Below are positions 1-64,000 of a stretch of 64,000 nucleotides of DNA, one piece after another. Each line of letters starts with the position of its first letter. Within the stretch, counting starts at the first letter, position 1. The position numbers were made by a program, and so were the translations under genes. Under the pieces are notes generated by a model, which made no database searches, had not been told where the DNA came from, and saw only the letters and a program-made list of their open reading frames with translations. The stretch covers positions 314,143-378,142 of the forward strand of contig LDJB01000003.1 of the NCBI GenBank assembly GCA_001028815.1, written 5' to 3'. The DNA comes from Peptococcaceae bacterium 1109 (GTDB lineage: Bacteria; Bacillota; Limnochordia; Darwinibacteriales; Darwinibacteriaceae).

Positions 1-1379
1 TGGGAGCGTATTACATCGTGGTGGGGTTGGGCGTGTTTTTGTCTTCCCTCTACATGGCCTTTTCCCGCTACGGCAATATCGTCTTGGGGAAAACAAACAA
101 GCCCCGCTACCCAAATCTGCAGTGGGGCCTAATGGTATTCTCTGCCACCATGGGGGCAGATATTATCTACTGGTCGCTCATCGAATGGGCGTACTATATG
201 AGCGAACCTCGCATAGCCCAGCTTGGGGGCGGGCAAGAATGGGCTTCGACCTATCCCTTATTCCATTGGGGGCCGATTCCTTGGAGCTTCTACATCACCC
301 TGGCGGTGGTCTTCGGATTTATGCTGCACGTGCGGGAAAACGGCAGACAAAAAATCTCCGAAACCTGCCGGCCGCTGTTGGGCAACAAGGTAGATGGCTG
401 GATGGGAAAGGCCATCAACCTGGTTGCAGTCTTCGGCCTTTTGGCAGGTACTACTACCACCCTCGCAGTGGTGATGCCCCTCCTCTCAGAGATTGTCAGC
501 ACCATAACAGGCATCCCAGGGAGCATGGGCCTCACTCTGGCCATCCTGTTCTGCATCGCCCTCATCTACACCCTGGCGGTGTGGTTCGGCATTGAGGGCA
601 TATCAAAGCTCTCCACGGTATGTGCAGGGATGTTTGCCGGGCTCCTCCTCTATGTGCTCCTCTTCGGCGGCGAGGGCCGCTACATATTGGAAACGGGCAT
701 TCAATCTGTGGGTAACATGGGGCAGCACTTTTTCTCCCTGGCCACCTACCTAGATCCTTTGCGCCACTCTGGGGACGGAACTGCCGGCTTCACCCAGACC
801 TGGACCGTATTCTACTGGTCCTACTGGATGGTGTGGTGCACGGCCACGCCGCTGTTTATCGGCACCATCAGCCAAGGGCGGACCATCCGCAGCACGGTGC
901 TGGGCGGCTATTTCTGGGGGCTGGCGGGCACTTTTGCATCCTTCATTATCCTGGGGAACTTCGGCTTGGCACAGGAGATGCGGGGTGCGATCGCAGTGGC
1001 CAGCCGCCTGAGCACTGGGGAAGCGCCAGCAGCCTTGATTCTAGAAATCTTCCAGCGCCTGCCCCTGGCAAACCTTGGGCTGGTACTGGTTGCAGTAAGC
1101 ATGGTAATGTTCTACACCACCGTCTTTGACGCCCTTACCTTGGTCTTATCCACGTATTCCTACAAGGAGCTCAAAGTATTAAAGGAGCCGGATAAAAAAG
1201 TGCGCACCTTCTGGGCACTCCTCTTTATCCTGCTCCCTGCTGCTTTGCTATTCTCTGAGGGCACCTTATCTAGTTTCCAGACCGTGCCCATCATCGCCGC
1301 TTTCCCCATCGGGATTGTCATCATCCTCGCTATCCGGAGCTTTTTCCGGGACGGGGGAGACTTCCTTGAGGGGCGCTAG
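1..1379 (+). CDS. BCCT-family betaine/carnitine/choline-type transporter (5' end outside window)
   Basis: This is an integral membrane secondary transporter of the betaine/carnitine/choline family, which moves quaternary-ammonium compatible solutes across the inner membrane. The frame is open to the left edge, so roughly the first 50 residues are missing (the family is usually 500 or more; about 458 are visible). The BCCT signature is clear: a tryptophan-rich segment WTVFYWSYWMVWC about 260 residues from the first in-window GTG (position 18), followed by GRTIR about 25 residues later. Many hydrophobic helices are present. The substrate cannot be read from sequence. Its stop overlaps the stop of the convergent nucleoside hydrolase gene by 4 bp. 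Confidence 0.9.
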   Translation, partial: GAYYIVVGLGVFLSSLYMAFSRYGNIVLGKTNKPRYPNLQWGLMVFSATMGADIIYWSLIEWAYYMSEPRIAQLGGGQEWASTYPLFHWGPIPWSFYITLAVVFGFMLHVRENGRQKISETCRPLLGNKVDGWMGKAINLVAVFGLLAGTTTTLAVVMPLLSEIVSTITGIPGSMGLTLAILFCIALIYTLAVWFGIEGISKLSTVCAGMFAGLLLYVLLFGGEGRYILETGIQSVGNMGQHFFSLATYLDPLRHSGDGTAGFTQTWTVFYWSYWMVWCTATPLFIGTISQGRTIRSTVLGGYFWGLAGTFASFIILGNFGLAQEMRGAIAVASRLSTGEAPAALILEIFQRLPLANLGLVLVAVSMVMFYTTVFDALTLVLSTYSYKELKVLKEPDKKVRTFWALLFILLPAALLFSEGTLSSFQTVPIIAAFPIGIVIILAIRSFFRDGGDFLEGR

Positions 1380-2278
1380 GCGCAGATCCTGCCCAAGAGA
1401 AACTCGAAAAACGCTTTTCCATCTACATCCACAGCGATGCCCACAGGTGCGTCCGCCTGAGGGTAGAACATGGCCTTCCCGGCCAAGTCCCCTTCGCACA
1501 CAACTTCTACCCTGCCCCGCCGCACCTTAAGAAACTCAGGGCGGACAGCTGCGGCCACCGCTAAAGGGTCGTGCATGGGGCTGCTCTGGATCTCCAGGAG
1601 CCCCCACCAAAGCTCAGCCATGCGGCTGAGGACATCCCCTGCGGGGTTGTTGGAAGTGCGCAGCTGTTGGAGCTGCCCTTTGGTGAGCTGGACCTTGGTG
1701 GTGACGTCCAATGGAATGAGAAGGGTGTCGCACCCGGCTGAGAGCACAATCTCCGCGGCCTCTGGGTCACTGCCGATGTTGTACTCCACCTGGGGCAAGC
1801 TCGGATCCCCTTCCCCAAAGACCCCTCCCATCAAGATGAGCCCCTTAATCTTCCTCGCCACCCCTGGATCCTTGGTAAACGCCTTGGCGAGGTTGGTTAG
1901 GGGCCCGATGCCTACCACCACAACTTCCCCGGGATTGGCGTTCACCACCTTAAGGAGAAGGTCTTCTCCTGGAAGGGGGCTCGGCCTCCCGTGGGGTTTA
2001 CCTGGCAGAACCTGCCGATCTCCGTAGCTGTCCCAAAAGGTATCCCGGCTGCGCTGCAGGGGCTCCGGACTGCCCGGCGCCACCGGGAACTTCAGCGGCG
2101 CCCCCATTATCATCTCTAAAAGCTCCATGACCCGCCGGGCTGTAGCGGAGGTATCCCCAATGACTGTGCTGATCCCCAGGATCTCAAGCTCCTGGGAGTA
2201 CGCGGCCAAAGTTAGGGCAACCGCATCATCCACATCAAGCCCCATATCGGTATCGATGAATACCTTGACTTGACTCAT
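1376..2278 (-). CDS. Inosine-uridine-preferring nucleoside hydrolase (IunH/RihA-C family)
   Basis: Predicted to hydrolyse the N-glycosidic bond of ribonucleosides, releasing base and ribose. The N-terminal calcium-binding motif DTDMGLDVDDA sits near residue 9. The family motifs IGPLTNLAK, LMGG, EYNIGSDPEAAE and the late HDPLAVA, which supplies another metal-ligand aspartate, follow in order. About 300 residues is the normal family length. I prefer the ATG at 2278 because an AGGGGTG Shine-Dalgarno precedes it; a GTG at 2287 is possible. It lies 12 bp downstream of the Gfo/Idh gene on the same strand, so the two are probably cotranscribed. Base preference cannot be assigned. Confidence 0.9.
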   Translation of the reverse strand: MSQVKVFIDTDMGLDVDDAVALTLAAYSQELEILGISTVIGDTSATARRVMELLEMIMGAPLKFPVAPGSPEPLQRSRDTFWDSYGDRQVLPGKPHGRPSPLPGEDLLLKVVNANPGEVVVVGIGPLTNLAKAFTKDPGVARKIKGLILMGGVFGEGDPSLPQVEYNIGSDPEAAEIVLSAGCDTLLIPLDVTTKVQLTKGQLQQLRTSNNPAGDVLSRMAELWWGLLEIQSSPMHDPLAVAAAVRPEFLKVRRGRVEVVCEGDLAGKAMFYPQADAPVGIAVDVDGKAFFEFLLGRICA

Positions 2279-2290
2279 ACCCTTCACCCC

Positions 2291-3373
2291 CTAGATGGAA
2301 CAGGCAAGTCCCCTGCCCTCCCGAGATGATTGGAAGGCCAGCTCAATGATATCCATCACCCGCAGCGCTTCTTCAGGCTTGACGTACAGCTCAGCCTTCC
2401 CTGCTATAGCATCCAGAAGGTTGTGGTAGAAGATGTCCACAGATGACCACTGGTGGTACACATTCCCGTGGGCGTCCTTGAGCTCAGGCAGTGGGTATTC
2501 CACCATGGTTTCCGGGGGCCGGGGCGCCATGGTGCGGGTAGGCCCTGCTGGAGTGTAGATGATATCTGGTTCCCAAGTGAACTCCTGATCCTCCGCGAGC
2601 TTGACAATCCGCCCATCGCAGCGCCAATCCTGAATAACCACGGTCCCCACTTCCCCAGAGACATGCCAGCGGGGCGCAGGGATAAAACAGTTGGTGGCAA
2701 CCTCAATCAGGACGGACACACCACTCTCGAAGCCAAGCAGCAGCTTAAAGTTATCATCCACCTCTTGAGCGTGGACACTAAAGAGCTGGGCTGTAACGGA
2801 GGTAACCTTCTCGGGTAAGAGTTGCAGCGCCTGGTCGATCAAGTGCACGCCCCAGTCATATAGCATGCCCCCGCCGTTAATTTTGTGTCCCCGCCAGCCG
2901 TGCAAGAACACGCTGGATCCGTGGACCCGGCTTTCGATGAAGTAGGGCTTACCGATTTTCCCATCGTGGATGAGGGATTTCACAATCTGGAAGTCCTTAT
3001 CCCAGCGGCGGTTTTGGTGAATGGTGAATACTCCCGGCGCGTCCTTGCTTACCTCTATTGCTTCCCGCAAATCTGCGCTGCTTAGGACCACTGGTTTCTC
3101 ACAAAGGACATGCTTGCCGGCCTTGAGCCCCCGAATGATGTACTCCTTATGAGAGTCGTTAGGGGTAGTGATAATCACAAGTTGAACTGCGGGGTCGTCA
3201 AACAGCTCCTGGGCGCTGCCGTATGCCTTAAGGCCATTTGCCTTGGACTCAGCGAGAGCCTCCTCCCGCACATCATAGGCCCCTATCACCTCAAGGCCTG
3301 GAACAGCTTCCCGGATCCCTTGGTGATGCCACTTCCCAATGCCACCGTAGCCAATGATTGCTGCCTTAACCAA
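2291..3373 (-). CDS. Gfo/Idh/MocA-family NAD(P)-dependent oxidoreductase
   Basis: Predicted cytoplasmic sugar, inositol or sugar-acid dehydrogenase. The Rossmann motif GYGGIGKWHH starts at residue 8. The family EKP motif is at residues 92-94, its lysine being the usual catalytic residue. The C-terminal domain carries DWGVHLID near residue 175, whose histidine matches the conserved catalytic position. At 360 residues the length is typical. It is transcribed ahead of the nucleoside hydrolase, so ribose or a base-derived compound might be a substrate, but this is only context. It is one of three members of this family in the window (also 5106-6170 and 29491-30600). Confidence 0.88.
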   Translation of the reverse strand: MVKAAIIGYGGIGKWHHQGIREAVPGLEVIGAYDVREEALAESKANGLKAYGSAQELFDDPAVQLVIITTPNDSHKEYIIRGLKAGKHVLCEKPVVLSSADLREAIEVSKDAPGVFTIHQNRRWDKDFQIVKSLIHDGKIGKPYFIESRVHGSSVFLHGWRGHKINGGGMLYDWGVHLIDQALQLLPEKVTSVTAQLFSVHAQEVDDNFKLLLGFESGVSVLIEVATNCFIPAPRWHVSGEVGTVVIQDWRCDGRIVKLAEDQEFTWEPDIIYTPAGPTRTMAPRPPETMVEYPLPELKDAHGNVYHQWSSVDIFYHNLLDAIAGKAELYVKPEEALRVMDIIELAFQSSREGRGLACSI

Positions 3374-3404
3374 CTAGAAATGCCTCCTTGTACTTGTGAA
3401 CTAT

Positions 3405-4064
3405 CTATTTTAGAGAACCAATGAGCACGAAACCTTCCTCGTAAGCATAATCCCGCATCACATCAGATAAGCGCAGTTCCAACATATCCCGGCGTGCCAA
3501 GCTGTAGTCCTCCAGGAACAGCACGGGCTGCTGGTTCACATACAAGCTGTACACCGATGCGGTCACCGTTTCCCTGGTGTCGTTAATCAGCCTCAGCTGT
3601 AGAGTAAAGTCGCTGAAGGACAGCTGCTGCCAGAAGTTTTCCTGCACATAGGCAGCGGCCTCAGCGAAGCGGTCCTTGTTAACGGCCACCCCAAACCACA
3701 CGCTCTCATCTTCCTCGTCAAAGGCTACCACAAAGGCGATGATATCCTCGGGGAACACTGGATCGAAGTAAGTGATGTCCACCACAGGAATCTTGACATC
3801 AGCCATAGTGTAGCTAGTATAGTCCCGTGATTGATCCCTGAAATTGCTGGGCTCCCTGAAGAACAGGTTGAAAAACTCGATCACCTGATCCATGTACTCC
3901 GGGTCCACTGACTGAATGGACACAGTGCCGATGGTGAACACATCATCCTCAAGCTCCATGGCATCAATAATATCTTGCACATACAGATCACCAATAACGT
4001 CCCCAGCACAGCCGGTAAGGAGCAGTGCTACCCCCAACAGCAAAGCCAAATGCCACGTCCGCAT
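3405..4064 (-). CDS. Predicted lipoprotein of unknown function
   Basis: A 219-residue protein with a signal peptide ending in a lipobox (LLTGC, cysteine near residue 19), so it should be lipid-anchored outside the cytoplasmic membrane. The rest is soluble and rich in acidic residues and aromatics, with no family I recognise. It follows another lipoprotein gene on the same strand (4130-4669), with a perfect hairpin in the gap, and the pair looks like a small operon. It may be a distant duplicate of its neighbour, but I could not align the two by eye. Function unknown. Confidence 0.75.
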   Translation of the reverse strand: MRTWHLALLLGVALLLTGCAGDVIGDLYVQDIIDAMELEDDVFTIGTVSIQSVDPEYMDQVIEFFNLFFREPSNFRDQSRDYTSYTMADVKIPVVDITYFDPVFPEDIIAFVVAFDEEDESVWFGVAVNKDRFAEAAAYVQENFWQQLSFSDFTLQLRLINDTRETVTASVYSLYVNQQPVLFLEDYSLARRDMLELRLSDVMRDYAYEEGFVLIGSLK

Positions 4065-4091
4065 GCTTACTACCTCCCATGTAGATGTTTT

Positions 4092-4119
4092 GGGTGGGTG
4101 AAACGCCCTTCACCCACCC
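4092..4119. promoter_or_regulatory. Perfect 11-bp inverted repeat between the two lipoprotein genes
   Basis: GGGTGGGTGAA pairs perfectly with TTCACCCACCC across a 6-nt loop. No T-run follows on the minus strand, so it looks more like an intercistronic mRNA stem than a factor-independent terminator. Confidence 0.6.
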
Positions 4120-4129
4120 CTGGCCATAC

Positions 4130-4669
4130 TCAGCGTTTGGTATACTTCTCGTACAAATTCACTCCGTTGGCTAGCACATCGTAGAAGTTGAAGCGGTACT
4201 CCCGGGTGAAGTTATCGACAGTTACTTTAATCATGAGCTCCGCGGCTGCATACAGTTCCATTTCCTCGCCTGTGGCATCTGGGTCGGGCTCGAGGACGTG
4301 GTAGACGACAAAGTGATCGTCCTCCACAATCACGCCCATGCTGGCATCATCTTGTGAGACCTTCAGTTCCACCCCGCTATCCAGGGCTTCCTTCACATTA
4401 TACACCACTTCTGCCCCGTACCACTGGGGCCCATTAAGCTCCCTGTACTCCATAAACTCCCGCTGCGCATCGGAATACTCATCGTAGGATTGTGCCTTGA
4501 ACGATTCAATGAACATTGGCGGGATGGTATCTTCCTTAGACATGATCCGCACAATCCTGGCAATCTCATTCCCCTGTCCATCAAGCTCCATCTCGAACTC
4601 TACTCTCACACACCCGCTTACCAGAACAGTCACGAACAGCAAAACCGCCAGCACAATCCACTTCTTCAT
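4130..4669 (-). CDS. Predicted lipoprotein of unknown function
   Basis: About 179 residues, beginning MKKWIVLAVLLF and ending its signal peptide at a lipobox (LVSGC), so a surface or periplasmic lipid-anchored protein is predicted. The mature part starts VRVEFEMELDGQGNE and contains alternating beta-type segments. No family is recognised. The ATG at 4669 is chosen because an AAGGGGGG Shine-Dalgarno lies directly upstream and the signal peptide begins there; a longer frame to 4732 has no such support. It is first in a two-gene lipoprotein operon with 3405-4064. Confidence 0.72.
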   Translation of the reverse strand: MKKWIVLAVLLFVTVLVSGCVRVEFEMELDGQGNEIARIVRIMSKEDTIPPMFIESFKAQSYDEYSDAQREFMEYRELNGPQWYGAEVVYNVKEALDSGVELKVSQDDASMGVIVEDDHFVVYHVLEPDPDATGEEMELYAAAELMIKVTVDNFTREYRFNFYDVLANGVNLYEKYTKR

Positions 4670-4744
4670 GATAGGCCCCCCTTTGTTATAAAGCCACGCA
4701 CAGGACATGCGGGCCTTTGGGGTCAAAATCAAACAGGCGTTCCT

Positions 4745-5035
4745 CTAAAGGTGATACAAGGGCCCCATGAGCAGTACAACGTCAAAGGCCTCTGAGGGGA
4801 ACATCTTCCCAACGTCGAGGGCATTACCGCACAGCGCTCTCAAAGCCAAGCCCTCTTCCTCCGCCTTGCCTTGTGCGTACTCAACATTCCTCCGCATTCT
4901 CGCCCATTTTAAGCCCCTCCACTTGCCAAGTTCCATCCCAAGAATCTGCATTCCTGCAACCATCTTTTCCAGCCTGTAAAACATTTCAAAAATTTCATAC
5001 ACTCCCTCCACGCAGTTTTCTGCAAGAACAGGCAC
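4745..5035 (-). pseudogene. Remnant of a class I SAM-dependent methyltransferase
   Basis: The last 45 or so codons read NVEYAQGKAEEEGL, then GNALDV and FDVVLLMGPLYHL. That run matches the middle of class I SAM methyltransferases, where the acidic loop, the motif II strand and the GPLYHL segment occur in this order. A stop follows immediately, where an intact enzyme would continue for over 100 residues. The expected glycine-rich SAM-binding motif (D-x-G-x-G-x-G) is absent upstream, where the sequence is unrelated. I read this as a decayed gene fragment truncated at both ends. There is no strong ribosome-binding site. Confidence 0.5.
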
Positions 5036-5044
5036 ATAGGATGC

Positions 5045-5072
5045 TTGAATTTTCCTGTTTAGATGTTATGAT
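5045..5072 (+). promoter_or_regulatory. Candidate sigma-A promoter of the 5.1-14.1 kb operon
   Basis: A -35-like TTGAAT (5045-5050) and a -10-like TATGAT (5067-5072, five of six consensus bases) are separated by 16 bp. They lie about 34 bp before the ATG of the first gene of the operon. Confidence 0.55.
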
Positions 5073-5105
5073 AGAATTATCACAATGTTACACTGGAGGT
5101 TGCAG

Positions 5106-6170
5106 ATGGACACAAAACTGAGGATCGGGATTTTAGGCTGCGGCCCCATATCTCAGGCTGCTCACATCGAAGCATGCCGGAAAGGCCGCAACGTTGAGTT
5201 GTACGCCCTCTGCGATGCTGCAGAAGACCTGCTCAGTGAGATGACCCTTGTGCACAAGCCCAAGTTCTCCTACCAACGCTATGAGGATATGCTGGCCAAC
5301 GAAGACATCGATGCAGTGATCGTAGCCACTAACGATTACTTCCACGTCCCCGCCGCGATTCAGGCACTGCGCGCGGGTAAGCACGTCTTAGTGGAGAAAC
5401 CTCTAGGGACCTCTCTGGAAGAGTGCTTAGAGCTCGAGCAGGCCGTTATTGAGACAGGCCTCATTCTGCAGGTAGGCAATATGAAGCGCTTTGACGGGGG
5501 CATCATGGCTGCCCGGGAGTTTATCCAAACAGAGATGGGTGAGCTTCTGGCCCTCAAGGCCTGGTACTGTGATAACGTGGGGCGCTACACCGTAACAGAC
5601 AATGTCATGCCTATCATAGTCCTCAGCGCCAGCACGATTCGGCCGCCATTTGACCACAAAGCGGACAAGCAGCGCTATTACCTCCTTGCCCACGGCAGCC
5701 ACCTGGTGGATACCGCGCGTTTCCTAGGGGGCGAGATTGTGAGCATTCAAGCCCATCACACCGAGCGGTTTGGCGCGCACAACTGGCTGGCTACCGTAGA
5801 ATTTGCGAGCGGCAGTTTCGGCCAGCTAGACCTCACCATAGGGGTGCGGATGGACTGGCACGAAGGCTTCCAGGTCTACGGCGAGTACGGCAGCGTAGTG
5901 GGGAAAACGTACAACCCATGGCTGTTTAAGTCCAGCGATGTGGAGATCTACTCCGTAAGGGATGAACAGTTCCGCAGGCCGTTGGCTATCGATGGGCACT
6001 TCTACCGCCGGCAGGTGGAAGGTTTCGCCGATGCCATCTTGGAGAACAAGCCCGTGCACGGGGCCACGGTGGAGGATGGCGTGGCAGCAGTCAGGGCGCT
6101 CATTGCCATATCCCAATCGGTCAAAACAGGCGAGCCTGTAAGACTAAAAGACGTGCAAGGAGAGGTGTAA
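5106..6170 (+). CDS. Gfo/Idh/MocA-family NAD(P)-dependent oxidoreductase
   Basis: Predicted sugar or sugar-acid dehydrogenase of about 354 residues. The Rossmann motif GILGCGPISQ is at residues 8-17, EKP at residues 97-99, and HGSHLVDTA is the probable catalytic-histidine segment of the substrate domain. The ATG at 5106 is chosen because GGAGG lies 6 nt upstream; the frame extends to 5085 without support. It is the first gene of a tight operon: the next start follows its stop directly (TAAATG). Partners are a TIM-barrel isomerase, a hydrolase, DeoR and an importer, so it probably oxidises an imported sugar or derivative. Confidence 0.88.
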   Translation: MDTKLRIGILGCGPISQAAHIEACRKGRNVELYALCDAAEDLLSEMTLVHKPKFSYQRYEDMLANEDIDAVIVATNDYFHVPAAIQALRAGKHVLVEKPLGTSLEECLELEQAVIETGLILQVGNMKRFDGGIMAAREFIQTEMGELLALKAWYCDNVGRYTVTDNVMPIIVLSASTIRPPFDHKADKQRYYLLAHGSHLVDTARFLGGEIVSIQAHHTERFGAHNWLATVEFASGSFGQLDLTIGVRMDWHEGFQVYGEYGSVVGKTYNPWLFKSSDVEIYSVRDEQFRRPLAIDGHFYRRQVEGFADAILENKPVHGATVEDGVAAVRALIAISQSVKTGEPVRLKDVQGEV

Positions 6171-7004
6171 ATGGAACTCGGGATCTTTGCAAAGGTGTTT
6201 CAAAGAGAGAATGTCCAAGATGTGCTGGAGGCGGTTCGCTCCCACGGCATGCACTGCACCCAGTTTAACCTAGTGTGCCTGGGCATGCCCACCCTTCCCC
6301 AAGAGCTGGATATCCCCGCATTGCAGAAGCTGGAGCAAGCAGTGGCCGCCGTTGGCATCAAGGTTTCCGCACTCTCAGGGACCTTCAACATGATTCATCC
6401 CGATGAAGAAGAACGGGAGAGGGGCTTTAGGGGCCTTGAAAACCTCGCCCGGGCAGTGGATTATATGGGCACCAAGGTAATTACGCTCTGCACAGGGACG
6501 CGCAGCCAAGACAACATGTGGCAGTTCCACCCAGATAACAATACCAAGCAGGCCTGGAACGACCTAGTGGAAAGCATGGAGCGGGCTCTGGAGATAGCGG
6601 TAAAGTACGGAGTGGTAATGGGCATCGAGCCAGAACTGTCTAACGTAGTCAACAGCGCAGAAAAGGCGCGGCGCCTTCTAGATACCTTCGCCACCCCGCA
6701 CCTAGGGATCATCATGGATGGGGCGAACCTCATTGCCCCAGACCGCATGGGGGAAATGCACGCCACCTTAGATGAAGCTTTCACCCTCTTGGGGAAAGAC
6801 ATCATTTTAGCCCACGCCAAGGACCTCTCCCTTACTGCACAGGTCTTCGTCGCTCCTGGCCGAGGCGATTTCGACTTCCCCTACTACTTCTCGTTGCTGC
6901 GTTCTCACGGCTACAGCGGGTCAGTGATCATGCACGGCCTGAGTGAGGCAGAAGTACCGGAAAGCTATGCAGCCATCAGCACGCTATTGGAGAAAGAGGG
7001 ATAG
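6171..7004 (+). CDS. Sugar phosphate isomerase/epimerase (xylose isomerase-like TIM barrel)
   Basis: 277 residues with the alternating beta/alpha pattern of the AP-endonuclease 2/xylose isomerase-like TIM-barrel family, which includes inosose dehydratases, ketose 3-epimerases and hydroxypyruvate isomerases. Probable metal-binding and catalytic segments are GIEPEL (glutamate near residue 148), GIIMDGANL (aspartate) and AHAKD (histidine), matching the usual Glu-Asp-His arrangement. The start follows the upstream stop with no gap and has AGGAGAGG upstream. Pairing with a Gfo/Idh dehydrogenase is the standard layout of inositol and rare-sugar pathways. The exact substrate is unknown. Confidence 0.82.
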   Translation: MELGIFAKVFQRENVQDVLEAVRSHGMHCTQFNLVCLGMPTLPQELDIPALQKLEQAVAAVGIKVSALSGTFNMIHPDEEERERGFRGLENLARAVDYMGTKVITLCTGTRSQDNMWQFHPDNNTKQAWNDLVESMERALEIAVKYGVVMGIEPELSNVVNSAEKARRLLDTFATPHLGIIMDGANLIAPDRMGEMHATLDEAFTLLGKDIILAHAKDLSLTAQVFVAPGRGDFDFPYYFSLLRSHGYSGSVIMHGLSEAEVPESYAAISTLLEKEG

Positions 7005-7007
7005 AAA

Positions 7008-7823
7008 ATGCCAGTTGTACGTCAAAATGGCTTGCGCTTCCACTATATGGATCGGGGCTCTGGCAGGCCGTTAGTCTTTCTCCACGGCCTGGGGGGCTCA
7101 ATCGATCACGCCTGTACAGTGCTTAACCATACACCGAACGTCAGAGCCGTTTCCCTGGACATGCGTGGGCACGGCCGGACCGGCCTTGGACCGCCCTCAC
7201 AGCTGAACTTCCAACAGTTCGCGGAGGACGTGGCCGGGCTCATGGACCACTTAAGGATAGATAGGGCTGTAGTAGGAGGCATCTCCATGGGGGCGGGCGT
7301 CTCCCTGAAGCTTGCCTTGAGCTTCCCTGAGCGAGTAGAAGGCTTAATCCTAGTGCGCCCTGCCTGGACCCATGAGGGTATGGCGCGCCTCGCCCAAAGG
7401 CTCTACCCACAGGTGCACGAGCTCATCCAAGTCCACGGTCCACTGTGGGGGCGGCAGGAATTCCTAGCCAGGTCTAGGGCCAGCCGGCTCTACCGGGAGC
7501 AACCTGCGGCGCTGAGCTCCCTCTTGGGCTTGTTCCGCAACAAGCGGGCCACTGGTACGTCAATCAAATACTTCCAGATGGCCCATGATCGCCCCCTTAC
7601 CAGTGCAGAAGAGCTGAGCTCCCTCACAATGCCCACACTTGTGGTAGGCAATACCCATGATTTCATCCACCCCGCAGAGTTTGCTCAGTACCATGCTTCC
7701 CACATTCCCGGTGCGGTGCTGCGGTATATTACTTCCCGCTCCGTTTCCCGCACCAGGCACCAGCAGGAGCTGGTAAAGGCAGTTAATGATTTTTTAGCGT
7801 ACCTTCCAGAAAAAACACGGTAA
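7008..7823 (+). CDS. Alpha/beta-hydrolase fold protein
   Basis: 271 residues. The oxyanion segment FLHGLGG is near residue 25 and the nucleophile elbow GGISMGAG gives a serine near residue 92. A candidate acid (NTHDF) and histidine (TRHQQ) lie in the expected C-terminal positions, completing a Ser-Asp-His triad. It starts 3 nt after the preceding stop, so translational coupling is likely. The family includes esterases, lactonases and C-C hydrolases. Beside a sugar dehydrogenase, hydrolysis of a sugar lactone is a reasonable guess, but not proven. Confidence 0.82.
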   Translation: MPVVRQNGLRFHYMDRGSGRPLVFLHGLGGSIDHACTVLNHTPNVRAVSLDMRGHGRTGLGPPSQLNFQQFAEDVAGLMDHLRIDRAVVGGISMGAGVSLKLALSFPERVEGLILVRPAWTHEGMARLAQRLYPQVHELIQVHGPLWGRQEFLARSRASRLYREQPAALSSLLGLFRNKRATGTSIKYFQMAHDRPLTSAEELSSLTMPTLVVGNTHDFIHPAEFAQYHASHIPGAVLRYITSRSVSRTRHQQELVKAVNDFLAYLPEKTR

Positions 7824-7868
7824 ATCCCTGTTCCATAAAAAACGCAAACTTTTTGCAGGATTTAACAC

Positions 7869-7882
7869 ATTTCCATGGAAAT
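7869..7882. promoter_or_regulatory. Perfect 14-bp palindrome upstream of the DeoR gene
   Basis: ATTTCCA followed by TGGAAAT, with no spacer, in the 127-bp gap between the hydrolase and the DeoR regulator. It is a candidate operator, perhaps for the regulator itself. No convincing -35/-10 pair could be fixed around it. Confidence 0.35.
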
Positions 7883-7950
7883 AATGGCATGTACTGGAAA
7901 CAAATCTGCATGAATCAGCACAATTATGTAGGCTAGCTGGAGGATTGCCT

Positions 7951-8724
7951 ATGCTTCCCCGAGAACGGCAGTTTCGCATTCTGGAATTGGTAAACCAGCG
8001 CTTGAGCTGTTCCGTGAACGAGCTCAGCGAGGAGCTGAGCGTTTCCGTTGACACCATCCGCCGTGACCTGAAGCAGTTGGAATCAAAGCAGATGATCCAG
8101 CGCACACACGGCGGGGCCATGCGCCGGCCTGGGGTGCTGCTAGACCCCACAGTGGACCAGCGGACCAACATCATGCTCGATGAAAAACGGGCTATCGGGG
8201 CGAAAGCCGCTTCGCTAGTGGCAGATAACGAGGCTATCTTTATCGATGCAGGCACAACCACCTGGCAGATGGCCAAGCAGCTCACTGCCAACGACGTTAT
8301 TGTGATCACCAATGCAGTCAACATTCTCCAAACTGTGATCGCCAATCCCAGGATCGACACCATCATCGTCACCGGCGGCCAGTTCCGTCAGGGGATCTAC
8401 TCCCTGGTGGGGCCAGAAACCGAAGAGCAGCTGCAGCGCTACCGGGTAGACAAACTGTTCCTAGGCGTAAGCGGAGTCTCTCTCGACTTCGGCCTTACTT
8501 GCCCTAACCGCATCGAAGCGCAAGTCAAGATGAAGATGATCGAAGCTGCCCGGCAGGTGATTCTCCTGGTGGATCACAGTAAGTTCGATAAGGTGTCCCT
8601 GGTATCAATTGCCCCTGTGAGCCGGGTGGACCTGATTATCACAGATTGGAACATCCGGCCCGAACTTCAGCGCAGCCTAGAATCCGCGGGGGTTAGAGTG
8701 TTAGTGGCTGATCCGCTGAAGTGA
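7951..8724 (+). CDS. DeoR-family transcriptional regulator
   Basis: A DNA-binding sugar-operon regulator of about 257 residues. The N-terminal winged helix-turn-helix covers roughly residues 5-57, with the typical run VSVDTIRRDL and then THGGA. The C-terminal sugar-phosphate-sensing domain has IDAGTTTWQMAK and later VDHSKF, both family hallmarks. The ATG at 7951 is preferred over a TTG at 7945 because GGAGG lies 7 nt upstream of the ATG and abuts the TTG. Its place inside the operon, just before the importer genes, suggests it controls this locus in response to a phosphorylated intermediate. Confidence 0.92.
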   Translation: MLPRERQFRILELVNQRLSCSVNELSEELSVSVDTIRRDLKQLESKQMIQRTHGGAMRRPGVLLDPTVDQRTNIMLDEKRAIGAKAASLVADNEAIFIDAGTTTWQMAKQLTANDVIVITNAVNILQTVIANPRIDTIIVTGGQFRQGIYSLVGPETEEQLQRYRVDKLFLGVSGVSLDFGLTCPNRIEAQVKMKMIEAARQVILLVDHSKFDKVSLVSIAPVSRVDLIITDWNIRPELQRSLESAGVRVLVADPLK

Positions 8725-8750
8725 TTTTTCTCGAATCCTTACTCCATCCA

Positions 8751-8791
8751 TAAGGAGGTGATCCATGCCTCAAGTCCATAGGCTTAAGTAG
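8751..8791 (+). promoter_or_regulatory. Perfect Shine-Dalgarno with 8-codon open frame before the binding-protein gene
   Basis: TAAGGAGGTGATCCA at 8751-8765 is fully complementary to the universal 3' end of 16S rRNA, far longer than an ordinary ribosome-binding site. An ATG at 8765 opens a frame reading MPQVHRLK and then stop (TAG at 8789-8791). The real binding-protein gene starts 45 nt later with its own GAGGTGATT site. It may be a regulatory leader peptide or ribosome standby site, or the residue of an older gene start. Confidence 0.4.
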
Positions 8792-8835
8792 TGGCTGTGT
8801 AGGTTCTCTTAACAATACGCATATGAGGTGATTCC

Positions 8836-9822
8836 ATGAAGAAGTACAGTGTGATTATCGCGGTTGTCCTGGCCCTGGTATTGGCTACTGCCGCAGCTGC
8901 ACAGGATCGGTTGAGTGTGTATGTATCGTTCGAGGAACCCCTAGCCCGCATCGTGTTTGAGGAATTTGAAAAAGATACCGGCATTAAAGTGGACTGGATC
9001 AGATTGTCTACCGGGGAAGCACTTGCCCGTATTGATGCAGAAAAAAATAACCCTCAAGCTAGCGTATGGTACGGCGGCGTTGGCCTAAACCACATCGATG
9101 CCAAGAACAAAGGCTTGACTGAGCCTTACGAGTCTCCCAACGCAAAAGCGATCCCTGATCAGTTTAAGGACCCTGATCATTACTGGACCGGGATTTACGC
9201 TGGAGCCTTAGGCTTTGTAAGCAACCTGGACCGCTTGGAAGAGCTGGGTGCGGAGCCACCGAAGAGCTGGAAGGATCTCCTCGATCCCAAGTTCCGGGAC
9301 GAAATCCAAATGGCTAACCCTGGCAGCTCTGGTACTGCCTACAACGTCATCGCCACCTTGGTGCAGATCTGGGGCGAAGATGAAGCCTTTGCATACCTCA
9401 AGGAACTGGATAAGAACATCCAGCAGTATACCAGGTCCGGGGGAGCTCCCTTTAGGGCTGCTTCCATCGGCGAAATTACAATTGGCATCAACTACTCCCA
9501 TGACATCGTCAAGCTCATCGCAGATGGCTACCCAGTAACCCTCACCTTCCCAGAGGAAGGTACGGGCTACGAAGTGGCATCCATCTCCTTGATCAAGGGC
9601 GGCCCCAATCCGGAACTGGCTCGCACTCTTGTGGACTGGGCTCTGTCTGAGCGGGCGGCACAGATCTTCGCTGACTGGTATCTCACCCCCTTCGTCAAGG
9701 CCAACCTCCAGCCAGGCGCGATCGCCATCCAAGAGCTGAACGTTATCGACCAAGACGACATCTGGGCAGCTCAGGAAAAAGACCGCCTCACCGAAAGATG
9801 GAACAACGAGATCTACCGCTAA
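8836..9822 (+). CDS. ABC importer substrate-binding protein (FbpA/AfuA/PotD-like)
   Basis: 328 residues with a cleavable signal peptide (MKKYSVIIAVVLALVLA, then an alanine-rich cleavage site near residue 22), so it acts outside the cytoplasmic membrane. The fold is that of iron(III), spermidine and hexose-phosphate binding proteins: LSVYVSFEEP at the start of the mature protein, then WYGG, FVSNLDRL, the NPGSSGTAY segment and WYLTPF. The matching permease (double-domain) and ATPase genes follow at once. Relatives include FbpA (iron) and AfuA (sugar phosphates). The sugar genes around it favour an organic substrate, but I see no binding residues that settle this. Confidence 0.85.
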   Translation: MKKYSVIIAVVLALVLATAAAAQDRLSVYVSFEEPLARIVFEEFEKDTGIKVDWIRLSTGEALARIDAEKNNPQASVWYGGVGLNHIDAKNKGLTEPYESPNAKAIPDQFKDPDHYWTGIYAGALGFVSNLDRLEELGAEPPKSWKDLLDPKFRDEIQMANPGSSGTAYNVIATLVQIWGEDEAFAYLKELDKNIQQYTRSGGAPFRAASIGEITIGINYSHDIVKLIADGYPVTLTFPEEGTGYEVASISLIKGGPNPELARTLVDWALSERAAQIFADWYLTPFVKANLQPGAIAIQELNVIDQDDIWAAQEKDRLTERWNNEIYR

Positions 9823-9836
9823 TATAGCTAAATCCC

Positions 9837-9864
9837 GGGTGGGGAGCCTTTACACTCCCCACCC
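9837..9864 (+). promoter_or_regulatory. Perfect 10-bp hairpin between binding-protein and permease genes
   Basis: GGGTGGGGAG pairs with CTCCCCACCC across an 8-nt loop, 15 nt after the binding-protein stop. No T-run follows. Hairpins here commonly protect the upstream message, so that the binding protein is made in excess. Confidence 0.6.
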
Positions 9865-9881
9865 TGTCAGGGAGTGGTATC

Positions 9882-11564
9882 ATGAGCATAGCAACACACA
9901 GGCAGCGGTCTGTGTTCTCCAAGAACATCGCCACCTTCCGGCAAGACCCCATGCTTCTGTTTACACTTCTGATCGTAGGTTTTCTCTTAGTAGTTTTTAT
10001 CCTGTTTCCCCTGTTTAAGGTGCTCACCTTGAGCGTTACGGGAAGCGGCACCTTTAGCCTAAGCGAGTTCCGCTACATATTCGAACAGTGGTGGCTCCGG
10101 CAGACCTTCTTCAACAGCATGCTGTTGGGGGTGATCACTGCCACTACTTCTACCATTATCGGGTATATCTTTGCCTACGCATTTGCCCGAACAAGCATGC
10201 GAGGGCGCTGGTTTTTCCGGCCCTTGGCCATGCTGCCCCTTGTCTCGCCGCCCTTTATGTTTACCTTATCGGTAATCTTGCTCTTGGGGCGCAACGGCTT
10301 GATTACCCGCTATCTCTTGGGGCTCAGGGGTTTTAACATCTACGGCCTCAAGGGTTTGGTATTGGTCCAAACAATCGGGATGTTTCCCATCGCATTCATG
10401 AACCTAGAAGGCGTCCTGCAGTCCATCGGGACGGACTTGGAAGAGGCAGCCCTGGATCTAGGCGCTTCCCGCTTAGCTGTTTTCAGGAATATAGTTCTGC
10501 CCCTTTCTATACCAGGCATTACCAGCTCGTGGCTGTTGATCTTTGTCACATCCCTGGCAGACTTTGCCAACCCGTTGGTACTGGGCGGGCGCTTTGACGT
10601 ATTGTCGGTGCAAGCCTATCTCCAGTTTACAGGGATGTTTAATGCCCCGAGGGGTGCAGCCTTGGCGGTACTCCTCCTCTTCCCGTCGCTGATTGCCTTT
10701 ACCCTGCAGCGCTACCTGATCAGCCGCAGGTCTTATGTGACGGTTACAGGCAAGCCCGGGCACATGCGCCTGCGCTTTGTCAGCCGCTGGCTGGAGTGGT
10801 GCTTGTTCGCTATCTGCCTGATGGTCACAGGCATCATCTTGCTCTTTTACCTAACGGTCATCGCGGGCGCGTTCGTGAAGAAATGGGGAATCGACTGGTC
10901 CCTCAGCCTAGAGCACTGGCATTACACTTGGGACGTAGCCTTCCGGAGCTTCGCACAAACGCTGCAGCTTGCTGGAATCGCCACACCCATCAGTGCGCTC
11001 CTGGGCATGCTCATAGCCTTCCTTTTAGTGCGCAAGAGCTTTGTGGGGAAGTCTGCCTTAGGCTTCACTTCCATGCTCTCCTACGCAGTGCCCGGAACCG
11101 TTGTTGGCATTGGCTACATCCTAGCCTTCAACCAGCCGCCGCTGCTCCTCACTGGAACAGGCCTGATCCTTATCATCTGCTTCGTGTTCCGGTTCATGCC
11201 TGTGAGCGTGGAGACTGGCGTGTCCCAGCTGGTGCAAATTGACCGGTCCATTGAAGAGGCGTCCACCAATTTGGGGGCATCCACTGCATATACGTTCCGC
11301 AGTATTACCATGCCCTTAATTAAACCGGCCTTTATTGCTGGTCTGTCCTTTGCCTTCACACGCTGCATGACCGCAATCAGCGCCATCATTTTCTTGGTCT
11401 CAGGCCGCTGGCACCACGTAACAGTCCTGATCCTGTCCCAGACAGAAATCATGAACCTGGGAGCAGCCAGTGTGATCTCCCTAGTCCTAGTGATTGTGGT
11501 GCTCACCGGCTTTGGCCTGATCAGGCTTGCAGTAGGGGATAAAAATCGGAGACTAAGCGTCTAG
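9882..11564 (+). CDS. ABC importer permease, fused double-domain (FbpB/AfuB-like)
   Basis: 560 residues with about twelve hydrophobic segments arranged as two homologous halves. Each half ends in an ATPase-contacting EAA loop: EEAALDLGASRL near residue 187 and EEASTNLGAST near residue 457. This duplicated architecture is typical of the FbpB/AfuB group, in which one polypeptide supplies both transmembrane domains. It begins after a GGGAGTGG Shine-Dalgarno and is followed within 20 bp by the ATPase gene. It imports whatever the 8836-9822 protein binds. Confidence 0.9.
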   Translation: MSIATHRQRSVFSKNIATFRQDPMLLFTLLIVGFLLVVFILFPLFKVLTLSVTGSGTFSLSEFRYIFEQWWLRQTFFNSMLLGVITATTSTIIGYIFAYAFARTSMRGRWFFRPLAMLPLVSPPFMFTLSVILLLGRNGLITRYLLGLRGFNIYGLKGLVLVQTIGMFPIAFMNLEGVLQSIGTDLEEAALDLGASRLAVFRNIVLPLSIPGITSSWLLIFVTSLADFANPLVLGGRFDVLSVQAYLQFTGMFNAPRGAALAVLLLFPSLIAFTLQRYLISRRSYVTVTGKPGHMRLRFVSRWLEWCLFAICLMVTGIILLFYLTVIAGAFVKKWGIDWSLSLEHWHYTWDVAFRSFAQTLQLAGIATPISALLGMLIAFLLVRKSFVGKSALGFTSMLSYAVPGTVVGIGYILAFNQPPLLLTGTGLILIICFVFRFMPVSVETGVSQLVQIDRSIEEASTNLGASTAYTFRSITMPLIKPAFIAGLSFAFTRCMTAISAIIFLVSGRWHHVTVLILSQTEIMNLGAASVISLVLVIVVLTGFGLIRLAVGDKNRRLSV

Positions 11565-11582
11565 GCTTTTAGGAGGAACAAT

Positions 11583-12656
11583 ATGAACGCCCAAAGAGTT
11601 GAATTGGCAAACCTAGTCAAGGTGTTTGACGGTCCTGGCGGAGAAAAGGTAGTTGCCGTGGACGACCTATCCTTAACGGTTGAGCCCGGTGAAATGGTCA
11701 CCCTCCTGGGCCCTTCCGGATGCGGAAAAACCACTACTTTGCGCATGGTAGCCGGGTTTGAGCTCCCAGATTCAGGCCAGATTTTCATCGGTGATCAAGA
11801 AGTCTCCCGGCAGGCGCCTAACAACCGGGATACCGCGATGGTGTTCCAAAGCTATGCCCTCTTCCCCCATATGACCGTCGGGGAAAACGTTGCTTACGGA
11901 CTGCGCTTCCGCAAGCTCTCGAAGAACCAGATGCAAGAGCGGGTGGCGCAGGTAATGAAACTCGTGGGCTTGGAAGGCTACGATCGGCGCAGCCCCAACC
12001 AGCTCTCAGGCGGGCAACAGCAGCGGGTGGCCCTCGCCCGGGCCCTGGTGGTGGAGCCCCAAGTCCTGCTGTTTGACGAGCCCCTGTCCAACCTCGATGC
12101 CAAGCTCAGGGAGCAAATGCGGGAAGAGATCCGCCGGGTTCAGCAGAGCTTGGGTATTACGTCTCTGTACGTTACCCACGACCAAGTGGAAGCCATGTCC
12201 CTCTCAGACAAAATCGTTGTGATGAACCAGGGCAAGATTGAGCAGGTGGGCACGCCCCAGGAGATTTATCGCCGCCCTGCCACTCGGTTTGTGGCAGATT
12301 TCATCGGTAAGGTCAACTTCTTCCCCGTATCCCGCTGGGCCCTTTCAGGCGGCCAGATGGACGTGCAAGTGTACGAACACCGCCTCACCCTGGAAGCGCC
12401 AGAGACTGCCCTTCCCCGGGATATAGTGGTGATGTGCCGCCCTGAGGCTATTCAGCTACAGCGGGACGCGGGCATCCCAGGCAAGGTTAGAAAAGCCGTT
12501 TACCTTGGTTCTGCTGTGGAATACACAGTGGAGATGCCAGATGGCGCCTTAGCCACGGTCGTGGAGAACAACCCGCTGCCTGGCGGCATCATACAGCCTG
12601 GGGAGGAAGTGGGGCTCGTCTTTGACGGGCAGAATGCGCATGTGCTCCCCGCGTAG
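11583..12656 (+). CDS. ABC importer ATPase (PotA/FbpC/UgpC type with TOBE domain)
   Basis: 357 residues. Walker A GPSGCGKTT is near residue 41, the Q-loop is in MVFQSYALFPH, the signature LSGGQQQRVALARAL near residue 140, Walker B VLLFDEPLSNLD near residue 162, and the switch histidine in YVTHDQ. The C-terminal 110 residues form the TOBE-type regulatory region of this class (MCRPEAIQL segment). It powers the importer of the two preceding genes. It is the only importer ATPase in the window, so it might also serve other permeases, although CUT1 systems usually use MsmX-like ATPases. Confidence 0.93.
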   Translation: MNAQRVELANLVKVFDGPGGEKVVAVDDLSLTVEPGEMVTLLGPSGCGKTTTLRMVAGFELPDSGQIFIGDQEVSRQAPNNRDTAMVFQSYALFPHMTVGENVAYGLRFRKLSKNQMQERVAQVMKLVGLEGYDRRSPNQLSGGQQQRVALARALVVEPQVLLFDEPLSNLDAKLREQMREEIRRVQQSLGITSLYVTHDQVEAMSLSDKIVVMNQGKIEQVGTPQEIYRRPATRFVADFIGKVNFFPVSRWALSGGQMDVQVYEHRLTLEAPETALPRDIVVMCRPEAIQLQRDAGIPGKVRKAVYLGSAVEYTVEMPDGALATVVENNPLPGGIIQPGEEVGLVFDGQNAHVLPA

Positions 12657-12691
12657 TAGAAGAGATGCACTAATATTCGGAGGTGTATTCC

Positions 12692-13348
12692 GTGGCAAAG
12701 TGTTCAGTATCGCTCTGGTCTGCGGACTTAACTAATTTGGGACAAGCTGTCCGCGATCTAGAAGGGTATGCAGATTATCTGCACATCGACGTGAGTGACG
12801 GCCATTTCTCCCCGGCCATGCTGTTCTTCCCCGATCTGGTAAAGAGCCTTAGGCCCCTCACAGAGACGCCTTTTGACGTGCATATCATGGCCAATGAGCC
12901 GGAGAAGTTCGTCCCTCAGTTCGCAGAGGCAGGGGCGGATGTGATTACCATTCAGTACGAGGCAACCTCAGATCCCCTAGCAGCTGTCTCTGAGGTCCAG
13001 AGGTTGGGTAAAACACCTGGGATCGCCCTCTCCCCTGAAACCCCCATCGACGTGGTAGAACCTTTGCTGGATATCGTGGGCATTGTACTCATTCTAGGGA
13101 CCCAGATTGGGGTTAAGGGGCAGGACATGATCCCCACAACCTACGATAAAATCCGCTCCTTACAGCAGCTCCTAGAGAGCCGAGACAAAGGCCACATCTT
13201 GATTATGGCCGATGGAGCCATCCGCACTCATACAGTAGAAAAACTGGTAGACGCAGGTGCGGATGTTCTAGTCCCTGGCTCGCTGGTGTTCCAGAACAAA
13301 ATTGAGGAAATCATCCCGTGGCTGCACAGCCTTGAGCGTGGTAAGTAG
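12692..13348 (+). CDS. Ribulose-phosphate 3-epimerase family protein (Rpe/AlsE-like)
   Basis: About 218 residues forming a TIM barrel. All four expected metal and catalytic positions are seen: the His and Asp of LHIDVSDGHF near residue 32, the His of FDVHIMA near residue 65, and the Asp of IMADGAI near residue 172. These fit D-ribulose- or D-allulose-6-phosphate 3-epimerases. A GTG at 12692 lies 8 nt after GGAGG; the earlier in-frame GTG at 12683 overlaps that site. It sits directly behind the importer, which would fit use of an imported or internally phosphorylated ketose. Confidence 0.85.
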   Translation: MAKCSVSLWSADLTNLGQAVRDLEGYADYLHIDVSDGHFSPAMLFFPDLVKSLRPLTETPFDVHIMANEPEKFVPQFAEAGADVITIQYEATSDPLAAVSEVQRLGKTPGIALSPETPIDVVEPLLDIVGIVLILGTQIGVKGQDMIPTTYDKIRSLQQLLESRDKGHILIMADGAIRTHTVEKLVDAGADVLVPGSLVFQNKIEEIIPWLHSLERGK

Positions 13349-13409
13349 GAGGAGATCCGGCCCCCTGTCGAGTAAGTGCAAGGAATAAGCTACAAACCAC
13401 AGGGAGTCG

Positions 13410-14099
13410 ATGCACGTGAAACTGGTAAACGCAGGCAAGACAAAGAACGTATACGTCCTAGCTGATGGCAGCTTCCTCTTGGAGTTTAAAGACGATGTAA
13501 CAGGCGTCGATGGAGTCTTTGACCCAGGGGCAAACCAGGTTGGCCTCACCATAAAAGGGGCAGGCCAAGCAGGCCTGAGGCTGAGCAAGCACTTCTTTGA
13601 ACTCCTCAAGGCAAAGGGGATCCCCACCCACTACCTCTCGGCAGATCTAGATCGGGGCACCATGCAGGTCAAGCCCGGGGAAGTGTTCGGCAAGGGCATT
13701 GAAGTGATCTGCCGGTTTAGAGCGGTAGGCAGCTTCCTCCGCCGCTACGGCGCCTACGTCACGGAAGGCCAGCCCCTCGATGCACTAGTGGAGGTCACCA
13801 TCAAGGACGATGCCCGGCAAGACCCGCTGATCAACCCTGATGCCCTAGAAATGCTGGGTATACTATCTCCAGGGGAATACGAGGTTTTGAAGGGCCTTAC
13901 GCAGAAAATCAGCAGGATGATCAAGGAAGAGCTGGCCTCAAAAGGCCTGGAGCTGTATGACATCAAGCTAGAATTTGGCCGGGATGAAGCAGGCCAGATC
14001 ATGCTCATTGATGAGATCTCTGGCGGCAACATGCGGGTGTACAAAGAAGGTGCATTTGTTGACCCGATTAAGCTGCAGGAACTGCTATTAGAGGACTAA
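13410..14099 (+). CDS. purC: Phosphoribosylaminoimidazole-succinocarboxamide synthase (SAICAR synthase)
   Basis: 229 residues, the usual size for PurC, which joins aspartate to CAIR in de novo purine synthesis using ATP. The nucleotide-binding strands AGKTKNVYV and LEFKDDVTG are N-terminal, KDDARQDPLINP is near residue 130, and DIKLEFG then LIDEISGG form the C-terminal ATP/aspartate region. After DEIS the usual PDTCR-like segment is replaced by GGNMRVYKEG, a noticeable divergence. No other purine gene is nearby; it is the last gene of a sugar operon and is followed by a terminator. Confidence 0.88.
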   Translation: MHVKLVNAGKTKNVYVLADGSFLLEFKDDVTGVDGVFDPGANQVGLTIKGAGQAGLRLSKHFFELLKAKGIPTHYLSADLDRGTMQVKPGEVFGKGIEVICRFRAVGSFLRRYGAYVTEGQPLDALVEVTIKDDARQDPLINPDALEMLGILSPGEYEVLKGLTQKISRMIKEELASKGLELYDIKLEFGRDEAGQIMLIDEISGGNMRVYKEGAFVDPIKLQELLLED

Positions 14100-14109
14100 C
14101 ACACAAAAA

Positions 14110-14142
14110 AGCCGGCTGGGGTTACTCAGCCGGTTGCTTTTC
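14110..14142 (+). terminator. Factor-independent terminator after purC
   Basis: CCGGCTG (14112-14118) pairs with CAGCCGG (14127-14133), extended by weaker pairs at the base, and is followed by GCTTTTC. It closes the operon that begins at 5106. Confidence 0.75.
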
Positions 14143-14186
14143 ATGGGGAAAAATAAAGGCTAGGCCCCTATCAGGAGTTGATCAAA

Positions 14187-14528
14187 ATGCTAATTCTGAG
14201 CTCGCCAGTTGAGGCAGAACGCCTCATTCAAGAGAACACCATCGCCCTGCTGTATTTTGGGAGTGAAAGCTGCGGCGTTTGCCGGGCGGTCCAGCCGAAA
14301 CTGGAGGCGCTGTTAGCAGAGTATCCTGGGATAGCGGCGGCCAAAGTAGATACAGCCCACAGCATAGATCTAGCCGCGGCGTACAGCATCTTTACCATCC
14401 CTGGGATTCTGGTTTTCGCGCAGGGCCAGGAAGTCATTCGGGAAGCAAGGCATTTCAGCCTCGGTGAACTGGAGGGGAAAATCAGGCGCTTGTACAGCTT
14501 CCTCGTTGAGGCACCCCCCGAAGGATAG
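14187..14528 (+). CDS. Thioredoxin-fold protein with CGVC active site
   Basis: About 113 residues. The redox motif CGVC is near residue 29 in the context YFGSESCGVCRAVQPKL, and the cis-proline segment FTIPGILVF follows about 42 residues later, so the thioredoxin fold is complete. The WCGPC of classical thioredoxin is not conserved, which suggests a specialised thiol reductase. The ATG at 14187 lies 9 nt after AGGAG and is preferred to a TTG at 14178. It follows the purC terminator and is cotranscribed, or nearly so, with the DsrE-like gene. Confidence 0.82.
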   Translation: MLILSSPVEAERLIQENTIALLYFGSESCGVCRAVQPKLEALLAEYPGIAAAKVDTAHSIDLAAAYSIFTIPGILVFAQGQEVIREARHFSLGELEGKIRRLYSFLVEAPPEG

Positions 14529-14600
14529 ACACCAGGGGCAGGAAGGACTTGGGCGGCCTTTGGTTAAGTAGTTCATAAAGAAAACGGGAGGGTATATGAG

Positions 14601-14942
14601 ATGCGGAAGATTGCCATTGTGAGCTTTCAAGGAGAAATGCCCTGTTTTGTCCACGCACTCTTAAACGTCTGGAACTACTACGAACGGGGATACGACTCTG
14701 CTCTGATTATTGAAGGGGCTTCCACCAAGCTCTTAGGACAGATCGCAAACTCCCCCAAAGGCGAGCTTTGGGCGAAGATTAAGGATGCGGGACTGGTCAA
14801 ATCGGTATGTAAAGCCTGCGCGGCTCAAATGGGCACCCTGGAGGAGGCTGAGGAGCAAGGGCTCCCCATTGATGCAGCCCTTTCTGGCCATTCAGATTTA
14901 GAGCCCTTTACCAAGGCGGGCTATGAGATCATCCTTTTCTAA
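14601..14942 (+). CDS. Small DsrE-like protein
   Basis: 113 residues starting KIAIVSFQGEMPCFVHALLNV, with the pattern of a DsrE/DsrF/YchN-like fold: a short strand, a glycine turn and an amphipathic helix. Cysteines lie in VCKACAAQ near residue 73, close to where DsrE-family proteins carry a functional cysteine. A thioredoxin-like gene lies 72 bp upstream, so a shared sulfur or redox role is plausible. No specific member of the family is recognised and the substrate is unknown. A terminator follows directly. Confidence 0.55.
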   Translation: MRKIAIVSFQGEMPCFVHALLNVWNYYERGYDSALIIEGASTKLLGQIANSPKGELWAKIKDAGLVKSVCKACAAQMGTLEEAEEQGLPIDAALSGHSDLEPFTKAGYEIILF

Positions 14943-14954
14943 AGCAACATAACT

Positions 14955-14988
14955 AGGGCTGTTGGCTCCTTGCTGACAGCCCTTTTTT
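14955..14988 (+). terminator. Factor-independent terminator after the DsrE-like gene
   Basis: AGGGCTGT (14955-14962) pairs with ACAGCCCT (14976-14983) across a 13-nt loop, followed by a run of six T. Confidence 0.8.
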
Positions 14989-15270
14989 GCATCTTCGCAA
15001 GGCCAACATGCTGCAGCCAAGAGGATCGCGCTCCCTACATTTGTTCTCCGCTGGAATAAACCGCGCAAATTATTGCCGCCAAGCCCTATGGACGGCTTAG
15101 CCCCAACACAGACCACGTTAATAGTGATTTATCCCATAAAAAGTTGGCACGCGGTGAAGGATTTTAGCTTTCCTGGTTGAAACAATATCTTAAAGCGATG
15201 AACTAATTCCCTGAACGTCACAGCAAACTATGGCGTCTAGAGTGGTAGAAACGAAGAAAGGTGAGTAATA
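14989..15270. other. Gene-free stretch upstream of the sugar isomerase
   Basis: About 280 bp remain after the terminator. I see no credible coding frame; the open frames here lack Shine-Dalgarno sites and family resemblance. TTGAAA at 15177-15182 could be a -35 element, but no good -10 follows at the right distance. The region presumably holds the promoter of 15271-16620. Confidence 0.4.
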
Positions 15271-16620
15271 TTGGGCGTTATCCAAAAGAAGTTTAAGATC
15301 GGGTTGGCTACCTTTGCCCAACCAACATTCGATGTCTCGTGGGCGGAGAGCGTCCGGACGAGGACCCTTGATACTTTAGAACAGCTAGGCGTTGAAGTGG
15401 TCGCCTTCCCCCGTCCCCTCATGTACGAGCAGGAAGCGCTAGAATTCCGGGATGCCCTGCGTCAAGCAGATGTCAGCGCGGTTTTCCTCCAGTGCGCGGG
15501 GTTTAGCTTTGGGGGGCTGCCGGTGATCATCTCTACCGGTGTGGATGTACCCTGCATCATCTGGGCAACACCGGAGCCAGAATGGACCGGAGATGTGATC
15601 CGCAGCAACTCTCTCTGCGCGGGAATCATGCACAACAGCCACCTAAAGCGGGCAGGCGTCGATGCTAAGTTCATCTTCGGTAATCCGGAAGAAATGGTGG
15701 ATGAACTAAAGGCGCTTATCAAAGCCCTGCGGGCAATCACGTATCTGAAGAATTCCAAGCTGGGGATCGTGGGCTACCGGGCCCCAGGTTTCTACGTCTC
15801 TGGCCATAACGAAATGAAGCTCCATGCGGAGCTTGGTGTGCAGACATTCCATGTGGATCTATCTTCTGTCACAGGGGAAGTGGAACGGATCGCTGATGAG
15901 GCCGCTGAAGAGGTCATCCAGCGCTATGGCTTCACGCTAGCCGAAAATGTGGTGGAAAACAGAGCCGCGCTGCTGAAGACTGTGAAGGTCTATCTGGCCT
16001 TGCGCAAGATTGCGGAGGAGAAATCTCTGGACATCCTGGCAGTCAAATGCTGGCCCGAGTTCCCCTTTGAGCAGGGAGTCAGCGTATGCCTGGCTCTGTC
16101 CCTCCTCAACGACAACGGCATCATCACCGCTTGTGAGGGGGATGCCTACGGTGCAGTAACTATGCTTATTCAGGACCTTCTTGGCGAAGGGCCCGAGTTC
16201 TTCAACGATATCATTCAAATTGATGAGGACAACAACCACATGCTGTTCTGGCACTGCGGTTCCGCAGCTGCTTGCCTCAAGGCACCGGAGGCAGATATCC
16301 TGGTCCGGCCCCATGGTATGCAGAAGAAAGTAGGTGCCGTGAACTTCCCCCTGAAACCTGGACGAGTGACTGTGAGCCGCCTCACTGAACAAGGAGGCAG
16401 CTGGAAGATGTTCGTTGCCACTGGAGAGGCCGTGGATACCCCCATGCTGCTGCAAGGCAACCCATCGCTGGTCAAGATGGATGCTCCAGTAAAGAGAATA
16501 CTAGATACCATCCTTGAGGAAGGGTTCGAGCACCATCATTCTACCATCTACGGTGACATTTCCCGGGAACTGCAGTGGTTCTGTGAGCTTATGAACATGG
16601 AGATGGTGAAGCCTGAGTAG
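15271..16620 (+). CDS. L-fucose/L-arabinose isomerase-family sugar isomerase
   Basis: 449 residues, matching the FucI/AraA-like fold: an N-terminal Rossmann-like domain with LQCAGFSFGG, a central domain, and a C-terminal region with WPEFPFEQG, then CEGDAYGAV, where Glu and Asp probably bind manganese, and later HCGSAAA. The family interconverts aldoses and ketoses. The start is a TTG with GAAAGGTGAG upstream. Its neighbours on the same strand include a GH51 arabinofuranosidase and a CUT1 importer, so L-arabinose is the most likely sugar, though true AraA is about 500 residues and L-fucose or another pentose remains possible. Confidence 0.78.
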   Translation: MGVIQKKFKIGLATFAQPTFDVSWAESVRTRTLDTLEQLGVEVVAFPRPLMYEQEALEFRDALRQADVSAVFLQCAGFSFGGLPVIISTGVDVPCIIWATPEPEWTGDVIRSNSLCAGIMHNSHLKRAGVDAKFIFGNPEEMVDELKALIKALRAITYLKNSKLGIVGYRAPGFYVSGHNEMKLHAELGVQTFHVDLSSVTGEVERIADEAAEEVIQRYGFTLAENVVENRAALLKTVKVYLALRKIAEEKSLDILAVKCWPEFPFEQGVSVCLALSLLNDNGIITACEGDAYGAVTMLIQDLLGEGPEFFNDIIQIDEDNNHMLFWHCGSAAACLKAPEADILVRPHGMQKKVGAVNFPLKPGRVTVSRLTEQGGSWKMFVATGEAVDTPMLLQGNPSLVKMDAPVKRILDTILEEGFEHHHSTIYGDISRELQWFCELMNMEMVKPE

Positions 16621-16631
16621 CTCAAGGGGGG

Positions 16632-17831
16632 CTACAGCAGTTCTTTCTCTAATATAGCTGTGGCAGCACCCACTACCCCTTGGTAGTTTCTAAAGGTGGC
16701 ATTGCTGAACTTGAACTTGGGCTGGTCGAAACAGTGGGCGTAAGTGCTTTCCTCTATCCAGCCTCGGGTCGTGGGAGACAACGCAAAGGCGTTTCCGCTG
16801 AACACGATCTGCGTCGGCTGGATGATGTTGACCAGATTGGCAAGGCCTATGCCTAAGAAAGCCGCGGCTTCCCGGAGTACGCTTTGAGCCACCTCATCGC
16901 CATCAGCAGCCAAGCGCACGATGATGTTCACGGTAAGGTTTTCTGGAGGGACTGGCAAGGCCGAGTTGGGTGCAGAAAGGGAGCGCTGCAAGTAGGTGCC
17001 CACAATGGCCCGCTCGGAGATGAGGGCTTCTAAGCACCCCCGCTTGCCACAGCTGCACATCGGGCCGCCTGGCAAGATGGTACAATGGCCAAACTCCCCT
17101 GCCCCGTTGAAAGAGCCTTGCAGGAGGCCTAGCTTAGGCAGGACGATTCCGCAGCCCACACCGTAACCCACCTGCACCAAGATGATGCTCCCTGAGTTGC
17201 GGGCCCGGCCAAACCATTCTTCGCCCAAGGCCATCAAGCGGACGTTGTTGTCCACGATCACAGGGCTCCCCAACTGCTGCACTAGAAGGTCCTTGACATT
17301 GACGTTGCGCCACCCCAGGTTGGGAGCGAAGCGGCTGATGCCGGAGTCCGTATCTACCAGGCCCGTTACCGCGACACCAATACCCACGATGCGGGTTCCC
17401 TGGGCAGCTAGTTTAGCTTCCTGCCGCCTGTAGAAGGCAACGCTTCTGTGGATCACATCGTCGACAGTGGTCTTGCTGCTGATCTCTACGACTTCTGTAT
17501 CCAGCAGCTTGCCCAGGAGATTGACCGTGCCCATCCGGAGCCGGCTGACACCGATCTCCACGCCGATGGCCGCGTGAGATTTCCCCGCCACCTTTAAGAG
17601 GCTCGGTGGCCGGCCAGCCCCTTCCCGCTTCCCATTGACTGGGCCAAGCTCGGTAAGGATGCCATCCTCCAAGAGGATCTTGGTCAAACCCGAAACAGCG
17701 GGCGGTGTAAGCCCTGTAAGGCGGCACAGCTCAGAACGGGAAACGGGGCCCTGCTGCAGCACGGTGCGGATGATCTGCCTGATGTTGCTGTCTTTCATTT
17801 CCGATTGGTTTCGTACACTCAAGTCCCTCAC
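16632..17831 (-). CDS. ROK-family transcriptional repressor (XylR/NagC-like)
   Basis: 399 residues. A winged helix-turn-helix occupies about residues 15-65 (SRSELCRLTGLTPPAVSGL). It is followed by a ROK sugar-binding domain with GVEIGVSRLRMG, VTGLVD, and the zinc motif CSCGKRGCLE near residue 270, preceded by GEFGH. It probably represses the divergent importer and arabinofuranosidase genes until an inducing sugar binds. The GTG at 17831 has only a weak ribosome site, and a TTG at 17822 is possible. It converges on the sugar isomerase gene with a gap of 11 bp. Confidence 0.9.
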   Translation of the reverse strand: MRDLSVRNQSEMKDSNIRQIIRTVLQQGPVSRSELCRLTGLTPPAVSGLTKILLEDGILTELGPVNGKREGAGRPPSLLKVAGKSHAAIGVEIGVSRLRMGTVNLLGKLLDTEVVEISSKTTVDDVIHRSVAFYRRQEAKLAAQGTRIVGIGVAVTGLVDTDSGISRFAPNLGWRNVNVKDLLVQQLGSPVIVDNNVRLMALGEEWFGRARNSGSIILVQVGYGVGCGIVLPKLGLLQGSFNGAGEFGHCTILPGGPMCSCGKRGCLEALISERAIVGTYLQRSLSAPNSALPVPPENLTVNIIVRLAADGDEVAQSVLREAAAFLGIGLANLVNIIQPTQIVFSGNAFALSPTTRGWIEESTYAHCFDQPKFKFSNATFRNYQGVVGAATAILEKELL

Positions 17832-18268
17832 CCAGATCCAATAATTGAGAACATCTGTTGCTATTGTGTTCGCTAAGCCTAAGCAGATCCCTTTTCAATG
17901 TCCGGGGCAAATATTATTCTCTGAAAATAAAAGGAGTTAAACTGAGTGTGAAGAAATGTTGTGGTAAGCAGGCATTCGAACATCTGTCCTAACAGAAACC
18001 GGTGGTAGATCTACATATATTTAGCTGGGCAAACCCTCATCTGCGCTGGGCAGGAAGGACGATTCGATGAAATCCCTGCTCGCAGGGGCTCTCTCCCCGG
18101 ATTATTGCGAGCGAAAAACTAATTGGTTGAAGTACCCCTTGAAATCCCAGTGGGTACCGATAGGACAAATCGCGGAAAGAAAGAAGGTGATCAGCGGATA
18201 GATTTCTTGCAGTTCATCACATTTAGCCCCCGTTGCAGCACAACAATTACTGGTCGAGGAGGTTCACA
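17832..18268. promoter_or_regulatory. Divergent regulatory region between the ROK gene and the CUT1 importer
   Basis: This 437-bp gene-free region must hold both promoters. The 10-bp word GAACATCTGT occurs twice in direct orientation (17849-17858 and 17978-17987), a possible ROK binding element. A nested inverted repeat lies at 18078-18112. TTGAAA at 18139-18144 is a possible -35 for the importer, with only a poor -10. Confidence 0.4.
18078..18112. promoter_or_regulatory. Nested inverted repeat (structured leader element)
   Basis: GCTCGCA (18078-18084) pairs perfectly with TGCGAGC (18106-18112). Directly inside, GGGG (18085-18088) pairs with CCCC (18095-18098), giving an 11-pair stem interrupted by a 7-nt bulge (GGATTAT) on one side. 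The strand then runs into GAAAAA. Confidence 0.45.
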
Positions 18269-19483
18269 ATGAAACGGAAAATCTTAGTGTTCTTGGTATT
18301 AGCTTGCGTGCTTATGACCGCGAGCACAGCCATGGCGAAAACTGTGTCCATCACCTTTAGAGACTTGTTCAGCGGCCCCGATAGTGACTTGATGGACGAG
18401 ATGGTAGCGAAGTTCAACGAGCTGCATCCTCACATCCACGTAGAGCGGCAGCTGACCACTTGGGATAACTACTACGACCAACTGCAGCTGGCCATCGGCA
18501 GCGGCCAAGCCCCTGACCTGGCAGTGGTACACACCAGATGGCTTCCTGCTTTTGCAGCCCGTAACGCCCTGGTTCCCCTGGATGAGTATGTACAAAAGGC
18601 CGGCCTTTCCAGTGAAGCTTTCATAGAAGCGGCTTGGAACGGCGGCTTCTACAAAGACGTCCAGTACGGCATTCCCCTAGACATTATCGTATCTGTAGTC
18701 CTCTTCTACAACGAAGACCTCATGGCGCAAGCGGGCATTGAGAATCCGCCCACCAACATGGAAGAGTTCATCAGCTACGCACAGCAGATTCAAGAGAAAA
18801 CCGATGCTTGGGGCGTTATCCTCCCCGGCGGCTACGCAGCTTACCGCAACTTCTTCTCCACCCTGTATCAAGCAGGTGCTAGCGTTGTCAACGAGGAAGG
18901 TACTGCAGCTAACTTCAATAACGATGCTGGCCGGGCTGCCTTGCAGTTCTGGGTAGACCTCTATCACAAGTACCAAGTAGCACCTCTCGATGTTACTCAG
19001 CCGTTGGAGGCGTTCCGTCTCGGGCGCGGCGGGTTCTATGTAGATGGCGTGTTCAACAGCCCCGGCCTCGATGCCCAAGAGGACCTGAACTACGGCGTGA
19101 CCACCATTCCAGCATTCTTCAACAACAACCGGTCGTTCTTTGCAAACTCCCACAACTTCGTCATTCCTAGGCAGCGCCGCCTCGACCCAGAGAAGGTGGA
19201 AGCAGCTATGGAGTTTGTGAACTGGATGGTCCGCAATACACACAACTGGTCCGCAGTTCCTTCCCTCATCGAAGTCACCGAGACTGAGGAAGTGCTGAAC
19301 TCAGCACGGGGCCAAGTCTTGGAACAGCTGCCAGACCTGGTATACCCACCGGCATTGATTGATATCGGCCGGGTTGAAACAGCGATTCAGGAAGCAATGG
19401 AAGCGGCCCTGCAGGGTGACATCGATGTTGCCACTGCACTGGAACGGGCCGAAGCAGAAGTGAACAGCATTCTCGGTAGATAA
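18269..19483 (+). CDS. CUT1 sugar ABC importer, substrate-binding protein
   Basis: About 404 residues with a signal peptide (MKRKILVFLVLACVLMTAS, cleavage near AMAK). The mature protein begins VSITFRDLFSGPDSD and has the family 1 extracellular solute-binding pattern, including GSGQAPDLAVVHTRWLPAFA, GIPLDIIVSVVLFYNED and WAFE-like helices. The ATG at 18269 is chosen because GAGGAGG lies 6 nt upstream; the frame runs open to 18233 without support. Permease genes follow after a perfect hairpin, then the GH51 enzyme, so arabino-oligosaccharides are the probable cargo. Confidence 0.9.
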   Translation: MKRKILVFLVLACVLMTASTAMAKTVSITFRDLFSGPDSDLMDEMVAKFNELHPHIHVERQLTTWDNYYDQLQLAIGSGQAPDLAVVHTRWLPAFAARNALVPLDEYVQKAGLSSEAFIEAAWNGGFYKDVQYGIPLDIIVSVVLFYNEDLMAQAGIENPPTNMEEFISYAQQIQEKTDAWGVILPGGYAAYRNFFSTLYQAGASVVNEEGTAANFNNDAGRAALQFWVDLYHKYQVAPLDVTQPLEAFRLGRGGFYVDGVFNSPGLDAQEDLNYGVTTIPAFFNNNRSFFANSHNFVIPRQRRLDPEKVEAAMEFVNWMVRNTHNWSAVPSLIEVTETEEVLNSARGQVLEQLPDLVYPPALIDIGRVETAIQEAMEAALQGDIDVATALERAEAEVNSILGR

Positions 19484-19492
19484 TCTTCTAGC

Positions 19493-19519
19493 GGCACCGG
19501 GAGCAGTGTTCCCGGTGCC
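19493..19519 (+). promoter_or_regulatory. Perfect 10-bp hairpin after the binding-protein gene
   Basis: GGCACCGGGA pairs with TCCCGGTGCC across a 7-nt loop, 9 nt after the stop. No T-run follows, which fits a stabilising intercistronic stem or partial terminator. Confidence 0.6.
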
Positions 19520-19554
19520 CTACTCCACCATACCGGGGCAGGAGGCGTTTAAGC

Positions 19555-20442
19555 GTGGCCAAGGCCAAACGGTCATTTTACCGCTCATTCAAAGAGAATC
19601 TTACTGGTTATATGTTTGTCTTACCCTACTTTTGCTTCTTCGGCCTATTCACCCTTTATCCAATTCTGCAGGGCTTTTTTATGAGCCTCACCGAACGTGA
19701 TATCTTCGGCTTCGACATAAGGTTTGTAGGGCTAAAAAACTACGCCCAAATGCTCACCGACCAGCGCTTCTGGACAGCGCTGAAAAACACAGCGTCCTTT
19801 ACCTTGATGGACGTGCCCACAAACGTGGTCCTTGCTATCTTACTGGCAACCTTGCTCAACAGGCATTTCCGGGGTAAGGAAATCTCCCTCTCCATGGTCT
19901 TTTTCCCGCGACTTTTGTCCATTTCTGTGATTGCCTTCATCTGGCTGTGGCTGTATGAACCGGAGTGGGGCCTTTTGAACCACTACTTGTCGTTCCTAGG
20001 TGTAGGGCCCATCAGCTGGCTGCGCAACCCATCGGTGGCCCTAAGAGCTGTGGTGGTGGCAACTGTCTGGTGGACAGTGGGGAACAACGTTGTGCTCTTT
20101 ATGGCGGGCATGCAGCAAATCCCCACAGAAGTATATGAAGCTGCGGAACTAGATGGTTCTGTTGGCTTGCACAGGTTTTTCAGGATCACCCTGCCGCTGC
20201 TCCGCCCCACGGCCCAGTTTGTTGTAATCATGCAGATCATTGCTAGTTTCCAAATCTTCGGCCAGGTCAACATCATGACTGGTGGCGGCCCTGCAGGGGC
20301 AACCCGCGTCCTGGTACAGTACATTTACGAAACAGGATTCAGCTATTTTGAAATGGGCTACGCTGCTGCCCTCTCTTACATCCTGTTCTTGCTGATTATG
20401 GTGGTTAGCGTGATTCAACTTGTGTGGCTAAGGGAGCGATAA
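19555..20442 (+). CDS. CUT1 sugar ABC importer permease (MalF-like)
   Basis: 295 residues, six predicted membrane helices, and an EAA loop (YEAAELDGSVGLHRF) near residue 190 that contacts the shared ATPase. The start is a GTG preceded by AGGAGG. It forms the transmembrane channel with the MalG-like protein encoded 2 bp downstream. No ATPase gene accompanies the system, which is common for Gram-positive CUT1 importers that share an MsmX-type ATPase. Confidence 0.92.
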   Translation: MAKAKRSFYRSFKENLTGYMFVLPYFCFFGLFTLYPILQGFFMSLTERDIFGFDIRFVGLKNYAQMLTDQRFWTALKNTASFTLMDVPTNVVLAILLATLLNRHFRGKEISLSMVFFPRLLSISVIAFIWLWLYEPEWGLLNHYLSFLGVGPISWLRNPSVALRAVVVATVWWTVGNNVVLFMAGMQQIPTEVYEAAELDGSVGLHRFFRITLPLLRPTAQFVVIMQIIASFQIFGQVNIMTGGGPAGATRVLVQYIYETGFSYFEMGYAAALSYILFLLIMVVSVIQLVWLRER

Positions 20443-20444
20443 AG

Positions 20445-21257
20445 ATGCGCAAGAAGCTGCTTGGAGCCTTTACGGTAGCCTTTGCTGTATTGTGGTTTTT
20501 GCCCGTTGTCTGGATGCTCATTACCTCTCTCAAATACGAGACAGATATTTTCCAACTCCCACCCATCTGGATCCCTTCCCGGATAACACTGGATCATTAC
20601 AAGGTGGTAATGGAGCGTTCCCATATTCTGCGGTGGTTCCTCAACTCTGTGGTGATCACCACCTGCGTCACTTTCCTCGTCCTCATTGTTGATTCCCTCG
20701 CGGCCTTTGCCTTTGCCCGGCTGCGCTTCTTTGGGCGGGATGTGCTGTTTAGCATTGTCCTTGCCAGTATGATGGTGCCGGGACAAGTAACCATTGTGCC
20801 CCTCTTTGCCCTGTTCTCTGATTTAGGACTGATCAACACCGCTCAGGCCGTTATCCTACCGCCCCTTGCAGGAGCGTTTGGCGTTTTTCTACTGCGCCAA
20901 TTCTTCCTCGGGATACCCCTCGAGCTGGAGGAATCAGCTATCATTGACGGATGCAGCAAACTGGGGGTACTGCGCCACGTTATCCTTCCCCTTTCCAAGC
21001 CTGGCTTGTCTGCATTAGCCATCTTTACAGCCCTAGGCTCCTGGAACAACTATCTCTGGCCCCTCATTGTACTGCAGGACCAGACAAAGATGACCCTTCC
21101 CGTCGGCCTCGCCACACTGCGGGGTACATACGCCACTTCCTCTTACGGTGTCTTGATGGCAGCCGCAGTGATCAGTTCTGTGCCGATCTTTGTGATGTTC
21201 GTGTTTATGAAGAAGTACTTCATCCAGGGTATTGCCCTTACCGGTGGAATGAAGTAA
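20445..21257 (+). CDS. CUT1 sugar ABC importer permease (MalG-like)
   Basis: 270 residues and six predicted membrane helices, with the EAA-type loop LEESAIIDGCSKLGVLRH near residue 163. The ATG at 20445 follows the MalF-like stop by 2 bp and has AAGGGAG upstream; a longer frame from 20424 would overlap the previous gene and lacks support. The C-terminus ends in the family-typical GIALTGGMK. It is followed by the arabinofuranosidase gene, so import and cleavage are probably coexpressed. Confidence 0.92.
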   Translation: MRKKLLGAFTVAFAVLWFLPVVWMLITSLKYETDIFQLPPIWIPSRITLDHYKVVMERSHILRWFLNSVVITTCVTFLVLIVDSLAAFAFARLRFFGRDVLFSIVLASMMVPGQVTIVPLFALFSDLGLINTAQAVILPPLAGAFGVFLLRQFFLGIPLELEESAIIDGCSKLGVLRHVILPLSKPGLSALAIFTALGSWNNYLWPLIVLQDQTKMTLPVGLATLRGTYATSSYGVLMAAAVISSVPIFVMFVFMKKYFIQGIALTGGMK

Positions 21258-21276
21258 GCAGAATGGAGGATGTGTA

Positions 21277-23298
21277 ATGCAGCGCGACAAGGCAACCATC
21301 AACGTTTACTGTGATCACATCAAGGAAGGCCACCGCATCGATCCCTTCGTGTTCGGCCACTTCGTAGAAGACATCCGGGATCACATGGACGCAATGCTCG
21401 CTTATGTCCTGAAGGACATGGATTTCGAGCGGGAAGACGATAACAACGACGGCGTCTGCGGGTGCTGGTATCCAGTCAATCCAGGGAAAAACACATACTA
21501 CGCCTTAGAGCCCGCGGCCCGCTACCACTCTGGGCACAGCCAGCGGATTAGAATCAATCCCTCAGACCAAACCGCATCTGGCATTGGCCAACGCATCACT
21601 CTCCGGGGCGGAGTAGAATACAACGTCACGCTGTATGCCCGGAGCTCACCAGAGATAAAACGGATCCAGGTTCGCGTTGTTGACCTGGAAAGCCGTGAGT
21701 TCATCGCGAGCCGCACAGTGGCAATGGAAAGCCACGACTGGCGGGAATACTCCTTTACCCTGGAAATCCCACGAGACGTTCCTGCGGCAGAATTTCAGAT
21801 CGTCTACGTCCCCGATGGCTCCCGCTGGCCCGAACTCATCTCCAAGGGCAACCTCTGGCTGGACCACGTTTCCATGCTCCCAGAAGACGCAGTAGGCAAT
21901 GTGCGGCGGGACGTATTCGAGATGGCCAAACGGCTAAACGCAGGCGTTATGCGATTCGGCGGGAATGAAATCAGCGGCTACCACTGGCAGGACTACGTGG
22001 GCCCTTACTATGAGCGTCCCAGTAAAGTGAGTGAAGCCTGGGGAATGTGGGTTAACAAGTACTTCGGCACCGATGAGTTCCTACAGTTCTGCGAAGCTTT
22101 GGAAGTAGAGCCCTTGATCTGCATCAACGCGGGCACCGCTACCCCAGAAGAAGCCGGGGCTTGGGTAGAGTACTGCAACGGCAGCATTGATACGCCCATG
22201 GGCGCCCTCCGGGCCAAGCACGGCCACCCTGAGCCATACAATGTGAAATACTGGGAAATCGGGAACGAGATGTGGGGCCCGTGGCAGATTGGGCACTGCT
22301 CTGCAGAGGAGTTTGCCGAGCGCCATCTGGCCTATGCCAAAGCCATCAAGGAAGTTTACCCTGAGGCCATCCTCCTTGCTTGCGGGCACCGGATCATGGA
22401 CTGGAACATCCCCCTATTGGAGAAGTGCGCAGACACCATCGATTACCTAACGCTCCACATTTACCACGGATTCTCTGACCTAGGCTCCTTTGATATGGAG
22501 CCAGAGGATGCGTTCAGGGGAATCGTGGCCTATCCTGAGGTGACAAGGTATCACCTGCAAGAACTTGGCGAAATGCTGGAGAAAAATCCGAACCTCCACC
22601 ACATCAAGCTGGCCATCACCGAGTACAACACTATGTACTATCCCAACACCAGAAGGGTGGGCACCCCCAGGGAGCACACTTTGGAGGCAGCGGTGGCGAA
22701 CGCGGCGAACCTCAACGAGTTCCTGCGCTGGGCGCACTTGGTGAAGATGGGGCACTTCTCTGACCTCGTCAACGGCTGGCAAGGCGGCTGCATCCGAGTG
22801 GGCGATGTCATTGCGGACCAGACCCACGGGCCCAAGCGCCCCTGGAACAGCAACCACCTTACTGTTTACGGGACGCCAACCTATTACGCCCTAGAGCTCT
22901 ACGCCAATCGGCCCATCGATTATGTCCTAAAACACGAGGCTGCGGGGCCCTCATTCACGGTGAACGCGCCAAACTATGTGAAGCGAATAGGCACTAACCC
23001 CATTCCCGTTGTGGATACAGTGGCGTGCATCAATGAAGGCCAAGATACAGTGACCCTCTTTATGGTGAACCGGGGGCTTGAGGACTTGGATGTGGAAATC
23101 ACCTTAGACTCCTTTGAGGTTCAGGGCAAACCTGAGGTTTCGGTAATCACGGGGGAGAGCCTCTATCTGGTTAACGATGCAGCATCCCCAGAAAAGGTGG
23201 TAACCCGGACCTATGAATTGGAGAGCCTTGAGGACTTGGCTGTCCTGAAAGCCCATACCATCTACGCCCTGACAGTCCGGGGCAAGGTTATCCGCTAA
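21277..23298 (+). CDS. GH51 alpha-L-arabinofuranosidase with internal carbohydrate-binding-like domain
   Basis: 673 residues without a signal peptide, so it acts in the cytoplasm on imported oligosaccharides, releasing terminal L-arabinofuranose. Residues about 60-205 look like an inserted beta-sandwich carbohydrate-binding module. The GH51 catalytic domain follows, with MRFGGNEISGYHWQDYVGP, the acid/base glutamate of WEIGNEMWG (near residue 331) and the nucleophile glutamate of ITEYNTMY (near residue 449). The C-terminal beta domain completes the enzyme. It is translated from an ATG with GGAGG upstream. Other GH51 activities (endoglucanase, xylosidase) are less likely. Confidence 0.9.
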   Translation: MQRDKATINVYCDHIKEGHRIDPFVFGHFVEDIRDHMDAMLAYVLKDMDFEREDDNNDGVCGCWYPVNPGKNTYYALEPAARYHSGHSQRIRINPSDQTASGIGQRITLRGGVEYNVTLYARSSPEIKRIQVRVVDLESREFIASRTVAMESHDWREYSFTLEIPRDVPAAEFQIVYVPDGSRWPELISKGNLWLDHVSMLPEDAVGNVRRDVFEMAKRLNAGVMRFGGNEISGYHWQDYVGPYYERPSKVSEAWGMWVNKYFGTDEFLQFCEALEVEPLICINAGTATPEEAGAWVEYCNGSIDTPMGALRAKHGHPEPYNVKYWEIGNEMWGPWQIGHCSAEEFAERHLAYAKAIKEVYPEAILLACGHRIMDWNIPLLEKCADTIDYLTLHIYHGFSDLGSFDMEPEDAFRGIVAYPEVTRYHLQELGEMLEKNPNLHHIKLAITEYNTMYYPNTRRVGTPREHTLEAAVANAANLNEFLRWAHLVKMGHFSDLVNGWQGGCIRVGDVIADQTHGPKRPWNSNHLTVYGTPTYYALELYANRPIDYVLKHEAAGPSFTVNAPNYVKRIGTNPIPVVDTVACINEGQDTVTLFMVNRGLEDLDVEITLDSFEVQGKPEVSVITGESLYLVNDAASPEKVVTRTYELESLEDLAVLKAHTIYALTVRGKVIR

Positions 23299-23323
23299 AA
23301 AACGCACTCTCCACACATGCCAA

Positions 23324-23356
23324 AGGGGCGAGGTTCCACTGCTGAACCTCGCCCCT
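23324..23356. terminator. Bidirectional stem between GH51 and larA-like genes
   Basis: AGGGGCGAGGTTC (23324-23336) pairs perfectly with GAACCTCGCCCCT (23344-23356) over a 7-nt loop, between two convergent genes. The T-tracts on either side are short, so termination efficiency is uncertain. Confidence 0.65.
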
Positions 23357-23368
23357 CAATTTCCCCTT

Positions 23369-24811
23369 CTAGATCTTGTCATCTTCCATCATCAAGTGTA
23401 CGCCCGCCAATTTGAATGTCTTAGGCAAAGCCAAGATCCTGGGCGTTTTACCCACATACTTCTCTGCGTCCCGTAAGGCCTCCTCAAAGGTTGCCCTGGT
23501 CTTCATTCCCATGCTTCTGGCATAGCCAGGCTCGTAAGCTCCCACAATGTAAACTGCGGCCGCTTCCTTCTCCGCGATATGCCCGCAGGAAATCATGGAA
23601 AAGGCATGGTATGGATGGTACCCGAAGCCATAGCGGTACTTGTCCACATACTCCTGTTTCCGGGCCAGGTATTCCCCGTATTTACTGCAGTCAGGCAAGA
23701 CGTTGTGGTAGTCCTTCTGGAACAGCTCGTACAGCTCCCGGTAGGACGGGAACTCCTCATCGTGGAAATAGCCGTTGCAGATGGAAGAGCAAATCACCAC
23801 GAAGTTGTCGTTCATCACCCTGCGGTGGCGAATGATGTTCGCCGCAATGGCCTGCATAATCAAAATAGGGTTGGTGCCGTGGCCATTGCCGTAGTGGAAC
23901 TCCTGGGGCATGCCGAAGATCATGATGTCAAACTTCTCTTTCGCCCAGGGGATGTAGGTCCGCTTGTTCGCAACTTCCCAGGAGATGGGCTGCAGCATCT
24001 CTGTATCGCCTGCAAAGACAGCGATCTGCCGCTGGTAAGAATCGAGGACCGCGTCCACGGTGAAAAACTTCCTGCCCATGCACTTTTCCATGTGCTTGCC
24101 GATGGCGTCGAACTTCTTCCGCATCAGGCTGTGGTGGCTCACGGGCGTAAAGTCATCCCGATGCATCACTTCAGGCACATGGTGGCAGGCGATGCTCTCC
24201 CACGTGGTAATACCGGTGGCCACGTGCTTGTACCCGCCAGAATAGCCTCCGTAAGGATTCCCCAAGGTATGGCCGATGGACACAGCCAAGTCTGCCTCAA
24301 ACACCTCTTTGTTCATAATGACCCGGTTGCCCAGCTCATCAAAGCCCAGGTCAATGAGGTTATCCCAGTCTTCTGAATCGTGGCAAGTGATGTTGTTCAG
24401 GGGTTTGAACATGCTGTAGATCTTCTCCCCCAAAATCCGCTTCAGCTCAGCATCGGTCATTTTCCGGTGCAGCCCATTTGAGCAAATCAGCCTGATGTCC
24501 TTCTTGTCCACACCAGCCTTCAGGCATTCCTCTACCACGATGGGAATCGCGGTCTTGCGGTGGGATGTCTCCTGAAAGCCGCCTTTGACCTTGTCGGGGA
24601 AGATAATCACAACCTTCGAGCCTAGCCCAACCAAGTTGGCGATGGGTTCCATGCCCATGGGGTTGAGAATAGCCTCCCTGGTAGCGCCCTCAATGTCCTC
24701 TAGGACTGGCGGATCGGGCACCGTCTCCCCGGGAATAAAGACTTCTGTACGGTCCCCGGGAAGCACTGCGCTCATGGTACCTTGCCCGTATTCAAAGTCC
24801 AGCTTAATCAC
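23369..24811 (-). CDS. LarA-family nickel-dependent 2-hydroxyacid racemase
   Basis: 480 residues, related to lactate racemase LarA, which uses a nickel-pincer nucleotide cofactor. The conserved elements are present: GLHRKMTDAEL, a histidine in IGHTLGNPYG, the pincer-attaching lysine in GGYSGGYKHVATG (near residue 195), and a following CHHVPEV. No larB, larC or larE cofactor genes lie in the window. LarA homologues act on several 2-hydroxyacids and sugar acids, so lactate is only one option. The GTG start at 24811 has GGAGG upstream and overlaps the end of the triose-phosphate isomerase gene by 8 bp, implying coupled translation. Confidence 0.85.
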   Translation of the reverse strand: MIKLDFEYGQGTMSAVLPGDRTEVFIPGETVPDPPVLEDIEGATREAILNPMGMEPIANLVGLGSKVVIIFPDKVKGGFQETSHRKTAIPIVVEECLKAGVDKKDIRLICSNGLHRKMTDAELKRILGEKIYSMFKPLNNITCHDSEDWDNLIDLGFDELGNRVIMNKEVFEADLAVSIGHTLGNPYGGYSGGYKHVATGITTWESIACHHVPEVMHRDDFTPVSHHSLMRKKFDAIGKHMEKCMGRKFFTVDAVLDSYQRQIAVFAGDTEMLQPISWEVANKRTYIPWAKEKFDIMIFGMPQEFHYGNGHGTNPILIMQAIAANIIRHRRVMNDNFVVICSSICNGYFHDEEFPSYRELYELFQKDYHNVLPDCSKYGEYLARKQEYVDKYRYGFGYHPYHAFSMISCGHIAEKEAAAVYIVGAYEPGYARSMGMKTRATFEEALRDAEKYVGKTPRILALPKTFKLAGVHLMMEDDKI

Positions 24812-25736
24812 CTTGATAACCTCCTCTGCCCTTCACGTATTCAGCGACGATCTCCAGCAGCCCCTCTGGTTCAAACCCGATCTGGCCTGTAAAGCGCGTC
24901 AGGGCCACAAGCCCTCCATCAACGGCGGCGAGGCCTCCGAGCATGGCCGCGTTCTCCTTCTTGAGCCCTCCGCCGTAGACTACAGGAATGGTGAAACCAA
25001 ACTCCTCCTGGACAATCTCCTTGATAAGTTCCGCAACATAAGCAATGTAGTCCCCATCGGGAGGAGTTTTACCCGGCCCGATTGCCCAGATGGGCTCATA
25101 GCCAATGACCATTTCCCGGTTCGCGATGTATGCCTCTGCGCCCCGCAAGCTTTCCACCACTTGGGTGCGCAGGGCCGCCTCAACCCGAGGCTTCTGTTCC
25201 GCGAGGGTGCCCCCTCCCCGTTCTTCGGCCGTCTCGCCCACGCATACCAGGACGTTTAGCCCTGATTCCAGAGCCCGCAGCACTTCTGCGTTAATGATCT
25301 GGTTCACAGCACTCTTGGCCCTTTGCCCCAGTGTGGAATCGCTGACGATCTCTGGCGCAAAGCTCTGCATCACTTGGAGTTTATCCCGGCGTTCTTCTGA
25401 ATGGCCAATAATGCTCCACGAACACCCCAAGTTCCGGGCAGCATTTGCAGGGAGGTTTGCGGTAAAGGCGCCGAAGTTCCCCCCAGGGGTAATATTCTCC
25501 CGGAAAACCCCCTGGCAGCCCACGGCAAAGGCCCCCTGGGCAGCTGCCACCGCAGCGGGGATAAGTGCCTCCGGCACGAAAAAGGTAAGGCGCACATCCT
25601 TCCTGTCCCCTAGCCCCAGTTCCTTACACCGCTGCAAAGCGTCTTTCATCCAAGCAACTGGATCGCTTTGAGGGCACACTCCTCCGAGTTCCCGGGGCAC
25701 CTCAAAGCGCTTGAGGTTTACAAAAATGTCTCCCAC
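24804..25736 (-). CDS. tpiA: Triose-phosphate isomerase (long form)
   Basis: Interconverts dihydroxyacetone phosphate and glyceraldehyde 3-phosphate. The N-terminal lysine appears in FVNLKRF (near residue 9), the catalytic histidine in IGHSEER (near residue 112), and the catalytic glutamate in GYEPIWAIGPGKTP (near residue 214), followed by the mobile loop and YGGG. The protein is about 310 residues, some 60 longer than usual, with much of the excess before the histidine. The GTG at 25736 is preferred because AGGAGG lies 8 nt upstream. The gene follows the ADP-dependent kinase by 4 bp. Confidence 0.88.
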   Translation of the reverse strand: MGDIFVNLKRFEVPRELGGVCPQSDPVAWMKDALQRCKELGLGDRKDVRLTFFVPEALIPAAVAAAQGAFAVGCQGVFRENITPGGNFGAFTANLPANAARNLGCSWSIIGHSEERRDKLQVMQSFAPEIVSDSTLGQRAKSAVNQIINAEVLRALESGLNVLVCVGETAEERGGGTLAEQKPRVEAALRTQVVESLRGAEAYIANREMVIGYEPIWAIGPGKTPPDGDYIAYVAELIKEIVQEEFGFTIPVVYGGGLKKENAAMLGGLAAVDGGLVALTRFTGQIGFEPEGLLEIVAEYVKGRGGYQGD

Positions 25737-25740
25737 TTTC

Positions 25741-27198
25741 TCACCCTCCTTGTGTAACGCCAATCACTTCCGCGGCATAGCTGCTGGAGGAAATGGTGTC
25801 CCCCATACCCACAGTGATCACTGGGTTAGGCACGATATGTGCTGGCACCAGCAAGATGTAGTGGCTGTCTAGTTCTGCTATGCCTGTCCGCACAAACTCC
25901 TCCACATCTAGGGGCGGGCATTCCCTTTCCTTTAGTTCCTCGGCAAATGCCTTGAGCTGTTCCAAGCCAATGCTGGACAGAGGAAGCTTTGCAGCCTCAG
26001 GGAGTTCTTCCCTCTTGACCATACCCCCATGCATTGCCTTGCAAGCATTGACGCCTGAGCCAAAGAGGCATGCCTGGCGCACTCTCTCTACTGGATAGGG
26101 GTAAGGCTTGGCGAGGACAAGGACGTAGTAACCTAGGTTGTGGACGTGGACCCGTTCTAGTCCGAACCGCTCTCTTAAGGCTAAGGCTCCCCTATACAAA
26201 GCGTAGGCACGCTCCCTCTCCCGTACTTCTTCAGCAAGGTCTTCCAGTCCGAAGGAGCTCAGCACCTTGGCGATCTCTGTCTCATTGATCCCGAAGCTGT
26301 CCACCCCCTGAGTAAGGGTGGTGAGCATTTCCATCTCCAGCTCGGGCTCTTTCGCGGGCACGTATTCCAGGTGAATTTTCAAAGCGGCGTTCCCCTCACG
26401 GAGTTCCCGAAGTGCAGCGAGGCTTCCTTGGAAGTACGCTGTCCTGGCAGCGTGATCTTCCGGTGCTGGACCGCCAAGGTGGTATCCTGCCACAAAACCC
26501 ACATCGCACTTTTCGCCCAAGGAGCCCAAGTAAGGATTGAGCTCTGGGGCGAAGTTGTATCCCAAGCCGGGAATCCGCTTCACTAAGATGATCCGGTTTG
26601 CCCGAGGCGTGACCACTTCGGTGAAACCGAAATCAAACCGTTCTCCCTTGCCGTACTCAAACACCCACGGAGAGTGGGTGGGGTCCCCTTCCCGCACACA
26701 TCCCTGCACTGGCTGAAGCTCCAAACATCCATCGGTGACCGCAGGGTAGAGAACCCGTGGATCCATCACAGCACCTAGGCGGGGAGACAGTATGGGCGAG
26801 TAGAGGACAGACCTTGCCCCCAGGGCTGCCATCTGGTTGGAGATTATCCCCGCCTGCCCCCCCAGCTTGTCGGTGGTCTCCTCGAACTGCTCCTGCAGCC
26901 AGCTCATGACTTCCCCATTTTCGCACTGCACAAAAAGGGATTTACCCCCCCGGAGGCCATCAACTAAAAGGGCAACAAAATCCTCCCTGGAGCGGACAAC
27001 CCCAACTGAGCTTGCGGACTTCCTCTCCATCTCGGCCCTGTCCAGATCTGGGTTGCTGGCCACCAGGTTGCGGACCGCCTTGTTGGTGAGGTTCACGATC
27101 ACGTCCACATTGGCGTTAAACCCCGCAAAGGTCGTCCCCTGCCACGATTGCTTCAGTAGTGCGTCGGATAAGTATCTCTGCCAAATCTGTTCCGTCAT
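25741..27198 (-). CDS. ADP-dependent phosphofructokinase/glucokinase family sugar kinase
   Basis: 485 residues of the ADP-dependent branch of the ribokinase superfamily, which uses ADP rather than ATP to phosphorylate fructose 6-phosphate or glucose and is known mainly from archaea. Seen here are AGFNANVDV near the N-terminus, GGQAGIISNQMAALG, the NxxE motif as NETE (residues about 305-308) and the catalytic GxGD as GMGDT (aspartate near residue 467). Its place between class II aldolase and triose-phosphate isomerase genes favours fructose-6-phosphate as substrate. The ATG at 27198 overlaps the aldolase stop as ATGA. A related sugar phosphate remains possible. Confidence 0.85.
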   Translation of the reverse strand: MTEQIWQRYLSDALLKQSWQGTTFAGFNANVDVIVNLTNKAVRNLVASNPDLDRAEMERKSASSVGVVRSREDFVALLVDGLRGGKSLFVQCENGEVMSWLQEQFEETTDKLGGQAGIISNQMAALGARSVLYSPILSPRLGAVMDPRVLYPAVTDGCLELQPVQGCVREGDPTHSPWVFEYGKGERFDFGFTEVVTPRANRIILVKRIPGLGYNFAPELNPYLGSLGEKCDVGFVAGYHLGGPAPEDHAARTAYFQGSLAALRELREGNAALKIHLEYVPAKEPELEMEMLTTLTQGVDSFGINETEIAKVLSSFGLEDLAEEVRERERAYALYRGALALRERFGLERVHVHNLGYYVLVLAKPYPYPVERVRQACLFGSGVNACKAMHGGMVKREELPEAAKLPLSSIGLEQLKAFAEELKERECPPLDVEEFVRTGIAELDSHYILLVPAHIVPNPVITVGMGDTISSSSYAAEVIGVTQGG

Positions 27199-28079
27199 CT
27201 TAACACTTCCCTGTTCTGTGCTGGTGCTTTCCACCGTCCGCCTTGGCCTGAGCATCCCAGCAGCTGCATTTTTTTCCTAGCCAGCTCCTTAACTGCTTCC
27301 CGCGCTGCTCCTAGAGTAGCCGGGGGTTCGCAGGAATCTGTCTCACCGAGCCTTGCCCGTAAGGCATTGGTAAAGGCAATTTTCAAGTCCGTGGCCACAT
27401 TGTACTTCCAAATACCAAGGGCCACCGCCCGGCGGACGTGTGCGTCGGGGATATCCGAGCCGCCGTGAAGCACGAGAGGCACCTCTACCCGGCCCTTGAT
27501 GGCCGCAAGGCGTTGGAAATCAAGGTCAGCGGGCTGTTGATACAAACCATGCCGATTGCCAATGGAAACAGCCAGGGCATCTACCCCTGTCTCTCTCACA
27601 AAGGCCTCTGCCTGTGCTGGGTCGGTGAGGAGGTCTTTGGATACCTGCAGATCATCTTCCACTCCCGCAATGGCCCCCAGCTCTCCCTCAACAGAAACAG
27701 CCGCGGCGTGGGCGATCTCCACCACTCGGCGGGTCTGGGCCACATTCTCCTCATAAGGTAAGTGGGAACCATCAAACATCACAGAGGTAAAGCCTGCTTG
27801 AATCGCTCGCACGATAAGCTCCAGGTCTTTCGCGTGATCAAGGTGGAGGACGACAGGCAAATGGGTATCCTCCGCGGCATACTTGCAGACTGCGGCCATC
27901 CACCCTAATCCGCAGTATTTGCTCATCCCTGCCCCAACCATAAGGATGACCGGTGCGTTCTCCGCTTCCGCAGCCATCATTACCCCTTGAGCATACTCCA
28001 GATTGTGCACGTTAAACGCAGCGACAGCAAAGTGAGTGTCGTACCCGTTATAGAGCTCTTTTAGTGATAGTAGTGCCAT
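27195..28079 (-). CDS. Class II fructose-bisphosphate/tagatose-bisphosphate aldolase family
   Basis: 294 residues. Class II (zinc) aldolases cleave ketose 1,6-bisphosphates to triose phosphates. The motifs FAVAAFNVHNLE, the zinc-ligand segment LHLDHAKD (near residue 79), EGELGAIAG, and LHGGSDIP with the following NVATD phosphate site are all present. The size fits the Fba/GatY/KbaY group. A Shine-Dalgarno AAGGGGTGG precedes the ATG. It is the first enzyme gene behind the ROK regulator, and its stop overlaps the start of the ADP-dependent kinase gene. Stereochemistry (fructose or tagatose) cannot be told by eye. Confidence 0.9.
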   Translation of the reverse strand: MALLSLKELYNGYDTHFAVAAFNVHNLEYAQGVMMAAEAENAPVILMVGAGMSKYCGLGWMAAVCKYAAEDTHLPVVLHLDHAKDLELIVRAIQAGFTSVMFDGSHLPYEENVAQTRRVVEIAHAAAVSVEGELGAIAGVEDDLQVSKDLLTDPAQAEAFVRETGVDALAVSIGNRHGLYQQPADLDFQRLAAIKGRVEVPLVLHGGSDIPDAHVRRAVALGIWKYNVATDLKIAFTNALRARLGETDSCEPPATLGAAREAVKELARKKMQLLGCSGQGGRWKAPAQNREVLR

Positions 28080-28100
28080 AAGCCACCCCTTAGCAGTAAG

Positions 28101-29294
28101 TTAGTGAGCGAAGTATTCCAATTCCGGTTCCGCAAAGAGCTTCTCACCCATCATGGCCACAGTCCCTAGGAGGACAGGATCTTGCAAGCTGGAGAACTCA
28201 ATTTGCACTTGCTGGGCGATGCTTGGGTTTAGGCGCTCCCTAACGGCGCTTCGAATGCTTTCCAGCCACAGGCCGCCGCAGAATAACATCTCCCCATGGA
28301 TAGTGACCAGCTCTGGGTTGAAGGTATAAACAAGGTTCACGATCCCGCAGCCGAGGTACTTCCCACTCTCGATAATTAAGTCCTGAAGTTCGCGATTTCC
28401 ACTGCTTGCTTGTTCTACCACCGCCTCTAGGCCTAAGTCATCTGTGTTGCCTAACGTCTTGCGGGCCTTCCGGACTAAAGCCAGGGAAGAGCAATAAAGT
28501 TCGAGGCATCCCCTGTTGCCGCACTCACATTGGGGCCCGTCCCAGTCAATACTGGTATGGCCGATCTCCCCTGCAAGGCCATAGGCACCATAGAGGATTT
28601 GCCCATTAACGATTACGCCCGCGCCTACCCCTTTGCTCGCAAGGATTGAGATGAGGTTATCCCGCCCCTGGCCCTTCCCCAGCCAGTGCTCGGCAAGGAC
28701 GGCCGAGTTAGCGTCCTCGTTCATGACCACCGGGTAGCTAAAGCGTTCTGCAAGGTAGTCCTTGATGGGCACATTCGTCCAGCCTGGGGCGTTGGTGAGG
28801 TAGGATATGCGCCCCAGAACGAGGTTGGTGGGCCCAGGCACGGAAACACCGATGCCGACTATGCGGAACCTGTTTCCGTACTCGTCAATATACCTTTGAA
28901 TGGACTGGGAGAGCCTTTCCAGGACCGCACTGGGCGGTTCGTCTAAATCAAATGCCATTTTGCTCTGTGCCACAATCTTGCCGCTCAGGTCCGCAATGGC
29001 GCTGGAGACTAACCCTCGCTGGATGGTCACTCCGATCACCAAGAAGCGCTCAAAACAGATGCGCAGGGGGACAGCGTTCTTCCGGTTCAGGCCTGTATAG
29101 GCGTGATCTTCTTCTACTAGCCCCGCGTCGATCAAATCCCGAATGATGTTTGTGACTGCCGCACCGGTCAGTCCACTGAGCTCTGCCAGATCCTTGCGGC
29201 AGATATGCTTGTTTGCCTTTAGGAGTTTGAGCAGTGTTGAGCGGTTCTCAACTTGGATCTGCACTTTGTTCTTGCCACGTTCGCGCCCGTTCAT
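28101..29294 (-). CDS. ROK-family transcriptional repressor
   Basis: 397 residues. The N-terminal winged helix-turn-helix covers about residues 15-70 (CRKDLAELSGLTGAAVTNII). The ROK domain follows with VSVPGPTN, NEDANSAVLAEHWLG, GEIGHTSI and the zinc motif CECGNRGCLE near residue 258. It lies 21 bp ahead of the aldolase gene on the same strand, so it is probably the first gene of the glycolytic cassette and autoregulated. A perfect palindrome at 29373-29393, about 80 bp upstream, is the obvious operator candidate. The inducer is unknown. Confidence 0.9.
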   Translation of the reverse strand: MNGRERGKNKVQIQVENRSTLLKLLKANKHICRKDLAELSGLTGAAVTNIIRDLIDAGLVEEDHAYTGLNRKNAVPLRICFERFLVIGVTIQRGLVSSAIADLSGKIVAQSKMAFDLDEPPSAVLERLSQSIQRYIDEYGNRFRIVGIGVSVPGPTNLVLGRISYLTNAPGWTNVPIKDYLAERFSYPVVMNEDANSAVLAEHWLGKGQGRDNLISILASKGVGAGVIVNGQILYGAYGLAGEIGHTSIDWDGPQCECGNRGCLELYCSSLALVRKARKTLGNTDDLGLEAVVEQASSGNRELQDLIIESGKYLGCGIVNLVYTFNPELVTIHGEMLFCGGLWLESIRSAVRERLNPSIAQQVQIEFSSLQDPVLLGTVAMMGEKLFAEPELEYFAH

Positions 29295-29372
29295 TGTCCT
29301 ACCCCGATTCTATGCTAACCTGCACTAAGGCCCAACGGAGGGTCCGAAAGAAGTGCTGTTTGACTTTTCATC

Positions 29373-29393
29373 GATTAATTAAGTTAATTAATC
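29373..29393. promoter_or_regulatory. Perfect 21-bp AT palindrome, likely ROK operator
   Basis: GATTAATTAA, a central G, then TTAATTAATC, a perfect odd-length palindrome. ROK operators such as those of NagC and XylR are AT-rich inverted repeats of about this length. Position between the ROK start and the upstream terminator supports control of the cassette. Confidence 0.6.
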
Positions 29394-29423
29394 ATTCCCA
29401 TGCAAAAGTCCTGCCTGGCTCAT

Positions 29424-29447
29424 AAAAAACCCCAGCACTGGCTGGGG
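29424..29447 (-). terminator. Factor-independent terminator of the 16-kb operon
   Basis: On the minus strand CCCCAGC pairs with GCTGGGG across a 4-nt loop, followed by six T (29429-29424). It lies 44 bp past the Gfo/Idh stop. Confidence 0.8.
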
Positions 29448-29490
29448 CTATTTCTTGAATCTCTATGGAACCTAGCTATGGCAGTCCTTC

Positions 29491-30600
29491 CTAACCCTCA
29501 ATGGTGCCCAACACCTGCGCTTTTTTCATGGGGGCAGGCCGTTTATACGGGCTTGTAATCTCTTCCCGCCCTTGCTTGTCGCTACTCCTTACAAAGGCAG
29601 TCATGACGTCCAGCACGTGGAAGAGCTGGTCCAGGTGGGCCCGGATGGGGCGGTTTCCTTTGAGGGCAGTGGCCATATCCGCGAGGCCTAACCCCCGAGA
29701 GTTTTCCTTGTAGTCAAACAGCAAGGGCATCTCCTTGTACTCCCCTGTTTCTTGCCGGAGGAGGTAGATGGTGTTGCCAAAGAAGTTTGGATCAGGGACA
29801 ATTAGAGTCCCTTCGCTGCCGTAAACCTCAAAGCGGGCTTGTTGGTTGTAATGGACGTCAAAGGTTGTTGTCAACGTGCCCACCGCACCGTTTGCCATCT
29901 CCATGATCCCTGTCAGGTACGTAGGTACTTCCACATCGATCACTTTGCCCGCAAAGGGCTTACTTGTGATTACCCTTTGCTTGAAGGTTGTGCGGGCAAC
30001 GCTGGTCACAGCGGCCACTGGGCCCAAGAGGTTCACCAAGGCTGTTACATAGTACGGGCCCATATCCAGCATGGGGCCGCCGCCGTACTTATAGTAAAAC
30101 TCAGGATCAGGGTGCCAGCTTTCGTGGCCCCGGCAGATCATTGCAGCAGTAAAGCCAATAGGTTCCCCAATAAACCCATCATCTATGAGTTTACGGCATG
30201 TTTGCAGGGATGCGCCGAGGAATGTATCTGGTGCCCCGCCGATGCTGAGCCCCTTCTCCTTGGCCAAGGCAACAAGCACTTCCCCTTCTTCCTTAGATGC
30301 ACCCAAAGGCTTTTCCGTGTAAACGTGCTTACCGGCCTCCAAGGCCCCTTTAGTGACGTCAAAGTGTTCATAGGGGCGAGTGAGGTTTAAGATGATTTCC
30401 ACTTCATCGTCGGCAAAGGCATCATACATGGTGTCGTAAATCTTAGGGATGTTGTACTTCTCCTGAGCCCTCTCCGCCCGCTCCCGAATCAGGTCGCAAA
30501 CACCAATTACCTCTACTTGCTTAAAGAGCTTAGTCAGGTTTTCTAGGTAAATCCCGCTGATGTCTCCCACACCGATCACAGCAACTTTAGTGGTTTCCAT
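29491..30600 (-). CDS. Gfo/Idh/MocA-family NAD(P)-dependent oxidoreductase
   Basis: 369 residues. The Rossmann motif VIGVGDISGIY begins near residue 8, EKPLG lies near residue 95, and the substrate domain carries GGGPMLDMGPYYVTALV, where a tyrosine replaces the commonest histidine. This variant is seen in part of the family. It probably oxidises a sugar or sugar derivative with NAD(P). It is the last intact gene of the long minus-strand operon and is followed by the terminator at 29424-29447. The substrate may be a product of the GH36 or GH38 enzymes encoded upstream, but nothing fixes this. Confidence 0.87.
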   Translation of the reverse strand: METTKVAVIGVGDISGIYLENLTKLFKQVEVIGVCDLIRERAERAQEKYNIPKIYDTMYDAFADDEVEIILNLTRPYEHFDVTKGALEAGKHVYTEKPLGASKEEGEVLVALAKEKGLSIGGAPDTFLGASLQTCRKLIDDGFIGEPIGFTAAMICRGHESWHPDPEFYYKYGGGPMLDMGPYYVTALVNLLGPVAAVTSVARTTFKQRVITSKPFAGKVIDVEVPTYLTGIMEMANGAVGTLTTTFDVHYNQQARFEVYGSEGTLIVPDPNFFGNTIYLLRQETGEYKEMPLLFDYKENSRGLGLADMATALKGNRPIRAHLDQLFHVLDVMTAFVRSSDKQGREEITSPYKRPAPMKKAQVLGTIEG

Positions 30601-30633
30601 CTCCCGTCCTCCCTGGCTTAGATGTATACCCGC

Positions 30634-30768
30634 CTACTCCATAATCCTGTTATCCCCCAGGATCTCTGGCTTATGGATCATGCTATCTGCTTCTGTAATC
30701 TCCCTGATAACCCGGCATGGATTCCCTGCGGCAAAGGTGTTGCTGGGAATATCCTGCACCATTTCGCC
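30634..30768 (-). pseudogene. C-terminal remnant of a hexapeptide-repeat (maltose/galactoside-type) acetyltransferase
   Basis: About 40 codons read VQDIPSNTFAAGNPCRVIREIT, ending EADSMIHK. This matches the last coil and C-terminal tail of LacA/Maa-type sugar O-acetyltransferases, where DIPxNxxAxGNPxRVIREI is highly conserved. The preceding 140 residues expected for the enzyme are missing: upstream lies the end of the GH36 gene. The frame has no ribosome site of its own. I read it as the relic of a gene deleted from this operon. Confidence 0.55.
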
Positions 30769-30791
30769 AGATAACCCCTGCATCCTGCCCT

Positions 30792-32897
30792 CTAAAGGCG
30801 AATGGACACCACACAGATCCCCATAACGTCCGTGCAATCCACGATGAAAAACCCGTCCCGCTGTTCCCAGGCTGCCTGGGTGCCGTTAACCAAGACTTCC
30901 CGTGGCTCCTTTGCCGCCGCGAAGGCGGCCAGGCCCCCATCCTGAAGCACTAGTTCGGCGCCAACTTCCCCTTCTGCGAAGTGCCTTATGGCCCCGGGGG
31001 AGAGATACTTATCCACAAGCCCAAGGGGTGTGACCTTCTTCCCTTGGGGCACGACCACAAACAGCTTCACCTCGCCGCTGGACAAGGAAACCTCCGCCAT
31101 CTCGTCCCCCGCCAATACCTGCGCTGTTCCCTCAAAGTGATCGTAGAGCACGGACCTTTCCCCCTCCAGGGTTGGAATGTCCCTCGGGGAAACGGTGCAT
31201 GTAAGCGTCCTCTCTGCCTGATCCAGGTTAAACAGCCCTATGATCCCGGCGAGAGGCAGCCCTTCCACCTGGATAGTGCCCCAGATTTTCAAAGGAACCC
31301 CATCTGTGTGAGGGTTTTTAAGCAGGCAGTCCTCTGCTGGAAGCCCCGGGTGGTCCAGGCGCAAAATCTTGCCGTCCCGTAGGGCCAAGGGCAGGATTAC
31401 CTCCGGGCAGGTCCTTCCAACTGGATCGCTGATGTATACCGGGCCGCCGCTTAAGGCCCGCAGCACTGCGCTTTGCCTAGCCTCCGGGTGGTCAGACCAG
31501 AACATATCCCAATCGCCCCAGTAGAACTGAGAATGGTAGAGGGAGTTGTACGCATTTTGCAGGGCGTGTTCAGCAAAGGGGATCTCTCCCGATGGGACGA
31601 AGTCATCGCTGCTCCGGGAGAGCGCGGATGCAGGCCGTGACCACAGGTTTTCTCCGGCCATGCCCATACAGTTGATTAAGTTCAACCCAAAGTGCATTCC
31701 CACAGACCCTTCCAACCCTTGGTGGATGGAGCGGCAGGCCTTCGGGATGGGCTGCTCTCCTCTGAAGAAGTTCGCCGCGGCGCTTTGCCCATCCACCTTG
31801 ACAAAGTCAATGCCCTGGGCCTTAAGCTGCTGGTGCCAGCTGCGCCAAAAGGCAAAACCCCTCTGCGCTTCAGGGTGGGGAAGGATGCTTCCCCGCCTGG
31901 TTTGGTATAGGTACTGCCCGTGGGTTTTCACAAGTTCACTTCCAGGGTGGATGCCGTCCCAGTATCCCGCGGTTGTGTGCCAGACGCCTACCCACTGAAC
32001 GCCATATGCGCCCTTGAGAGTCTGCACAGTCTCTCCCAAACCACCGGGGAACTTGCTCTGATCCGCCCGGAACGACCACAGCTTTCCTTCCTTCACATCG
32101 AGCCAGCCGTCATCGATCATAAACCACTTCACGGGGACGTTCTTCTCCCTAAGTTCCCTGGCTTTGGCCCGCAGCCCGTCCCCGCTTACTTCCTTGTAGA
32201 AAGCGTCCCAGCTGCACCAACCTAGATACTCGAGGATGGGCGGATATGCTTTCTCCCGCCGTGGCAGCGCCCCGTGGGGCAGCTCTATAAGAGCGGCCTC
32301 CGCCACCGCTTGCACAAGGGCATAGGGGTCCTTCCCCCTACCCACCGCAAAGGCAAGGGATGTAAAAGAGTTAAAGCCGTTCGCCCCAAGGCTGAGGGTG
32401 AGGCCAAGGCCTCCGGGGATACCCCTGGCTGAAGCGCACGCCTCATCCACCACAGGGAGGAGATAATAGTACTCCTCGCCCTCGTGCCACAACACTGACT
32501 GCACCCTAGTGGGCAAATCTTGGAACTGGGCAGTAAATGCTGGCCGCGTCCACCAGTCCTTGTGGCCGTAGTTAGCCATGACGCCGGTGCAGTGTGGCTC
32601 CTGGGCAAACTCCACTGTCACTCCGTGGTCAGCCCGAAAGGATCTCTGCCGGTGAAAACCTTGCCCCTGCTGGGCGACTTTCCCCTCAAGCCAGCCTAGG
32701 GTCACGCTGCCGCTGTATTTCAAGGTGAGCTTGATCTCTACCCCATGGCTTGCAAAACAGTATTCTGCCTTCGGGCCCGCTGCCTTTTCCCCAGCATAGT
32801 CAAGGGAAAAGGGAGCATCCAACTCTTCTAGTTGTGCCTTCACGCCGTAAACTCTTAAGACGGGCCGTCCGCCGCAGTTAATCCCAATCTGCGCCAT
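30792..32897 (-). CDS. GH36 raffinose synthase/Sip1-type alpha-galactosidase family protein
   Basis: 701 residues, with no signal peptide, so cytoplasmic. The family motifs are LGWCSWDAFY and WFMIDDGW, then FVKVDGQ with the nucleophile aspartate near residue 369, and RSSDDF with the acid/base aspartate near residue 431. A C-terminal beta domain follows. Plant relatives transfer galactose between raffinose-series sugars; bacterial members are mostly alpha-galactosidases. It overlaps the end of the ROK kinase gene by 20 bp. Its use here is likely the cleavage of alpha-galactosyl oligosaccharides brought in by the operon's importer. Confidence 0.87.
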   Translation of the reverse strand: MAQIGINCGGRPVLRVYGVKAQLEELDAPFSLDYAGEKAAGPKAEYCFASHGVEIKLTLKYSGSVTLGWLEGKVAQQGQGFHRQRSFRADHGVTVEFAQEPHCTGVMANYGHKDWWTRPAFTAQFQDLPTRVQSVLWHEGEEYYYLLPVVDEACASARGIPGGLGLTLSLGANGFNSFTSLAFAVGRGKDPYALVQAVAEAALIELPHGALPRREKAYPPILEYLGWCSWDAFYKEVSGDGLRAKARELREKNVPVKWFMIDDGWLDVKEGKLWSFRADQSKFPGGLGETVQTLKGAYGVQWVGVWHTTAGYWDGIHPGSELVKTHGQYLYQTRRGSILPHPEAQRGFAFWRSWHQQLKAQGIDFVKVDGQSAAANFFRGEQPIPKACRSIHQGLEGSVGMHFGLNLINCMGMAGENLWSRPASALSRSSDDFVPSGEIPFAEHALQNAYNSLYHSQFYWGDWDMFWSDHPEARQSAVLRALSGGPVYISDPVGRTCPEVILPLALRDGKILRLDHPGLPAEDCLLKNPHTDGVPLKIWGTIQVEGLPLAGIIGLFNLDQAERTLTCTVSPRDIPTLEGERSVLYDHFEGTAQVLAGDEMAEVSLSSGEVKLFVVVPQGKKVTPLGLVDKYLSPGAIRHFAEGEVGAELVLQDGGLAAFAAAKEPREVLVNGTQAAWEQRDGFFIVDCTDVMGICVVSIRL

Positions 32898-33870
32898 TGT
32901 CCTTCCCCCTCAAGTAATACTGAGCCACTGAGAGGCTGGCGTAGTCCCCTACCATTTCACCTAGGCCTGGGGGCACGATTTCACAGACAGAAGCCGCGAG
33001 GCTTAAGGCTTCTTCCCGAAGCACTGTAAGCATCAAGGGTTCTAGGAGGGACTTCCGCCTGAGATAGATGCTGCCAATGACAATCTTCTCCGGGTTAAGG
33101 ATATCCACCAAAACCGCAAGCCCGCGCCCGAGATACTTGCCCACCACAGCAAAAACCTCTAGGGCAAGCTCATCCCCTTGAGCTGCTGCCTCCCCCACCT
33201 TCTGAGCAGTTATGGAAGGGAGATCCCCTAAGGTTGGGCAAAAAGCGGTGGTTTTTCCCTGGCGGAGGTGGTCCTCAGCCATGGACTGGGCTAGGCGGGC
33301 AATCCCGCCCCCGCTACAGAACCCTTCAAAGGAACCTCGCTTGCCATAGCCTTCCGGGCCGTCCTCCGCTAGGCGGATATGCCCCACCTCACCTGCAAGG
33401 TCGTTGGTACCTGTATAGAGCTCGCCATTGAGGATGAGCCCTGCGCCCATGCCTGTGCCAAAGGTGAGAAAAACCATGTTGCGGCAGCCCTTGCCCGCCC
33501 CCCACTGCCATTCTGCAAGGGCCCCTGCATTGGCATCGTTCTGCAAAGCGGTAGGCACGCCAAAGCGCTCCACGAAGGGCGTGATCACGTCCACATGATC
33601 CCACCCTGGAAGATTTGGCGGCGAGAGAATCCGCCCCCGCTTGCTGTCTAGGGGCCCACCGCAGCTGATGCCAATGGCCTTAAGGCTGGATACACCGCTT
33701 TTCTGCAGAAGCGCTTCTAAAGCATCACCAAGCTGCTGCAGCGCTTCTCTGTAATCCTCTGGGGTGGGAAACTTGACTTTATCCAGAAGCCTGATGGTTC
33801 CATCCTGGGCGATCTGCCCTAAAGAAACGGCACATTTTGTGCCTCCGATATCAAATCCTGCAATGACCAT
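32878..33870 (-). CDS. ROK-family sugar kinase without the zinc-site cysteines
   Basis: About 330 residues and no DNA-binding domain, so an enzyme rather than a repressor. The ATP motif FDIGGTKCAVSLG is at the N-terminus, NDANAGALAEW carries the catalytic aspartate, and TFGTGMGAGLI then GEVGH follow. The usual zinc motif CxCGxxGCxE is replaced by GYGKRGSFEG, so all its cysteines are missing. The ATG at 33870 has GGAGG upstream. Substrate could be glucose, mannose, allose or fructose. Mannose is attractive given the GH38 enzyme in the same operon, but this is inference. Confidence 0.85.
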   Translation of the reverse strand: MVIAGFDIGGTKCAVSLGQIAQDGTIRLLDKVKFPTPEDYREALQQLGDALEALLQKSGVSSLKAIGISCGGPLDSKRGRILSPPNLPGWDHVDVITPFVERFGVPTALQNDANAGALAEWQWGAGKGCRNMVFLTFGTGMGAGLILNGELYTGTNDLAGEVGHIRLAEDGPEGYGKRGSFEGFCSGGGIARLAQSMAEDHLRQGKTTAFCPTLGDLPSITAQKVGEAAAQGDELALEVFAVVGKYLGRGLAVLVDILNPEKIVIGSIYLRRKSLLEPLMLTVLREEALSLAASVCEIVPPGLGEMVGDYASLSVAQYYLRGKDNGADWD

Positions 33871-33900
33871 CCCCCGATCCTCCTCCCGCACAATGGGTCT

Positions 33901-35178
33901 TTAGTTCTCCCTGAGGTGCCTAATTGCCCGCAGGAAGAAGTCAGGTTTGCCAAAGCTCCCTGATTTCAGCACAAACAGGCGGGGGTCTTCCGCCAATGAA
34001 TAGCAGGACGGGAGCCCCGGCTCAATTTCATGCCAGACACGCATCCCCCGGATCCCCAGGGCACTGCAGACCGCATCGGACGTTTCGCCGCCCGCAACCA
34101 AAAACCGGGACAGCCCTGTCCTATGAAGGCATTCTGCAGTCACATAGGCCAAACCTTCCGATACCAACTTCCCCACTTGAGTGCTGGTGAGCCCCTGGCG
34201 GGCCCCGATTTCCCGAGTTCTTGCAATCTTCTCCGGGGCAGAGCTGGAATAGAGCACCACATCGTCCCCTTGGAGCAGGCGTCCGCTGATCCACTGAATC
34301 AGCGGCGCGCAAACAGCCTCACGGTCTTCTGTTTCCAAGAGGTCCACTGTATCCAGCTCATAGGCGGCCAAGCCGTGCTCTATGGCGCAGGCCGTTTGCT
34401 CCCGGCTTTGGGGCATCAAGCTCCCAACGGTGCACAAGATTCCCAGGCCTTCTTGCTTGGCCAGGGGCAGGTGCCCCCTTCCCGCGGGAGTGGGGCCCAG
34501 CACCTTAGGCAGCTCTTCCCCTAAAGCGGAGCTCCCGCACAAGACATAGCGGTCCTGAACCGCCTGCGCGATGATCCAGAGAGAGTCTTGACCTGTAACG
34601 TCCAAGATAACGTAGTTGTAAAGGGCCCGGCTTTCCTCCAATGCCCGGCTTAAAGCCTCTGGGCCCCCATCTACCACTGTATGGCCAATCAGGCCAACCT
34701 TGCGCTTTGTCTGCCCTGCAAGGATATTCACCAAGTTAGACTCGTGCATAGGATGGATAGGATCGTGCTTAAACTCCGACTCCGCGAGGGGGACGCCCCA
34801 CACAGAGTGAACCCCGTTGCAGGTGGTGCGGCCATTCTTAGGAAAACCCAGCACCACCACGGCAAATTCTTCTCCAAGCTCGTCCAGCATAGCATCGAAC
34901 TCTGCGCCGATGTTGCCCCGGAACACCGAACACGTCTTATTGAAAAACAGGCTGCAGCCCGCGGCCTTCAGCCTTCTCGTTGCGTGCCGCACTTTCTCAT
35001 AGGCCGTTTTCGCACTGTCCAGGCGGGAGTTGGTGTTCAGAATGAGGACATCCGGTTTACCGTACTTAAAGTCCAGGGGGGCATCGTAAGGGTAGATGTC
35101 CGCAGTGTACCCACCGTTAGTGAACATGATGCCGATGTCGTTGGAGCCGGTAATATCATCTGCGCTGATACCAATCAT
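33901..35178 (-). CDS. Four-carbon acid sugar kinase family protein (DUF1537, OtnK/DtnK-like)
   Basis: About 425 residues. The N-terminal signature ISADDITGSNDIG matches the family's ADD-x-TG-x-D substrate domain. The C-terminal nucleotide domain ends with VAGGETSDAVCSAL, the GGETS motif. Characterised members phosphorylate L-threonate, D-threonate, D-erythronate or their 3-keto forms. The ATG at 35178 is chosen because it overlaps the preceding stop as ATGA; a GTG at 35190 sits too close to AGGAGG. The gene before it is an OtnC-like aldolase, exactly the expected partner. Which acid sugar is used is unknown. Confidence 0.85.
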   Translation of the reverse strand: MIGISADDITGSNDIGIMFTNGGYTADIYPYDAPLDFKYGKPDVLILNTNSRLDSAKTAYEKVRHATRRLKAAGCSLFFNKTCSVFRGNIGAEFDAMLDELGEEFAVVVLGFPKNGRTTCNGVHSVWGVPLAESEFKHDPIHPMHESNLVNILAGQTKRKVGLIGHTVVDGGPEALSRALEESRALYNYVILDVTGQDSLWIIAQAVQDRYVLCGSSALGEELPKVLGPTPAGRGHLPLAKQEGLGILCTVGSLMPQSREQTACAIEHGLAAYELDTVDLLETEDREAVCAPLIQWISGRLLQGDDVVLYSSSAPEKIARTREIGARQGLTSTQVGKLVSEGLAYVTAECLHRTGLSRFLVAGGETSDAVCSALGIRGMRVWHEIEPGLPSCYSLAEDPRLFVLKSGSFGKPDFFLRAIRHLREN

Positions 35179-35834
35179 GCCCTGGGCCACTCCCTCCTTG
35201 GTTTATACCCCGACTCCCTTAGAAACTCTGCCACAAGCTCTGGGGAAAGCCCTGGCACGGCAATGCCGGCAGCTTTGGAGGCCACATACAGCCTGCTCGT
35301 GACCTCAAAGGTTTGCATGGCCGTATATGCCTCAGATAGGTTAGTGTCCAAGGCAAGGATGCCGTGGTTATCCAGGATGAGCAGGTTGGCTTTCTGAGCA
35401 TTGGCACCCACAGCTTCCGCCAGTTCCTTTGAGCCGGGATGGTGATAGGGCACCCGGGCTACTCGCTCCAGGTAGTACATGTTTTCCACAAACCAGCTGG
35501 CGGGCACCTCTTCGCAGCTCACCGCCATAAGCAGCCCATAGAAAGGATGGGAATGGACGACGGCGTTTACATCTGGCCTGGCCGCGTACACCGCACCGTG
35601 CATGGGCGCTTCCTTGGAAGGCCTGCGCCCCGCAGCGCGCAGGACTTCACCTGAGAGAGAGCACTCCACAAAATCGCTGTCCTGCAGATCGCCCAAGGAT
35701 GCCCCGCTCCCCGTGATCAGAAAGCTCTCGGGCCCTGTCCGGACACTGATATTCCCGCCATTTCCCCATACCAGCCCGTCAGTGAGCATCTGCCTGCCCA
35801 GACGCTGCAATTCATGAATGGCTTTTACATCCAT
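35175..35834 (-). CDS. Class II aldolase/adducin-family protein (OtnC/FucA-like)
   Basis: About 219 residues. Zinc-dependent aldolases of this group cleave L-fuculose or L-ribulose phosphates, or decarboxylate 3-keto-tetronate 4-phosphate (OtnC). Visible motifs are GNGGNISVR near the N-terminus, ITGSGASLGDL, the acidic KEAPMHGAVYAARPD, the zinc-ligand HSHP near residue 95 and DNHG near the C-terminus. The true start is the ATG at 35834, 4 nt after the GH38 stop; the longer frame lies within the mannosidase gene. Pairing with an OtnK-like kinase suggests acid-sugar degradation to dihydroxyacetone phosphate. Confidence 0.85.
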   Translation of the reverse strand: MDVKAIHELQRLGRQMLTDGLVWGNGGNISVRTGPESFLITGSGASLGDLQDSDFVECSLSGEVLRAAGRRPSKEAPMHGAVYAARPDVNAVVHSHPFYGLLMAVSCEEVPASWFVENMYYLERVARVPYHHPGSKELAEAVGANAQKANLLILDNHGILALDTNLSEAYTAMQTFEVTSRLYVASKAAGIAVPGLSPELVAEFLRESGYKPRREWPRA

Positions 35835-35838
35835 GCCC

Positions 35839-38268
35839 CTAACCCCCCAGAGGTTCCTCAAGGAGGTTAGTTTCTGCAATGGGCTCGCCGGCACTTCGAG
35901 GGATGCGGAAGGTCTTGATCTCGTAAGGCCCAAACCTTGCAGCGATAACCCGCTTCCACTGGGGCAGCTCGATCTTAGCATCCACCGCACAGCCCCAGGC
36001 TTCATAGAGGCGGAGGATAAGAGCATCGCCTTCCTCTGCCTGTTTCATGACAGAGAGGACCACATTTTCCTTGTCGATGCGGCAGAAGGACGCCGTTTGG
36101 GGAAGCTCCCCAGCGTGGAAGCTTTCCAGGAGTGCAATGGCAGGCTGGTTAAGCTCCAAAGCCTTCCGCACAGTCCCTGCCTGCTCCCAGCTCCCTGTGT
36201 GGGGCAGGAGAGTATACTTAAAACGCTGGATGCCTTGGTCGATGAAGGAATAGTGCCCATCTTCCTCAGGGACAAGGGGGTCATGGTGCGCGTAAATGGG
36301 GCTCCTAAGCACCGTGAGGCTCACTTCTTTATGGAGGACGCTGTAACTATACTTGGCGTCGTTTAGGATGCTCAGCCCATACATTTCGTCTCGCCCTTGA
36401 ATAATCCCAGATAGGTCAATCCAGCTCTGTCCAGGCTGTTCCTTGCCGTCACCGGCCTTGACCATGGTACCGTAGGGGATTTCATAGGTTGCCTTCCGGA
36501 ACACCAAATCCACGGGGAACTTCAGCTTGAGCATCTTAAACTGCTCCCGCCAATCTACCTCCACCTGGACATCGATCTGGGGCAGGTCCGGATACATGGT
36601 AAAATCCTGCACTAGGCGAGAGGTTCCGTAAGTGCTGATGGCACGAATCACAGACTTCACAGGGCCGTGCTCCGCGAGGTACACCCTTGTGGCCTTGAAT
36701 GTCCCCACTTCATCGTTGAAATAGAACACGTTGTGGCTCCAAGTGTCTGATTTATCCTCAATCACCGCGGGGCGGGCACCAAGGCCAGCAAAGACAGAAA
36801 AGCCCAGGCGCTTATCGATGAGGGACTTTATGCAGCCAGTTTCGGGGCAGATCTCAAGCCTAAACCAGTTGTTTTCCAGCGTTGTACCTGAAGCATGCAC
36901 CGTGGGGAAACCTTCCTTGGGATTCCCCGGCCGGAGGCGGTAAACCCGGTAGCCCAGGCTGGGGAGCTCTGCCTGAAAACTCACCCTATAGCGGCCCCGG
37001 GCCGCGGCCTTCGACTGGACCAGCTGGTGAGGGACTACTTGCCCCTTGTCGTCCACCAGTTCATGGGGATCTTTGAGCCCACCAACTTCCAGCTCCACGT
37101 TGACCTGACTATCCCAAGCATGGGGGTTAAAGACCACAATGGGCTTTGCCCCTTGCTCTTCGGGGATGTTGATGTTCCAAGAGAGGGACTGAATCGCGGA
37201 GTTGAGGTTCCGCCCCGCAATGGCCAGAGCTTCTCCGTAGGTATCCCGGGCATCTTCGTAAGCTTCCTCAAGGCTCGTCCCCGCGAGGATATCGTGGAAC
37301 TGGTTGAACAGCACATTTTTCCAAGCCCGTTCCATCCCCTCGCCGTAAGGATTGCCTGTCACCCAGTTGGCCACCGCGGAGAACTTCTCCGCCGCCAAGA
37401 GGGCGTGCTCAGCCTTGCGGTTCCACTGCTTCACCCCTGAGTGGGCCGCGTAACAACCGCTGGCATGATGCTGTAGGTCGTCGTGGATCACGGGGAAAGA
37501 CAGGCCATTCCCGGCGATGCTTGCGAAAAACTCTTCTGGGGTGCTGAAGGCCAGCTCAGGGTATCCTTCCTGTTCCCCCAGTTCAAGTATGCTTTCGATG
37601 TTCTCCTTAGTAGGCCCCCCGCCGTGGTTCCCCACACCGTAGAAGCACATCAGCTCCTGCAAGGGAGGCCTGATCTCCTCCGCACAGCGCAATACGTGCT
37701 TGGCCACGCTTTGTCCCCAGGTCAAATACTCATAGGGGATGCGGAAGCACAAGACCCGGGAACCATCAGGGGCTTCCCACCAGAACACCCTGCTGGGAAG
37801 GCCCTTTTCATTCGGCTGCGGACGCATGAATACATAGTAGTCCAAACCGCTTTTCTTCAGGATCTGGGGGAGCATCCCGTTGTGGCCGAAGCTATCCGGG
37901 TTAAAGCCCACAGTAGCTTTCTTCCCGAACTTGGCTTGGAAATAGCGCTGGCCGTACAGGGCGTGGCGTACATAAGATTCGCCAGAAGGGATATTGCAGT
38001 CCGGCTCTACCCACCAGCCCCCCACAAGGGACCAGCGGCCTTCTTGAACCCGCTCCTTAATTTCCTCAAACATGGCCGGGTCATTCTCTTCGATCCACTC
38101 GTAAAGAGCCGCGGAGCTCCCGATGAACTTAAACTCTGGGTACTCTTTCATCCGATCCAAGGCCGATCGGAAAGTGGCTTTTGCCTCTTGATAGCCTTCC
38201 TGCCACCGCCAGAGCCACACCGGATCGATATGGCCGTGCCCAATCATGTGCAGTTTCTTGTCCTTCAT
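35839..38268 (-). CDS. GH38 alpha-mannosidase (or mannosylglycerate hydrolase-like)
   Basis: 809 residues, cytoplasmic. The N-terminal catalytic domain has the zinc motif HGHIDPVWLW at residues 11-20 and the nucleophile aspartate in FNPDSFGH (near residue 125), with FMRPQPNE and the later HDDLQHHASGCY segment. The middle and C-terminal beta domains complete the family fold. GH38 enzymes release alpha-linked mannose; MngB of this family instead splits 2-O-mannosylglycerate. The operon also carries an acid-sugar kinase, so a glycosylated acid is a conceivable substrate. Confidence 0.9.
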   Translation of the reverse strand: MKDKKLHMIGHGHIDPVWLWRWQEGYQEAKATFRSALDRMKEYPEFKFIGSSAALYEWIEENDPAMFEEIKERVQEGRWSLVGGWWVEPDCNIPSGESYVRHALYGQRYFQAKFGKKATVGFNPDSFGHNGMLPQILKKSGLDYYVFMRPQPNEKGLPSRVFWWEAPDGSRVLCFRIPYEYLTWGQSVAKHVLRCAEEIRPPLQELMCFYGVGNHGGGPTKENIESILELGEQEGYPELAFSTPEEFFASIAGNGLSFPVIHDDLQHHASGCYAAHSGVKQWNRKAEHALLAAEKFSAVANWVTGNPYGEGMERAWKNVLFNQFHDILAGTSLEEAYEDARDTYGEALAIAGRNLNSAIQSLSWNINIPEEQGAKPIVVFNPHAWDSQVNVELEVGGLKDPHELVDDKGQVVPHQLVQSKAAARGRYRVSFQAELPSLGYRVYRLRPGNPKEGFPTVHASGTTLENNWFRLEICPETGCIKSLIDKRLGFSVFAGLGARPAVIEDKSDTWSHNVFYFNDEVGTFKATRVYLAEHGPVKSVIRAISTYGTSRLVQDFTMYPDLPQIDVQVEVDWREQFKMLKLKFPVDLVFRKATYEIPYGTMVKAGDGKEQPGQSWIDLSGIIQGRDEMYGLSILNDAKYSYSVLHKEVSLTVLRSPIYAHHDPLVPEEDGHYSFIDQGIQRFKYTLLPHTGSWEQAGTVRKALELNQPAIALLESFHAGELPQTASFCRIDKENVVLSVMKQAEEGDALILRLYEAWGCAVDAKIELPQWKRVIAARFGPYEIKTFRIPRSAGEPIAETNLLEEPLGG

Positions 38269-38288
38269 ACAAGTCCCCTCCCTGATCC

Positions 38289-39233
38289 TTAGATGGCAAA
38301 AGAGTCGTCTGTGTCTGCTAAAACCTCACCGGCACGCCCCGCACTGCCTAAGTAGTCCCGGATCTTCTCCTCCACTACTCCTTCAACGGCAAGGAGGCCC
38401 TTGGCTAGAAGGCTTGGGGGAAGTGCCTGGCACTCAGCGTTTGTGAGGCGCTCCATCCGCCCCAGGGCACTTAAAAAGGCCAGTTCGAGGTCAGTGGCCA
38501 AGTTAACCTTGCTGATGCCCCCGCCTGGAAGCCCGATAGCCCGGCGGATCATTTCTGCGGGCACACCAGATCCCCCGTGGAGCACCAAGGGCACCGGGGT
38601 GAGAGCGCGGATCTCCTGAATGCGCCGGTAGTCAATTTGCGGCTGTTTCCCTGAATAGGCACCGTGGGAAGTCCCCACAGAAACTGCAAGGGCATCAACC
38701 TGGGTTTCCCCGACAAACTGCCGGGCCTCATAGGGATCGGTAAACAGCTCCTCTGCCTGGCCCGTTTCCACTAAGTCTGTAGACCCGATCTTCCCCAGCT
38801 CCGCCTCGACAGAAACTCCCCGGGGCCGGGCAAGAGCAACTACTTTACTGGTAAGGGCAGCGTTGTCCTGGAAAGGCAGGTCCGAGGCATCAATCATCAC
38901 AGAGGTAAAGCGGTGCTGCACAGCAGCCTCAATGATGTTCAGCTCCTTCGTGTGATCAAGGTGCAGCGCTACTGGGACAGTGATCTCATCCTCCCTGAGG
39001 AACGCGTAGAACGCCTGGGCGAACTCTTCCAGGCTTACCTGGTAGCGGCCAAGTTCTCGCTGAGAGATCTGGACAATCGCAGGTGAACTGAGTCGCTGTG
39101 CCGCCCGGAGGATGGGGCGAATCAAAGGTATGCAGCGGGGGGAAAAGGATCCCACTGCATAGCCCCCTGCCTGCGCGGCTTCGAGCAAGGGGTTAAGGGT
39201 GTAAACGTTGCTGGGCCTGCTTCTAACTTCCAC
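38289..39233 (-). CDS. Class II ketose-bisphosphate aldolase family protein
   Basis: 314 residues. The zinc-site segment LHLDHTKELN is near residue 95, then EAELGKIG, SVGTSHGAYSG and LHGGSGVP, followed by the NLATD phosphate-binding segment. These match fructose/tagatose-bisphosphate and related aldolases. It is the second such aldolase in the window and differs from 27195-28079, so it likely serves the sugar made by the FGGY kinase encoded just upstream. Its GTG start lies inside the last codons of the kinase gene (11-bp overlap) with AGGAGA upstream, implying coupling. Confidence 0.88.
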   Translation of the reverse strand: MEVRSRPSNVYTLNPLLEAAQAGGYAVGSFSPRCIPLIRPILRAAQRLSSPAIVQISQRELGRYQVSLEEFAQAFYAFLREDEITVPVALHLDHTKELNIIEAAVQHRFTSVMIDASDLPFQDNAALTSKVVALARPRGVSVEAELGKIGSTDLVETGQAEELFTDPYEARQFVGETQVDALAVSVGTSHGAYSGKQPQIDYRRIQEIRALTPVPLVLHGGSGVPAEMIRRAIGLPGGGISKVNLATDLELAFLSALGRMERLTNAECQALPPSLLAKGLLAVEGVVEEKIRDYLGSAGRAGEVLADTDDSFAI

Positions 39234-40722
39234 TCATATCTCTCCTTGCCAGTTTGCCGTAATATGCCCGGAGGGGCTGCTGCAGCTTCACATAGCCTTC
39301 CTCCAAGAACCAGGCGTACTCCTTGTGCAGCCTCTCATCTGGTTGGATCACTTCCCCAGGTAAGCTGGCCGCGATTTCTCTTAACTCAGCCAGGGCCATG
39401 AGCCCACTGCCCACCCCGGAAAATAGAGCCGCGCCTTGCAGCGCCGCTTCCGATACGGTTAATACAGTGAGGGAAAAACCAAAGACGTGAGCTTTAGTTT
39501 GGAGCCAGAATTTGTTCCGTGTGCCGCCCCCCACAACCAAGATGCGCTTGATCCCGCCTTGTGTGAGGGTTTCTGCCTCCCTGCGGATCATCTCCATGTG
39601 CATGGCCACCCCTTCAAAGACCGCCTTCACCAGGTCTTTCCTGGTGTGGTTTCGGCTTAGGCCAAACACGGCTCCCTTGGCGAAAGGGTCAGGCCAAGGT
39701 GCACCGCTGCCGGACAAGAACGGGTGGTAGATGAGGCCAGAGGGTTCATAGGATGCACCTTGAAGGAGTTGGTCCAATTGGGCGTAGGTGAGCTCCGGTT
39801 CGGACAGAATCCTCCGCATCCATTCTATGGAACCGCCAGAATCGGAGAGGCCCCCCAGCCAGTGGTGATACCCAGGGAGCACATGGGGGCCAAAGGAAAG
39901 CCCTGAGGCATAGTGCTCCTCAGTTAGGGGAGCCTTTGCCTTGGCGCCGAGGAGCACTTCCGCGGTGCCCATGGAGTTTAGCACATCGCCCCCGGCAATG
40001 TCCCCAACAGCGAGAGATGCCACCACATGATCGTGGCCAGAGATGCTCACAGGAACGCCCCTAAGGAACTCCAAAGGGGCCTCGCCTGTGCAGATCCCCC
40101 CAGGTTCGCCGCTAGGCAGCACCCTCGGGAACTCCACCTCAGGACAGGCCTTTTCAATAACGGCCCGATCCCAGTCTTCAGCTGCTAGAGAATAGACATA
40201 AGTGCGAGCTGCGAGGGTAGGATCGGTCCATGTTTTGCCCGTGAGGCGCATGGCAACATAGTCGATGGCAGAAAGCCACAAGCTGTCCTTTAGATCCACA
40301 CCCTGACGCCTGAGGGAGAGAATCTTCAGCAGCCCGTACTTCCCCGAAAGGCGAAGGCCTGTCTCTTGGAACCTTACTGCGGGGTCTTGGAGCTTTTCCA
40401 CACGTTCCAGCTCCCGCTGGCTTTCCCGGTCAAACCAAGGAATGATGCTGCTCCTGGGAGCTAGGGTGCGTTTGTCTACTAAGAGGCCTGATTCTGCCAT
40501 CCCTGTAAGGCCGCAGGCTGCGATGGGCACTCCTGCCTCCTGGCAGGACCGCTCTATCACGGCCACTGCCTTTTGCCAGAACTCTTCCGGATCGTAGACA
40601 AACCCGTGGGCTGTGCGGCGGGCCTCAGAGGGTACCTGGCTTGCAGCCAGAATCTCCCCCCTTGCTGAGACCACCGCGGCCTTGATGTGGGTGGTGCCCA
40701 AATCTAATGCCAGAAAATGCAT
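39223..40722 (-). CDS. FGGY-family carbohydrate kinase
   Basis: 499 residues, the usual length. The N-terminal ATP motif LDLGTTHIKA, the CGLTGMAESG segment, the catalytic SGHDHVVASLAVGD near residue 235, and the C-terminal VVGGGTRNKFW phosphate loop are all present. Family members phosphorylate xylulose, ribulose, rhamnulose, gluconate, glycerol and others. The aldolase gene that overlaps its end suggests the product is a ketose phosphate that goes on to cleavage. The ATG has AAGGAG upstream. Exact sugar unknown. Confidence 0.9.
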   Translation of the reverse strand: MHFLALDLGTTHIKAAVVSARGEILAASQVPSEARRTAHGFVYDPEEFWQKAVAVIERSCQEAGVPIAACGLTGMAESGLLVDKRTLAPRSSIIPWFDRESQRELERVEKLQDPAVRFQETGLRLSGKYGLLKILSLRRQGVDLKDSLWLSAIDYVAMRLTGKTWTDPTLAARTYVYSLAAEDWDRAVIEKACPEVEFPRVLPSGEPGGICTGEAPLEFLRGVPVSISGHDHVVASLAVGDIAGGDVLNSMGTAEVLLGAKAKAPLTEEHYASGLSFGPHVLPGYHHWLGGLSDSGGSIEWMRRILSEPELTYAQLDQLLQGASYEPSGLIYHPFLSGSGAPWPDPFAKGAVFGLSRNHTRKDLVKAVFEGVAMHMEMIRREAETLTQGGIKRILVVGGGTRNKFWLQTKAHVFGFSLTVLTVSEAALQGAALFSGVGSGLMALAELREIAASLPGEVIQPDERLHKEYAWFLEEGYVKLQQPLRAYYGKLARRDMSGS

Positions 40723-40742
40723 AATATTACTCCTTGATTACG

Positions 40743-41402
40743 TTATAAACTCTTTTCTAAAAATGCCTTAACCTGAGCCATGCCCAGCCGGGGGCTGGTG
40801 AGGAACCGGCTCCCATCGAGGCCCGCGAGCTGATCCACAACTCCGGCCATGGATGCCTGGGCCAAAACCACCACATCCGTTTCCTGGTACGCTTTCCCCA
40901 AGGCTTCCCCTACCAAAGCATCGTGCTTCCCCCGGTCCCCTGCAGCCAACGCCGCGTAGGCCCCTTCTACAAGGTACGGCTGCACCACAATCTCCTTCCC
41001 CAGGATGGCCCCTTTTTCCTTAAGGAGCTCTGTTGTGGGCTGGAGAGTGGTATCTAAGGTCGCGGCCACCGCGATTACGGTCCCCATTTCCACCGCCTGC
41101 TCTGCCATGGCACCGTCAATGCGCACAACCGGCCCAGCCACCTCTCCCTGAGCCGCAACAACGAGCCCCCCAATTGATGAGCAGGCGCTTAAGATCACGT
41201 CCGCGCCCCCTTCTGCAGCGGAGCGCACATAGCGCCGGACCCGGGGCTCCACCTGAGTTAAGGGCGCCCCTGCGATGAGTTCAGGCAGGATAGAGTCGTC
41301 CAGGATATTGAACACCTGGTGGCCCGGGATCATTTCCGCTGCCAGTTCCTTTAGGGCAGCGACGGTTACGGGCGTGGTGTGAATGATGAACAGCTTACCC
41401 AC
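40743..41402 (-). CDS. Aspartate/glutamate racemase-fold protein with one catalytic cysteine missing
   Basis: 219 residues resembling Asp/Glu/hydantoin racemases: an early strand IIHTTPVTVAALKEL, then VILSACSSIGG with a cysteine where the first catalytic one is expected, and VVVLAQASMAG where the second is normally found. The second site has no cysteine, so classical two-base racemisation is doubtful. Related single-cysteine proteins are isomerases, decarboxylases or dehydratases. It lies between DeoR and the FGGY kinase genes, so a role in the sugar pathway is likely. Starts at a GTG with GGAGG upstream. Confidence 0.65.
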   Translation of the reverse strand: MGKLFIIHTTPVTVAALKELAAEMIPGHQVFNILDDSILPELIAGAPLTQVEPRVRRYVRSAAEGGADVILSACSSIGGLVVAAQGEVAGPVVRIDGAMAEQAVEMGTVIAVAATLDTTLQPTTELLKEKGAILGKEIVVQPYLVEGAYAALAAGDRGKHDALVGEALGKAYQETDVVVLAQASMAGVVDQLAGLDGSRFLTSPRLGMAQVKAFLEKSL

Positions 41403-41427
41403 AGCATTACCTCCACAGTTTCAGTCC

Positions 41428-42207
41428 TCAAACATCTGCTAAGATCACCTGCACGCCGGCGCGCATGATTTCCTTGAGATACCCCGCATCCGCAAGCTTG
41501 CTGGTGATTAGATAGTCCACCTCCGTCAAGGAGCAAAACGCCAACAACCCTGAGCGAGTGAACTTGGTGTGATCTGCCACGATTGCCACCTTTTCCGCAG
41601 AAGCAACCATAGCCTTTTTCATCTCTGCTTCGAAAATGTCCGAGCTGGTAAAGCCCTGGGAAAGGGAGACGCCGGAGGTACCCAGAAACGCGATGTGCGC
41701 GTTGTACTTACGGATCTCCGCCTCTGCTTGGGGCCCCACCATACTCATGGACCGCTTGATGAGCTTGCCTCCGATCATAAAGATCTCCTGGTCTTCTCCG
41801 CGGCTCAGCTCGTCCACAATGTTCACTCCGTTGGTAACTACAGTGAGCCCAGGGGTGCTCTTCAAGTGGCGGGCTAGGCACCAAGTGGTGGAGCCAGCGT
41901 CGATTAAAACCCTCTCTCCTGGCTGTACAAGGGACGCTGCCTGCTTCCCAATGGCATCCTTTTCTTCAAAGAGGTGCATTTTCCGCTGGTGGACCGGGGG
42001 TATGGTCCGCATGGCGTCGATTAAGTCCTCCACCAGCACCGCACCGCCGTAGTTCTTCTTAACCAAGCCCTCTTTTTCTAAGGCCGTTAAGTCCCGGCGG
42101 ATCGTCTCTTCCGAGACGTCAAAAAGGGCTGCAAGCTCGTTTACTTTCACGCTCCGCTCCTCGAGCAGTATTTCCTTGATTTTATTGCGCCTTTCAATGA
42201 CAATCAT
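41428..42207 (-). CDS. DeoR-family transcriptional regulator
   Basis: 259 residues. Winged helix-turn-helix at about residues 6-57 (VNELAALFDVSEETIRRDL, then NYGGA), followed by the sensor domain with LIDAGSTTWCLARHL, and VADHTKF. The gene lies between the importer permeases and the catabolic genes of the 16-kb operon, so it probably controls that operon in response to a sugar phosphate. Direct repeats TGACCGA spaced 10 bp near the operon promoter are the likely target. The start ATG has GGGGAG upstream. Confidence 0.92.
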   Translation of the reverse strand: MIVIERRNKIKEILLEERSVKVNELAALFDVSEETIRRDLTALEKEGLVKKNYGGAVLVEDLIDAMRTIPPVHQRKMHLFEEKDAIGKQAASLVQPGERVLIDAGSTTWCLARHLKSTPGLTVVTNGVNIVDELSRGEDQEIFMIGGKLIKRSMSMVGPQAEAEIRKYNAHIAFLGTSGVSLSQGFTSSDIFEAEMKKAMVASAEKVAIVADHTKFTRSGLLAFCSLTEVDYLITSKLADAGYLKEIMRAGVQVILADV

Positions 42208-42230
42208 AGACCGCGCTCCCCTATCCAGAA

Positions 42231-43109
42231 TTATCCCGTCATACCAGATTGCACGTTAATTCCCTCGATGAAGTACCGCTGGAAGATGAAGAAGATCAAG
42301 ATTACAGGCACTAAGGCGATCACGGAAGCGGCCATCAGGTAGTTCCACTGCGTTTGCACCGTGCCCCGGAAGATGGTGAGCCCAATTTGGAGAGTATACT
42401 TCTGCTCGCTGTTGATATAAAGCAGCGGGCCAAGAAAATCGTTCCACTTTCCGTTAAAGGCCATGATCCCTACGGTTATTAGGGCAGGCTTGATCAGGGG
42501 CAGCATCAGGCGGGACCAGATGTAGAGGTGGTTGGCCCCGTCGATCTTCGCAGCTTCCACCAGCTCATTTGGGATGGTCAAGAAGAACTGCCTGATGAGA
42601 AAGATAAAGAACGCGTTCCCAAAGAGGCCCGGGACAAGCAAAGGCAGGTAGGTGTCGATCCACCTCAGCTTGGCAAAGAGCACATATTGGGGCACCAAGG
42701 TAACAAAGCCAGGGATCATCATGGTGCCTAGGACAACGGCAAACATCACTTCCCTCCCGGGAAAGCGGATCTTACTGAACCCGTAGGCTATAAACGAGTT
42801 GCTGGTGATGTTGGTCGCCACTCCGATAACGGTGAGGAACACCGTGTTTAAAAGGTACCGGGTAAAGGGAGCAGAAAGCCACGCCTTGATATAGTTATCC
42901 CAGTGGAACACTTCTGGGATCACCGTTGGTGGATAACGATAGATCTCCTGCATGCTCTTGAGAGACGTGGATACCATCCACCACACCGGTGAGAGGATCA
43001 CCACCGCGCCCCCCACCAAGAAAAGGGTCACCAACCAGCGATAGAGGTTCAGGCGAAACCTCTGGCTCTTCCACAATGGACGTTTGGCCACATTTGCACT
43101 CATCATCAT
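42231..43109 (-). CDS. CUT1 sugar ABC importer permease (MalG-like)
   Basis: About 292 residues, six predicted membrane helices, and the EAA loop LVEAAKIDGANHLYIWSRL near residue 195. The start region is three consecutive ATG codons (43109-43101); the first overlaps the stop of the upstream permease as ATGATG, with GAGGGGGG just before. A longer frame to 43193 lies inside the upstream gene and is not credible. It pairs with the MalF-like protein and the binding protein of the operon. Confidence 0.9.
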   Translation of the reverse strand: MMMSANVAKRPLWKSQRFRLNLYRWLVTLFLVGGAVVILSPVWWMVSTSLKSMQEIYRYPPTVIPEVFHWDNYIKAWLSAPFTRYLLNTVFLTVIGVATNITSNSFIAYGFSKIRFPGREVMFAVVLGTMMIPGFVTLVPQYVLFAKLRWIDTYLPLLVPGLFGNAFFIFLIRQFFLTIPNELVEAAKIDGANHLYIWSRLMLPLIKPALITVGIMAFNGKWNDFLGPLLYINSEQKYTLQIGLTIFRGTVQTQWNYLMAASVIALVPVILIFFIFQRYFIEGINVQSGMTG

Positions 43110-44014
43110 TCGCCCCCCTCGTAATAAACCCATTTCTTCGACAAACGAAGGTTGAGTAAGGTTATTACCATAACAGCTGCAAATAAGAGCCACGCCATGG
43201 CACTGGCATAACCCATGTTGAACTGTTCAAAGGCCTGCTTCCACAGGTAAAGGTTGTAGAACAAGAGGGAGTTGAGGGGCCCTCCTTTGTCTGTGGACAT
43301 GACGTAGGCCTCTTGGAAGATCTGAAACGCGCTGATGAACCCTGTGACCACGTTAAAGAAGATGACTGGCGTGATCATGGGGACTGTAATCTTAAAGAAG
43401 CGCTGCACCACCCCTGCCCCGTCGATTTCCGCGGCTTCATACAGCTGGCGGGGAACGCTCTGGAGATTAGCAAGATACAAGAGCATCGTTCCGCCTACGC
43501 CCCACAGGTTCATCAAGATCAGAGCCGGCTTGGTCCAGCGGGGGTCAAAGAGCCACGCGGGGCCTTGAATGCCGACCATCTCCAATAACATATTGATAAG
43601 GCCAGATGATGGGCTAAGAAGCTGCATCCACAATAGATAAACTGCCACACCAGAAAGGACCGAGGGCATGTAGTAAACCGTCCGGAAAAAGCGGCGGAAG
43701 TGAGCGCTTTGATTGAGGAGTACTGCAAGGAGCACCCCGCACACTGTCCGCAGGGGGACAGAGAGCACTACATAGTAGACAGTGTTATACACCGCGGTGG
43801 AAAACAGCTTGTCGCGGGCAAAGAGGCGCTGGAAGTTGGCAAGGCCGATAAAATCCATGCGCGACGTAATGTCATAGTTGGTGAAGGCTGCATAAAGCGA
43901 AAACAGCAAAGGCCCGGCAGTGAACACGATAAACCCCACAATCCACGGGAAAACGAACATATAGCCCTGGAGTGCTTCCCGCTGCCGGAGCTTCATGCCC
44001 TTGAAGAAGTTCAC
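43106..44014 (-). CDS. CUT1 sugar ABC importer permease (MalF-like)
   Basis: About 302 residues with six predicted membrane helices and an EAA loop LYEAAEIDGAGVVQRFFKI near residue 195. The best start is a GTG at 44014, 9 nt after GGGGAGG; an ATG at 44023 directly abuts that site and is less suitable. It follows the binding-protein gene after a perfect 11-bp hairpin and is translationally linked to the MalG-like gene by a shared ATGA. No ATPase gene accompanies it. Confidence 0.9.
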   Translation of the reverse strand: MNFFKGMKLRQREALQGYMFVFPWIVGFIVFTAGPLLFSLYAAFTNYDITSRMDFIGLANFQRLFARDKLFSTAVYNTVYYVVLSVPLRTVCGVLLAVLLNQSAHFRRFFRTVYYMPSVLSGVAVYLLWMQLLSPSSGLINMLLEMVGIQGPAWLFDPRWTKPALILMNLWGVGGTMLLYLANLQSVPRQLYEAAEIDGAGVVQRFFKITVPMITPVIFFNVVTGFISAFQIFQEAYVMSTDKGGPLNSLLFYNLYLWKQAFEQFNMGYASAMAWLLFAAVMVITLLNLRLSKKWVYYEGGE

Positions 44015-44045
44015 AGTCACCATCCTCCCCTTGTTGGTTATGAAA

Positions 44046-44071
44046 AGTGGAGTGGAAGGCTCCACTCCACT
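44046..44071 (-). promoter_or_regulatory. Perfect 11-bp hairpin after the binding-protein gene
   Basis: AGTGGAGTGGA pairs with TCCACTCCACT across a 4-nt loop between the binding-protein and permease genes. It is not followed by a full T-run, which suggests mRNA stabilisation or partial read-through. Confidence 0.6.
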
Positions 44072-44086
44072 CTGCACACTTACCCC

Positions 44087-45391
44087 TTATTGCTCGGCGT
44101 TGCGGATGAACTCCTCAACATCACGCTGAGCCTGATCCAGGGCTTCCTGAGGCGACTTCACGCCGAGGAAAGCTGCATCCAGCTGAGGATTGACCAGGTC
44201 CATATAGCCAGCTAAGTTGTGGGGCACAGGCGTCATAATGGTCCAGTGCAGGTTTTCCACTGACAGCCTGTAGACTTCTTGACCTTCTGGGGAGAGACGC
44301 TCGTCTTCCGCTGCGAGGTAAGAGCCTTCGATGTTTGCCACATTGTCAAAGTTCATAACAGCCCAATAGCGCTGTGCTTCTGGGCCGCATGCCCACTTGA
44401 TGAACTCAAAGGCTTCTTCCGCATGCTTGGCGCCGTAGGGGATCTCCAGGACGAAACCGCCGCCCCAGCTCCAGCTGCCCGAACCAGGTTCCCGCTCAGG
44501 AACAGGCGCATAGCCCACATTGAGGTGCTGGCCGTAGTCCCGAATCTGGGTGTAGTGGTTCGCGATGTTCACCATCATGGAGAGCTTGCCGGAGATAAAT
44601 GGATCCGCAGCCTGGCTGCCGAACTCGGCTTGGAAAGCATCTACGTTCCTGCCGCCAATGCGCTCTCTCCACTTAATGAGCCACTCAAGGGTTTCTACCT
44701 TGTGGGGTGTGTTGATGCGGGGGTTGCCCTCATCGTCAAGCCAGGAAACGCCGTTGTCGCCAACGATCATCCAGGTATCCCGGCCGAAGTTGCCGAACAG
44801 TGGGTAGAAGCCCAGCCGCTCGATGCGGTTGCCTTGGATTTTGTCAAGTTTCAGGGCATACTCTTCCAGCTCCGCCCAGGTTGTGGGAGGCTTTTCTGGA
44901 TCGAGGCCAACTTCTGCGAAGTGGTCTTTATTCCACATAAAGAAGCGGGTGTCGGTGTTAAATGGTACACCGTAAACGCCATCTTCCCAGACAACTGTCT
45001 TCCAGAGCTCAGGGAAGAACTGGGAGCTGAACTCTTCCACGTCATCAATAAAGGGCGTCAGGTCCATGGCCTGCTTCTTCCATGCCCGGAGAGCCACGTT
45101 GTTAATGTCGTTTACCACAACTTGGGGTGGATCTCCTGCAGCAACGGCGGCCAAGGTCTTGGTCCAGATATCGCCCCAGGGTGAATAGACGTGCTTCACC
45201 ACAATACGGTCTTGCGAATTGTTGAACTCCTCCACAATGCGCTCAATGATGGGACGGCGGGTTTCTGAACCCCAGAACGTCCACAGCTCAATTTCCACCT
45301 TTTCCTGAGCGCTAACAGCAGCGCTTAACAGCAAAGCACTTAAGGTGAGCAACACCACCAACAGGGAAACGGACTTTCTCAATCTGTTCAC
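44087..45391 (-). CDS. CUT1 sugar ABC importer, substrate-binding protein
   Basis: 434 residues with a signal peptide (cleavage near residue 28, SAAVSAQ) and then VEIELWTFWGSETRRPII, typical of family 1 solute-binding proteins. Later elements include AAVAAGDPPQVVVNDINNVA, GVPFNTDTRFFMWNKD and EEAFEFIKWACG. It is the first gene of the 16-kb operon, directly behind the promoter at 45526-45554. Cargo is probably the oligosaccharide degraded by the GH38 and GH36 enzymes encoded further along. Ends in FIRNAEQ. Confidence 0.9.
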   Translation of the reverse strand: MNRLRKSVSLLVVLLTLSALLLSAAVSAQEKVEIELWTFWGSETRRPIIERIVEEFNNSQDRIVVKHVYSPWGDIWTKTLAAVAAGDPPQVVVNDINNVALRAWKKQAMDLTPFIDDVEEFSSQFFPELWKTVVWEDGVYGVPFNTDTRFFMWNKDHFAEVGLDPEKPPTTWAELEEYALKLDKIQGNRIERLGFYPLFGNFGRDTWMIVGDNGVSWLDDEGNPRINTPHKVETLEWLIKWRERIGGRNVDAFQAEFGSQAADPFISGKLSMMVNIANHYTQIRDYGQHLNVGYAPVPEREPGSGSWSWGGGFVLEIPYGAKHAEEAFEFIKWACGPEAQRYWAVMNFDNVANIEGSYLAAEDERLSPEGQEVYRLSVENLHWTIMTPVPHNLAGYMDLVNPQLDAAFLGVKSPQEALDQAQRDVEEFIRNAEQ

Positions 45392-45454
45392 GCACTACTC
45401 CTCCTTAATTCACTTTGATCCTTCTGCACTGCACAAACGGCTGATTTTGTGAAA

Positions 45455-45491
45455 TACCGACCCCCTTTCTGACCGATTTTGACCGAATCGG
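45455..45491. promoter_or_regulatory. TGACCGA direct repeats, probable DeoR operator
   Basis: TGACCGA occurs at 45470-45476 and 45480-45486, exactly one helical turn apart. A TACCGA lies at 45455-45460, and CCGATT (45473-45478) forms an inverted repeat with AATCGG (45486-45491). It lies 35-65 bp downstream of the predicted transcription start of the long minus-strand operon. Confidence 0.5.
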
Positions 45492-45525
45492 GAATTACTG
45501 TGTGGTTTTATTGCCGGTTACCCTT

Positions 45526-45554
45526 ATATTAGACCAGCATTCCTCGAAAGTCAA
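45526..45554 (-). promoter_or_regulatory. Sigma-A promoter of the 16-kb operon
   Basis: On the minus strand a -35 TTGACT (45554-45549) is followed after 17 bp by a -10 TAATAT (45531-45526). This is a good match at ideal spacing, about 135 bp before the binding-protein start. Confidence 0.6.
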
Positions 45555-45638
45555 TAGTGATTGTTAATATTTTGTCGCTTTGAGCACGGCACTGCGCGCA
45601 ATAGTAAACATTTGCAGTTAAGATGGGGAAGAACACTC

Positions 45639-45667
45639 ATAAACCCACATAACCAGCTATAAACCCA
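45639..45667. promoter_or_regulatory. Three direct repeats of ATAA(A)CC at 10-bp period
   Basis: ATAAACCCA at 45639-45647 and 45659-45667, with a related ATAACCA at 45649-45655 exactly between them, all in phase with the DNA helix. They lie 50-80 bp before the phosphorylase start, where an activator or repressor would bind. Confidence 0.4.
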
Positions 45668-45716
45668 AAGGAGAAAGCCTGTAAAACAAAGAATATCCAC
45701 ATAAAGGGGGATCTTT

Positions 45717-47186
45717 ATGACAGTCCAAAACAAAGTCCAGCTCATTACCTATCCTGACTCTCTAGGCGGGGATCTCCGCACACTTAACCAGGTGCTTGAC
45801 CGGCACTTTCAGGATATCTTCCCAGGGGGCGTACACATACTGCCCCCCTACCCCTCATCAGGAGACAGGGGCTTTGCCCCCTTGACCTATCTGGAGATTG
45901 AACCTGCCTTTGGAAGTTGGGAGGATATTAAGGCCATTGGGGAAAGGTTCCCAGTGCTCTTGGACGTGATGGTAAACCACATCTCTCAGCAATCCCACTA
46001 CTTCCAAGACTTCTTGGCAAGAGGCAAGGATTCGCCCTATGGGGAACTCTTCCTCACCCTGGATAAAATCTGGCCGGGTGGAGAGCCAGTGCAAGCCGAT
46101 GTGGACAAGATCTTCCTCCGCCGGGGGCAACCCTATTCCACGTTCAAGATCAAGGCAACGGGGGAAGAAATCAAGGTGTGGACCACCTTCGGAAAACAGG
46201 ATCCGTCGGAGCAGATCGACCTGGACATTAACTCGCCGAAAACCAAGGAGCTCCTCGCGGACATCCTCAAAAACTTCAGCAAGCACAATGTGAAGCTGGT
46301 GCGGCTGGATGCAGTGGGTTATGTGGTGAAAAAACTGGGGACCAGCTGCTTCTTTGTGGAGCCGGAGATCTACGAGTTCCTGGATTGGTTTGAGTCCCTG
46401 GCCCGCTCCTACGGGCTGGAGATCCTTCCAGAGATCCACGCCCACTACTCTATCCAGTACGCCTTAGCCCGCAGAGGCTATTGGATCTACGACTTCATCC
46501 TCCCCTACACTATTTTGGAGGCCATGATCGCCAAATCCAGCGCCAGGCTGCGGGCGTATCTCAAGGACAGGCCTGGGAAGCAGTTTACCATGCTGGACTG
46601 CCACGATGGCATCCCCGTACTGCCCGATGTGGAGGGACTGATAGATACCACAACTGCCCGTGAAGTGGTGGACACCTGCCTGGACAGGGGAGCTAATCTA
46701 AGCAAGATTATCTCCGACGCCCACAAAGGCGAGGGTGGGTTTGATGTGCACCAGATAAACTGCACCTTCTATTCCGCCTTAGGGGAACAGGACGATGCCT
46801 ACCTTGCAGCCCGGGCGTTGCAGCTCTTTGTCCCAGGGATACCCCAGGTCTACTATGTGGGCTTGCTCGCGGGAGCAAACGATTTTGCAGCTGTGGAGGA
46901 GACAGGCGATGGCCGAGCTGTGAACCGCCACAACTACACCGTGGGGGAAATCCAGGAGGCACTCAACAGGGAAGTTGTACAGCGCCTTCTAAAGCTCATC
47001 CGCTTCCGGAATGAACACCCAGCCTTTGGCGGAGACTGCAGTGTAGAGGAGAGCAGTGACACGGAGGTTCGCCTAGCCTGGAAAAACGGGGAGCAGTACT
47101 GCCGCCTCACTGTTGACTTATCCACCTACGGGGCTGTTGTTGAATACAGTGCAGAAGGCCAAACAGTAAAGCGCTTTACCGTGTAG
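45717..47186 (+). CDS. GH13_18 phosphorylase (sucrose or sucrose-6-phosphate phosphorylase-like)
   Basis: 489 residues, cytoplasmic. The nucleophile aspartate is in VRLDAVGYVVKK (near residue 198), the acid/base glutamate in LPEIHAHY (near residue 239), and the third acid in LDCHDGIP. GTSCFFVEPEIYEFLDW and the AGANDFAAVEETGDGRAVNRH loop are typical of GH13 subfamily 18. These enzymes use phosphate to split sucrose, sucrose 6-phosphate, glucosylglycerate or glucosylglycerol, giving glucose 1-phosphate. A fructokinase gene nearby (49496-50488) favours a fructose-containing substrate. The acceptor loop does not decide between them by eye. Confidence 0.87.
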   Translation: MTVQNKVQLITYPDSLGGDLRTLNQVLDRHFQDIFPGGVHILPPYPSSGDRGFAPLTYLEIEPAFGSWEDIKAIGERFPVLLDVMVNHISQQSHYFQDFLARGKDSPYGELFLTLDKIWPGGEPVQADVDKIFLRRGQPYSTFKIKATGEEIKVWTTFGKQDPSEQIDLDINSPKTKELLADILKNFSKHNVKLVRLDAVGYVVKKLGTSCFFVEPEIYEFLDWFESLARSYGLEILPEIHAHYSIQYALARRGYWIYDFILPYTILEAMIAKSSARLRAYLKDRPGKQFTMLDCHDGIPVLPDVEGLIDTTTAREVVDTCLDRGANLSKIISDAHKGEGGFDVHQINCTFYSALGEQDDAYLAARALQLFVPGIPQVYYVGLLAGANDFAAVEETGDGRAVNRHNYTVGEIQEALNREVVQRLLKLIRFRNEHPAFGGDCSVEESSDTEVRLAWKNGEQYCRLTVDLSTYGAVVEYSAEGQTVKRFTV

Positions 47187-47558
47187 AGCACCATCCTGCC
47201 TGGGCAAATATAGAATTCTATTCTAAATTGTTGACACTGTCGGCTTTTTGTGGTAACGTATAGTCAAAGGGCGCGCCTACTGACTGCAGTTGCAGTTTGT
47301 TTGACTTTCGTCATTGTTGACGAACGGGTGTTGCGCGCCTAAAAACTGCGGCGTCTTGTGCACAGCTGGCGCAAGCCTTCAATTAAATTAAATACTATTA
47401 ATTTCTTCTCTGGCACGGACCGCCGTCCCAGGTTTGCCCCCCTTTATGGGGGCGCCTTCGTCTTTCCGAAGCACATGCGTAGGCCCATCTAGAAGTCACT
47501 ACTTCTAGATGGGCCGCTGCCGTTCCAAGAACACTATGATTTAAAGGAGGAATATGGC
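47187..47558 (+). promoter_or_regulatory. Hairpin-rich gene-free region, candidate structured leader or non-coding RNA
   Basis: These 372 bp contain no credible gene. TTGACA (47231-47236) is followed after 17 bp by an extended TGG-TAACGT -10-like element. After it come nested helices: GGCGCGC (47270-47276) with GCGCGCC (47333-47339) encloses ACTGC/GCAGT (47283-47296) and TTCGTCA/TGACGAA (47307-47324), a three-way junction. Further helices are CTTGTGC/GCGCAAG (47355-47375) and GCCCCC/GGGGGC around 47436-47453. The 15-bp stem at 47482-47515 follows. No known riboswitch is recognised. Confidence 0.45.
47482..47515. promoter_or_regulatory. Perfect 15-bp inverted repeat upstream of the small unknown gene
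   Basis: GGCCCATCTAGAAGT pairs with ACTTCTAGATGGGCC across a CACT loop, without mismatch and with no T-run after it. It ends 43 bp before the ATG of 47559-47987 and could be an operator, an RNA stem or the last helix of the structured leader. Confidence 0.6.
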
Positions 47559-47987
47559 ATGAAACTGTTGCTTGGCTCGTGGGAGACTCGAAATGTGACG
47601 GTTAACCTGTACAAGACTGCCCAGTGGGTCCGCCTTGAGAGGGCCCGAGGGAATAAGACCAAAGGCTTGAGCATGCCCCGGGACCGCTTCATCCATCTCG
47701 CCGCGGCTGTTTTCGAGACTGTGAAGGACCAGCCAAGTACCCTCCTCATTGGCCCCTTGCCCGCTGTCATGGTTGATGGCGGGGACAGAACTATTTCCGT
47801 CACTTGGGAGCCGTACAACTTCGGCAGGTGCAACGCCCTCATCATCCGGAAGGGCAGCGGCAGATCCATCGCGGTGGAGCAGAGTGATGCCATGCCGTTC
47901 TCCTGGTGGCTCATGAAACACGCTCTTCTCCTTGCAGCCGATTTAATGGATGAACTGAGCGAAGCGGCACAGGATGCCTCCTGCTGA
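47559..47987 (+). CDS. Small protein of unknown function (weak PC4-like pattern)
   Basis: 142 residues with a good ribosome site (AAAGGAGG, 9 nt before the ATG). The N-terminal half is strand-rich (LLLGSWETRNVTVNLYK, WVRLERA), and GLSMPRDRFIHLAAAVFETV looks like a strand-turn-helix. This order faintly recalls PC4/YdbC single-stranded-DNA-binding proteins, but I could not confirm it. The C-terminal half is unfamiliar and ends in a helix rich in Ala and Leu. It follows a structured leader. Function unknown. Confidence 0.7.
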   Translation: MKLLLGSWETRNVTVNLYKTAQWVRLERARGNKTKGLSMPRDRFIHLAAAVFETVKDQPSTLLIGPLPAVMVDGGDRTISVTWEPYNFGRCNALIIRKGSGRSIAVEQSDAMPFSWWLMKHALLLAADLMDELSEAAQDASC

Positions 47988-47996
47988 TAAAAACCA

Positions 47997-48016
47997 AGGC
48001 GCCCTCGGGGGCGCCT
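47997..48016 (-). terminator. Terminator of the MATE gene (possibly bidirectional)
   Basis: AGGCGCC (47997-48003) pairs with GGCGCCT (48010-48016). On the minus strand the stem is followed by TTGGTTTTTATC, so it mainly ends transcripts of the MATE gene. Confidence 0.6.
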
Positions 48017-48019
48017 CAG

Positions 48020-49450
48020 CTATGCATCGGATTTCTCGCCAACTAAACTCCGGGCCCAGTACCCTGTGCTCACAAAGGCCAAACCCAGCACCGCTTTGAG
48101 TGGTTGGGTGAGCTGGCTGAGTGGGTACAGGCTCTCGATGCCAAGGTCTGTAAAGGTGACCAGGGTATAGGTGTACGGTATGCAGATCACGAACACGTAG
48201 ACACTGTCAAAAAGCATTGTGAGGAACGTCCTTCCCCCAGAGCGGATGGTAAAATAGCTGCAATGGGAGATGGCCATGAAGGGCATGTAGAAAGCGGCTA
48301 CCCGCATAAACATGGCTGCGAGCTGGCGCACTTCCACCTCTGTCCGGTAGATCTGGGTGATCCACCCCGCGCTGATAGCCAAGATGATCCCCACTGAGCT
48401 GGCCAAGGCTACTGCCAGGAACATGAGCTTCCAAACCTGGGCCTTGGCCAGCTCTACATCGCCTGAACCAAGAGTTTGCCCAGTTACAATGGCCACGGCA
48501 ATCCCGCACGAGAAAAAGACCACGCCAAAGAGGTTGGTGAAAGTGGAGGCGATGTTGAGCCCCCCTACCACTGTCAGTCCTCTTGTGGAAAGGATCTGTG
48601 TAATTGTGATGGTGCCCGCTGACCAGAAAAACTCGTTCACAAACAAGGGCATGCCCTTGATGGTGATGTTCACTGCCAAGTCTTTCGCGATGCGCGCGGA
48701 CCGGTAAAGGCCCTTGAGGAAGGGGAAGCGGTCCTGGTGCTTGTGGGCGGTAACTACCACTACCAGAAGTTCCACAACGCGGCTGAGCACAGTGGCGATG
48801 GCTGCGCCCTTAACTCCGAGGGCGGGCAAGCCCAGCTTGCCGAAGATTAAGAGGTAGTTGAAAACCAAGTTAACCAAGACTGCGATCACCGATGCCCGCA
48901 TGGGGAGAGCCGTTTCCCCTGATTCACGCAGGGCACTGCTGTAACTCTGGGTCAAGGCAAAAGGTAAGAGCCCCCAGATCATGATCTTCAGGTACTGCTG
49001 CCCATAGAGGAGCATAGCTGCGCGGTCAGCCGCTGTCCCTTCCCCTGTAAGGTAAAGCGAGATGAGTGCGGTCTGCCACTTGGTGAGAATCAGGCCTGCC
49101 AAAATCGCGATGGACACAGAGACATAGAGCTTGTAGCGGAGGGTTTCCTGGAACCGAACCCACTGCTTAGCCCCGGCGAACTGGGCCCCGTAAATTCCCG
49201 CGCCACCTAAGATTCCATAGACGCTGAGATGAAACACGAACATCAGATAGTTTGCAATGGCCACCCCAGACATCTGGGCCGTACCCAGGCTCCCCACCAT
49301 GACGTTGTCCAGAAGGTTGACAACGTTAGTCACGGTGTCTTGCACGATTACAGGGATAACCAAGCCCAAAGCCATCTGGTAAAACGCACGATCACCAATA
49401 AACCGCGCCTTAAAGCGCGGCCAGATTCCAGTTGCTGCTGCGTGAGGCAT
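48020..49450 (-). CDS. MATE-family efflux transporter
   Basis: 476 residues and about twelve hydrophobic segments in two similar halves, the multidrug and toxin extrusion fold. The N-terminal half has LGLVIPVIVQDTVTNVVNLLDNVMVGSLG, typical of the NorM/DinF/MepA group, and FVNEFFWSAG marks the second half. Such proteins export cations, drugs or metabolites using sodium or proton gradients. It lies 45 bp downstream of the fructokinase gene on the same strand and may be read from the same message, but a metabolic link is not evident. Confidence 0.9.
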   Translation of the reverse strand: MPHAAATGIWPRFKARFIGDRAFYQMALGLVIPVIVQDTVTNVVNLLDNVMVGSLGTAQMSGVAIANYLMFVFHLSVYGILGGAGIYGAQFAGAKQWVRFQETLRYKLYVSVSIAILAGLILTKWQTALISLYLTGEGTAADRAAMLLYGQQYLKIMIWGLLPFALTQSYSSALRESGETALPMRASVIAVLVNLVFNYLLIFGKLGLPALGVKGAAIATVLSRVVELLVVVVTAHKHQDRFPFLKGLYRSARIAKDLAVNITIKGMPLFVNEFFWSAGTITITQILSTRGLTVVGGLNIASTFTNLFGVVFFSCGIAVAIVTGQTLGSGDVELAKAQVWKLMFLAVALASSVGIILAISAGWITQIYRTEVEVRQLAAMFMRVAAFYMPFMAISHCSYFTIRSGGRTFLTMLFDSVYVFVICIPYTYTLVTFTDLGIESLYPLSQLTQPLKAVLGLAFVSTGYWARSLVGEKSDA

Positions 49451-49495
49451 AGCTGTGCCTGCCTTTCTTTCTCCATTTACAATGCCAGAATTTCA

Positions 49496-50488
49496 CTAGC
49501 GCCGCTGTGATTCCATGAGCCGCTTAACTTCACTGAGGCTGGGCATGGCGGAAATGGCGCCCCGCTTGGTTGTTACTAAAACGCCCACCGCATTGGCGAA
49601 CTCTACGCTTTGGGCCGCATCTTCCCCGCTCCAGAAATCTAGCGCTTTACCCCGTTCTAACACCTGATACAACATTCCGCCTAAGAATGCATCCCCGGCC
49701 CCGGTGGCATCGACGGCGTAGACTGTAAATCCGGGGACGTGCCCAATAAGGTTCCCCAATCTGTAAAAACAGCCATCCTTCCCCATAGTCACAAGGAGCA
49801 TGCTCAGGCCATACTCCCTGCAAAGCTCCGTAGTGCTCGCCTCCATGTCCCGTGAACCTGTGAGAAACTCCAGCTCTTCCTGGGAGAGCTTCACAATATC
49901 TGCGCAGCCCATCACTGATAGGATCCGTGCCTTAGCTTCCGTGAGGCTTGCCCACAGCGGCGGCCTCAGGTTAGGATCATATGATACCAGCATCCCCCGC
50001 TGCCGCGCAAGCTTAAGTGCAGTTAAAGTGGCACTTCTCGCTGGCTCGTGGGTAAGGGACAGGGAACCGAAGTGGAAAATGCGGCCCTCAAACATGGCTT
50101 CCTGAATTTCTTCAGGTTTCAGCCTGGTATCCGCACCAGGGCTGCGGTAGAAGCTAAAGGACCGCTCTCCATCTCCTTGGAGGTGGACGAAGGCCAGGGT
50201 GGTATTGACCTCCGGGTCCATTACCAAGCCTTCTGTAGAGATGCCCCGCTCGATTAAGACTTGCTGCAAGAAGCGGCCGAAATCATCTTCGCCCACCTTG
50301 CCGATGAACGCGGTGCTCTTACCCAGCTTCGCGAGGCAGGCCAGGACATTGGTGGGCGCGCCGCCAGGATTGCACTCGAATACAGGGTTGCCCTGCTCCG
50401 ATTTACCCATGGGGGTAAAATCAATGAGAAGTTCGCCTAGGGCTAGCACATCGTACAATAGAAACACCCCGTTTGTCCCCAGCCTCAT
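49496..50488 (-). CDS. PfkB-family fructokinase-like sugar kinase
   Basis: About 330 residues of the ribokinase superfamily. The N-terminal domain starts LALGELLIDF, then GGAPTNVLACLAKLG (sugar-binding), GKVGEDDFG, and the C-terminal anion hole and catalytic base TGAGDAFLGGML. This pattern is closest to bacterial fructokinases (ScrK-type). The start is uncertain: ATG at 50488 has little ribosome site, while a TTG at 50458, right before the conserved YDVLALGE, has GGGGTG upstream. With the nearby GH13_18 phosphorylase it would turn released fructose into fructose 6-phosphate. Confidence 0.88.
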   Translation of the reverse strand: MRLGTNGVFLLYDVLALGELLIDFTPMGKSEQGNPVFECNPGGAPTNVLACLAKLGKSTAFIGKVGEDDFGRFLQQVLIERGISTEGLVMDPEVNTTLAFVHLQGDGERSFSFYRSPGADTRLKPEEIQEAMFEGRIFHFGSLSLTHEPARSATLTALKLARQRGMLVSYDPNLRPPLWASLTEAKARILSVMGCADIVKLSQEELEFLTGSRDMEASTTELCREYGLSMLLVTMGKDGCFYRLGNLIGHVPGFTVYAVDATGAGDAFLGGMLYQVLERGKALDFWSGEDAAQSVEFANAVGVLVTTKRGAISAMPSLSEVKRLMESQRR

Positions 50489-50509
50489 TGAGCTGGCCCA
50501 TAGTTATAC

Positions 50510-51187
50510 TTAGCCCTTCAGCTTGGAATCTAGTTTGTACTCTTGAAATACCCCATTCCAGTTATCAGCGAAGTTCCGAAGGGCTTTATCTGTGAGAGGA
50601 TGCTCCAAGATAGTCTTGTACGTTTCCGGCGGCATGGTCACCGCATTTGTTCCTAGAGAAGCCAGTTCCCTAAACTGGCGAGCGGTCTTCACGCTAGCCG
50701 CGATAACTTTAGTGTCCAATCCGTAGGCTTCAAAAGCAGCTAGTAGCTCCGCCACCACTTCTGTCCCAGACCACTCCATGCTATCTACCCAGTTGATGTA
50801 CGGCGCCACATAGGTCGCCCCTGCTCGCGCTGCGAACAGTCCCTGGGGGACAGTGATAAGGCCGGTTACAGTGGTCCTTAGGCCTTCCTTGCTGAGCCGC
50901 ATCACTGCTCCAAGCCCTGCTTGGGTGCACGGTATCTTAGGTATAATCCGGGATGGCTCAACTGCCACGAGCCGCTTTGCCTCAGCCACGATTTCCTCTG
51001 TAGAATAGGCAAGTGTCTGGACCTGGACTATGCCCTCACAGGCAGCGAGGAGTTCTTCGATGAGCGTGAACAGTTCTTTCTTGGCTCTGGCCACGATGGT
51101 AGGATTGGTGGTTACCCCATCCAGGGGAAGCCACTCCTGCATCTCTTTCACTTGTGCAACGTCGGCAATGTCAGCAAAAAACTCCAT
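50510..51187 (-). CDS. Transaldolase/fructose-6-phosphate aldolase family protein
   Basis: About 225 residues, the short TIM-barrel transaldolase type. It begins MEFFADIADVAQVKEM, includes GVTTNPTIVAR, the Schiff-base lysine in IPKIPCTQAGL (near residue 87), and VTGLITVPQGLFAARAGATYVAPYINWV. The size and VQTLAYS segment resemble FSA/MipB proteins, which split fructose 6-phosphate to dihydroxyacetone and glyceraldehyde 3-phosphate, but true transaldolases of this size exist. The ATG at 51187 has AGGAG upstream. It precedes the fructokinase gene, so fructose 6-phosphate is a natural substrate. Confidence 0.87.
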   Translation of the reverse strand: MEFFADIADVAQVKEMQEWLPLDGVTTNPTIVARAKKELFTLIEELLAACEGIVQVQTLAYSTEEIVAEAKRLVAVEPSRIIPKIPCTQAGLGAVMRLSKEGLRTTVTGLITVPQGLFAARAGATYVAPYINWVDSMEWSGTEVVAELLAAFEAYGLDTKVIAASVKTARQFRELASLGTNAVTMPPETYKTILEHPLTDKALRNFADNWNGVFQEYKLDSKLKG

Positions 51188-51319
51188 GATTTCACTCCTA
51201 TTTCCTTGCAGGTGTTCAAGTAGTTTCATTTCCACTCACTTCGGCAGATCCCTGCTGTAACCTCAACGCAGAAAACTGGGGCACAGCAACCTCGCTATGC
51301 CCCTCACACTCCGAAGACC

Positions 51320-52507
51320 TTAGAGATACCAAGTAGCACTCAGCACCGCTTTTTGCTTAATCCCGGTTTTGCCTGCTTCATGTCTGTAATCCACCGTATA
51401 GCCTAGGTCTAGGTAGCCTCTGAGCTCAATGTTCTTCAGCCAGTGCTTTGCCTCAAGCTTGATACCGTAGACCTTCTCCCGCAAGATCTCCTCTGCAGGT
51501 TTATCCCACGGCCGCACCTCTGCGTTCCCCAGCTGCAGGTGGTACACGCCAAGGGTGGTTTCGGTGGAAAGGGCTTCCCAGTAATGCTTCGCTTGGAGAT
51601 CAACGCCCATAAGATCATCACCTAAAGGATGCCCCAAAGACCTATCGCCCACAGAATAGGCCGCGTCTTTCACCTTATTGCTATAGGCCCGATCTGTTAT
51701 ATAAGTGTACTCCGCCATGAAGTTCCACCCTGGGATAAGGGAGTCTGTCTCTGCCCCAAGGGTTACGGCAAATAGCTTGGGGCTCCCGTGTCCCGGATTC
51801 ATGGGAAACTCATTCACCAACAGCTCACCGTAGAACGTTGCCCCAGGCAGCTCTAAGGTGCCGTCCCCATAGAACAGGCTGTTGTCAATGGATGTCTTAA
51901 TCCCCGGCATGTACTTGGCGAAATAGTATGGCAAGACAGGGAGAGTAGTATACAGGATATCCCCGTCGAAGGGCGAAACGAAGACAACCGCCTCACCTAC
52001 TCCGATTGTCAAAGGCCCCCATGGCCCTAAGCGAAGGTAGTGCAGGCCAAGGCGCTTAAACTCTTCCTGCTCTTCCCCGGGGAGAAGAGCCCACCGGGGT
52101 GTGCGCAGATCCCCTAATAGCTTCATATAAGTCCACTTGTCCCCAGAAACCTCATATCCCACATTAAGGAAGGCCGGGCTGTTTGGCCCAAGGAATGTGG
52201 GGTGCTCCTTAGCCGTACCGAGGCTGTGATTGATTAGTCCGCCGAACAGCTTGAATGCCCCGATGGAATAACTTCCCCCCACCTCATCTACTCTGGTGGT
52301 GAACTTGTCTGGCCCCTCCATTGAGCCTTCTGCCCCAACGCCGAGGTTAATGGCAAACCCATTTCCTAGCTCCCCATCCACCCATACGCTGAGGATGTTC
52401 TGGCGGTTTCTCATCTCCCAATCGAGGCCCACACTCATGTCCGCCCAAGCAACCGTGGGCAAGCAAAGCAAAGCTAGTACTGTGAGAACTGCTGTGACGA
52501 CCCGCAT
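51320..52507 (-). CDS. Predicted outer-membrane beta-barrel protein
   Basis: About 395 residues, with a signal peptide (MRVVTAVLTVLALLCLPTVAWA). The mature chain has alternating hydrophobic residues in short strands separated by polar turns and ends in an aromatic-rich strand (KAVLSATWYL), which is typical of outer-membrane barrels. The segment GGLINHSLGTAKEHP with NVGYEVSGDKW recalls capsule-assembly (Wzi-like) barrels. It may form a sugar or polysaccharide channel of the neighbouring importer locus. It is transcribed with LacI upstream, and the ATG at 52507 has GGAAAGGGG before it. Confidence 0.6.
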   Translation of the reverse strand: MRVVTAVLTVLALLCLPTVAWADMSVGLDWEMRNRQNILSVWVDGELGNGFAINLGVGAEGSMEGPDKFTTRVDEVGGSYSIGAFKLFGGLINHSLGTAKEHPTFLGPNSPAFLNVGYEVSGDKWTYMKLLGDLRTPRWALLPGEEQEEFKRLGLHYLRLGPWGPLTIGVGEAVVFVSPFDGDILYTTLPVLPYYFAKYMPGIKTSIDNSLFYGDGTLELPGATFYGELLVNEFPMNPGHGSPKLFAVTLGAETDSLIPGWNFMAEYTYITDRAYSNKVKDAAYSVGDRSLGHPLGDDLMGVDLQAKHYWEALSTETTLGVYHLQLGNAEVRPWDKPAEEILREKVYGIKLEAKHWLKNIELRGYLDLGYTVDYRHEAGKTGIKQKAVLSATWYL

Positions 52508-52581
52508 TAAATGAACCCCTTTCCGCAACTCCAATGCAATAACTCCTCTTTCCTAGTTTTGACAGAAAGGGGTGAGTTCCT

Positions 52582-53619
52582 TCACTGGGAGAAGTTCTTG
52601 GTAGTGCTTTCCCTGATCTTCAGCTCCACGGGCAAGAGGATGGTCTTCGCTTCGATTTCCCGTTTCTCAATTTGAGCCAGAAGTAGGTCTACGGCACGTT
52701 CCCCTTTGCGGAAGATGTCCTGGCGGATGGTGGTTAGGGACGGAACCATGAAATCTGCATAGAAAATGTCGTCATAGCCCACTACTGAAACGTCTTTAGG
52801 AACGGAGATGCCAAGTTCGTTTAGGCCCCGAATTAGGCCCATGGCGCCGATGTCTGAAAGGACAAAGATGGCCGTTTTCCGATCGATTGAGCCGATCACC
52901 TTTTGCGCTGCGTAGTATCCCCCAAGCATGGTGTTGCCTTCCTCAATCACGAGCTCCGGGTTGTACTCGATCCCCGCCTCGGCCAGTGCTTGCTTGTACC
53001 CCAGCCAGCGCTGGTAGTCTACCCCACTGCCTTCCGCGATCTTCCCCTTGATACCAGAGACAAGGATGATCTTCTCATAACCCAGGGATACCAGGTACTT
53101 CGTCCCTAGATAGCCCCCGAACTTGTCATTGCTGTACACTTGGTACACATCAGCTTTAGTTATGTAGCTGTCCATAAAGACGCAAGGCAGGTTCAGATCC
53201 ATGATGTGCTGGAAGTGGTCAGCCTGTTCGCTTGCGCCAATCACCACCAGCCCGTCCAGGTGACGCTCGGTGGCAAAAGACATATCGGGGCTGTCAGAGA
53301 TACCTGTGAGCATGACGTGGAAGTTCTCGCTGCTCGCGCCTGATTCGATCCCCGAAACAACCTGCCAGAAGTAGGGGTTGTCTTCGAACTCTCCCTTGGC
53401 CAAATAAGGGACCACAACGCTGATCAAATGGGAATGCTTGTTTTTCAGGCTGCGGGCAGAAAGGTCAGGTGTGTAGTTGTATTTGTCAATCAGACTCTGC
53501 ACCAAACGCCGGGTTTCTTCGGAAACTCGGCCCTTATTATTGATCACGTTGGAGACAGTTGCGATGGAAACTTTTGCCTCTCTGGCAATATCCTTTATGG
53601 TCACGTTCCTTGGTCTCAC
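52582..53619 (-). CDS. LacI-family transcriptional regulator
   Basis: 345 residues. The helix-turn-helix is at residues 6-26 (TIKDIAREAKVSIATVSNVI), then the hinge helix (LSARSLKN) and a periplasmic-binding-protein-like sensor domain (DLPCVFMDSY, IFVLSDIGAMGLIRGL, VSVVGYDDI). It starts at a GTG with GGGGGA upstream; a second GTG at the TIKDIA position is possible. It is divergent from the importer at 53983, and palindromes at 53636 and 53834 look like its operators. It probably controls both that importer and the minus-strand genes, by sugar-induced release. Confidence 0.92.
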   Translation of the reverse strand: MRPRNVTIKDIAREAKVSIATVSNVINNKGRVSEETRRLVQSLIDKYNYTPDLSARSLKNKHSHLISVVVPYLAKGEFEDNPYFWQVVSGIESGASSENFHVMLTGISDSPDMSFATERHLDGLVVIGASEQADHFQHIMDLNLPCVFMDSYITKADVYQVYSNDKFGGYLGTKYLVSLGYEKIILVSGIKGKIAEGSGVDYQRWLGYKQALAEAGIEYNPELVIEEGNTMLGGYYAAQKVIGSIDRKTAIFVLSDIGAMGLIRGLNELGISVPKDVSVVGYDDIFYADFMVPSLTTIRQDIFRKGERAVDLLLAQIEKREIEAKTILLPVELKIRESTTKNFSQ

Positions 53620-53635
53620 CGTTATTCCCCCGGGT

Positions 53636-53653
53636 TGATTAAATGTTTAAGCA
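53636..53653. promoter_or_regulatory. LacI operator O1, overlapping its own promoter
   Basis: TGATTAAA, TG, TTTAAGCA: an inverted repeat with a single mismatch, nearly the same word as the perfect operator at 53834-53853. The extended -10 TGG-TATAAT of the minus-strand lacI promoter is at 53667-53659, so the transcription start falls in this operator. Confidence 0.6.
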
Positions 53654-53740
53654 TAACTATTATACCAAATTTCACAGGAAGATGCACCCTTAATCGTCTC
53701 ACTCATTTTCTCTTGAGAGAAAAATGTGGTTAATTGCGCC

Positions 53741-53769
53741 TTGACATTTACCGGATCACGGTTTAAACT
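53741..53769 (+). promoter_or_regulatory. Sigma-A promoter of the importer operon
   Basis: A perfect -35 TTGACA (53741-53746) is followed after 17 bp by a -10 TAAACT (53764-53769). The importer start at 53983 is about 210 bp downstream, leaving a long leader that holds two palindromes. Confidence 0.6.
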
Positions 53770-53833
53770 CAAGGTGTAGATTACAATATCTAACTTCTTA
53801 TTAACGCCTAGCACGTTATTTATTTTTTCTTCC

Positions 53834-53867
53834 ATGATTAAAGGTTTAATCATAGCTGGCCAGCTAT
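53834..53867. promoter_or_regulatory. Two abutting perfect palindromes (LacI operator O2 plus a second element)
   Basis: ATGATTAAA, GG, TTTAATCAT (53834-53853) is a perfect 20-bp palindrome sharing its last AT with a perfect 16-bp palindrome ATAGCTGG/CCAGCTAT (53852-53867). The first matches the LacI operator type at 53636. The second could be another binding site. Confidence 0.6.
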
Positions 53868-53982
53868 AGCGAAGTAAGAAGAACTTCAGAAGGTGGTGAG
53901 CAGCTTAGCAGTACGGATCTAGTCGACCCCAGGTCGCAGGAACGGAACGTGAGCCACAATCAACTGAAAGGGGATCAAGGCA

Positions 53983-55272
53983 GTGAAAGGCAAACTTTGG
54001 ACCGTAATGTTGGTTTTGTTGCTGGTTTTGGGCTTGTCGCTATCGGCAGGCGCTGTCACCATTAGGCACTGGGACTGGCATCAGCCCCGCATGAACCTGA
54101 AGCTGAAATACATGGAAGAATACGAGAAGCTTAACCCTGATGTGAAGTTTGAGACACAAGTAATCGGTTGGGAAGATTACTGGACACGGTTGATGTCGGG
54201 CGTGGCCGGCGGAGATGTGCCGGATATCGCGCAGTTCCACAACTCCCAGACCCAAGCATTCCTCAATCACCTAGAACCCTTCCCCGCAGACCTCTTTGAT
54301 TACGACCGCTACAAGGAAGATTTCATTAACTTCGAGGCTGCATACCTCTTTGACGGCACCTTCCACTTCTATCCTGTGGGGATTATGTCGGGCTTGATCT
54401 TCTACAACACCGACTACTGGGCAGAAGCAGGCCTCACGGAAGCAGATATTCCCACCACCTGGGATGAGTTTAGAGAAATCGCGAAGAAGCTCACCAAGTA
54501 TGATTCTGCAGGAGATATTCAAGTCGCGGGCTTTGTACCCAACGGCATCCTGGGCGTGTTCTGGCTCGATCTCCACTACCAGCTGGGCGGAAAGCTTTAC
54601 GGCGAAGATGCCAAGACAGTAGCCTGGAACAACGAAGCGGGCATCAAGGCCCTTGAGTTGATTGAACAGCTCATTTTCGAAGACAGAGTAACAGAACCAG
54701 GCTTCCTGGGGTTCAGCGAAGCCATGGGCACGGGCCATGCTGCGATGGTGTACAGCTGGAGCTGGCTCGGGGGCGAGCTGAACAACAACTATCCTGACCT
54801 CAATTGGGGCGTCTTTAGGCTTCCCACCTTTGACGGAAAGCTTGCTCCAGGGCCAGTGGCCCGGAACAACCATGAAACGGGCATGTCCGTGATGAAGGGC
54901 GCACGGGCTGAAGCCAAGGGGGCGGCCTTTGAGTTCTTAAAATGGCTCTATGAAGAGACAGATTACCTCGTTGAAGTAAACCTCATCCTGGGCACTGCCC
55001 CATCCAACAGGAATCTCTTGGATGACCCAAGAATCGTTGAGAATCCACTCATCGCTGCCATTGCAGAACAAGTGCCATACACTAATATCCCTGGGGAAAT
55101 CCCCTATGAGGTGGAAAACGACTACGGCCTGGGCATGCTGCAAGATCTCCTGTTCTTCGGTTACTCCGCAGCTGATGCTTTAGCCCTGGCAGAAGCAGAG
55201 GCCAACGGTGTCCTGCAAGAGCGGCCTGTGAAGTGGTACGTGGAAGACCTCTATGTACCCGTAGCTGAGTAA
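53983..55272 (+). CDS. CUT1 sugar ABC importer, substrate-binding protein
   Basis: 429 residues with a signal peptide (MKGKLWTVMLVLLLVLGLSLS, cleavage near SAGA). The mature protein starts VTIRHWDWHQPRMNLK and contains GGDVPDIAQFHNSQTQAFL, IMSGLIFYNTDYW, and AFEFLKWLYEETDY, all typical of family 1 sugar-binding proteins. The start is a GTG 10 nt after AAGGGG. It heads a three-gene importer operon under LacI control. Cargo is unknown; the phosphorylase, fructokinase and barrel genes nearby allow fructose-containing or other oligosaccharides. Confidence 0.9.
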   Translation: MKGKLWTVMLVLLLVLGLSLSAGAVTIRHWDWHQPRMNLKLKYMEEYEKLNPDVKFETQVIGWEDYWTRLMSGVAGGDVPDIAQFHNSQTQAFLNHLEPFPADLFDYDRYKEDFINFEAAYLFDGTFHFYPVGIMSGLIFYNTDYWAEAGLTEADIPTTWDEFREIAKKLTKYDSAGDIQVAGFVPNGILGVFWLDLHYQLGGKLYGEDAKTVAWNNEAGIKALELIEQLIFEDRVTEPGFLGFSEAMGTGHAAMVYSWSWLGGELNNNYPDLNWGVFRLPTFDGKLAPGPVARNNHETGMSVMKGARAEAKGAAFEFLKWLYEETDYLVEVNLILGTAPSNRNLLDDPRIVENPLIAAIAEQVPYTNIPGEIPYEVENDYGLGMLQDLLFFGYSAADALALAEAEANGVLQERPVKWYVEDLYVPVAE

Positions 55273-55287
55273 ACTACGCTTGCCAAG

Positions 55288-55308
55288 AGGGGATGGCTGC
55301 CATCCCCT
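55288..55308 (+). promoter_or_regulatory. Perfect 9-bp hairpin after the binding-protein gene
   Basis: AGGGGATGG pairs with CCATCCCCT across a CTG loop in the gap before the permease gene, with no T-run after it. The placement matches that of the hairpins in the other three importer operons. Confidence 0.6.
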
Positions 55309-55337
55309 CTTCCTCGGCCTAGCGAGGGGGGAACCAC

Positions 55338-56222
55338 ATGTCTCAGACCCGGAAGAAGAGAATCGATGGGAAACAACGCTTTGTGCTGGCAGTTTTGATC
55401 CCAACAGTGCTGTTCTTCGTATTCTTCAGTTTTATACCGATCATCTATGCCTTTTATATCAGCTTCCACGAAATGGACTTCCTCAATCCCCCGGCCTTTG
55501 TGGGGTTAGCAAACTACAAGGGCTTAATTGGCGACACTCATCTTTACAACTCCTTGAGAGTAACCGCAACCTTTGCGGTGATAACCGTTTTTATAGGCGG
55601 TGCCTTGGCCTTCTTCTTTGCCCTACTCATTAACAGCGTAAAGCGAGGCCAGGCCATTCTTCGGACAGTGTACTTCCTACCGGTAATGACATCCCTAGTG
55701 GCGGTGGGTGTCATCTGGGGCTGGCTGTATCAGCCGCGCTTTGGCCTTCTAAATGAGGTACTGAAAATCTTCGGCATCCCTAGGCAGATGTGGCTGTCTT
55801 CCCCGAAGACTGCCCTACCATCCGCGATCGCCGCATCCACCTGGCAGGGCATGGGCTTTACCATCGTGATCTTCCTCGCTGGACTGCACAGCATCTCCCA
55901 AACCTATTACGAGGCAGCGGAAGTGGATGGGGCCAACAGCCTGCAGAAGGTGTGGTACATCACTATCCCTCTCCTTAGGCCCACCTTCGTGTACCTCTTG
56001 ATTACCGGCTTTATTACAGGCTTCCAGGTCTTTGACCAGCTCTACGTCATGAGCGGGCCCCTAAACTCAACCCGTGGGTTTATTGAACTCCTGTACACTA
56101 GAGCTTTCAGCTACTACCAGATGGGCAGAGCCTCTGCTATGGCATTCCTGCTCTTTGCTATCATCGTCACTTTGACGCTGATCCAGTTCAAAATCGTCAC
56201 CAAAACTCAGGTGGAGCACTAA
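55338..56222 (+). CDS. CUT1 sugar ABC importer permease (MalF-like)
   Basis: 294 residues, six predicted membrane helices, and an EAA loop YYEAAEVDGANSLQKVWYI near residue 195. The N-terminal segment MSQTRKKRIDGKQRFVLAV is basic and cytoplasmic. It pairs with the MalG-like protein encoded 12 bp downstream. As with the other CUT1 systems here, no ATPase gene is included, implying a shared one elsewhere in the genome. Confidence 0.92.
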   Translation: MSQTRKKRIDGKQRFVLAVLIPTVLFFVFFSFIPIIYAFYISFHEMDFLNPPAFVGLANYKGLIGDTHLYNSLRVTATFAVITVFIGGALAFFFALLINSVKRGQAILRTVYFLPVMTSLVAVGVIWGWLYQPRFGLLNEVLKIFGIPRQMWLSSPKTALPSAIAASTWQGMGFTIVIFLAGLHSISQTYYEAAEVDGANSLQKVWYITIPLLRPTFVYLLITGFITGFQVFDQLYVMSGPLNSTRGFIELLYTRAFSYYQMGRASAMAFLLFAIIVTLTLIQFKIVTKTQVEH

Positions 56223-56234
56223 AGGAGGGCGGCC

Positions 56235-57059
56235 ATGCTGCGGAGAAAGATACTTGCACTTGTAAAATGGATTATTCTCATCTCAGGCGGAATTACCATG
56301 GTGTTCCCCTTCTACTGGATGGTCATCACAAGCATTAAGATCCAAAGCGAAGTGATGAAGATCCCGCCTGTGCTCTTTCCTACGAAGATTACCTTTGAAC
56401 GCTATGGGCGAGTCGTGGGTGAACTGCAGTTCGGCAGGTTCTTCTTTAACAGCCTGTACATCGCGGTTGCGGTCACCCTGGCAGTGCTCTTTACTTCATC
56501 CATTGTGGGGTATGTTTTCGAGAAGTTCCAGTTTAAATACAGGAACGCGATCTTCTTGGGGCTGCTCTCCACCATGATGGTGCCTGGGGCCGTAACCATG
56601 ATCCCCTTATACCTCCTGCTGGGCAAGGTGAGGCTGGTGAACACTCATTTGGCCATTATCCTGCCTGCCTTAGGGAACGTGTTCGGCATATTCCTCATGC
56701 GCCAGGCTATGCAGAGCATTCCCAATGAGTTTATTGAGGCTGGGCGAATCGACGGCGCTTCGGAGTTTTGGATTTTCTGGAAGCTTATCCTCCCCCAGGC
56801 TAAGGCCACTCTCTCAGCTCTGGCCATCTTTACCTTTATGGGCCAGTGGAACAGCTTCTTGTGGCCGTTAATCGTCCTCTCCTCGCAGGACCAGTACACT
56901 CTCCCCCTAGGCCTGAGGATGTTTCAGGGACAGTACTGGAGCGATATGGGCCTGGTCATGACTGGTGCTACGATCAGCGTGATCCCCATCCTTATCGTCT
57001 TCCTATCCATGCAGAAGACCTTCGTCCGAGGCGTAACCTTAACTGGGCTGAAGGGGTAA
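56235..57059 (+). CDS. CUT1 sugar ABC importer permease (MalG-like)
   Basis: 274 residues, six predicted membrane helices, and the EAA-type loop FIEAGRIDGASEFWIFWKL near residue 165, with glycine in place of the second alanine. The ATG has AAAGGAGG upstream. It ends in the typical RGVTLTGLKG and is followed by a strong terminator, which closes the importer operon. Confidence 0.92.
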   Translation: MLRRKILALVKWIILISGGITMVFPFYWMVITSIKIQSEVMKIPPVLFPTKITFERYGRVVGELQFGRFFFNSLYIAVAVTLAVLFTSSIVGYVFEKFQFKYRNAIFLGLLSTMMVPGAVTMIPLYLLLGKVRLVNTHLAIILPALGNVFGIFLMRQAMQSIPNEFIEAGRIDGASEFWIFWKLILPQAKATLSALAIFTFMGQWNSFLWPLIVLSSQDQYTLPLGLRMFQGQYWSDMGLVMTGATISVIPILIVFLSMQKTFVRGVTLTGLKG

Positions 57060-57082
57060 GGATAGTACAATGGGCAGAACAA

Positions 57083-57120
57083 CCCCTTCCTAGGGACTAC
57101 ATACTAGGAAGGGGCTTTTT
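57083..57120 (+). terminator. Strong factor-independent terminator after the importer operon
   Basis: CCCCTTCCTAG (57083-57093) pairs perfectly with CTAGGAAGGGG (57104-57114) across a 10-nt loop, followed by CTTTTT. Confidence 0.9.
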
Positions 57121-57405
57121 CGCGGATTAACGGGCATCAATTGCGTAACCATAGGGCGTATAGAGCACCAGCGATTCATCCCATCACTTCAGCAATTCGA
57201 TGCTCTTTCTAGCACACTGGACTTCGACATCGCTGATGTTTCTGTGGAAGTTCAAGACAATACTTTGTTCATCGCTCTTAGAGGCGAAGCGCGCACTGAC
57301 AGTGAGAAGGAAAGCCTTGACAAGCTGTTTTCTATGATGCTCTCTTTGCGGCAGCAGTATCTGCTGAGGAGGAAGTTCGAGAATGAAGCACTCGGCCGAG
57401 CTTAA
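57094..57405 (+). pseudogene. N-terminally truncated partner of the ImmA/IrrE-type protein
   Basis: An open frame runs from just after a stop in the terminator to TAA at 57405, about 103 codons. It contains no ATG, GTG or TTG until a GTG at 57244 that has no ribosome site. The product has a strand-helix pattern (SSTLDFDIADVSVEVQ, then NTLFIALRGEARTDSEKESL) and ends LSLRQQYLLRRKFENEALG. It overlaps the metallopeptidase start by 23 bp, the arrangement of a coupled pair. I read it as the 3' part of a gene that lost its 5' end; a non-standard start is the alternative. Confidence 0.5.
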
Positions 57406-58135
57406 TGAGGTTCAGGCAGCCAAAATTCGGATGCTCGCGGAGCGGCGGCGTCAGGATCTTGGCTATTTGGGAAATCCCATTGCAGCAGAGATTTTCGAGA
57501 TTCTAGACCGCCTGAATATCACCCTGCTGCAGTTTCCTGTTGAATCAGGAAGCGAACTGCCGGCCTTTTCCGCAGCAATGCTCTACTCCAAAATAGACGG
57601 TGAAGTACTCGTGTTCATCGGCTTAAACGCCGCGGATTACTTCGACAAGCAGGTCTTTGCCATTGCCCATGAACTCTACCATTTCTTCACAAAGACCGGA
57701 TCCCATCTCAGCAGGGCTGATGAGGAATCCACGCAAATTGAGGCGGAGGCGAATCGCTTTGCAGCGGAGTTTCTTCTGCCTGAACCGGTATTGAAGGACA
57801 TTGTCATCAGCGAGTTTGACGCTGCTGCGCTGCGCCAGGTCCCTCTCCAAAGATTGATGCGTTTTGTCGCCCGATTGCACTGCAGTTGGTGGCTTCTGTA
57901 CCGCTCCCTGGTGAAGAGACTCAAGGAGATCGATGCCATTAGCAGCACTCAGTACGAGGGTCTATACAGCATTGATGAACGGGATCCCAACGGCTACTAC
58001 ATGCGTATGGGTATGGCAATCAACGAGCCGGTGTTTTCCAAGCTGAACAGCATTAGCAGGGCTATTGACGCCTCGCCACGGGCCATCGAGGCAATCATAA
58101 GGAACTATGCGGCCCTTAGTACTGTGCTTTCTTAA
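57383..58135 (+). CDS. ImmA/IrrE-family metallopeptidase
   Basis: 250 residues. The zinc-protease motif HELYH, in context FAIAHELYHFF, is near residue 95, and the third ligand glutamate in IEAEANRFAAEFLLP follows about 30 residues later. Relatives cleave phage or conjugative-element repressors (ImmA) or DdrO-type regulators (IrrE/PprI). The ATG has GAGGAGG 10 nt upstream, inside the preceding frame. No repressor gene with an XRE domain lies here, and the upstream partner is truncated. Its end overlaps that of the convergent ABC permease by 20 bp. Confidence 0.88.
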   Translation: MKHSAELNEVQAAKIRMLAERRRQDLGYLGNPIAAEIFEILDRLNITLLQFPVESGSELPAFSAAMLYSKIDGEVLVFIGLNAADYFDKQVFAIAHELYHFFTKTGSHLSRADEESTQIEAEANRFAAEFLLPEPVLKDIVISEFDAAALRQVPLQRLMRFVARLHCSWWLLYRSLVKRLKEIDAISSTQYEGLYSIDERDPNGYYMRMGMAINEPVFSKLNSISRAIDASPRAIEAIIRNYAALSTVLS

Positions 58136-58907
58136 GGAAAAATCTATACGCTGCCACGAGCAAGATCCCGTTGTACAGCGCTCCGATTAGCAGGTACATT
58201 GTGAAGCTGAGGCTCGCGCCAGAGTCTATGGGCATAAGCTGGCCGACCATCCCCTTGATGGACCAGAAGTTGGGGAAAACGCCCAGCACATACTGGAGGT
58301 TCCCCTGAAATGTCTCCAGCACCATCAAAGCTGGAACCATGGCCAGCATCCCTGTGCCCTTAATAAACGCAAAGCCCTCCACCTTATTCTTAGCAAAGGC
58401 CCCCTGCATCAAGCCAAGCACCAGGGTAAAGAGCCCGTTCACTAAAGCAAAGGAAACGATATGCCCGATGTTTATGTTGTCAAACAGGGGCGTGCCTAGG
58501 ACCACGTATTTGTCCCCAGCAAGGAGCTTAGTCCCCAGCAGCACCACTATGTTCCCCACAACTGACATCACGTAGATGTAAGTCATCTTAAACTTCAAGT
58601 AACCAGCGGCACCCACCGGGGTAACGGCAATGGTGTGTAGAGTGTGTTCATCCTTCTGCTCGAGGAGGAGGAACGTGGCCAGGGCTGCCAGGAAAAAGGA
58701 GCCGAAGGCGAGGATGGCAACAAGCAGCAAGAGCATAGCCAGCTTCAGCATGGTTCCCCGCAGCATATCCACGGATGTGAAGGTCATAGGAAACACATAG
58801 GCGGAAAGGAAGAGCATGATTAGGGGAAATAGGCACATATAGAGGTTAACAGGATCCCGGGCAATCGTCTTCCCTTCGTACCTTAAGAGGGACAGGTATT
58901 TACTCAT
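58116..58907 (-). CDS. ABC-2 type exporter permease
   Basis: About 263 residues with six or seven hydrophobic segments and an amphipathic N-terminus (MSKYLSLLRYEGKTIARDP), typical of ABC-2 permeases that export drugs, lipids or peptides. A cytoplasmic loop with LLLEQKDEHTLHTIAVTPVG is characteristic of this group. The ATG at 58907 has AAGGGGG upstream and follows the previous stop by 4 nt. It is the last gene of a three-gene exporter operon with an ATPase (59387-60247) and a frameshifted sister permease. Confidence 0.87.
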   Translation of the reverse strand: MSKYLSLLRYEGKTIARDPVNLYMCLFPLIMLFLSAYVFPMTFTSVDMLRGTMLKLAMLLLLVAILAFGSFFLAALATFLLLEQKDEHTLHTIAVTPVGAAGYLKFKMTYIYVMSVVGNIVVLLGTKLLAGDKYVVLGTPLFDNINIGHIVSFALVNGLFTLVLGLMQGAFAKNKVEGFAFIKGTGMLAMVPALMVLETFQGNLQYVLGVFPNFWSIKGMVGQLMPIDSGASLSFTMYLLIGALYNGILLVAAYRFFLKKAQY

Positions 58908-58911
58908 CGGT

Positions 58912-59390
58912 TTACCCCCTTGCGGCATGGGCTTTAAACGTGGGATACACAGCGAACTTAAAGATGGCTGTGGCCAGCCCGGCTAGATAGAGGCACGCGG
59001 AAGCTGCCACGGCGAGCCTGTATTCGCCCTGCACTGCGGAGCCAATGAGGTGGCTCGCAGCGTGGGATGGTGATATCATAAGCAGCCATTCGTACTTTCC
59101 ATCAATAGCACCAAGACTGAACAAAATCGAGGGTACGGTAAAGATGAACATATAGGCTACTAGGAGCCCCAGCATGGCAGTGAAGTCCCGGCTCCTGAGG
59201 GAAAGGACAAACCCAATGGCAGCATGGCAGCCCACTGCCAGAGGCACAAACACCAACAAAGCCCCGTAGTCCATTGTAACCCCGTGGATGAAGTACAGAG
59301 CTGCGGAAGTAACAAGCACAGATTCCAGAGAATCTTGTACCGCACAAGCCGCTTGAGTTCCCCAGCGATCAGCCTTCTCAGACTGGTCAT
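58912..59390 (-). pseudogene. ABC-2 type exporter permease, disrupted by a frameshift
   Basis: The first 22 codons, from the ATG at 59390 (overlapping the ATPase stop as ATGA), read MTSLRRLIAGELKRLVRYKI. The remaining frame, LVTSAALYFIHGVTMDYG and onward, is in another phase. Adding one G to the GG at 59325-59326 restores a continuous protein of about 159 residues: KILW, then ESVLVTSAALYF. Even restored, it is shorter than its 263-residue sister, so residues are also missing from the N-terminal half. It may be a true pseudogene or an assembly error in a short G run. Confidence 0.75.
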
Positions 59391-60247
59391 CTCACCTCAA
59401 CCCCTGTCACAATAATGAAGATCTCCTCCATGGACGTCTCCCCGCTGTGGATAGTCTCCACGTCCTTGGTTTGGAGAAGCCTCTGGAATTCCTCGTTGAA
59501 TCCGATGCCTTCTAGGGGAAAGGTAGCGCTTGCAAGGTTGCCCCCTTCTCTGTACTCCACCGTAACTTCCCGTTTCCCGTACTTTAGCTTGAGGTCCCGC
59601 GGCGTTGAGATCTCGATTAGGGAGCCGTCTACACAAAAGGCTACCCGGTCACAGAGCTGTTCCACGTCGTTCATGAGGTGGGTGGTGAGGAAAACAGTGC
59701 CGCCCCCATCCCTGAACTCAGCGATCATGTCTTTGATAATCCTGGCGTTTTTAGGATCCAAACCGTTGGTCACTTCGTCTAGGAAGAGCACCCGCGGGTT
59801 GTTGAGCATAGCCCTGACAAAGTTTAAGCGGACCTTCATCCCCTTGGAATACTCTCCCACCTGCATATCCCGGTACTCCCACAGTCCAACCCTTTCCATG
59901 AGTCCCTGGACATCCCCGGTGTTCTTGTAGAAGCCAGCGAAGAACTGCATATTCTCCCAGGCCGTAAGCTTAGAGAAATGCACTGGCATCTCAAAGCCTA
60001 CGCCAACCTCCTCGTAGTACGAGTTACCCAGGGTTTTGAGGTCCTTGCCGAAATAGGCGATGCTCCCTTGGTAATCTTCCAGGAGCTTAACTAAGATCTT
60101 CTGAGTGGTGGACTTCCCAGCCCCCGAAGGGCCTAAGAGCCCGAAAATCTCCCCTTCCCGCACATCAAAGGAGATCCCCTTGAGAATATCCCCGCTGGAA
60201 GAAGGATACCTAAACCGCAAATCTTTGACTCGGAAAGCGAATCCCAC
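59387..60247 (-). CDS. ABC exporter ATPase
   Basis: 286 residues. Walker A GPSGAGKST is near residue 39, the signature YSKGMKVRL near residue 133, Walker B VLFLDEVTNGLDP near residue 153, and the switch histidine in TTHLMND. In the Walker B segment the usual proline after DE is valine, a mild variation. It has no TOBE region, so it is an exporter-type ATPase energising the two permease genes behind it. The cargo (drug, lipid or peptide) cannot be told. The ATPase start lies in a gene-free stretch; no clear promoter was found. Confidence 0.92.
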   Translation of the reverse strand: MGFAFRVKDLRFRYPSSSGDILKGISFDVREGEIFGLLGPSGAGKSTTQKILVKLLEDYQGSIAYFGKDLKTLGNSYYEEVGVGFEMPVHFSKLTAWENMQFFAGFYKNTGDVQGLMERVGLWEYRDMQVGEYSKGMKVRLNFVRAMLNNPRVLFLDEVTNGLDPKNARIIKDMIAEFRDGGGTVFLTTHLMNDVEQLCDRVAFCVDGSLIEISTPRDLKLKYGKREVTVEYREGGNLASATFPLEGIGFNEEFQRLLQTKDVETIHSGETSMEEIFIIVTGVEVR

Positions 60248-60445
60248 AGGCCTCCCCTCCTTTTTCTCTTCTGCCTTTACTAGTTTATTGCGACTTTTCC
60301 TGCTAGACCCCCTCCTCTACAAGGAGCAAAGACATGGTAAACGGTGCTGACGTCAAAAATGGTGGAACATATGAAAACAGTCCTGGAAGGCTGGAACCAC
60401 CTGGAAGTTGACCCAAAGGAACTCATGGGTGATGAGGAAAACGAC

Positions 60446-60477
60446 CGCCCCGTGGCCTTTAGCCGCGGGGCGTTTTT
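60446..60477. terminator. Bidirectional terminator at the end of the SPFH/RHH operon
   Basis: CGCCCCGTGGC (60446-60456) pairs with GCCGCGGGGCG (60462-60472; one G-T pair). TTTTT follows on the plus strand and a weaker TCGTTTTCC on the minus strand. It lies 12 bp beyond the RHH gene end. Confidence 0.7.
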
Positions 60478-60488
60478 GTCAGATGTCG

Positions 60489-60686
60489 TTAGTTGTCCGG
60501 TGCGGGCTTTTCGTTGAGGTCCTGGGGAACATACCCACCTGTCTTCTTCCTCTGCCGCACGCAAAGGGTGAGCAGGTATTCGATTTGCCCATTGATGGAA
60601 CGGAAGTCCTCCGCTGCCCAGCTAGCGATGTCCTCGTAAAGCTCCTGCGACAGGCGCAGGGGAATCTGCTTTTTCCGATCACTCAT
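60489..60686 (-). CDS. Ribbon-helix-helix (Arc-like) DNA-binding protein
   Basis: 65 residues. KKQIPLRLSQELYEDIASWA gives the N-terminal strand and first helix of an Arc/MetJ fold, and DFRSINGQIEYLLTLCV the second helix. The C-terminal tail is charged and probably disordered. Such dimers bind short direct repeats and often autoregulate. The gene is 5 bp behind the SPFH gene, so the pair is cotranscribed; the association of SPFH and small Arc-like genes is familiar to me from other bacteria. TGATA repeats upstream of the operon are a likely target. Confidence 0.82.
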   Translation of the reverse strand: MSDRKKQIPLRLSQELYEDIASWAAEDFRSINGQIEYLLTLCVRQRKKTGGYVPQDLNEKPAPDN

Positions 60687-60691
60687 TGTTA

Positions 60692-61702
60692 CTAATACAG
60701 ACTTCCACTGTTAACCACCGGCTGGGCATCGCGATTTCCGCAGAGGACAACTAGTAAGTTGGACACCATTGCAGCTTTGCGCTCATCATCGAGCTGGACA
60801 ACCTCTTCTTCGCTGAGCTTATCTAAGGCCATTTGCACAATGCTCACCGCACCGTCAACGATCATCTTTCGGGCGTCAATGATGGCGCTAGCCTGCTGCC
60901 GCTGCAGCATAACTGCCGCGATTTCCGGAGCATATGCAAGGTAGGTAATGCGTGCATCGAGGATTTCCAGGCCCGCATTCTCTACTCTCTGCTGCAACAG
61001 CTCGCGGATGCGCTCTGCAACAACGGTACTAGAGCCCCGTAAGCTCCCTTCATCGGGTCTGCCATCACCTGTGGTGTCAATGCCGGGGGCCACATCGTAG
61101 GGGTAAATCCGAACAATATCCCGTACCGCGCTGTCGCACTGCAGTGAGAGATACTCTTTGTAGTTATCAACGTTGAAGACTGCCTTCGCGGTATCCACTA
61201 CCCGCCACATTACCGCAACTCCGATTTCCACAGGGTTGCCCAGGACATCATTGACCTTCTGTTTGGCGTTGTTTAGGGTCAAGATTTTCAGGGAAACCTT
61301 CTTGCTAAGCCCTCCGTCCACAGAGACATTACCCGAGGTGGATATGCCTTCGCTCTCCACATCACCGCTCTGGCCCAGGCGAGTCCGGGCAGCGGGGTTC
61401 ACTGCCACAGCGAAGGGATGCACGAAGTAGAAACCGGGCTCTCTCAGTGTACCGATATACTGCCCAAACAAGGTCAAGACCAACGCTTCCTGGGGTTTGA
61501 TAATCTTCAGCCCTAGGAAGGGGATAAAGCCAATCACAACCCAGAGAATACCGATCCCCAGCAGCACCCCGCCTAGTATACTCTCTCCACGCCCTAAGAG
61601 GACACCACCAAGGATTACCGAACCAATGGCAGCCGCATAAAGAAGGATGGACAGAATGAGTATTGGCATACCAGGCCTTGCCTTAAGCGTTCCTTCCTGC
61701 AT
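60692..61702 (-). CDS. SPFH/band-7 (stomatin-prohibitin-flotillin) domain membrane protein
   Basis: About 336 residues. Two hydrophobic segments near the N-terminus ([15 protein letters not shown] and [14 protein letters not shown]) anchor it in the membrane. The SPFH domain follows with [29 protein letters not shown], an [20 protein letters not shown] core and [17 protein letters not shown]. The C-terminal part is helical and could assemble into a raft-like scaffold. The start at 61702 has GGGGAG upstream and is preferred over one at 61723. It may sense or protect membrane state, with the RHH protein regulating expression. Confidence 0.88.
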
Positions 61703-61718
61703 AACTCTCCCCTTTTCT

Positions 61719-61752
61719 ATCATACTGATACTTTAATGATATCATTTTGATA
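61719..61752 (-). promoter_or_regulatory. TGATA repeats at 11-bp period over the SPFH/RHH promoter
   Basis: TGATA starts at 61726, 61737 and 61748, each exactly 11 bp apart on the plus strand; ATGATATCAT at 61736-61745 is also a palindrome. A TATGAT at 61724-61719 on the minus strand is a good -10 (five of six). Direct repeats in helical phase are the usual target of RHH dimers. Confidence 0.55.
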
Positions 61753-61794
61753 TCCACAAGGCGACAGGATTTTCCACTGCGTGCTCAACAAGAA

Positions 61795-61814
61795 ACCCCC
61801 AGCTTAGTGGGGGT
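61795..61814 (-). terminator. Terminator at the end of the ROK kinase gene
   Basis: ACCCCCA (61795-61801) pairs with TGGGGGT (61808-61814) across a 6-nt loop, followed on the minus strand by TTTCTTGTT. The stem overlaps the stop codon region of the ROK gene at 61804. Confidence 0.6.
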
Positions 61815-62790
61815 CCAGTCGATGTATGCCTGATGTATATGCAACAGCCCCTGCGCCCATGACGCCGCAGTCTTCCATGAACTGACTAATACGGATGTCT
61901 ACGTTCTCAAAGGCCACTGCTGTGGAGTATTGCTGGGCGGCTGCATGGACTTGCCTGAGGAAATAGTCACCGGCGCGGGACACTCCCCCGGACAGAACAA
62001 CAAGTTCTGGATTAAGGAGATTGATCAGGCTGCCGATAGCTGCGCCTAGATAGAGGGCGGCCTCTGCCACCACCTCTTGTGCGCGCCCATCTCCCAAGCG
62101 GGCAGCATCAAAGACATCTTTAGCGGAAAGGGCACTCCCCGCCCTGCTGATCTTCCCCCTTAACACGCTGTCGCTGGGTAGCCCCACCGATTGCAGGGCG
62201 GTCTTGGCGATGGCAGTGGCTGAGGCGTATTGCTCAACACAACCACGACCGCCGCAGTTACAAGGCCTGCCATAAGGGTCGACGGTCATGTGGCCAATTA
62301 AGCCCGCCAAGTTAGCGGAACCGCTCAGGAGCTTGCCCCTGGCAAACACCGCTCCACCCACGCCCGTTCCCAACGTCAGCATGATGAAATCATGGGCATC
62401 CTGTGCCAGCCCGAAACATTTCTCGCCCCAGCCTGCGGCCAAGGCATCATTTTCCACAAACACCTCAAGCCCGAATTCAGGCTGCAACCTCTGCTTCAAA
62501 GGGAAACCGGTCCAGCCTGGAAAGGTGTCGGTGGCATAGAGGATGGTGCCTGCACTAGGGTCTACTTGGCCGGCAGTGGATATCCCGATCCGGGAGACGG
62601 GCACGCCCTTAAGATCTGCCCAACGCAGAAGCTCTTCCGCAACGCTCTTGATGTTACTAAAGACTGCCTCACTGCCCCGGCTTGCTTCTGTTGGAATCTC
62701 CACCTTGTGTAGGATTTCCCCTTCGGAACTGATGAGCCCACCTGCCATGTTTGTACCGCCAATATCTATGCCCAGTACAGCCTCACTCAT
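61804..62790 (-). CDS. ROK-family sugar kinase (NanK/glucokinase-like)
   Basis: About 328 residues, no DNA-binding domain. IDIGGTNMAGGLI is the ATP loop, STAGQVD and ENDALAAGWGE supply the sugar-binding and catalytic aspartate residues, LGTGVGGAVF follows, and the zinc motif is intact (CNCGGRGCVE). The start is the ATG at 62790, overlapping the end of nanE by 8 bp. Given nanE, N-acetylmannosamine or glucose is the expected substrate. A longer frame from 62850 lies inside nanE and is not credible. Confidence 0.88.
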   Translation of the reverse strand: MSEAVLGIDIGGTNMAGGLISSEGEILHKVEIPTEASRGSEAVFSNIKSVAEELLRWADLKGVPVSRIGISTAGQVDPSAGTILYATDTFPGWTGFPLKQRLQPEFGLEVFVENDALAAGWGEKCFGLAQDAHDFIMLTLGTGVGGAVFARGKLLSGSANLAGLIGHMTVDPYGRPCNCGGRGCVEQYASATAIAKTALQSVGLPSDSVLRGKISRAGSALSAKDVFDAARLGDGRAQEVVAEAALYLGAAIGSLINLLNPELVVLSGGVSRAGDYFLRQVHAAAQQYSTAVAFENVDIRISQFMEDCGVMGAGAVAYTSGIHRLDPH

Positions 62791-63499
62791 GCTTGGCCCA
62801 CCGTCCACCTGAGTGTTTGTCCCTAAGTGCCACATTGATCTGCTCCACATATTGCTCTGTCACCCAAGTGATGTCGGTTATGGCAGTACCCACCACCACT
62901 GCGAAAGCCCCGCTTGCAATGGCAAGGGCAGCGATTTCAGGGCTTTTGATGCGGCCCTCCACTATGAGTGGTGTGGAGATTTCGGAGGCGATTCTCTGGA
63001 CCAGTTCCATGTCGGGAGCACTACGGTCGCGGGTCTCCTCGGTGTAGCCCAACAGAGTGGTGGCCACTAGGTCAAAGCCTAGTTCACTGGCTGCTTTGGC
63101 CTCTTCGAACGTGGAAATATCGGCCATGATGGGTATATCCTTGTAGCTTCGAATCTGCTGTACTAGTTCTGCAAGATCTTGCCCATTGGGGCGCTTCCGC
63201 AGTGTTGCATCGATGGCGATAATATCAGCGCCAGCATCGATGACCTCTTTGGCTTCCTTAAAGGTGGGAGTGATGTAAACAGGGCTATCGGGATACTCCT
63301 GTTTGTAAATGCCTATCACTGGTATGCTAACCTTCGACTTTATGGCTCTAATATTCCGCGGCAAACTAGCGCGAATACCTACCGCGCCTCCATCTTCCGC
63401 TGCTTTCGCCAGTTGACTAAGGATATATGGATCGTCAAGCGCAGTTCCAGCCTTCGCCTGACACGAGACAACAATACCTCCGGCCAGTTTTTCGAACAC
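62783..63499 (-). CDS. nanE: N-acetylmannosamine-6-phosphate 2-epimerase
   Basis: 238 residues, a TIM barrel converting ManNAc-6-phosphate to GlcNAc-6-phosphate in sialic-acid and ManNAc breakdown. LAGGIVVSCQA at the N-terminus, PVIGIYKQEYPDSPVYITP near residue 60, the IAIDATLRKRPNG segment, MADISTFEEA and IVEGRI follow the family pattern. GTG start at 63499 with GGGAGG upstream. It sits directly before a ROK kinase, the usual nanE-nanK arrangement, but no nanA (lyase) gene is visible. Whether sialic acid or ManNAc is the source is unclear. Confidence 0.93.
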   Translation of the reverse strand: MFEKLAGGIVVSCQAKAGTALDDPYILSQLAKAAEDGGAVGIRASLPRNIRAIKSKVSIPVIGIYKQEYPDSPVYITPTFKEAKEVIDAGADIIAIDATLRKRPNGQDLAELVQQIRSYKDIPIMADISTFEEAKAASELGFDLVATTLLGYTEETRDRSAPDMELVQRIASEISTPLIVEGRIKSPEIAALAIASGAFAVVVGTAITDITWVTEQYVEQINVALRDKHSGGRWAKHE

Positions 63500-63558
63500 A
63501 AGTAGGCCTCCCTCTAGATTTCGATGGTGGGAAGAACGTCTGCTAGTGGCTTACAGGT

Positions 63559-64000
63559 CTACTGCAGCTCCACGGACGCCTGAACCATGGCTTCGATGTT
63601 TTCTGGTGGTGTATCACGTGTGACAAGACAGCCGGTGCTTAGGACAATCCCGCGCCCACGTTGACCCGTCCTGATTTTCGCTTTGCACAACTCACGGACT
63701 TCGCTGGCCCGGAGCTCCATCAGCTCCCTGGGATCAACGTTTCCTTTGATAACAACTTTGTCACCAATCCTAGCTGAGGCATCGGACAAATCCACCATGT
63801 GATCGATGTCCAGAGCATCAGCTCCAGTGTCTGCGATGAAGTCCATCGACTTGGTGATGTCGCCGCAGATGTGGACAATGCTTGTAATACCCTTGCGCTT
63901 CATCTCCTCAATCAGGACCTTTTCATATGGGTATACAAACTCCCGGTAGTGCCCGGGGGAAATAACACTGGACGAAGCTGCACCCTCTCCAATCCATATG
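63559..64000 (-). CDS. UroD/methylcobamide methyltransferase family protein (5' end outside window)
   Basis: The visible 147 residues are the C-terminal part of a uroporphyrinogen decarboxylase-family barrel. The frame continues past the right edge: it enters through VISPGHYREFVYPYEKVL and then has ITSIVHICGDITKSMDFI, ALDIDHMVDL, KGNVDP and a final STGCLV segment. That combination, especially the HICGD region and STGC, resembles MtaA/MtbA- and CmuA-like corrinoid methyltransferases more than heme-pathway HemE. The gene lies upstream of nanE on the same strand with a gap of 59 bp, so cotranscription is possible. Confidence 0.8.
   Translation of the reverse strand, partial: IWIGEGAASSSVISPGHYREFVYPYEKVLIEEMKRKGITSIVHICGDITKSMDFIADTGADALDIDHMVDLSDASARIGDKVVIKGNVDPRELMELRASEVRELCKAKIRTGQRGRGIVLSTGCLVTRDTPPENIEAMVQASVELQ

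Follow-up and report, generated by a model that had tools for sequence, protein, structure and literature searches.

ADP-dependent sugar kinases are known in three specificities: phosphofructokinase (PFK), glucokinase (GK) and bifunctional. The contacts of the PFK form have been described for AncMsPFK, in whose complex with fructose 6-phosphate (F6P) the phosphate is contacted by N32, N34, E90, K179, N181 and Q244; K179A and N181A raise the KM for F6P about 1,000-fold and about 200-fold, respectively, and T. litoralis glucokinase has His at position 181 (PMC7948494). In Firmicutes, the sulfo-EMP2 pathway combines SqvD with a PF00365 kinase and a PF01116 aldolase (PMC9594981), and an independent study of two single-histidine LarA genes, from other Firmicutes, reports that genes for TIM, PFK and FBA adjoin them (PMC12611868). 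Here, we describe a locus of Peptococcaceae bacterium 1109 that places a kinase of the ADP-dependent family in a gene cassette that also encodes a class II aldolase and proteins related to TIM and LarA; the window is the whole 64,000-nt stretch of DNA that was analysed. We propose, with a probability of about one half, that the enzyme is a PF04587-family ketose 1-kinase with a pocket unfit for F6P, acting as the kinase step of a self-contained sugar pathway. Judged from sequence, the pathway substrate is most likely a ketose bearing a non-phosphate group at C6, for which 6-deoxy-6-sulfofructose, as in a sulfo-EMP2-like pathway, is the leading single candidate, at odds below one in three.

The kinase and its operon

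The kinase frame runs from 27198 to 25741 on the minus strand, which the first-pass annotation had left unstated, and encodes 485 amino acids, its start at 27198 being backed by an ATGA overlap with the stop of the upstream aldolase gene. The protein is a full-length member of the PF04587 (ADP_PFK_GK) family with all catalytic motifs: residues 24–475 of 485 align with profile positions 4–429 of 430 at 200.7 bits (cut-off 27, E = 4.6e-59), and PF04587 is the sole Pfam family matched. Both motifs that the first-pass annotation had claimed, GMGD (464–467) and NETE (305–308), are present together with HLE (276–278), and the profile search that it had proposed as a way to expose an ATP-dependent PfkB enzyme upheld its family assignment. 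The kinase keeps the catalytic D467, R202 (R206 of AncMsPFK), H276/E278, N305/E308 and H353, and in the alignment the family signature (GxGD, NxxE, HxE, R206 and H360) is complete. Among PDB sequences it comes closest to ADP-dependent PFKs (6c8z, E = 8e-66; 1u2x, E = 8e-58), and with an AlphaFold model built from a 33-row alignment (mean pLDDT 94.5, pTM 0.92), all of the first 22 Foldseek matches were structures of the ADP-dependent PFK/GK family. From its motifs, ADP is the probable phosphate donor. The genes and sites of the locus are as follows.

15271–16620, plus strand: SftI/SqvD-like sugar isomerase of the L-fucose/L-arabinose isomerase superfamily; 58% identity to the isomerase beside the L081 kinase
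16632–17831, minus strand: second ROK-family regulator (profile)
18233–21257, plus strand: sugar ABC transporter, binding protein and two permeases (sequence inspection and homologues, no profile search)
21277–23298, plus strand: GH51-like hydrolase, alpha-L-arabinofuranosidase clan (profile); a fragment of a protein of this kind adjoins the isomerase in L081
23369–24811, minus strand: LarA-like protein of the single-histidine subfamily, related to PDB 9q2u/9q3j
24804–25736, minus strand: TIM-like protein, GTG start at 25736; N/K, H and E motifs kept, loop 7 YGGS changed to YGGG and loop 8 GGAS to ALTRF
25741–27198, minus strand: P181-subclade kinase of the PF04587 ADP_PFK_GK family, with H for K179 at residue 175 and P for N181 at residue 177 (profile, alignment, model)
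27195–28079, minus strand: class II ketose-bisphosphate aldolase, PF01116 (profile); ATGA overlap with the kinase start
28101–29294, minus strand: ROK-family regulator, first gene of the unit (profile)
29373–29393, no strand: perfect 21-bp palindrome GATTAATTAA-N-TTAATTAATC, a candidate operator upstream of the ROK gene
29428–29449, minus strand: terminator-like hairpin that parts the kinase unit from the upstream operon

As the first-pass annotation had supposed, the gene belongs to an operon: it is the third of a coupled minus-strand unit in the order ROK regulator, class II aldolase, kinase, TIM-like protein and LarA-like protein. The TIM-like and LarA-like genes overlap by GTGATTAA, and the Shine–Dalgarno sequence of the TIM-like gene (AAGGAGG) overlies the kinase stop. 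No palindrome such as the one ahead of the ROK gene is expected by chance in the window, and a second copy was not found near the isomerase or transporter genes. The aldolase, with a family-level PF01116 score of 323 bits, is nearest to tagatose/fructose-bisphosphate aldolases and keeps the Arg of its C-terminal AREAVKE stretch. The isomerase was traced by querying the genome with the isomerase that adjoins the L081 kinase; the one NCBIfam model that it matches is SftI (sulfoquinovose isomerase), where it scores 263 bits and the cut-off is 700, so we regard it as related to SftI and do not assign it, and a PDB search with it gave no match. The genome also encodes canonical PfkA, canonical TIM and other class II aldolases, and the cassette is therefore not needed for ordinary glycolysis; the idea that the kinase replaces a missing PfkA was rejected for the presence of PfkA.

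The gene content suggests the step order isomerase, ketose 1-kinase, class II aldolase and C3 processing. The SftI/SqvD-like isomerase would convert an imported aldose to a ketose, the kinase would phosphorylate this ketose at C1, with ADP as the probable donor, and aldolase cleavage of the resulting ketose 1-phosphate would yield DHAP and an aldehyde of three (or two) carbons. This aldehyde would then be processed by the TIM-like protein and, in a putative role, the LarA-like protein.

Elsewhere in the window, a second class II aldolase gene overlaps an FGGY-family kinase gene (38289–40722), forming another kinase–aldolase pair. A 3-oxo-tetronate-kinase-like gene likewise overlaps the next open reading frame (33901–36026), which at 35175–36026 looks like its class II aldolase-type partner; GH36 and alpha-mannosidase-like genes lie nearby.

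Family tree and sugar pocket

The 2.7-Mb genome (11 contigs) holds three PF04587 paralogues, the window copy included. The family was matched in 30 of 40 relatives (29 above the cut-off) and in 27 of 398 sampled Bacillota genomes (23 above it). In a 92-row tree (LG+C20, SH-aLRT support), the window kinase falls in a seven-sequence group (support 99.7), the P181 subclade, which is rare and patchily distributed and lies within a 68-row bacterial clade. This clade groups with the archaeal PFK references on a branch of length 2.22; these references are five only, some of them reconstructed ancestors, which places the age of an ancient transfer beyond the tree's reach. Most copies from the relatives fall in a Limnochordia-wide clade adjoining the archaeal ADP-phosphofructokinases.

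The first-pass annotation was right about the kinase family and about a bacterial host, here of the Limnochordia (Bacillota), but the phylogeny that it called for does not bear out its idea of lateral acquisition when this is taken as one recent event that brought an ADP-PFK/GK gene from archaea into bacterium 1109. That the family is best known from archaea and the P181 subclade patchy would suit such a transfer. The kinase is, however, nested in a bacterial clade on a long branch, and a recent archaeal import is therefore unsupported; the three paralogues and the spread through the lineage likewise led us to reject it, and the GC content around the gene (0.56–0.57) is the same as that of its surroundings, leaving this explanation with hardly any probability. 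If the new substrate proposed here holds, it would show that bacteria diversified the ADP-dependent kinase family on their own.

Several other family members are of separate interest. One paralogue of the window genome, of the N181 type (L061, G000:C2:252852-254186), neighbours genes for an alanine-racemase-like protein, an amidase and a diadenylate cyclase, with no sugar genes, and the other (L062) adjoins a PfkB kinase and a DEAD helicase. A close relative (L088, 9998–11434) reads GMGA for GMGD, which removes the catalytic Asp; its frame is intact apart from this change. Four genomes (G012, G028, G030 and G032) have PF04587 kinases and lack a PF00365 phosphofructokinase, so that an ADP-dependent PFK may carry glycolysis there; other species of their genera have both families.

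The homologues were aligned to AncMsPFK, whose numbering is used for positions 179, 181, 183 and 212. K179, N181 and R212 are found in every one of the 60 PFK-like sister sequences, and a second set of 19 sequences has H181, the glucokinase letter. In the P181 subclade, by contrast, position 179 is Arg in six of seven sequences and His in the window copy, position 181 is Pro in all seven, and R212 is kept in three, including the window copy, and lost in four. A scan of all columns found exactly three that are diagnostic of the subclade against its sisters, 179, 181 and 183 (I183V), all within the F6P shell. Further changes (Y/H90 to L/F, A/G210 to V/T/I and Y/H245 to L/Q) make the pocket less polar, whereas the catalytic and nucleotide-site residues are unchanged, suggesting that the chemistry was kept while the sugar end was rebuilt. 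The window kinase also keeps D36.

By the family's specificity motifs, the window copy is probably neither PFK nor GK, the functions first proposed for it: K179/N181 (PFK) and H181 (GK) are both absent. The NCBIfam models agree, with the best of them, TIGR02045 (ADP-specific PFK), reaching 261.2 bits against a cut-off of 408.1, and the glucokinase models PRK14039 and PRK14038 scoring far under theirs (156.7 versus 387 and 117.4 versus 554 bits). An ordinary ADP-dependent PFK would convert F6P and ADP to FBP, with FBA and TIM taking the next glycolytic steps in a second, sugar-induced glycolytic module. This account draws on TIGR02045 being the best model, on the FBA and TIM-like neighbours, and on the retained R212 and D36. 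We nevertheless consider it improbable, given the shortfall in score, the loss of K179 and N181 throughout the subclade, the PfkA, TIM and aldolases encoded elsewhere, and a TIM-like protein without the phosphate loop 8 of TIM.

The kinase might instead act on another 6-phospho-ketose (tagatose-, sorbose- or psicose-6-phosphate, or similar) and supply a ketose bisphosphate to the aldolase. The Arg at 179 in six of the seven sequences, together with the kept N28, N30 and H240, could hold a phosphate in another pose; the window copy keeps R212, and the kinship of the aldolase and its AREAVKE Arg would also fit. However, R212 is lost in four of the seven sequences, the shell is less polar, and the conserved cassette has no gene that would form a sugar 6-phosphate, all of which makes this reading unlikely.

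Cassette recurrence and candidate substrates

The TIM-like protein keeps the catalytic Lys, His and Glu, but other residues stand in for two elements of its phosphate site, the Ser of loop 7 and the Gly-Gly of loop 8, both in the window copy and in each of the seven genuine TIM-like relatives that were aligned; loop 8 gives way to a conserved ALTRF-like stretch. The kinase and the TIM paralogue are thus both altered at a former phosphate-holding site. A sulfonate in place of the phosphate is one way to read these changes, and a deoxy sugar or pentulose another. The LarA-like protein aligns over about 476 residues with 9q2u and 9q3j (663 and 659 bits, E about 1e-197) and carries the GNPYGGYSGGYKH stretch common to LarA_Bw and LarA_Sp (the GNPYGG stretch). 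LarC was not found in the window genome, which is 96.75% complete, and is present in 9 of 11 searched genomes (ten with a full-length LarA-like gene and one with a fragment). At E below 1e-60, eight of the 398 Bacillota genomes, the window genome among them, encode a LarA-like protein; the TIM-like protein occurs in two genomes of the searched set of relatives, the window genome and G022. A plasmid search gave no match for the LarA-like protein and only partial TIM matches for the TIM-like protein. Literature searches found no paper linking sulfoquinovose with lactate racemase, or ADP-glucokinase with Limnochordia.

The cassette recurs with the kinase in other members of the P181 subclade. At L082, the kinase, TIM-like (56%), LarA-like (76%), ROK (59%) and aldolase (60%) genes form a single run, accompanied by an ABC transporter, a GH4 hydrolase and a SIS-domain protein. 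At L080 and L084 (genome G022) the kinase adjoins the aldolase, G022 carrying the TIM-like and LarA-like genes on a separate contig, and at L081 the isomerase, a LarA-like fragment and the kinase lie together. A class II aldolase lies within 2.5 kb of three of seven P181 copies and of none of 60 N181 copies (Fisher p 0.0007, indicative only, as the sequences are related). The GH51-like and LarA-like genes by the L081 kinase (7405–9800) are fragments of 170 and 114 amino acids, which suggests a decaying or misassembled cluster. In a second kinase–aldolase pairing in Bacillota, the H181-type (glucokinase-like) PF04587 genes L078, L058, L033, L145, L196 and L198 each have a gene for a class II aldolase within 2.5 kb.

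The TIM-like/LarA-like pair also occurs with other kinases. In unrelated Bacillota outside Limnochordia (G387 and the f27 genomes) it accompanies a PF00365 kinase, a PF01116 aldolase and a TauE exporter, with an NMT1-type ABC transporter nearby in G387. L178 adds DUF1634 to this set and has a lactaldehyde-dehydrogenase-like gene near the cassette; L179 and L180 share its layout. Within f27, the TauE of L177 and L178 was called by Pfam match and that of L179 and L180 by position and size, as was the PFK of L180, for which an alignment of PfkA-type kinases was also used. In G072 the pair stands with TctA/TctC, an SDR, two DapA-like aldolases and ASST. The loss of F6P ligands by PfkA-type kinases of these cassettes (R162 to Q/H, H249 to M/I) had been considered as convergent support; we dropped this argument because these residues are missing from further PPi-type PFKs of the class as well.

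The sulfonate form of the proposed ketose 1-kinase, in which an ADP-family enzyme would replace SqiK on 6-deoxy-6-sulfofructose and the TIM-like and LarA-like proteins would act on sulfolactaldehyde, is a tentative special case. The SftI/SqvD-like isomerase in the window and at L081 points to it, as do the G387 and f27 cassettes, which hold the sulfo-EMP2 pair PF00365 and PF01116 plus TauE, and the NMT1-type transporter of G387; the conserved Arg in loop 8 of the TIM-like protein (ALTRF) and at kinase position 179 could bind a sulfonate. Against this, the isomerase lies far under the model cut-off, the hydrolase is GH51-like with no sulfoquinovosidase of known type seen in the cassette, no TauE scored above the cut-off in the window genome, and the TauE and NMT1 families are not specific for sulfosugars. 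The Arg179 of the other six sequences, moreover, is His in the window copy, whose less polar pocket could fit a deoxy sugar or a pentulose better.

A C1 kinase for such a sugar, a pentulose or a 6-deoxyketohexose (for example from L-arabinose, fucose or quinovose), is a second special case of the proposed enzyme. The aldolase would then release DHAP with glycolaldehyde or lactaldehyde. The isomerase superfamily, the arabinofuranosidase domain of the hydrolase, the lost phosphate-side residues with a more hydrophobic shell, and the lactaldehyde-dehydrogenase-like gene near the L178 cassette are consistent with this. It remains doubtful, since TauE in the other cassettes is left unexplained, Arg179 is conserved in six of seven sequences, and the TIM paralogue needs a role although canonical TIM is present.

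The ketose 1-kinase reading as a whole faces several of the same points, among them the sub-threshold isomerase score, the missing TauE and LarC, and the lack of a known sulfoquinovosidase in the cassette. Two P181 members, L095 and L103, have no cassette alongside, and at L182 the TIM-like slot is filled by a TSR/HIBADH/SLA-reductase group enzyme, whose score is highest for tartronate semialdehyde reductase (197 bits) and lower for sulfolactaldehyde reductase (172).

A more specific proposal, which we regard as quite unlikely, is that the ADP kinase was recruited to sulfofructose (or a C6-modified ketose) and that the TIM paralogue and the nickel-pincer LarA-like protein jointly convert the C3 product, which might be sulfolactaldehyde, with sulfite released. 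Were this true, the locus would represent an undescribed branch of sulfo-EMP-type glycolysis and give the orphan single-histidine LarA subfamily its first pathway. The ketose 1-kinase, if confirmed, would extend the ADP-dependent family (PFK, GK and bifunctional) to a new substrate, and a sulfosugar substrate would add a new branch to the anaerobic sulfur cycle. The cassette would then also offer a concrete pathway context for single-histidine LarA proteins, whose structures are solved.

Comparison with known systems

The window kinase shares with archaeal ADP-PFK (TIGR02045; AncMsPFK 6c8z/6xio) the fold, the ADP site, the GxGD/NxxE/HxE/R206/H360 signature and D36, N32 and N34, at 25–29% identity to solved PFK-type structures. 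It differs in having His for K179 (His or Arg across the subclade), Pro for N181 and a less polar C6 side. The fold and nucleotide motifs are also common to ADP-dependent glucokinase, but the H181 of GKs is Pro in the window kinase.

The cassette resembles sulfo-EMP2 in having an SqvD/SftI-related isomerase and a PF01116 class II aldolase, which matches SqiA at the family level, with a kinase between them. In contrast to sulfo-EMP2, however, this kinase belongs to PF04587 rather than PF00365 (SqiK), TIM-like and LarA-like genes are added, and the isomerase falls under the SftI cut-off. The loci of the single-histidine LarA subfamily (LarA_Bw and LarA_Sp; PMC12611868) are alike in LarA sequence and in their TIM-, PFK- and FBA-type neighbours; in the window genome, where LarC was not found, the kinase slot beside the LarA-like gene is filled by an ADP-family enzyme.

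What the first reader, a model, noticed from the sequence alone, without database searches (positions are those of the whole stretch)
47187..47558. Candidate unknown structured RNA upstream of a small unknown gene
The 372-bp non-coding stretch has a promoter-like element and then at least six helices, including a closed three-way junction (GGCGCGC...GCGCGCC holding two hairpins) and a perfect 15-bp stem. I recognise none of the common riboswitch or leader classes. This is the best candidate for a previously undescribed element in the window.
Basis: partly seen in the sequence, partly recalled or inferred. Interest (0 to 1): 0.7.

Follow-up and report, generated by a model that had tools for sequence, protein, structure and literature searches.

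The report
Structured RNA leader before PUR-like gene
Just before a small gene for a protein shaped like the nucleic-acid-binding PUR proteins, this uncultured bacterium carries a folded RNA leader of about 250 bases that no RNA database knows; it is conserved in its closest relative and probably lets the protein control its own production.

Summary
Window 47187-47558 is non-coding, has a promoter-like TTGACA, and folds far better than shuffled sequence. It matches no Rfam family and has no other copy in its genome. The next gene (47559-47987), which matches no Pfam family, is modelled with high confidence as a two-repeat beta4-alpha-beta4-alpha protein; its best solved match is human PURA repeats I-II (E 1.9e-4, TM 0.66). 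Close homologues occur in four other genomes of the family. Three (G001, G006, G016) have the same layout: TTGACA promoter, 290-320 nt leader, terminal hairpin, gene; the hairpin ends 43-47 nt before the ATG in all four. In G001 the whole leader aligns, and the shared structure is far more stable than column-shuffled controls (0/300). In G006/G016 homology rests on position and layout, not sequence. Best reading: an undescribed structured 5' leader/attenuator for autoregulation by a PUR-like protein, as Borrelia BpuR represses its own mRNA. An sRNA-protein partnership is the main rival. Transcription, termination and protein binding are all inferred.

The parts
47231..47259 (+). Putative promoter: TTGACA (47231-47236), 17-nt spacer, weak -10 TAACGT (47254-47259); start of RNA expected near 47266
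   Evidence: Sequence; the -10 matches only 3/6 and the pattern scan did not list it; same layout with good -10 boxes in G001 and G016
47266..47515 (+). Structured leader RNA, predicted start to end of terminal hairpin (250 nt)
   Evidence: z -6.70; aligns end to end with G001; no Rfam match
47269..47340 (+). 5' domain: helix P1 (47269-47276/47333-47340) closing a junction with hairpins 47282-47297 and 47307-47324
   Evidence: conserved consensus structure with G001 (1/300 column shuffles as stable); G016 has a 9-bp P1 of different sequence at the same place; only about 20% in the full-length ensemble of the window sequence
47355..47375 (+). Helix CTTGTGC/GCGCAAG, 7 bp
   Evidence: only partly kept in G001
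47435..47454 (+). C-rich hairpin TGCCCCC/GGGGGCG
   Evidence: sequence kept in G001
47482..47515 (+). Terminal hairpin, 15 perfect bp, 4-nt loop, ends 43 nt before the start codon
   Evidence: hairpins of 13, 8 and 13 bp end 47, 44 and 43 nt before the ATG in G001, G006, G016
47543..47550 (+). Ribosome-binding site AAAGGAGG of the downstream gene
   Evidence: Sequence
47559..47987 (+). Gene for a 142-aa PUR-like protein, two beta4-alpha repeats
   Evidence: AlphaFold2 pLDDT 93.3, pTM 0.86; Foldseek best hit human PURA repeats I-II 8cht; homologues

Best explanation
The stretch is the 5' leader of the downstream gene: a promoter at 47231-47259 makes an RNA of about 250 nt that folds into a 5' junction domain, internal hairpins and a strong terminal hairpin placed 43 nt before the start codon. 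The hairpin acts as an attenuator (a terminator in relatives that have a U-tract; here more likely a processing or pausing stem). The PUR-like protein made from the read-through message binds the leader and adjusts its own read-through or translation. Shown: conserved position, conserved fold energy with G001, predicted protein fold. Inferred: transcription, attenuation, binding and the direction of control.
For: The leader layout lies upstream of the close-homologue gene in four genomes (G000, G001, G006, G016), and by DNA or model search no further copy was found in the class or family. The hairpin-to-ATG gap is 43-47 nt in all four, which leaves little room for a separate promoter. Terminator-like sites are called at the hairpin in G006 and G016. 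Consensus structure with G001 is -57.9 against -25.7 +/- 4.4 kcal/mol for column shuffles, 0/300. The protein resembles PURA and Drosophila Pur-alpha and, more weakly, Whirly and MRP1/MRP2. Precedent: Borrelia BpuR binds its own mRNA and represses its own translation (PMC9112904), prefers RNA (PMC3764826) and remodels a terminator (PMC13285594). Five distant homologues also have a short, strongly conserved leader.
Against: Double changes in the conserved structure are no more than chance (11 against 8.1; 54/300). G006's leader does not fold better than shuffles (z -0.01) and has no convincing P1. The window's hairpin has no U-tract. G017 has a close homologue with no such leader, and distant homologues have short ones, so the RNA is not needed for the protein family. 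No transcript data.
Confidence: 0.5

Rival explanations
1. The RNA is an abundant small RNA in its own right, ending at the terminal hairpin, and the PUR-like protein, made by read-through, is its dedicated partner (an RNA-protein pair acting in trans).
For: Terminator-like sites between RNA and gene in G006 and G016; 250-320 nt is long for a simple attenuator; a junction at the very 5' end would suit a stable RNA; RNA and gene stay together although they lie on different sides of the MATE gene in G000 and G001.
Against: No transcript data; sequence diverges quickly (G016 and G006 leaders find no relative by BLAST); G017 keeps the protein without the RNA.
Confidence: 0.28
2. A toxin-antitoxin-like or defence cassette laid out like type III systems (promoter, antitoxin RNA, terminator, protein).
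For: Same order of parts; patchy distribution (close homologues in 5 of 23 family genomes); the protein evolves faster than its neighbours (43% between G000 and G001 against 71-73%).
Against: No tandem antitoxin repeats; no PADLOC, PHROG or Pfam match; predicted fold is a nucleic-acid-binding fold; G016 and G017 genes share neighbours, so descent is at least partly vertical.
Confidence: 0.08
3. A small-molecule riboswitch that controls the PUR-like gene.
For: Leader with terminal hairpin; P1 of the window sequence is predicted to form early and then give way to other pairings.
Against: No Rfam riboswitch match; no strongly conserved core across the four leaders; the switch-like behaviour is not kept in G001 or G016.
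Confidence: 0.06
4. GC-rich intergenic sequence with hairpins and no specific function beyond a 5' UTR.
For: Covariation not above chance; G006 folds no better than shuffles; the minus strand folds equally well.
Against: Conserved fold with G001 (0/300), the 5' part alone 2/300, P1 domain 1/300; constant hairpin-to-ATG gap in four genomes.
Confidence: 0.08

Closest known systems
Borrelia burgdorferi BpuR and its own mRNA (autoregulating PUR-domain protein)
   Same: Small bacterial PUR-fold protein; BpuR binds RNA and represses its own translation (PMC9112904) and can remodel a terminator (PMC13285594)
   Different: BpuR is one PUR repeat of 122 aa that homodimerises (PMC3764826); here one 142-aa chain is predicted to hold two repeats, and the leader is long and structured; binding is untested
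PURA / Pur-alpha repeats I-II (metazoan)
   Same: Best structural match, beta4-alpha-beta4-alpha, TM about 0.65
   Different: 12-15% identity; no Pfam match
Transcription attenuators and autoregulatory leaders of RNA-binding-protein genes
   Same: Promoter, structured leader, terminal hairpin, gene
   Different: No match to any Rfam family; antiterminator and ligand not identified
Type III toxin-antitoxin loci (ToxIN)
   Same: Promoter, RNA, terminator, protein gene in one unit
   Different: No antitoxin repeats, no toxin homology

Membership tests
Any Rfam 15 RNA family | Score above the family's gathering cut-off | tested here: not met
   No hit in the window; permissive search of 47180-47600 gives only an unrelated snoRNA at E 3.3; homologous loci also negative
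PUR/Whirly-like fold (protein) | beta4-alpha repeat fold | tested here: met
   Model pLDDT 93.3, strands and helices in that order; the seven PDB hits below E 1e-3 are all PURA or Pur-alpha
PUR proteins | Recognisable by sequence: match to a curated Pfam model | tested here: not met
   No member of the protein family matches a Pfam model convincingly; no PDB chain by sequence profile
PUR proteins | Binds purine-rich single-stranded DNA/RNA | not testable with these tools
   Needs a binding assay
Autoregulatory structured leader / attenuator | Leader lies on the gene's own transcript | tested here: inconclusive
   Only 43-47 nt between hairpin and ATG in four genomes, no promoter pattern reported there; no transcript data
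Autoregulatory structured leader / attenuator | Intrinsic terminator before the gene | tested here: inconclusive
   Called in G006 and G016; T-run 7 nt after the hairpin in G001; absent in the window
Autoregulatory structured leader / attenuator | Conserved secondary structure with compensatory changes | tested here: inconclusive
   Conserved energy significant (0/300) but double changes 11 against 8.1 expected, 54/300
Type III toxin-antitoxin | Tandem repeats in the RNA | tested here: not met
   Only one 17-nt pair of direct repeats at 62 nt spacing
Type III toxin-antitoxin | Toxin of the ToxN/AbiQ kind | tested here: not met
   No PADLOC or Pfam match; PUR-like fold

The most novel reading that the evidence does not exclude
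A dedicated RNA-protein pair: a structured small RNA that assembles with a single-chain, two-repeat bacterial PUR protein and acts in trans, a class of bacterial RNA-protein complex not yet described.
Probability: 0.12. Interest if true: 0.75.

Novelty: new member of a known kind. Interest (0 to 1): 0.42.

Why it matters
It pairs an undescribed structured leader with a bacterial protein family of PUR-like fold that sequence libraries miss. If confirmed, it would show that PUR-type autoregulation, known from Borrelia BpuR, also exists in uncultured Bacillota with a dedicated RNA element, and would give a small single-chain two-repeat PUR protein with a candidate natural RNA ligand.

Tried and rejected
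Known RNA: rejected by Rfam at both thresholds. tRNA/tmRNA: none in the window. Mobile repeat: one full copy in the genome. Protein-coding: frames of the G000 and G001 leaders read by eye show stops and no shared peptide. Further copies: DNA searches with the G000, G016 and G006 leaders over 61-73 genomes found only the G000-G001 pair; a covariance model from the pair found only those two in the family, its G020 hit (18 bits, positions 95-128) being one short hairpin that was not pursued. The best non-self match of that model in 62 kb of homologous loci is the G016 terminal hairpin, right place and strand, but only E 0.11. MAFFT does not align P1 of G016 or G006 with the others, so covariation over four sequences could not be counted. 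The 11 double changes looked strong in the first counts but vanish against re-folded column shuffles. Weak extra small-gene matches in G006 and G022 and G008, looked at, are out of frame with or inside other genes as far as could be seen. Viral contigs gave no relative of the protein.

Full report
What is there. Window 47187-47558 lies between a GH13-like gene (45717-47186, Pfam alpha-amylase) and a 142-codon gene (47559-47987), both on the + strand. It folds well (z -4.64, 0/100 shuffles). From the predicted start to the end of the terminal hairpin z is -6.70, and without that hairpin -3.25. No Rfam family matches, there is no tRNA or tmRNA, and no second full copy in the 2.7-Mb genome.

The neighbour gene. 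It matches no Pfam, NCBIfam, PHROG or PADLOC model convincingly. Close homologues are in four other genomes of the same family (G001, G017, G006, G016; 38-48% identity) and distant ones in the order and class. A search of 398 genomes of the phylum with an alignment that includes them found none outside the order (16 genomes of the class were in that sample). AlphaFold2 on five sequences gives a confident beta4-alpha-beta4-alpha model. Foldseek puts human PURA repeats I-II first (E 1.9e-4, TM 0.66), then Drosophila Pur-alpha; Whirly and MRP1/MRP2 proteins follow with low TM-scores near 0.35.

Is the RNA conserved? In G001 (same genus) the leader aligns end to end, and a covariance model built from the pair finds just these two full-length in the family. 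The RNAalifold consensus is -57.9 kcal/mol against -25.7 +/- 4.4 for column shuffles (0/300). The 5' part alone is reached by 2/300 and the P1 domain by 1/300. The count of compensatory changes is not above that null (11 against 8.1, 54/300), so covariation is not demonstrated; the control that shuffled only partners was too lenient because the structure had been chosen on the same alignment. In G016 and G006 sequence alignment is unreliable. What they share is layout: TTGACA promoter, a leader of about 310 and 290 nt, a hairpin of 13 or 8 bp, then the gene. The hairpin-to-ATG gap is 43, 47, 44 and 43 nt in G000, G001, G006, G016. G016 has a 9-bp helix of wholly different sequence where P1 would be (16/1000 shuffles reach it; 27 and 29 per 1000 for G000 and G001; G006 229/1000). 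In G000 P1 dominates the first 80 nt but drops to about 20% in the full-length leader, whereas it stays near 1 in G001 and G016.

Context. In G000 the gene and leader lie beyond the MATE gene; in G001 they lie between PfkB and a methyltransferase-MATE pair, so leader and gene keep together through a local rearrangement. G016 and G017 genes share a downstream neighbour (53%) and a nearby WD40 lipoprotein-like gene (67%), which argues for descent plus frequent loss rather than a free cassette. G017 lacks the leader; its gene overlaps a Nif11-like reading frame. Between G000 and G001 the protein is 43% identical while PfkB, MATE and the transaldolase-like neighbour are 71-73%.

Mechanism. The short gap between hairpin and start codon leaves little room for another promoter, so the leader is most likely part of the gene's transcript. 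A nucleic-acid-binding fold behind a structured leader points to autoregulation. The closest tested case is BpuR: it binds its own mRNA and represses its own translation (PMC9112904), prefers RNA (K_D 13 nM, PMC3764826), and shows modest antitermination in E. coli and terminator remodelling in vitro (PMC13285594). Whether this protein does the same is inference. The main rival is a small RNA with a dedicated protein partner.

Verdict. Real, structured, undescribed and narrowly distributed; likely a leader of a known general kind in front of a new PUR-like protein family. Membership in the PUR family is by predicted fold only.

Noticed in passing
L064, L066, L067, L068, L080, upstream of the small gene: Five distant homologues share a short conserved leader (CCAGCTAGAACAGGGA ... 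GGAGGTGTACCGCTGCGT ... GAGAGGAG) with a second Shine-Dalgarno-like GGAGG followed by a short frame starting GTG (GTA in L067) just before the gene.
   Followed up: partly
L053:4769-5440 (-): In G017 the small gene overlaps a short Nif11-like reading frame, with another Nif11-like peptide frame further upstream; recognised by eye, not by a family search.
   Followed up: no
L055:2626-4821 and L053:1468-3657: 731- and 729-aa lipoprotein-like proteins, 67% identical (the L055 one matches WD40 models), near the small gene in G016 and G017; the gene just downstream of the small gene is also shared, 53%.
   Followed up: partly
47210-47221: Palindrome ATAGAATTCTAT just upstream of the -35 box; a GAATTC also lies upstream of the promoter in G001. 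Possible operator, or chance.
   Followed up: no
window 47271-47287 and 47333-47349: 17-nt direct repeat (82%), in part because both arms of P1 are near-palindromic (GGCGCGCC); the G016 P1 (GGTACC) is palindromic too, so arms could also pair between molecules.
   Followed up: no
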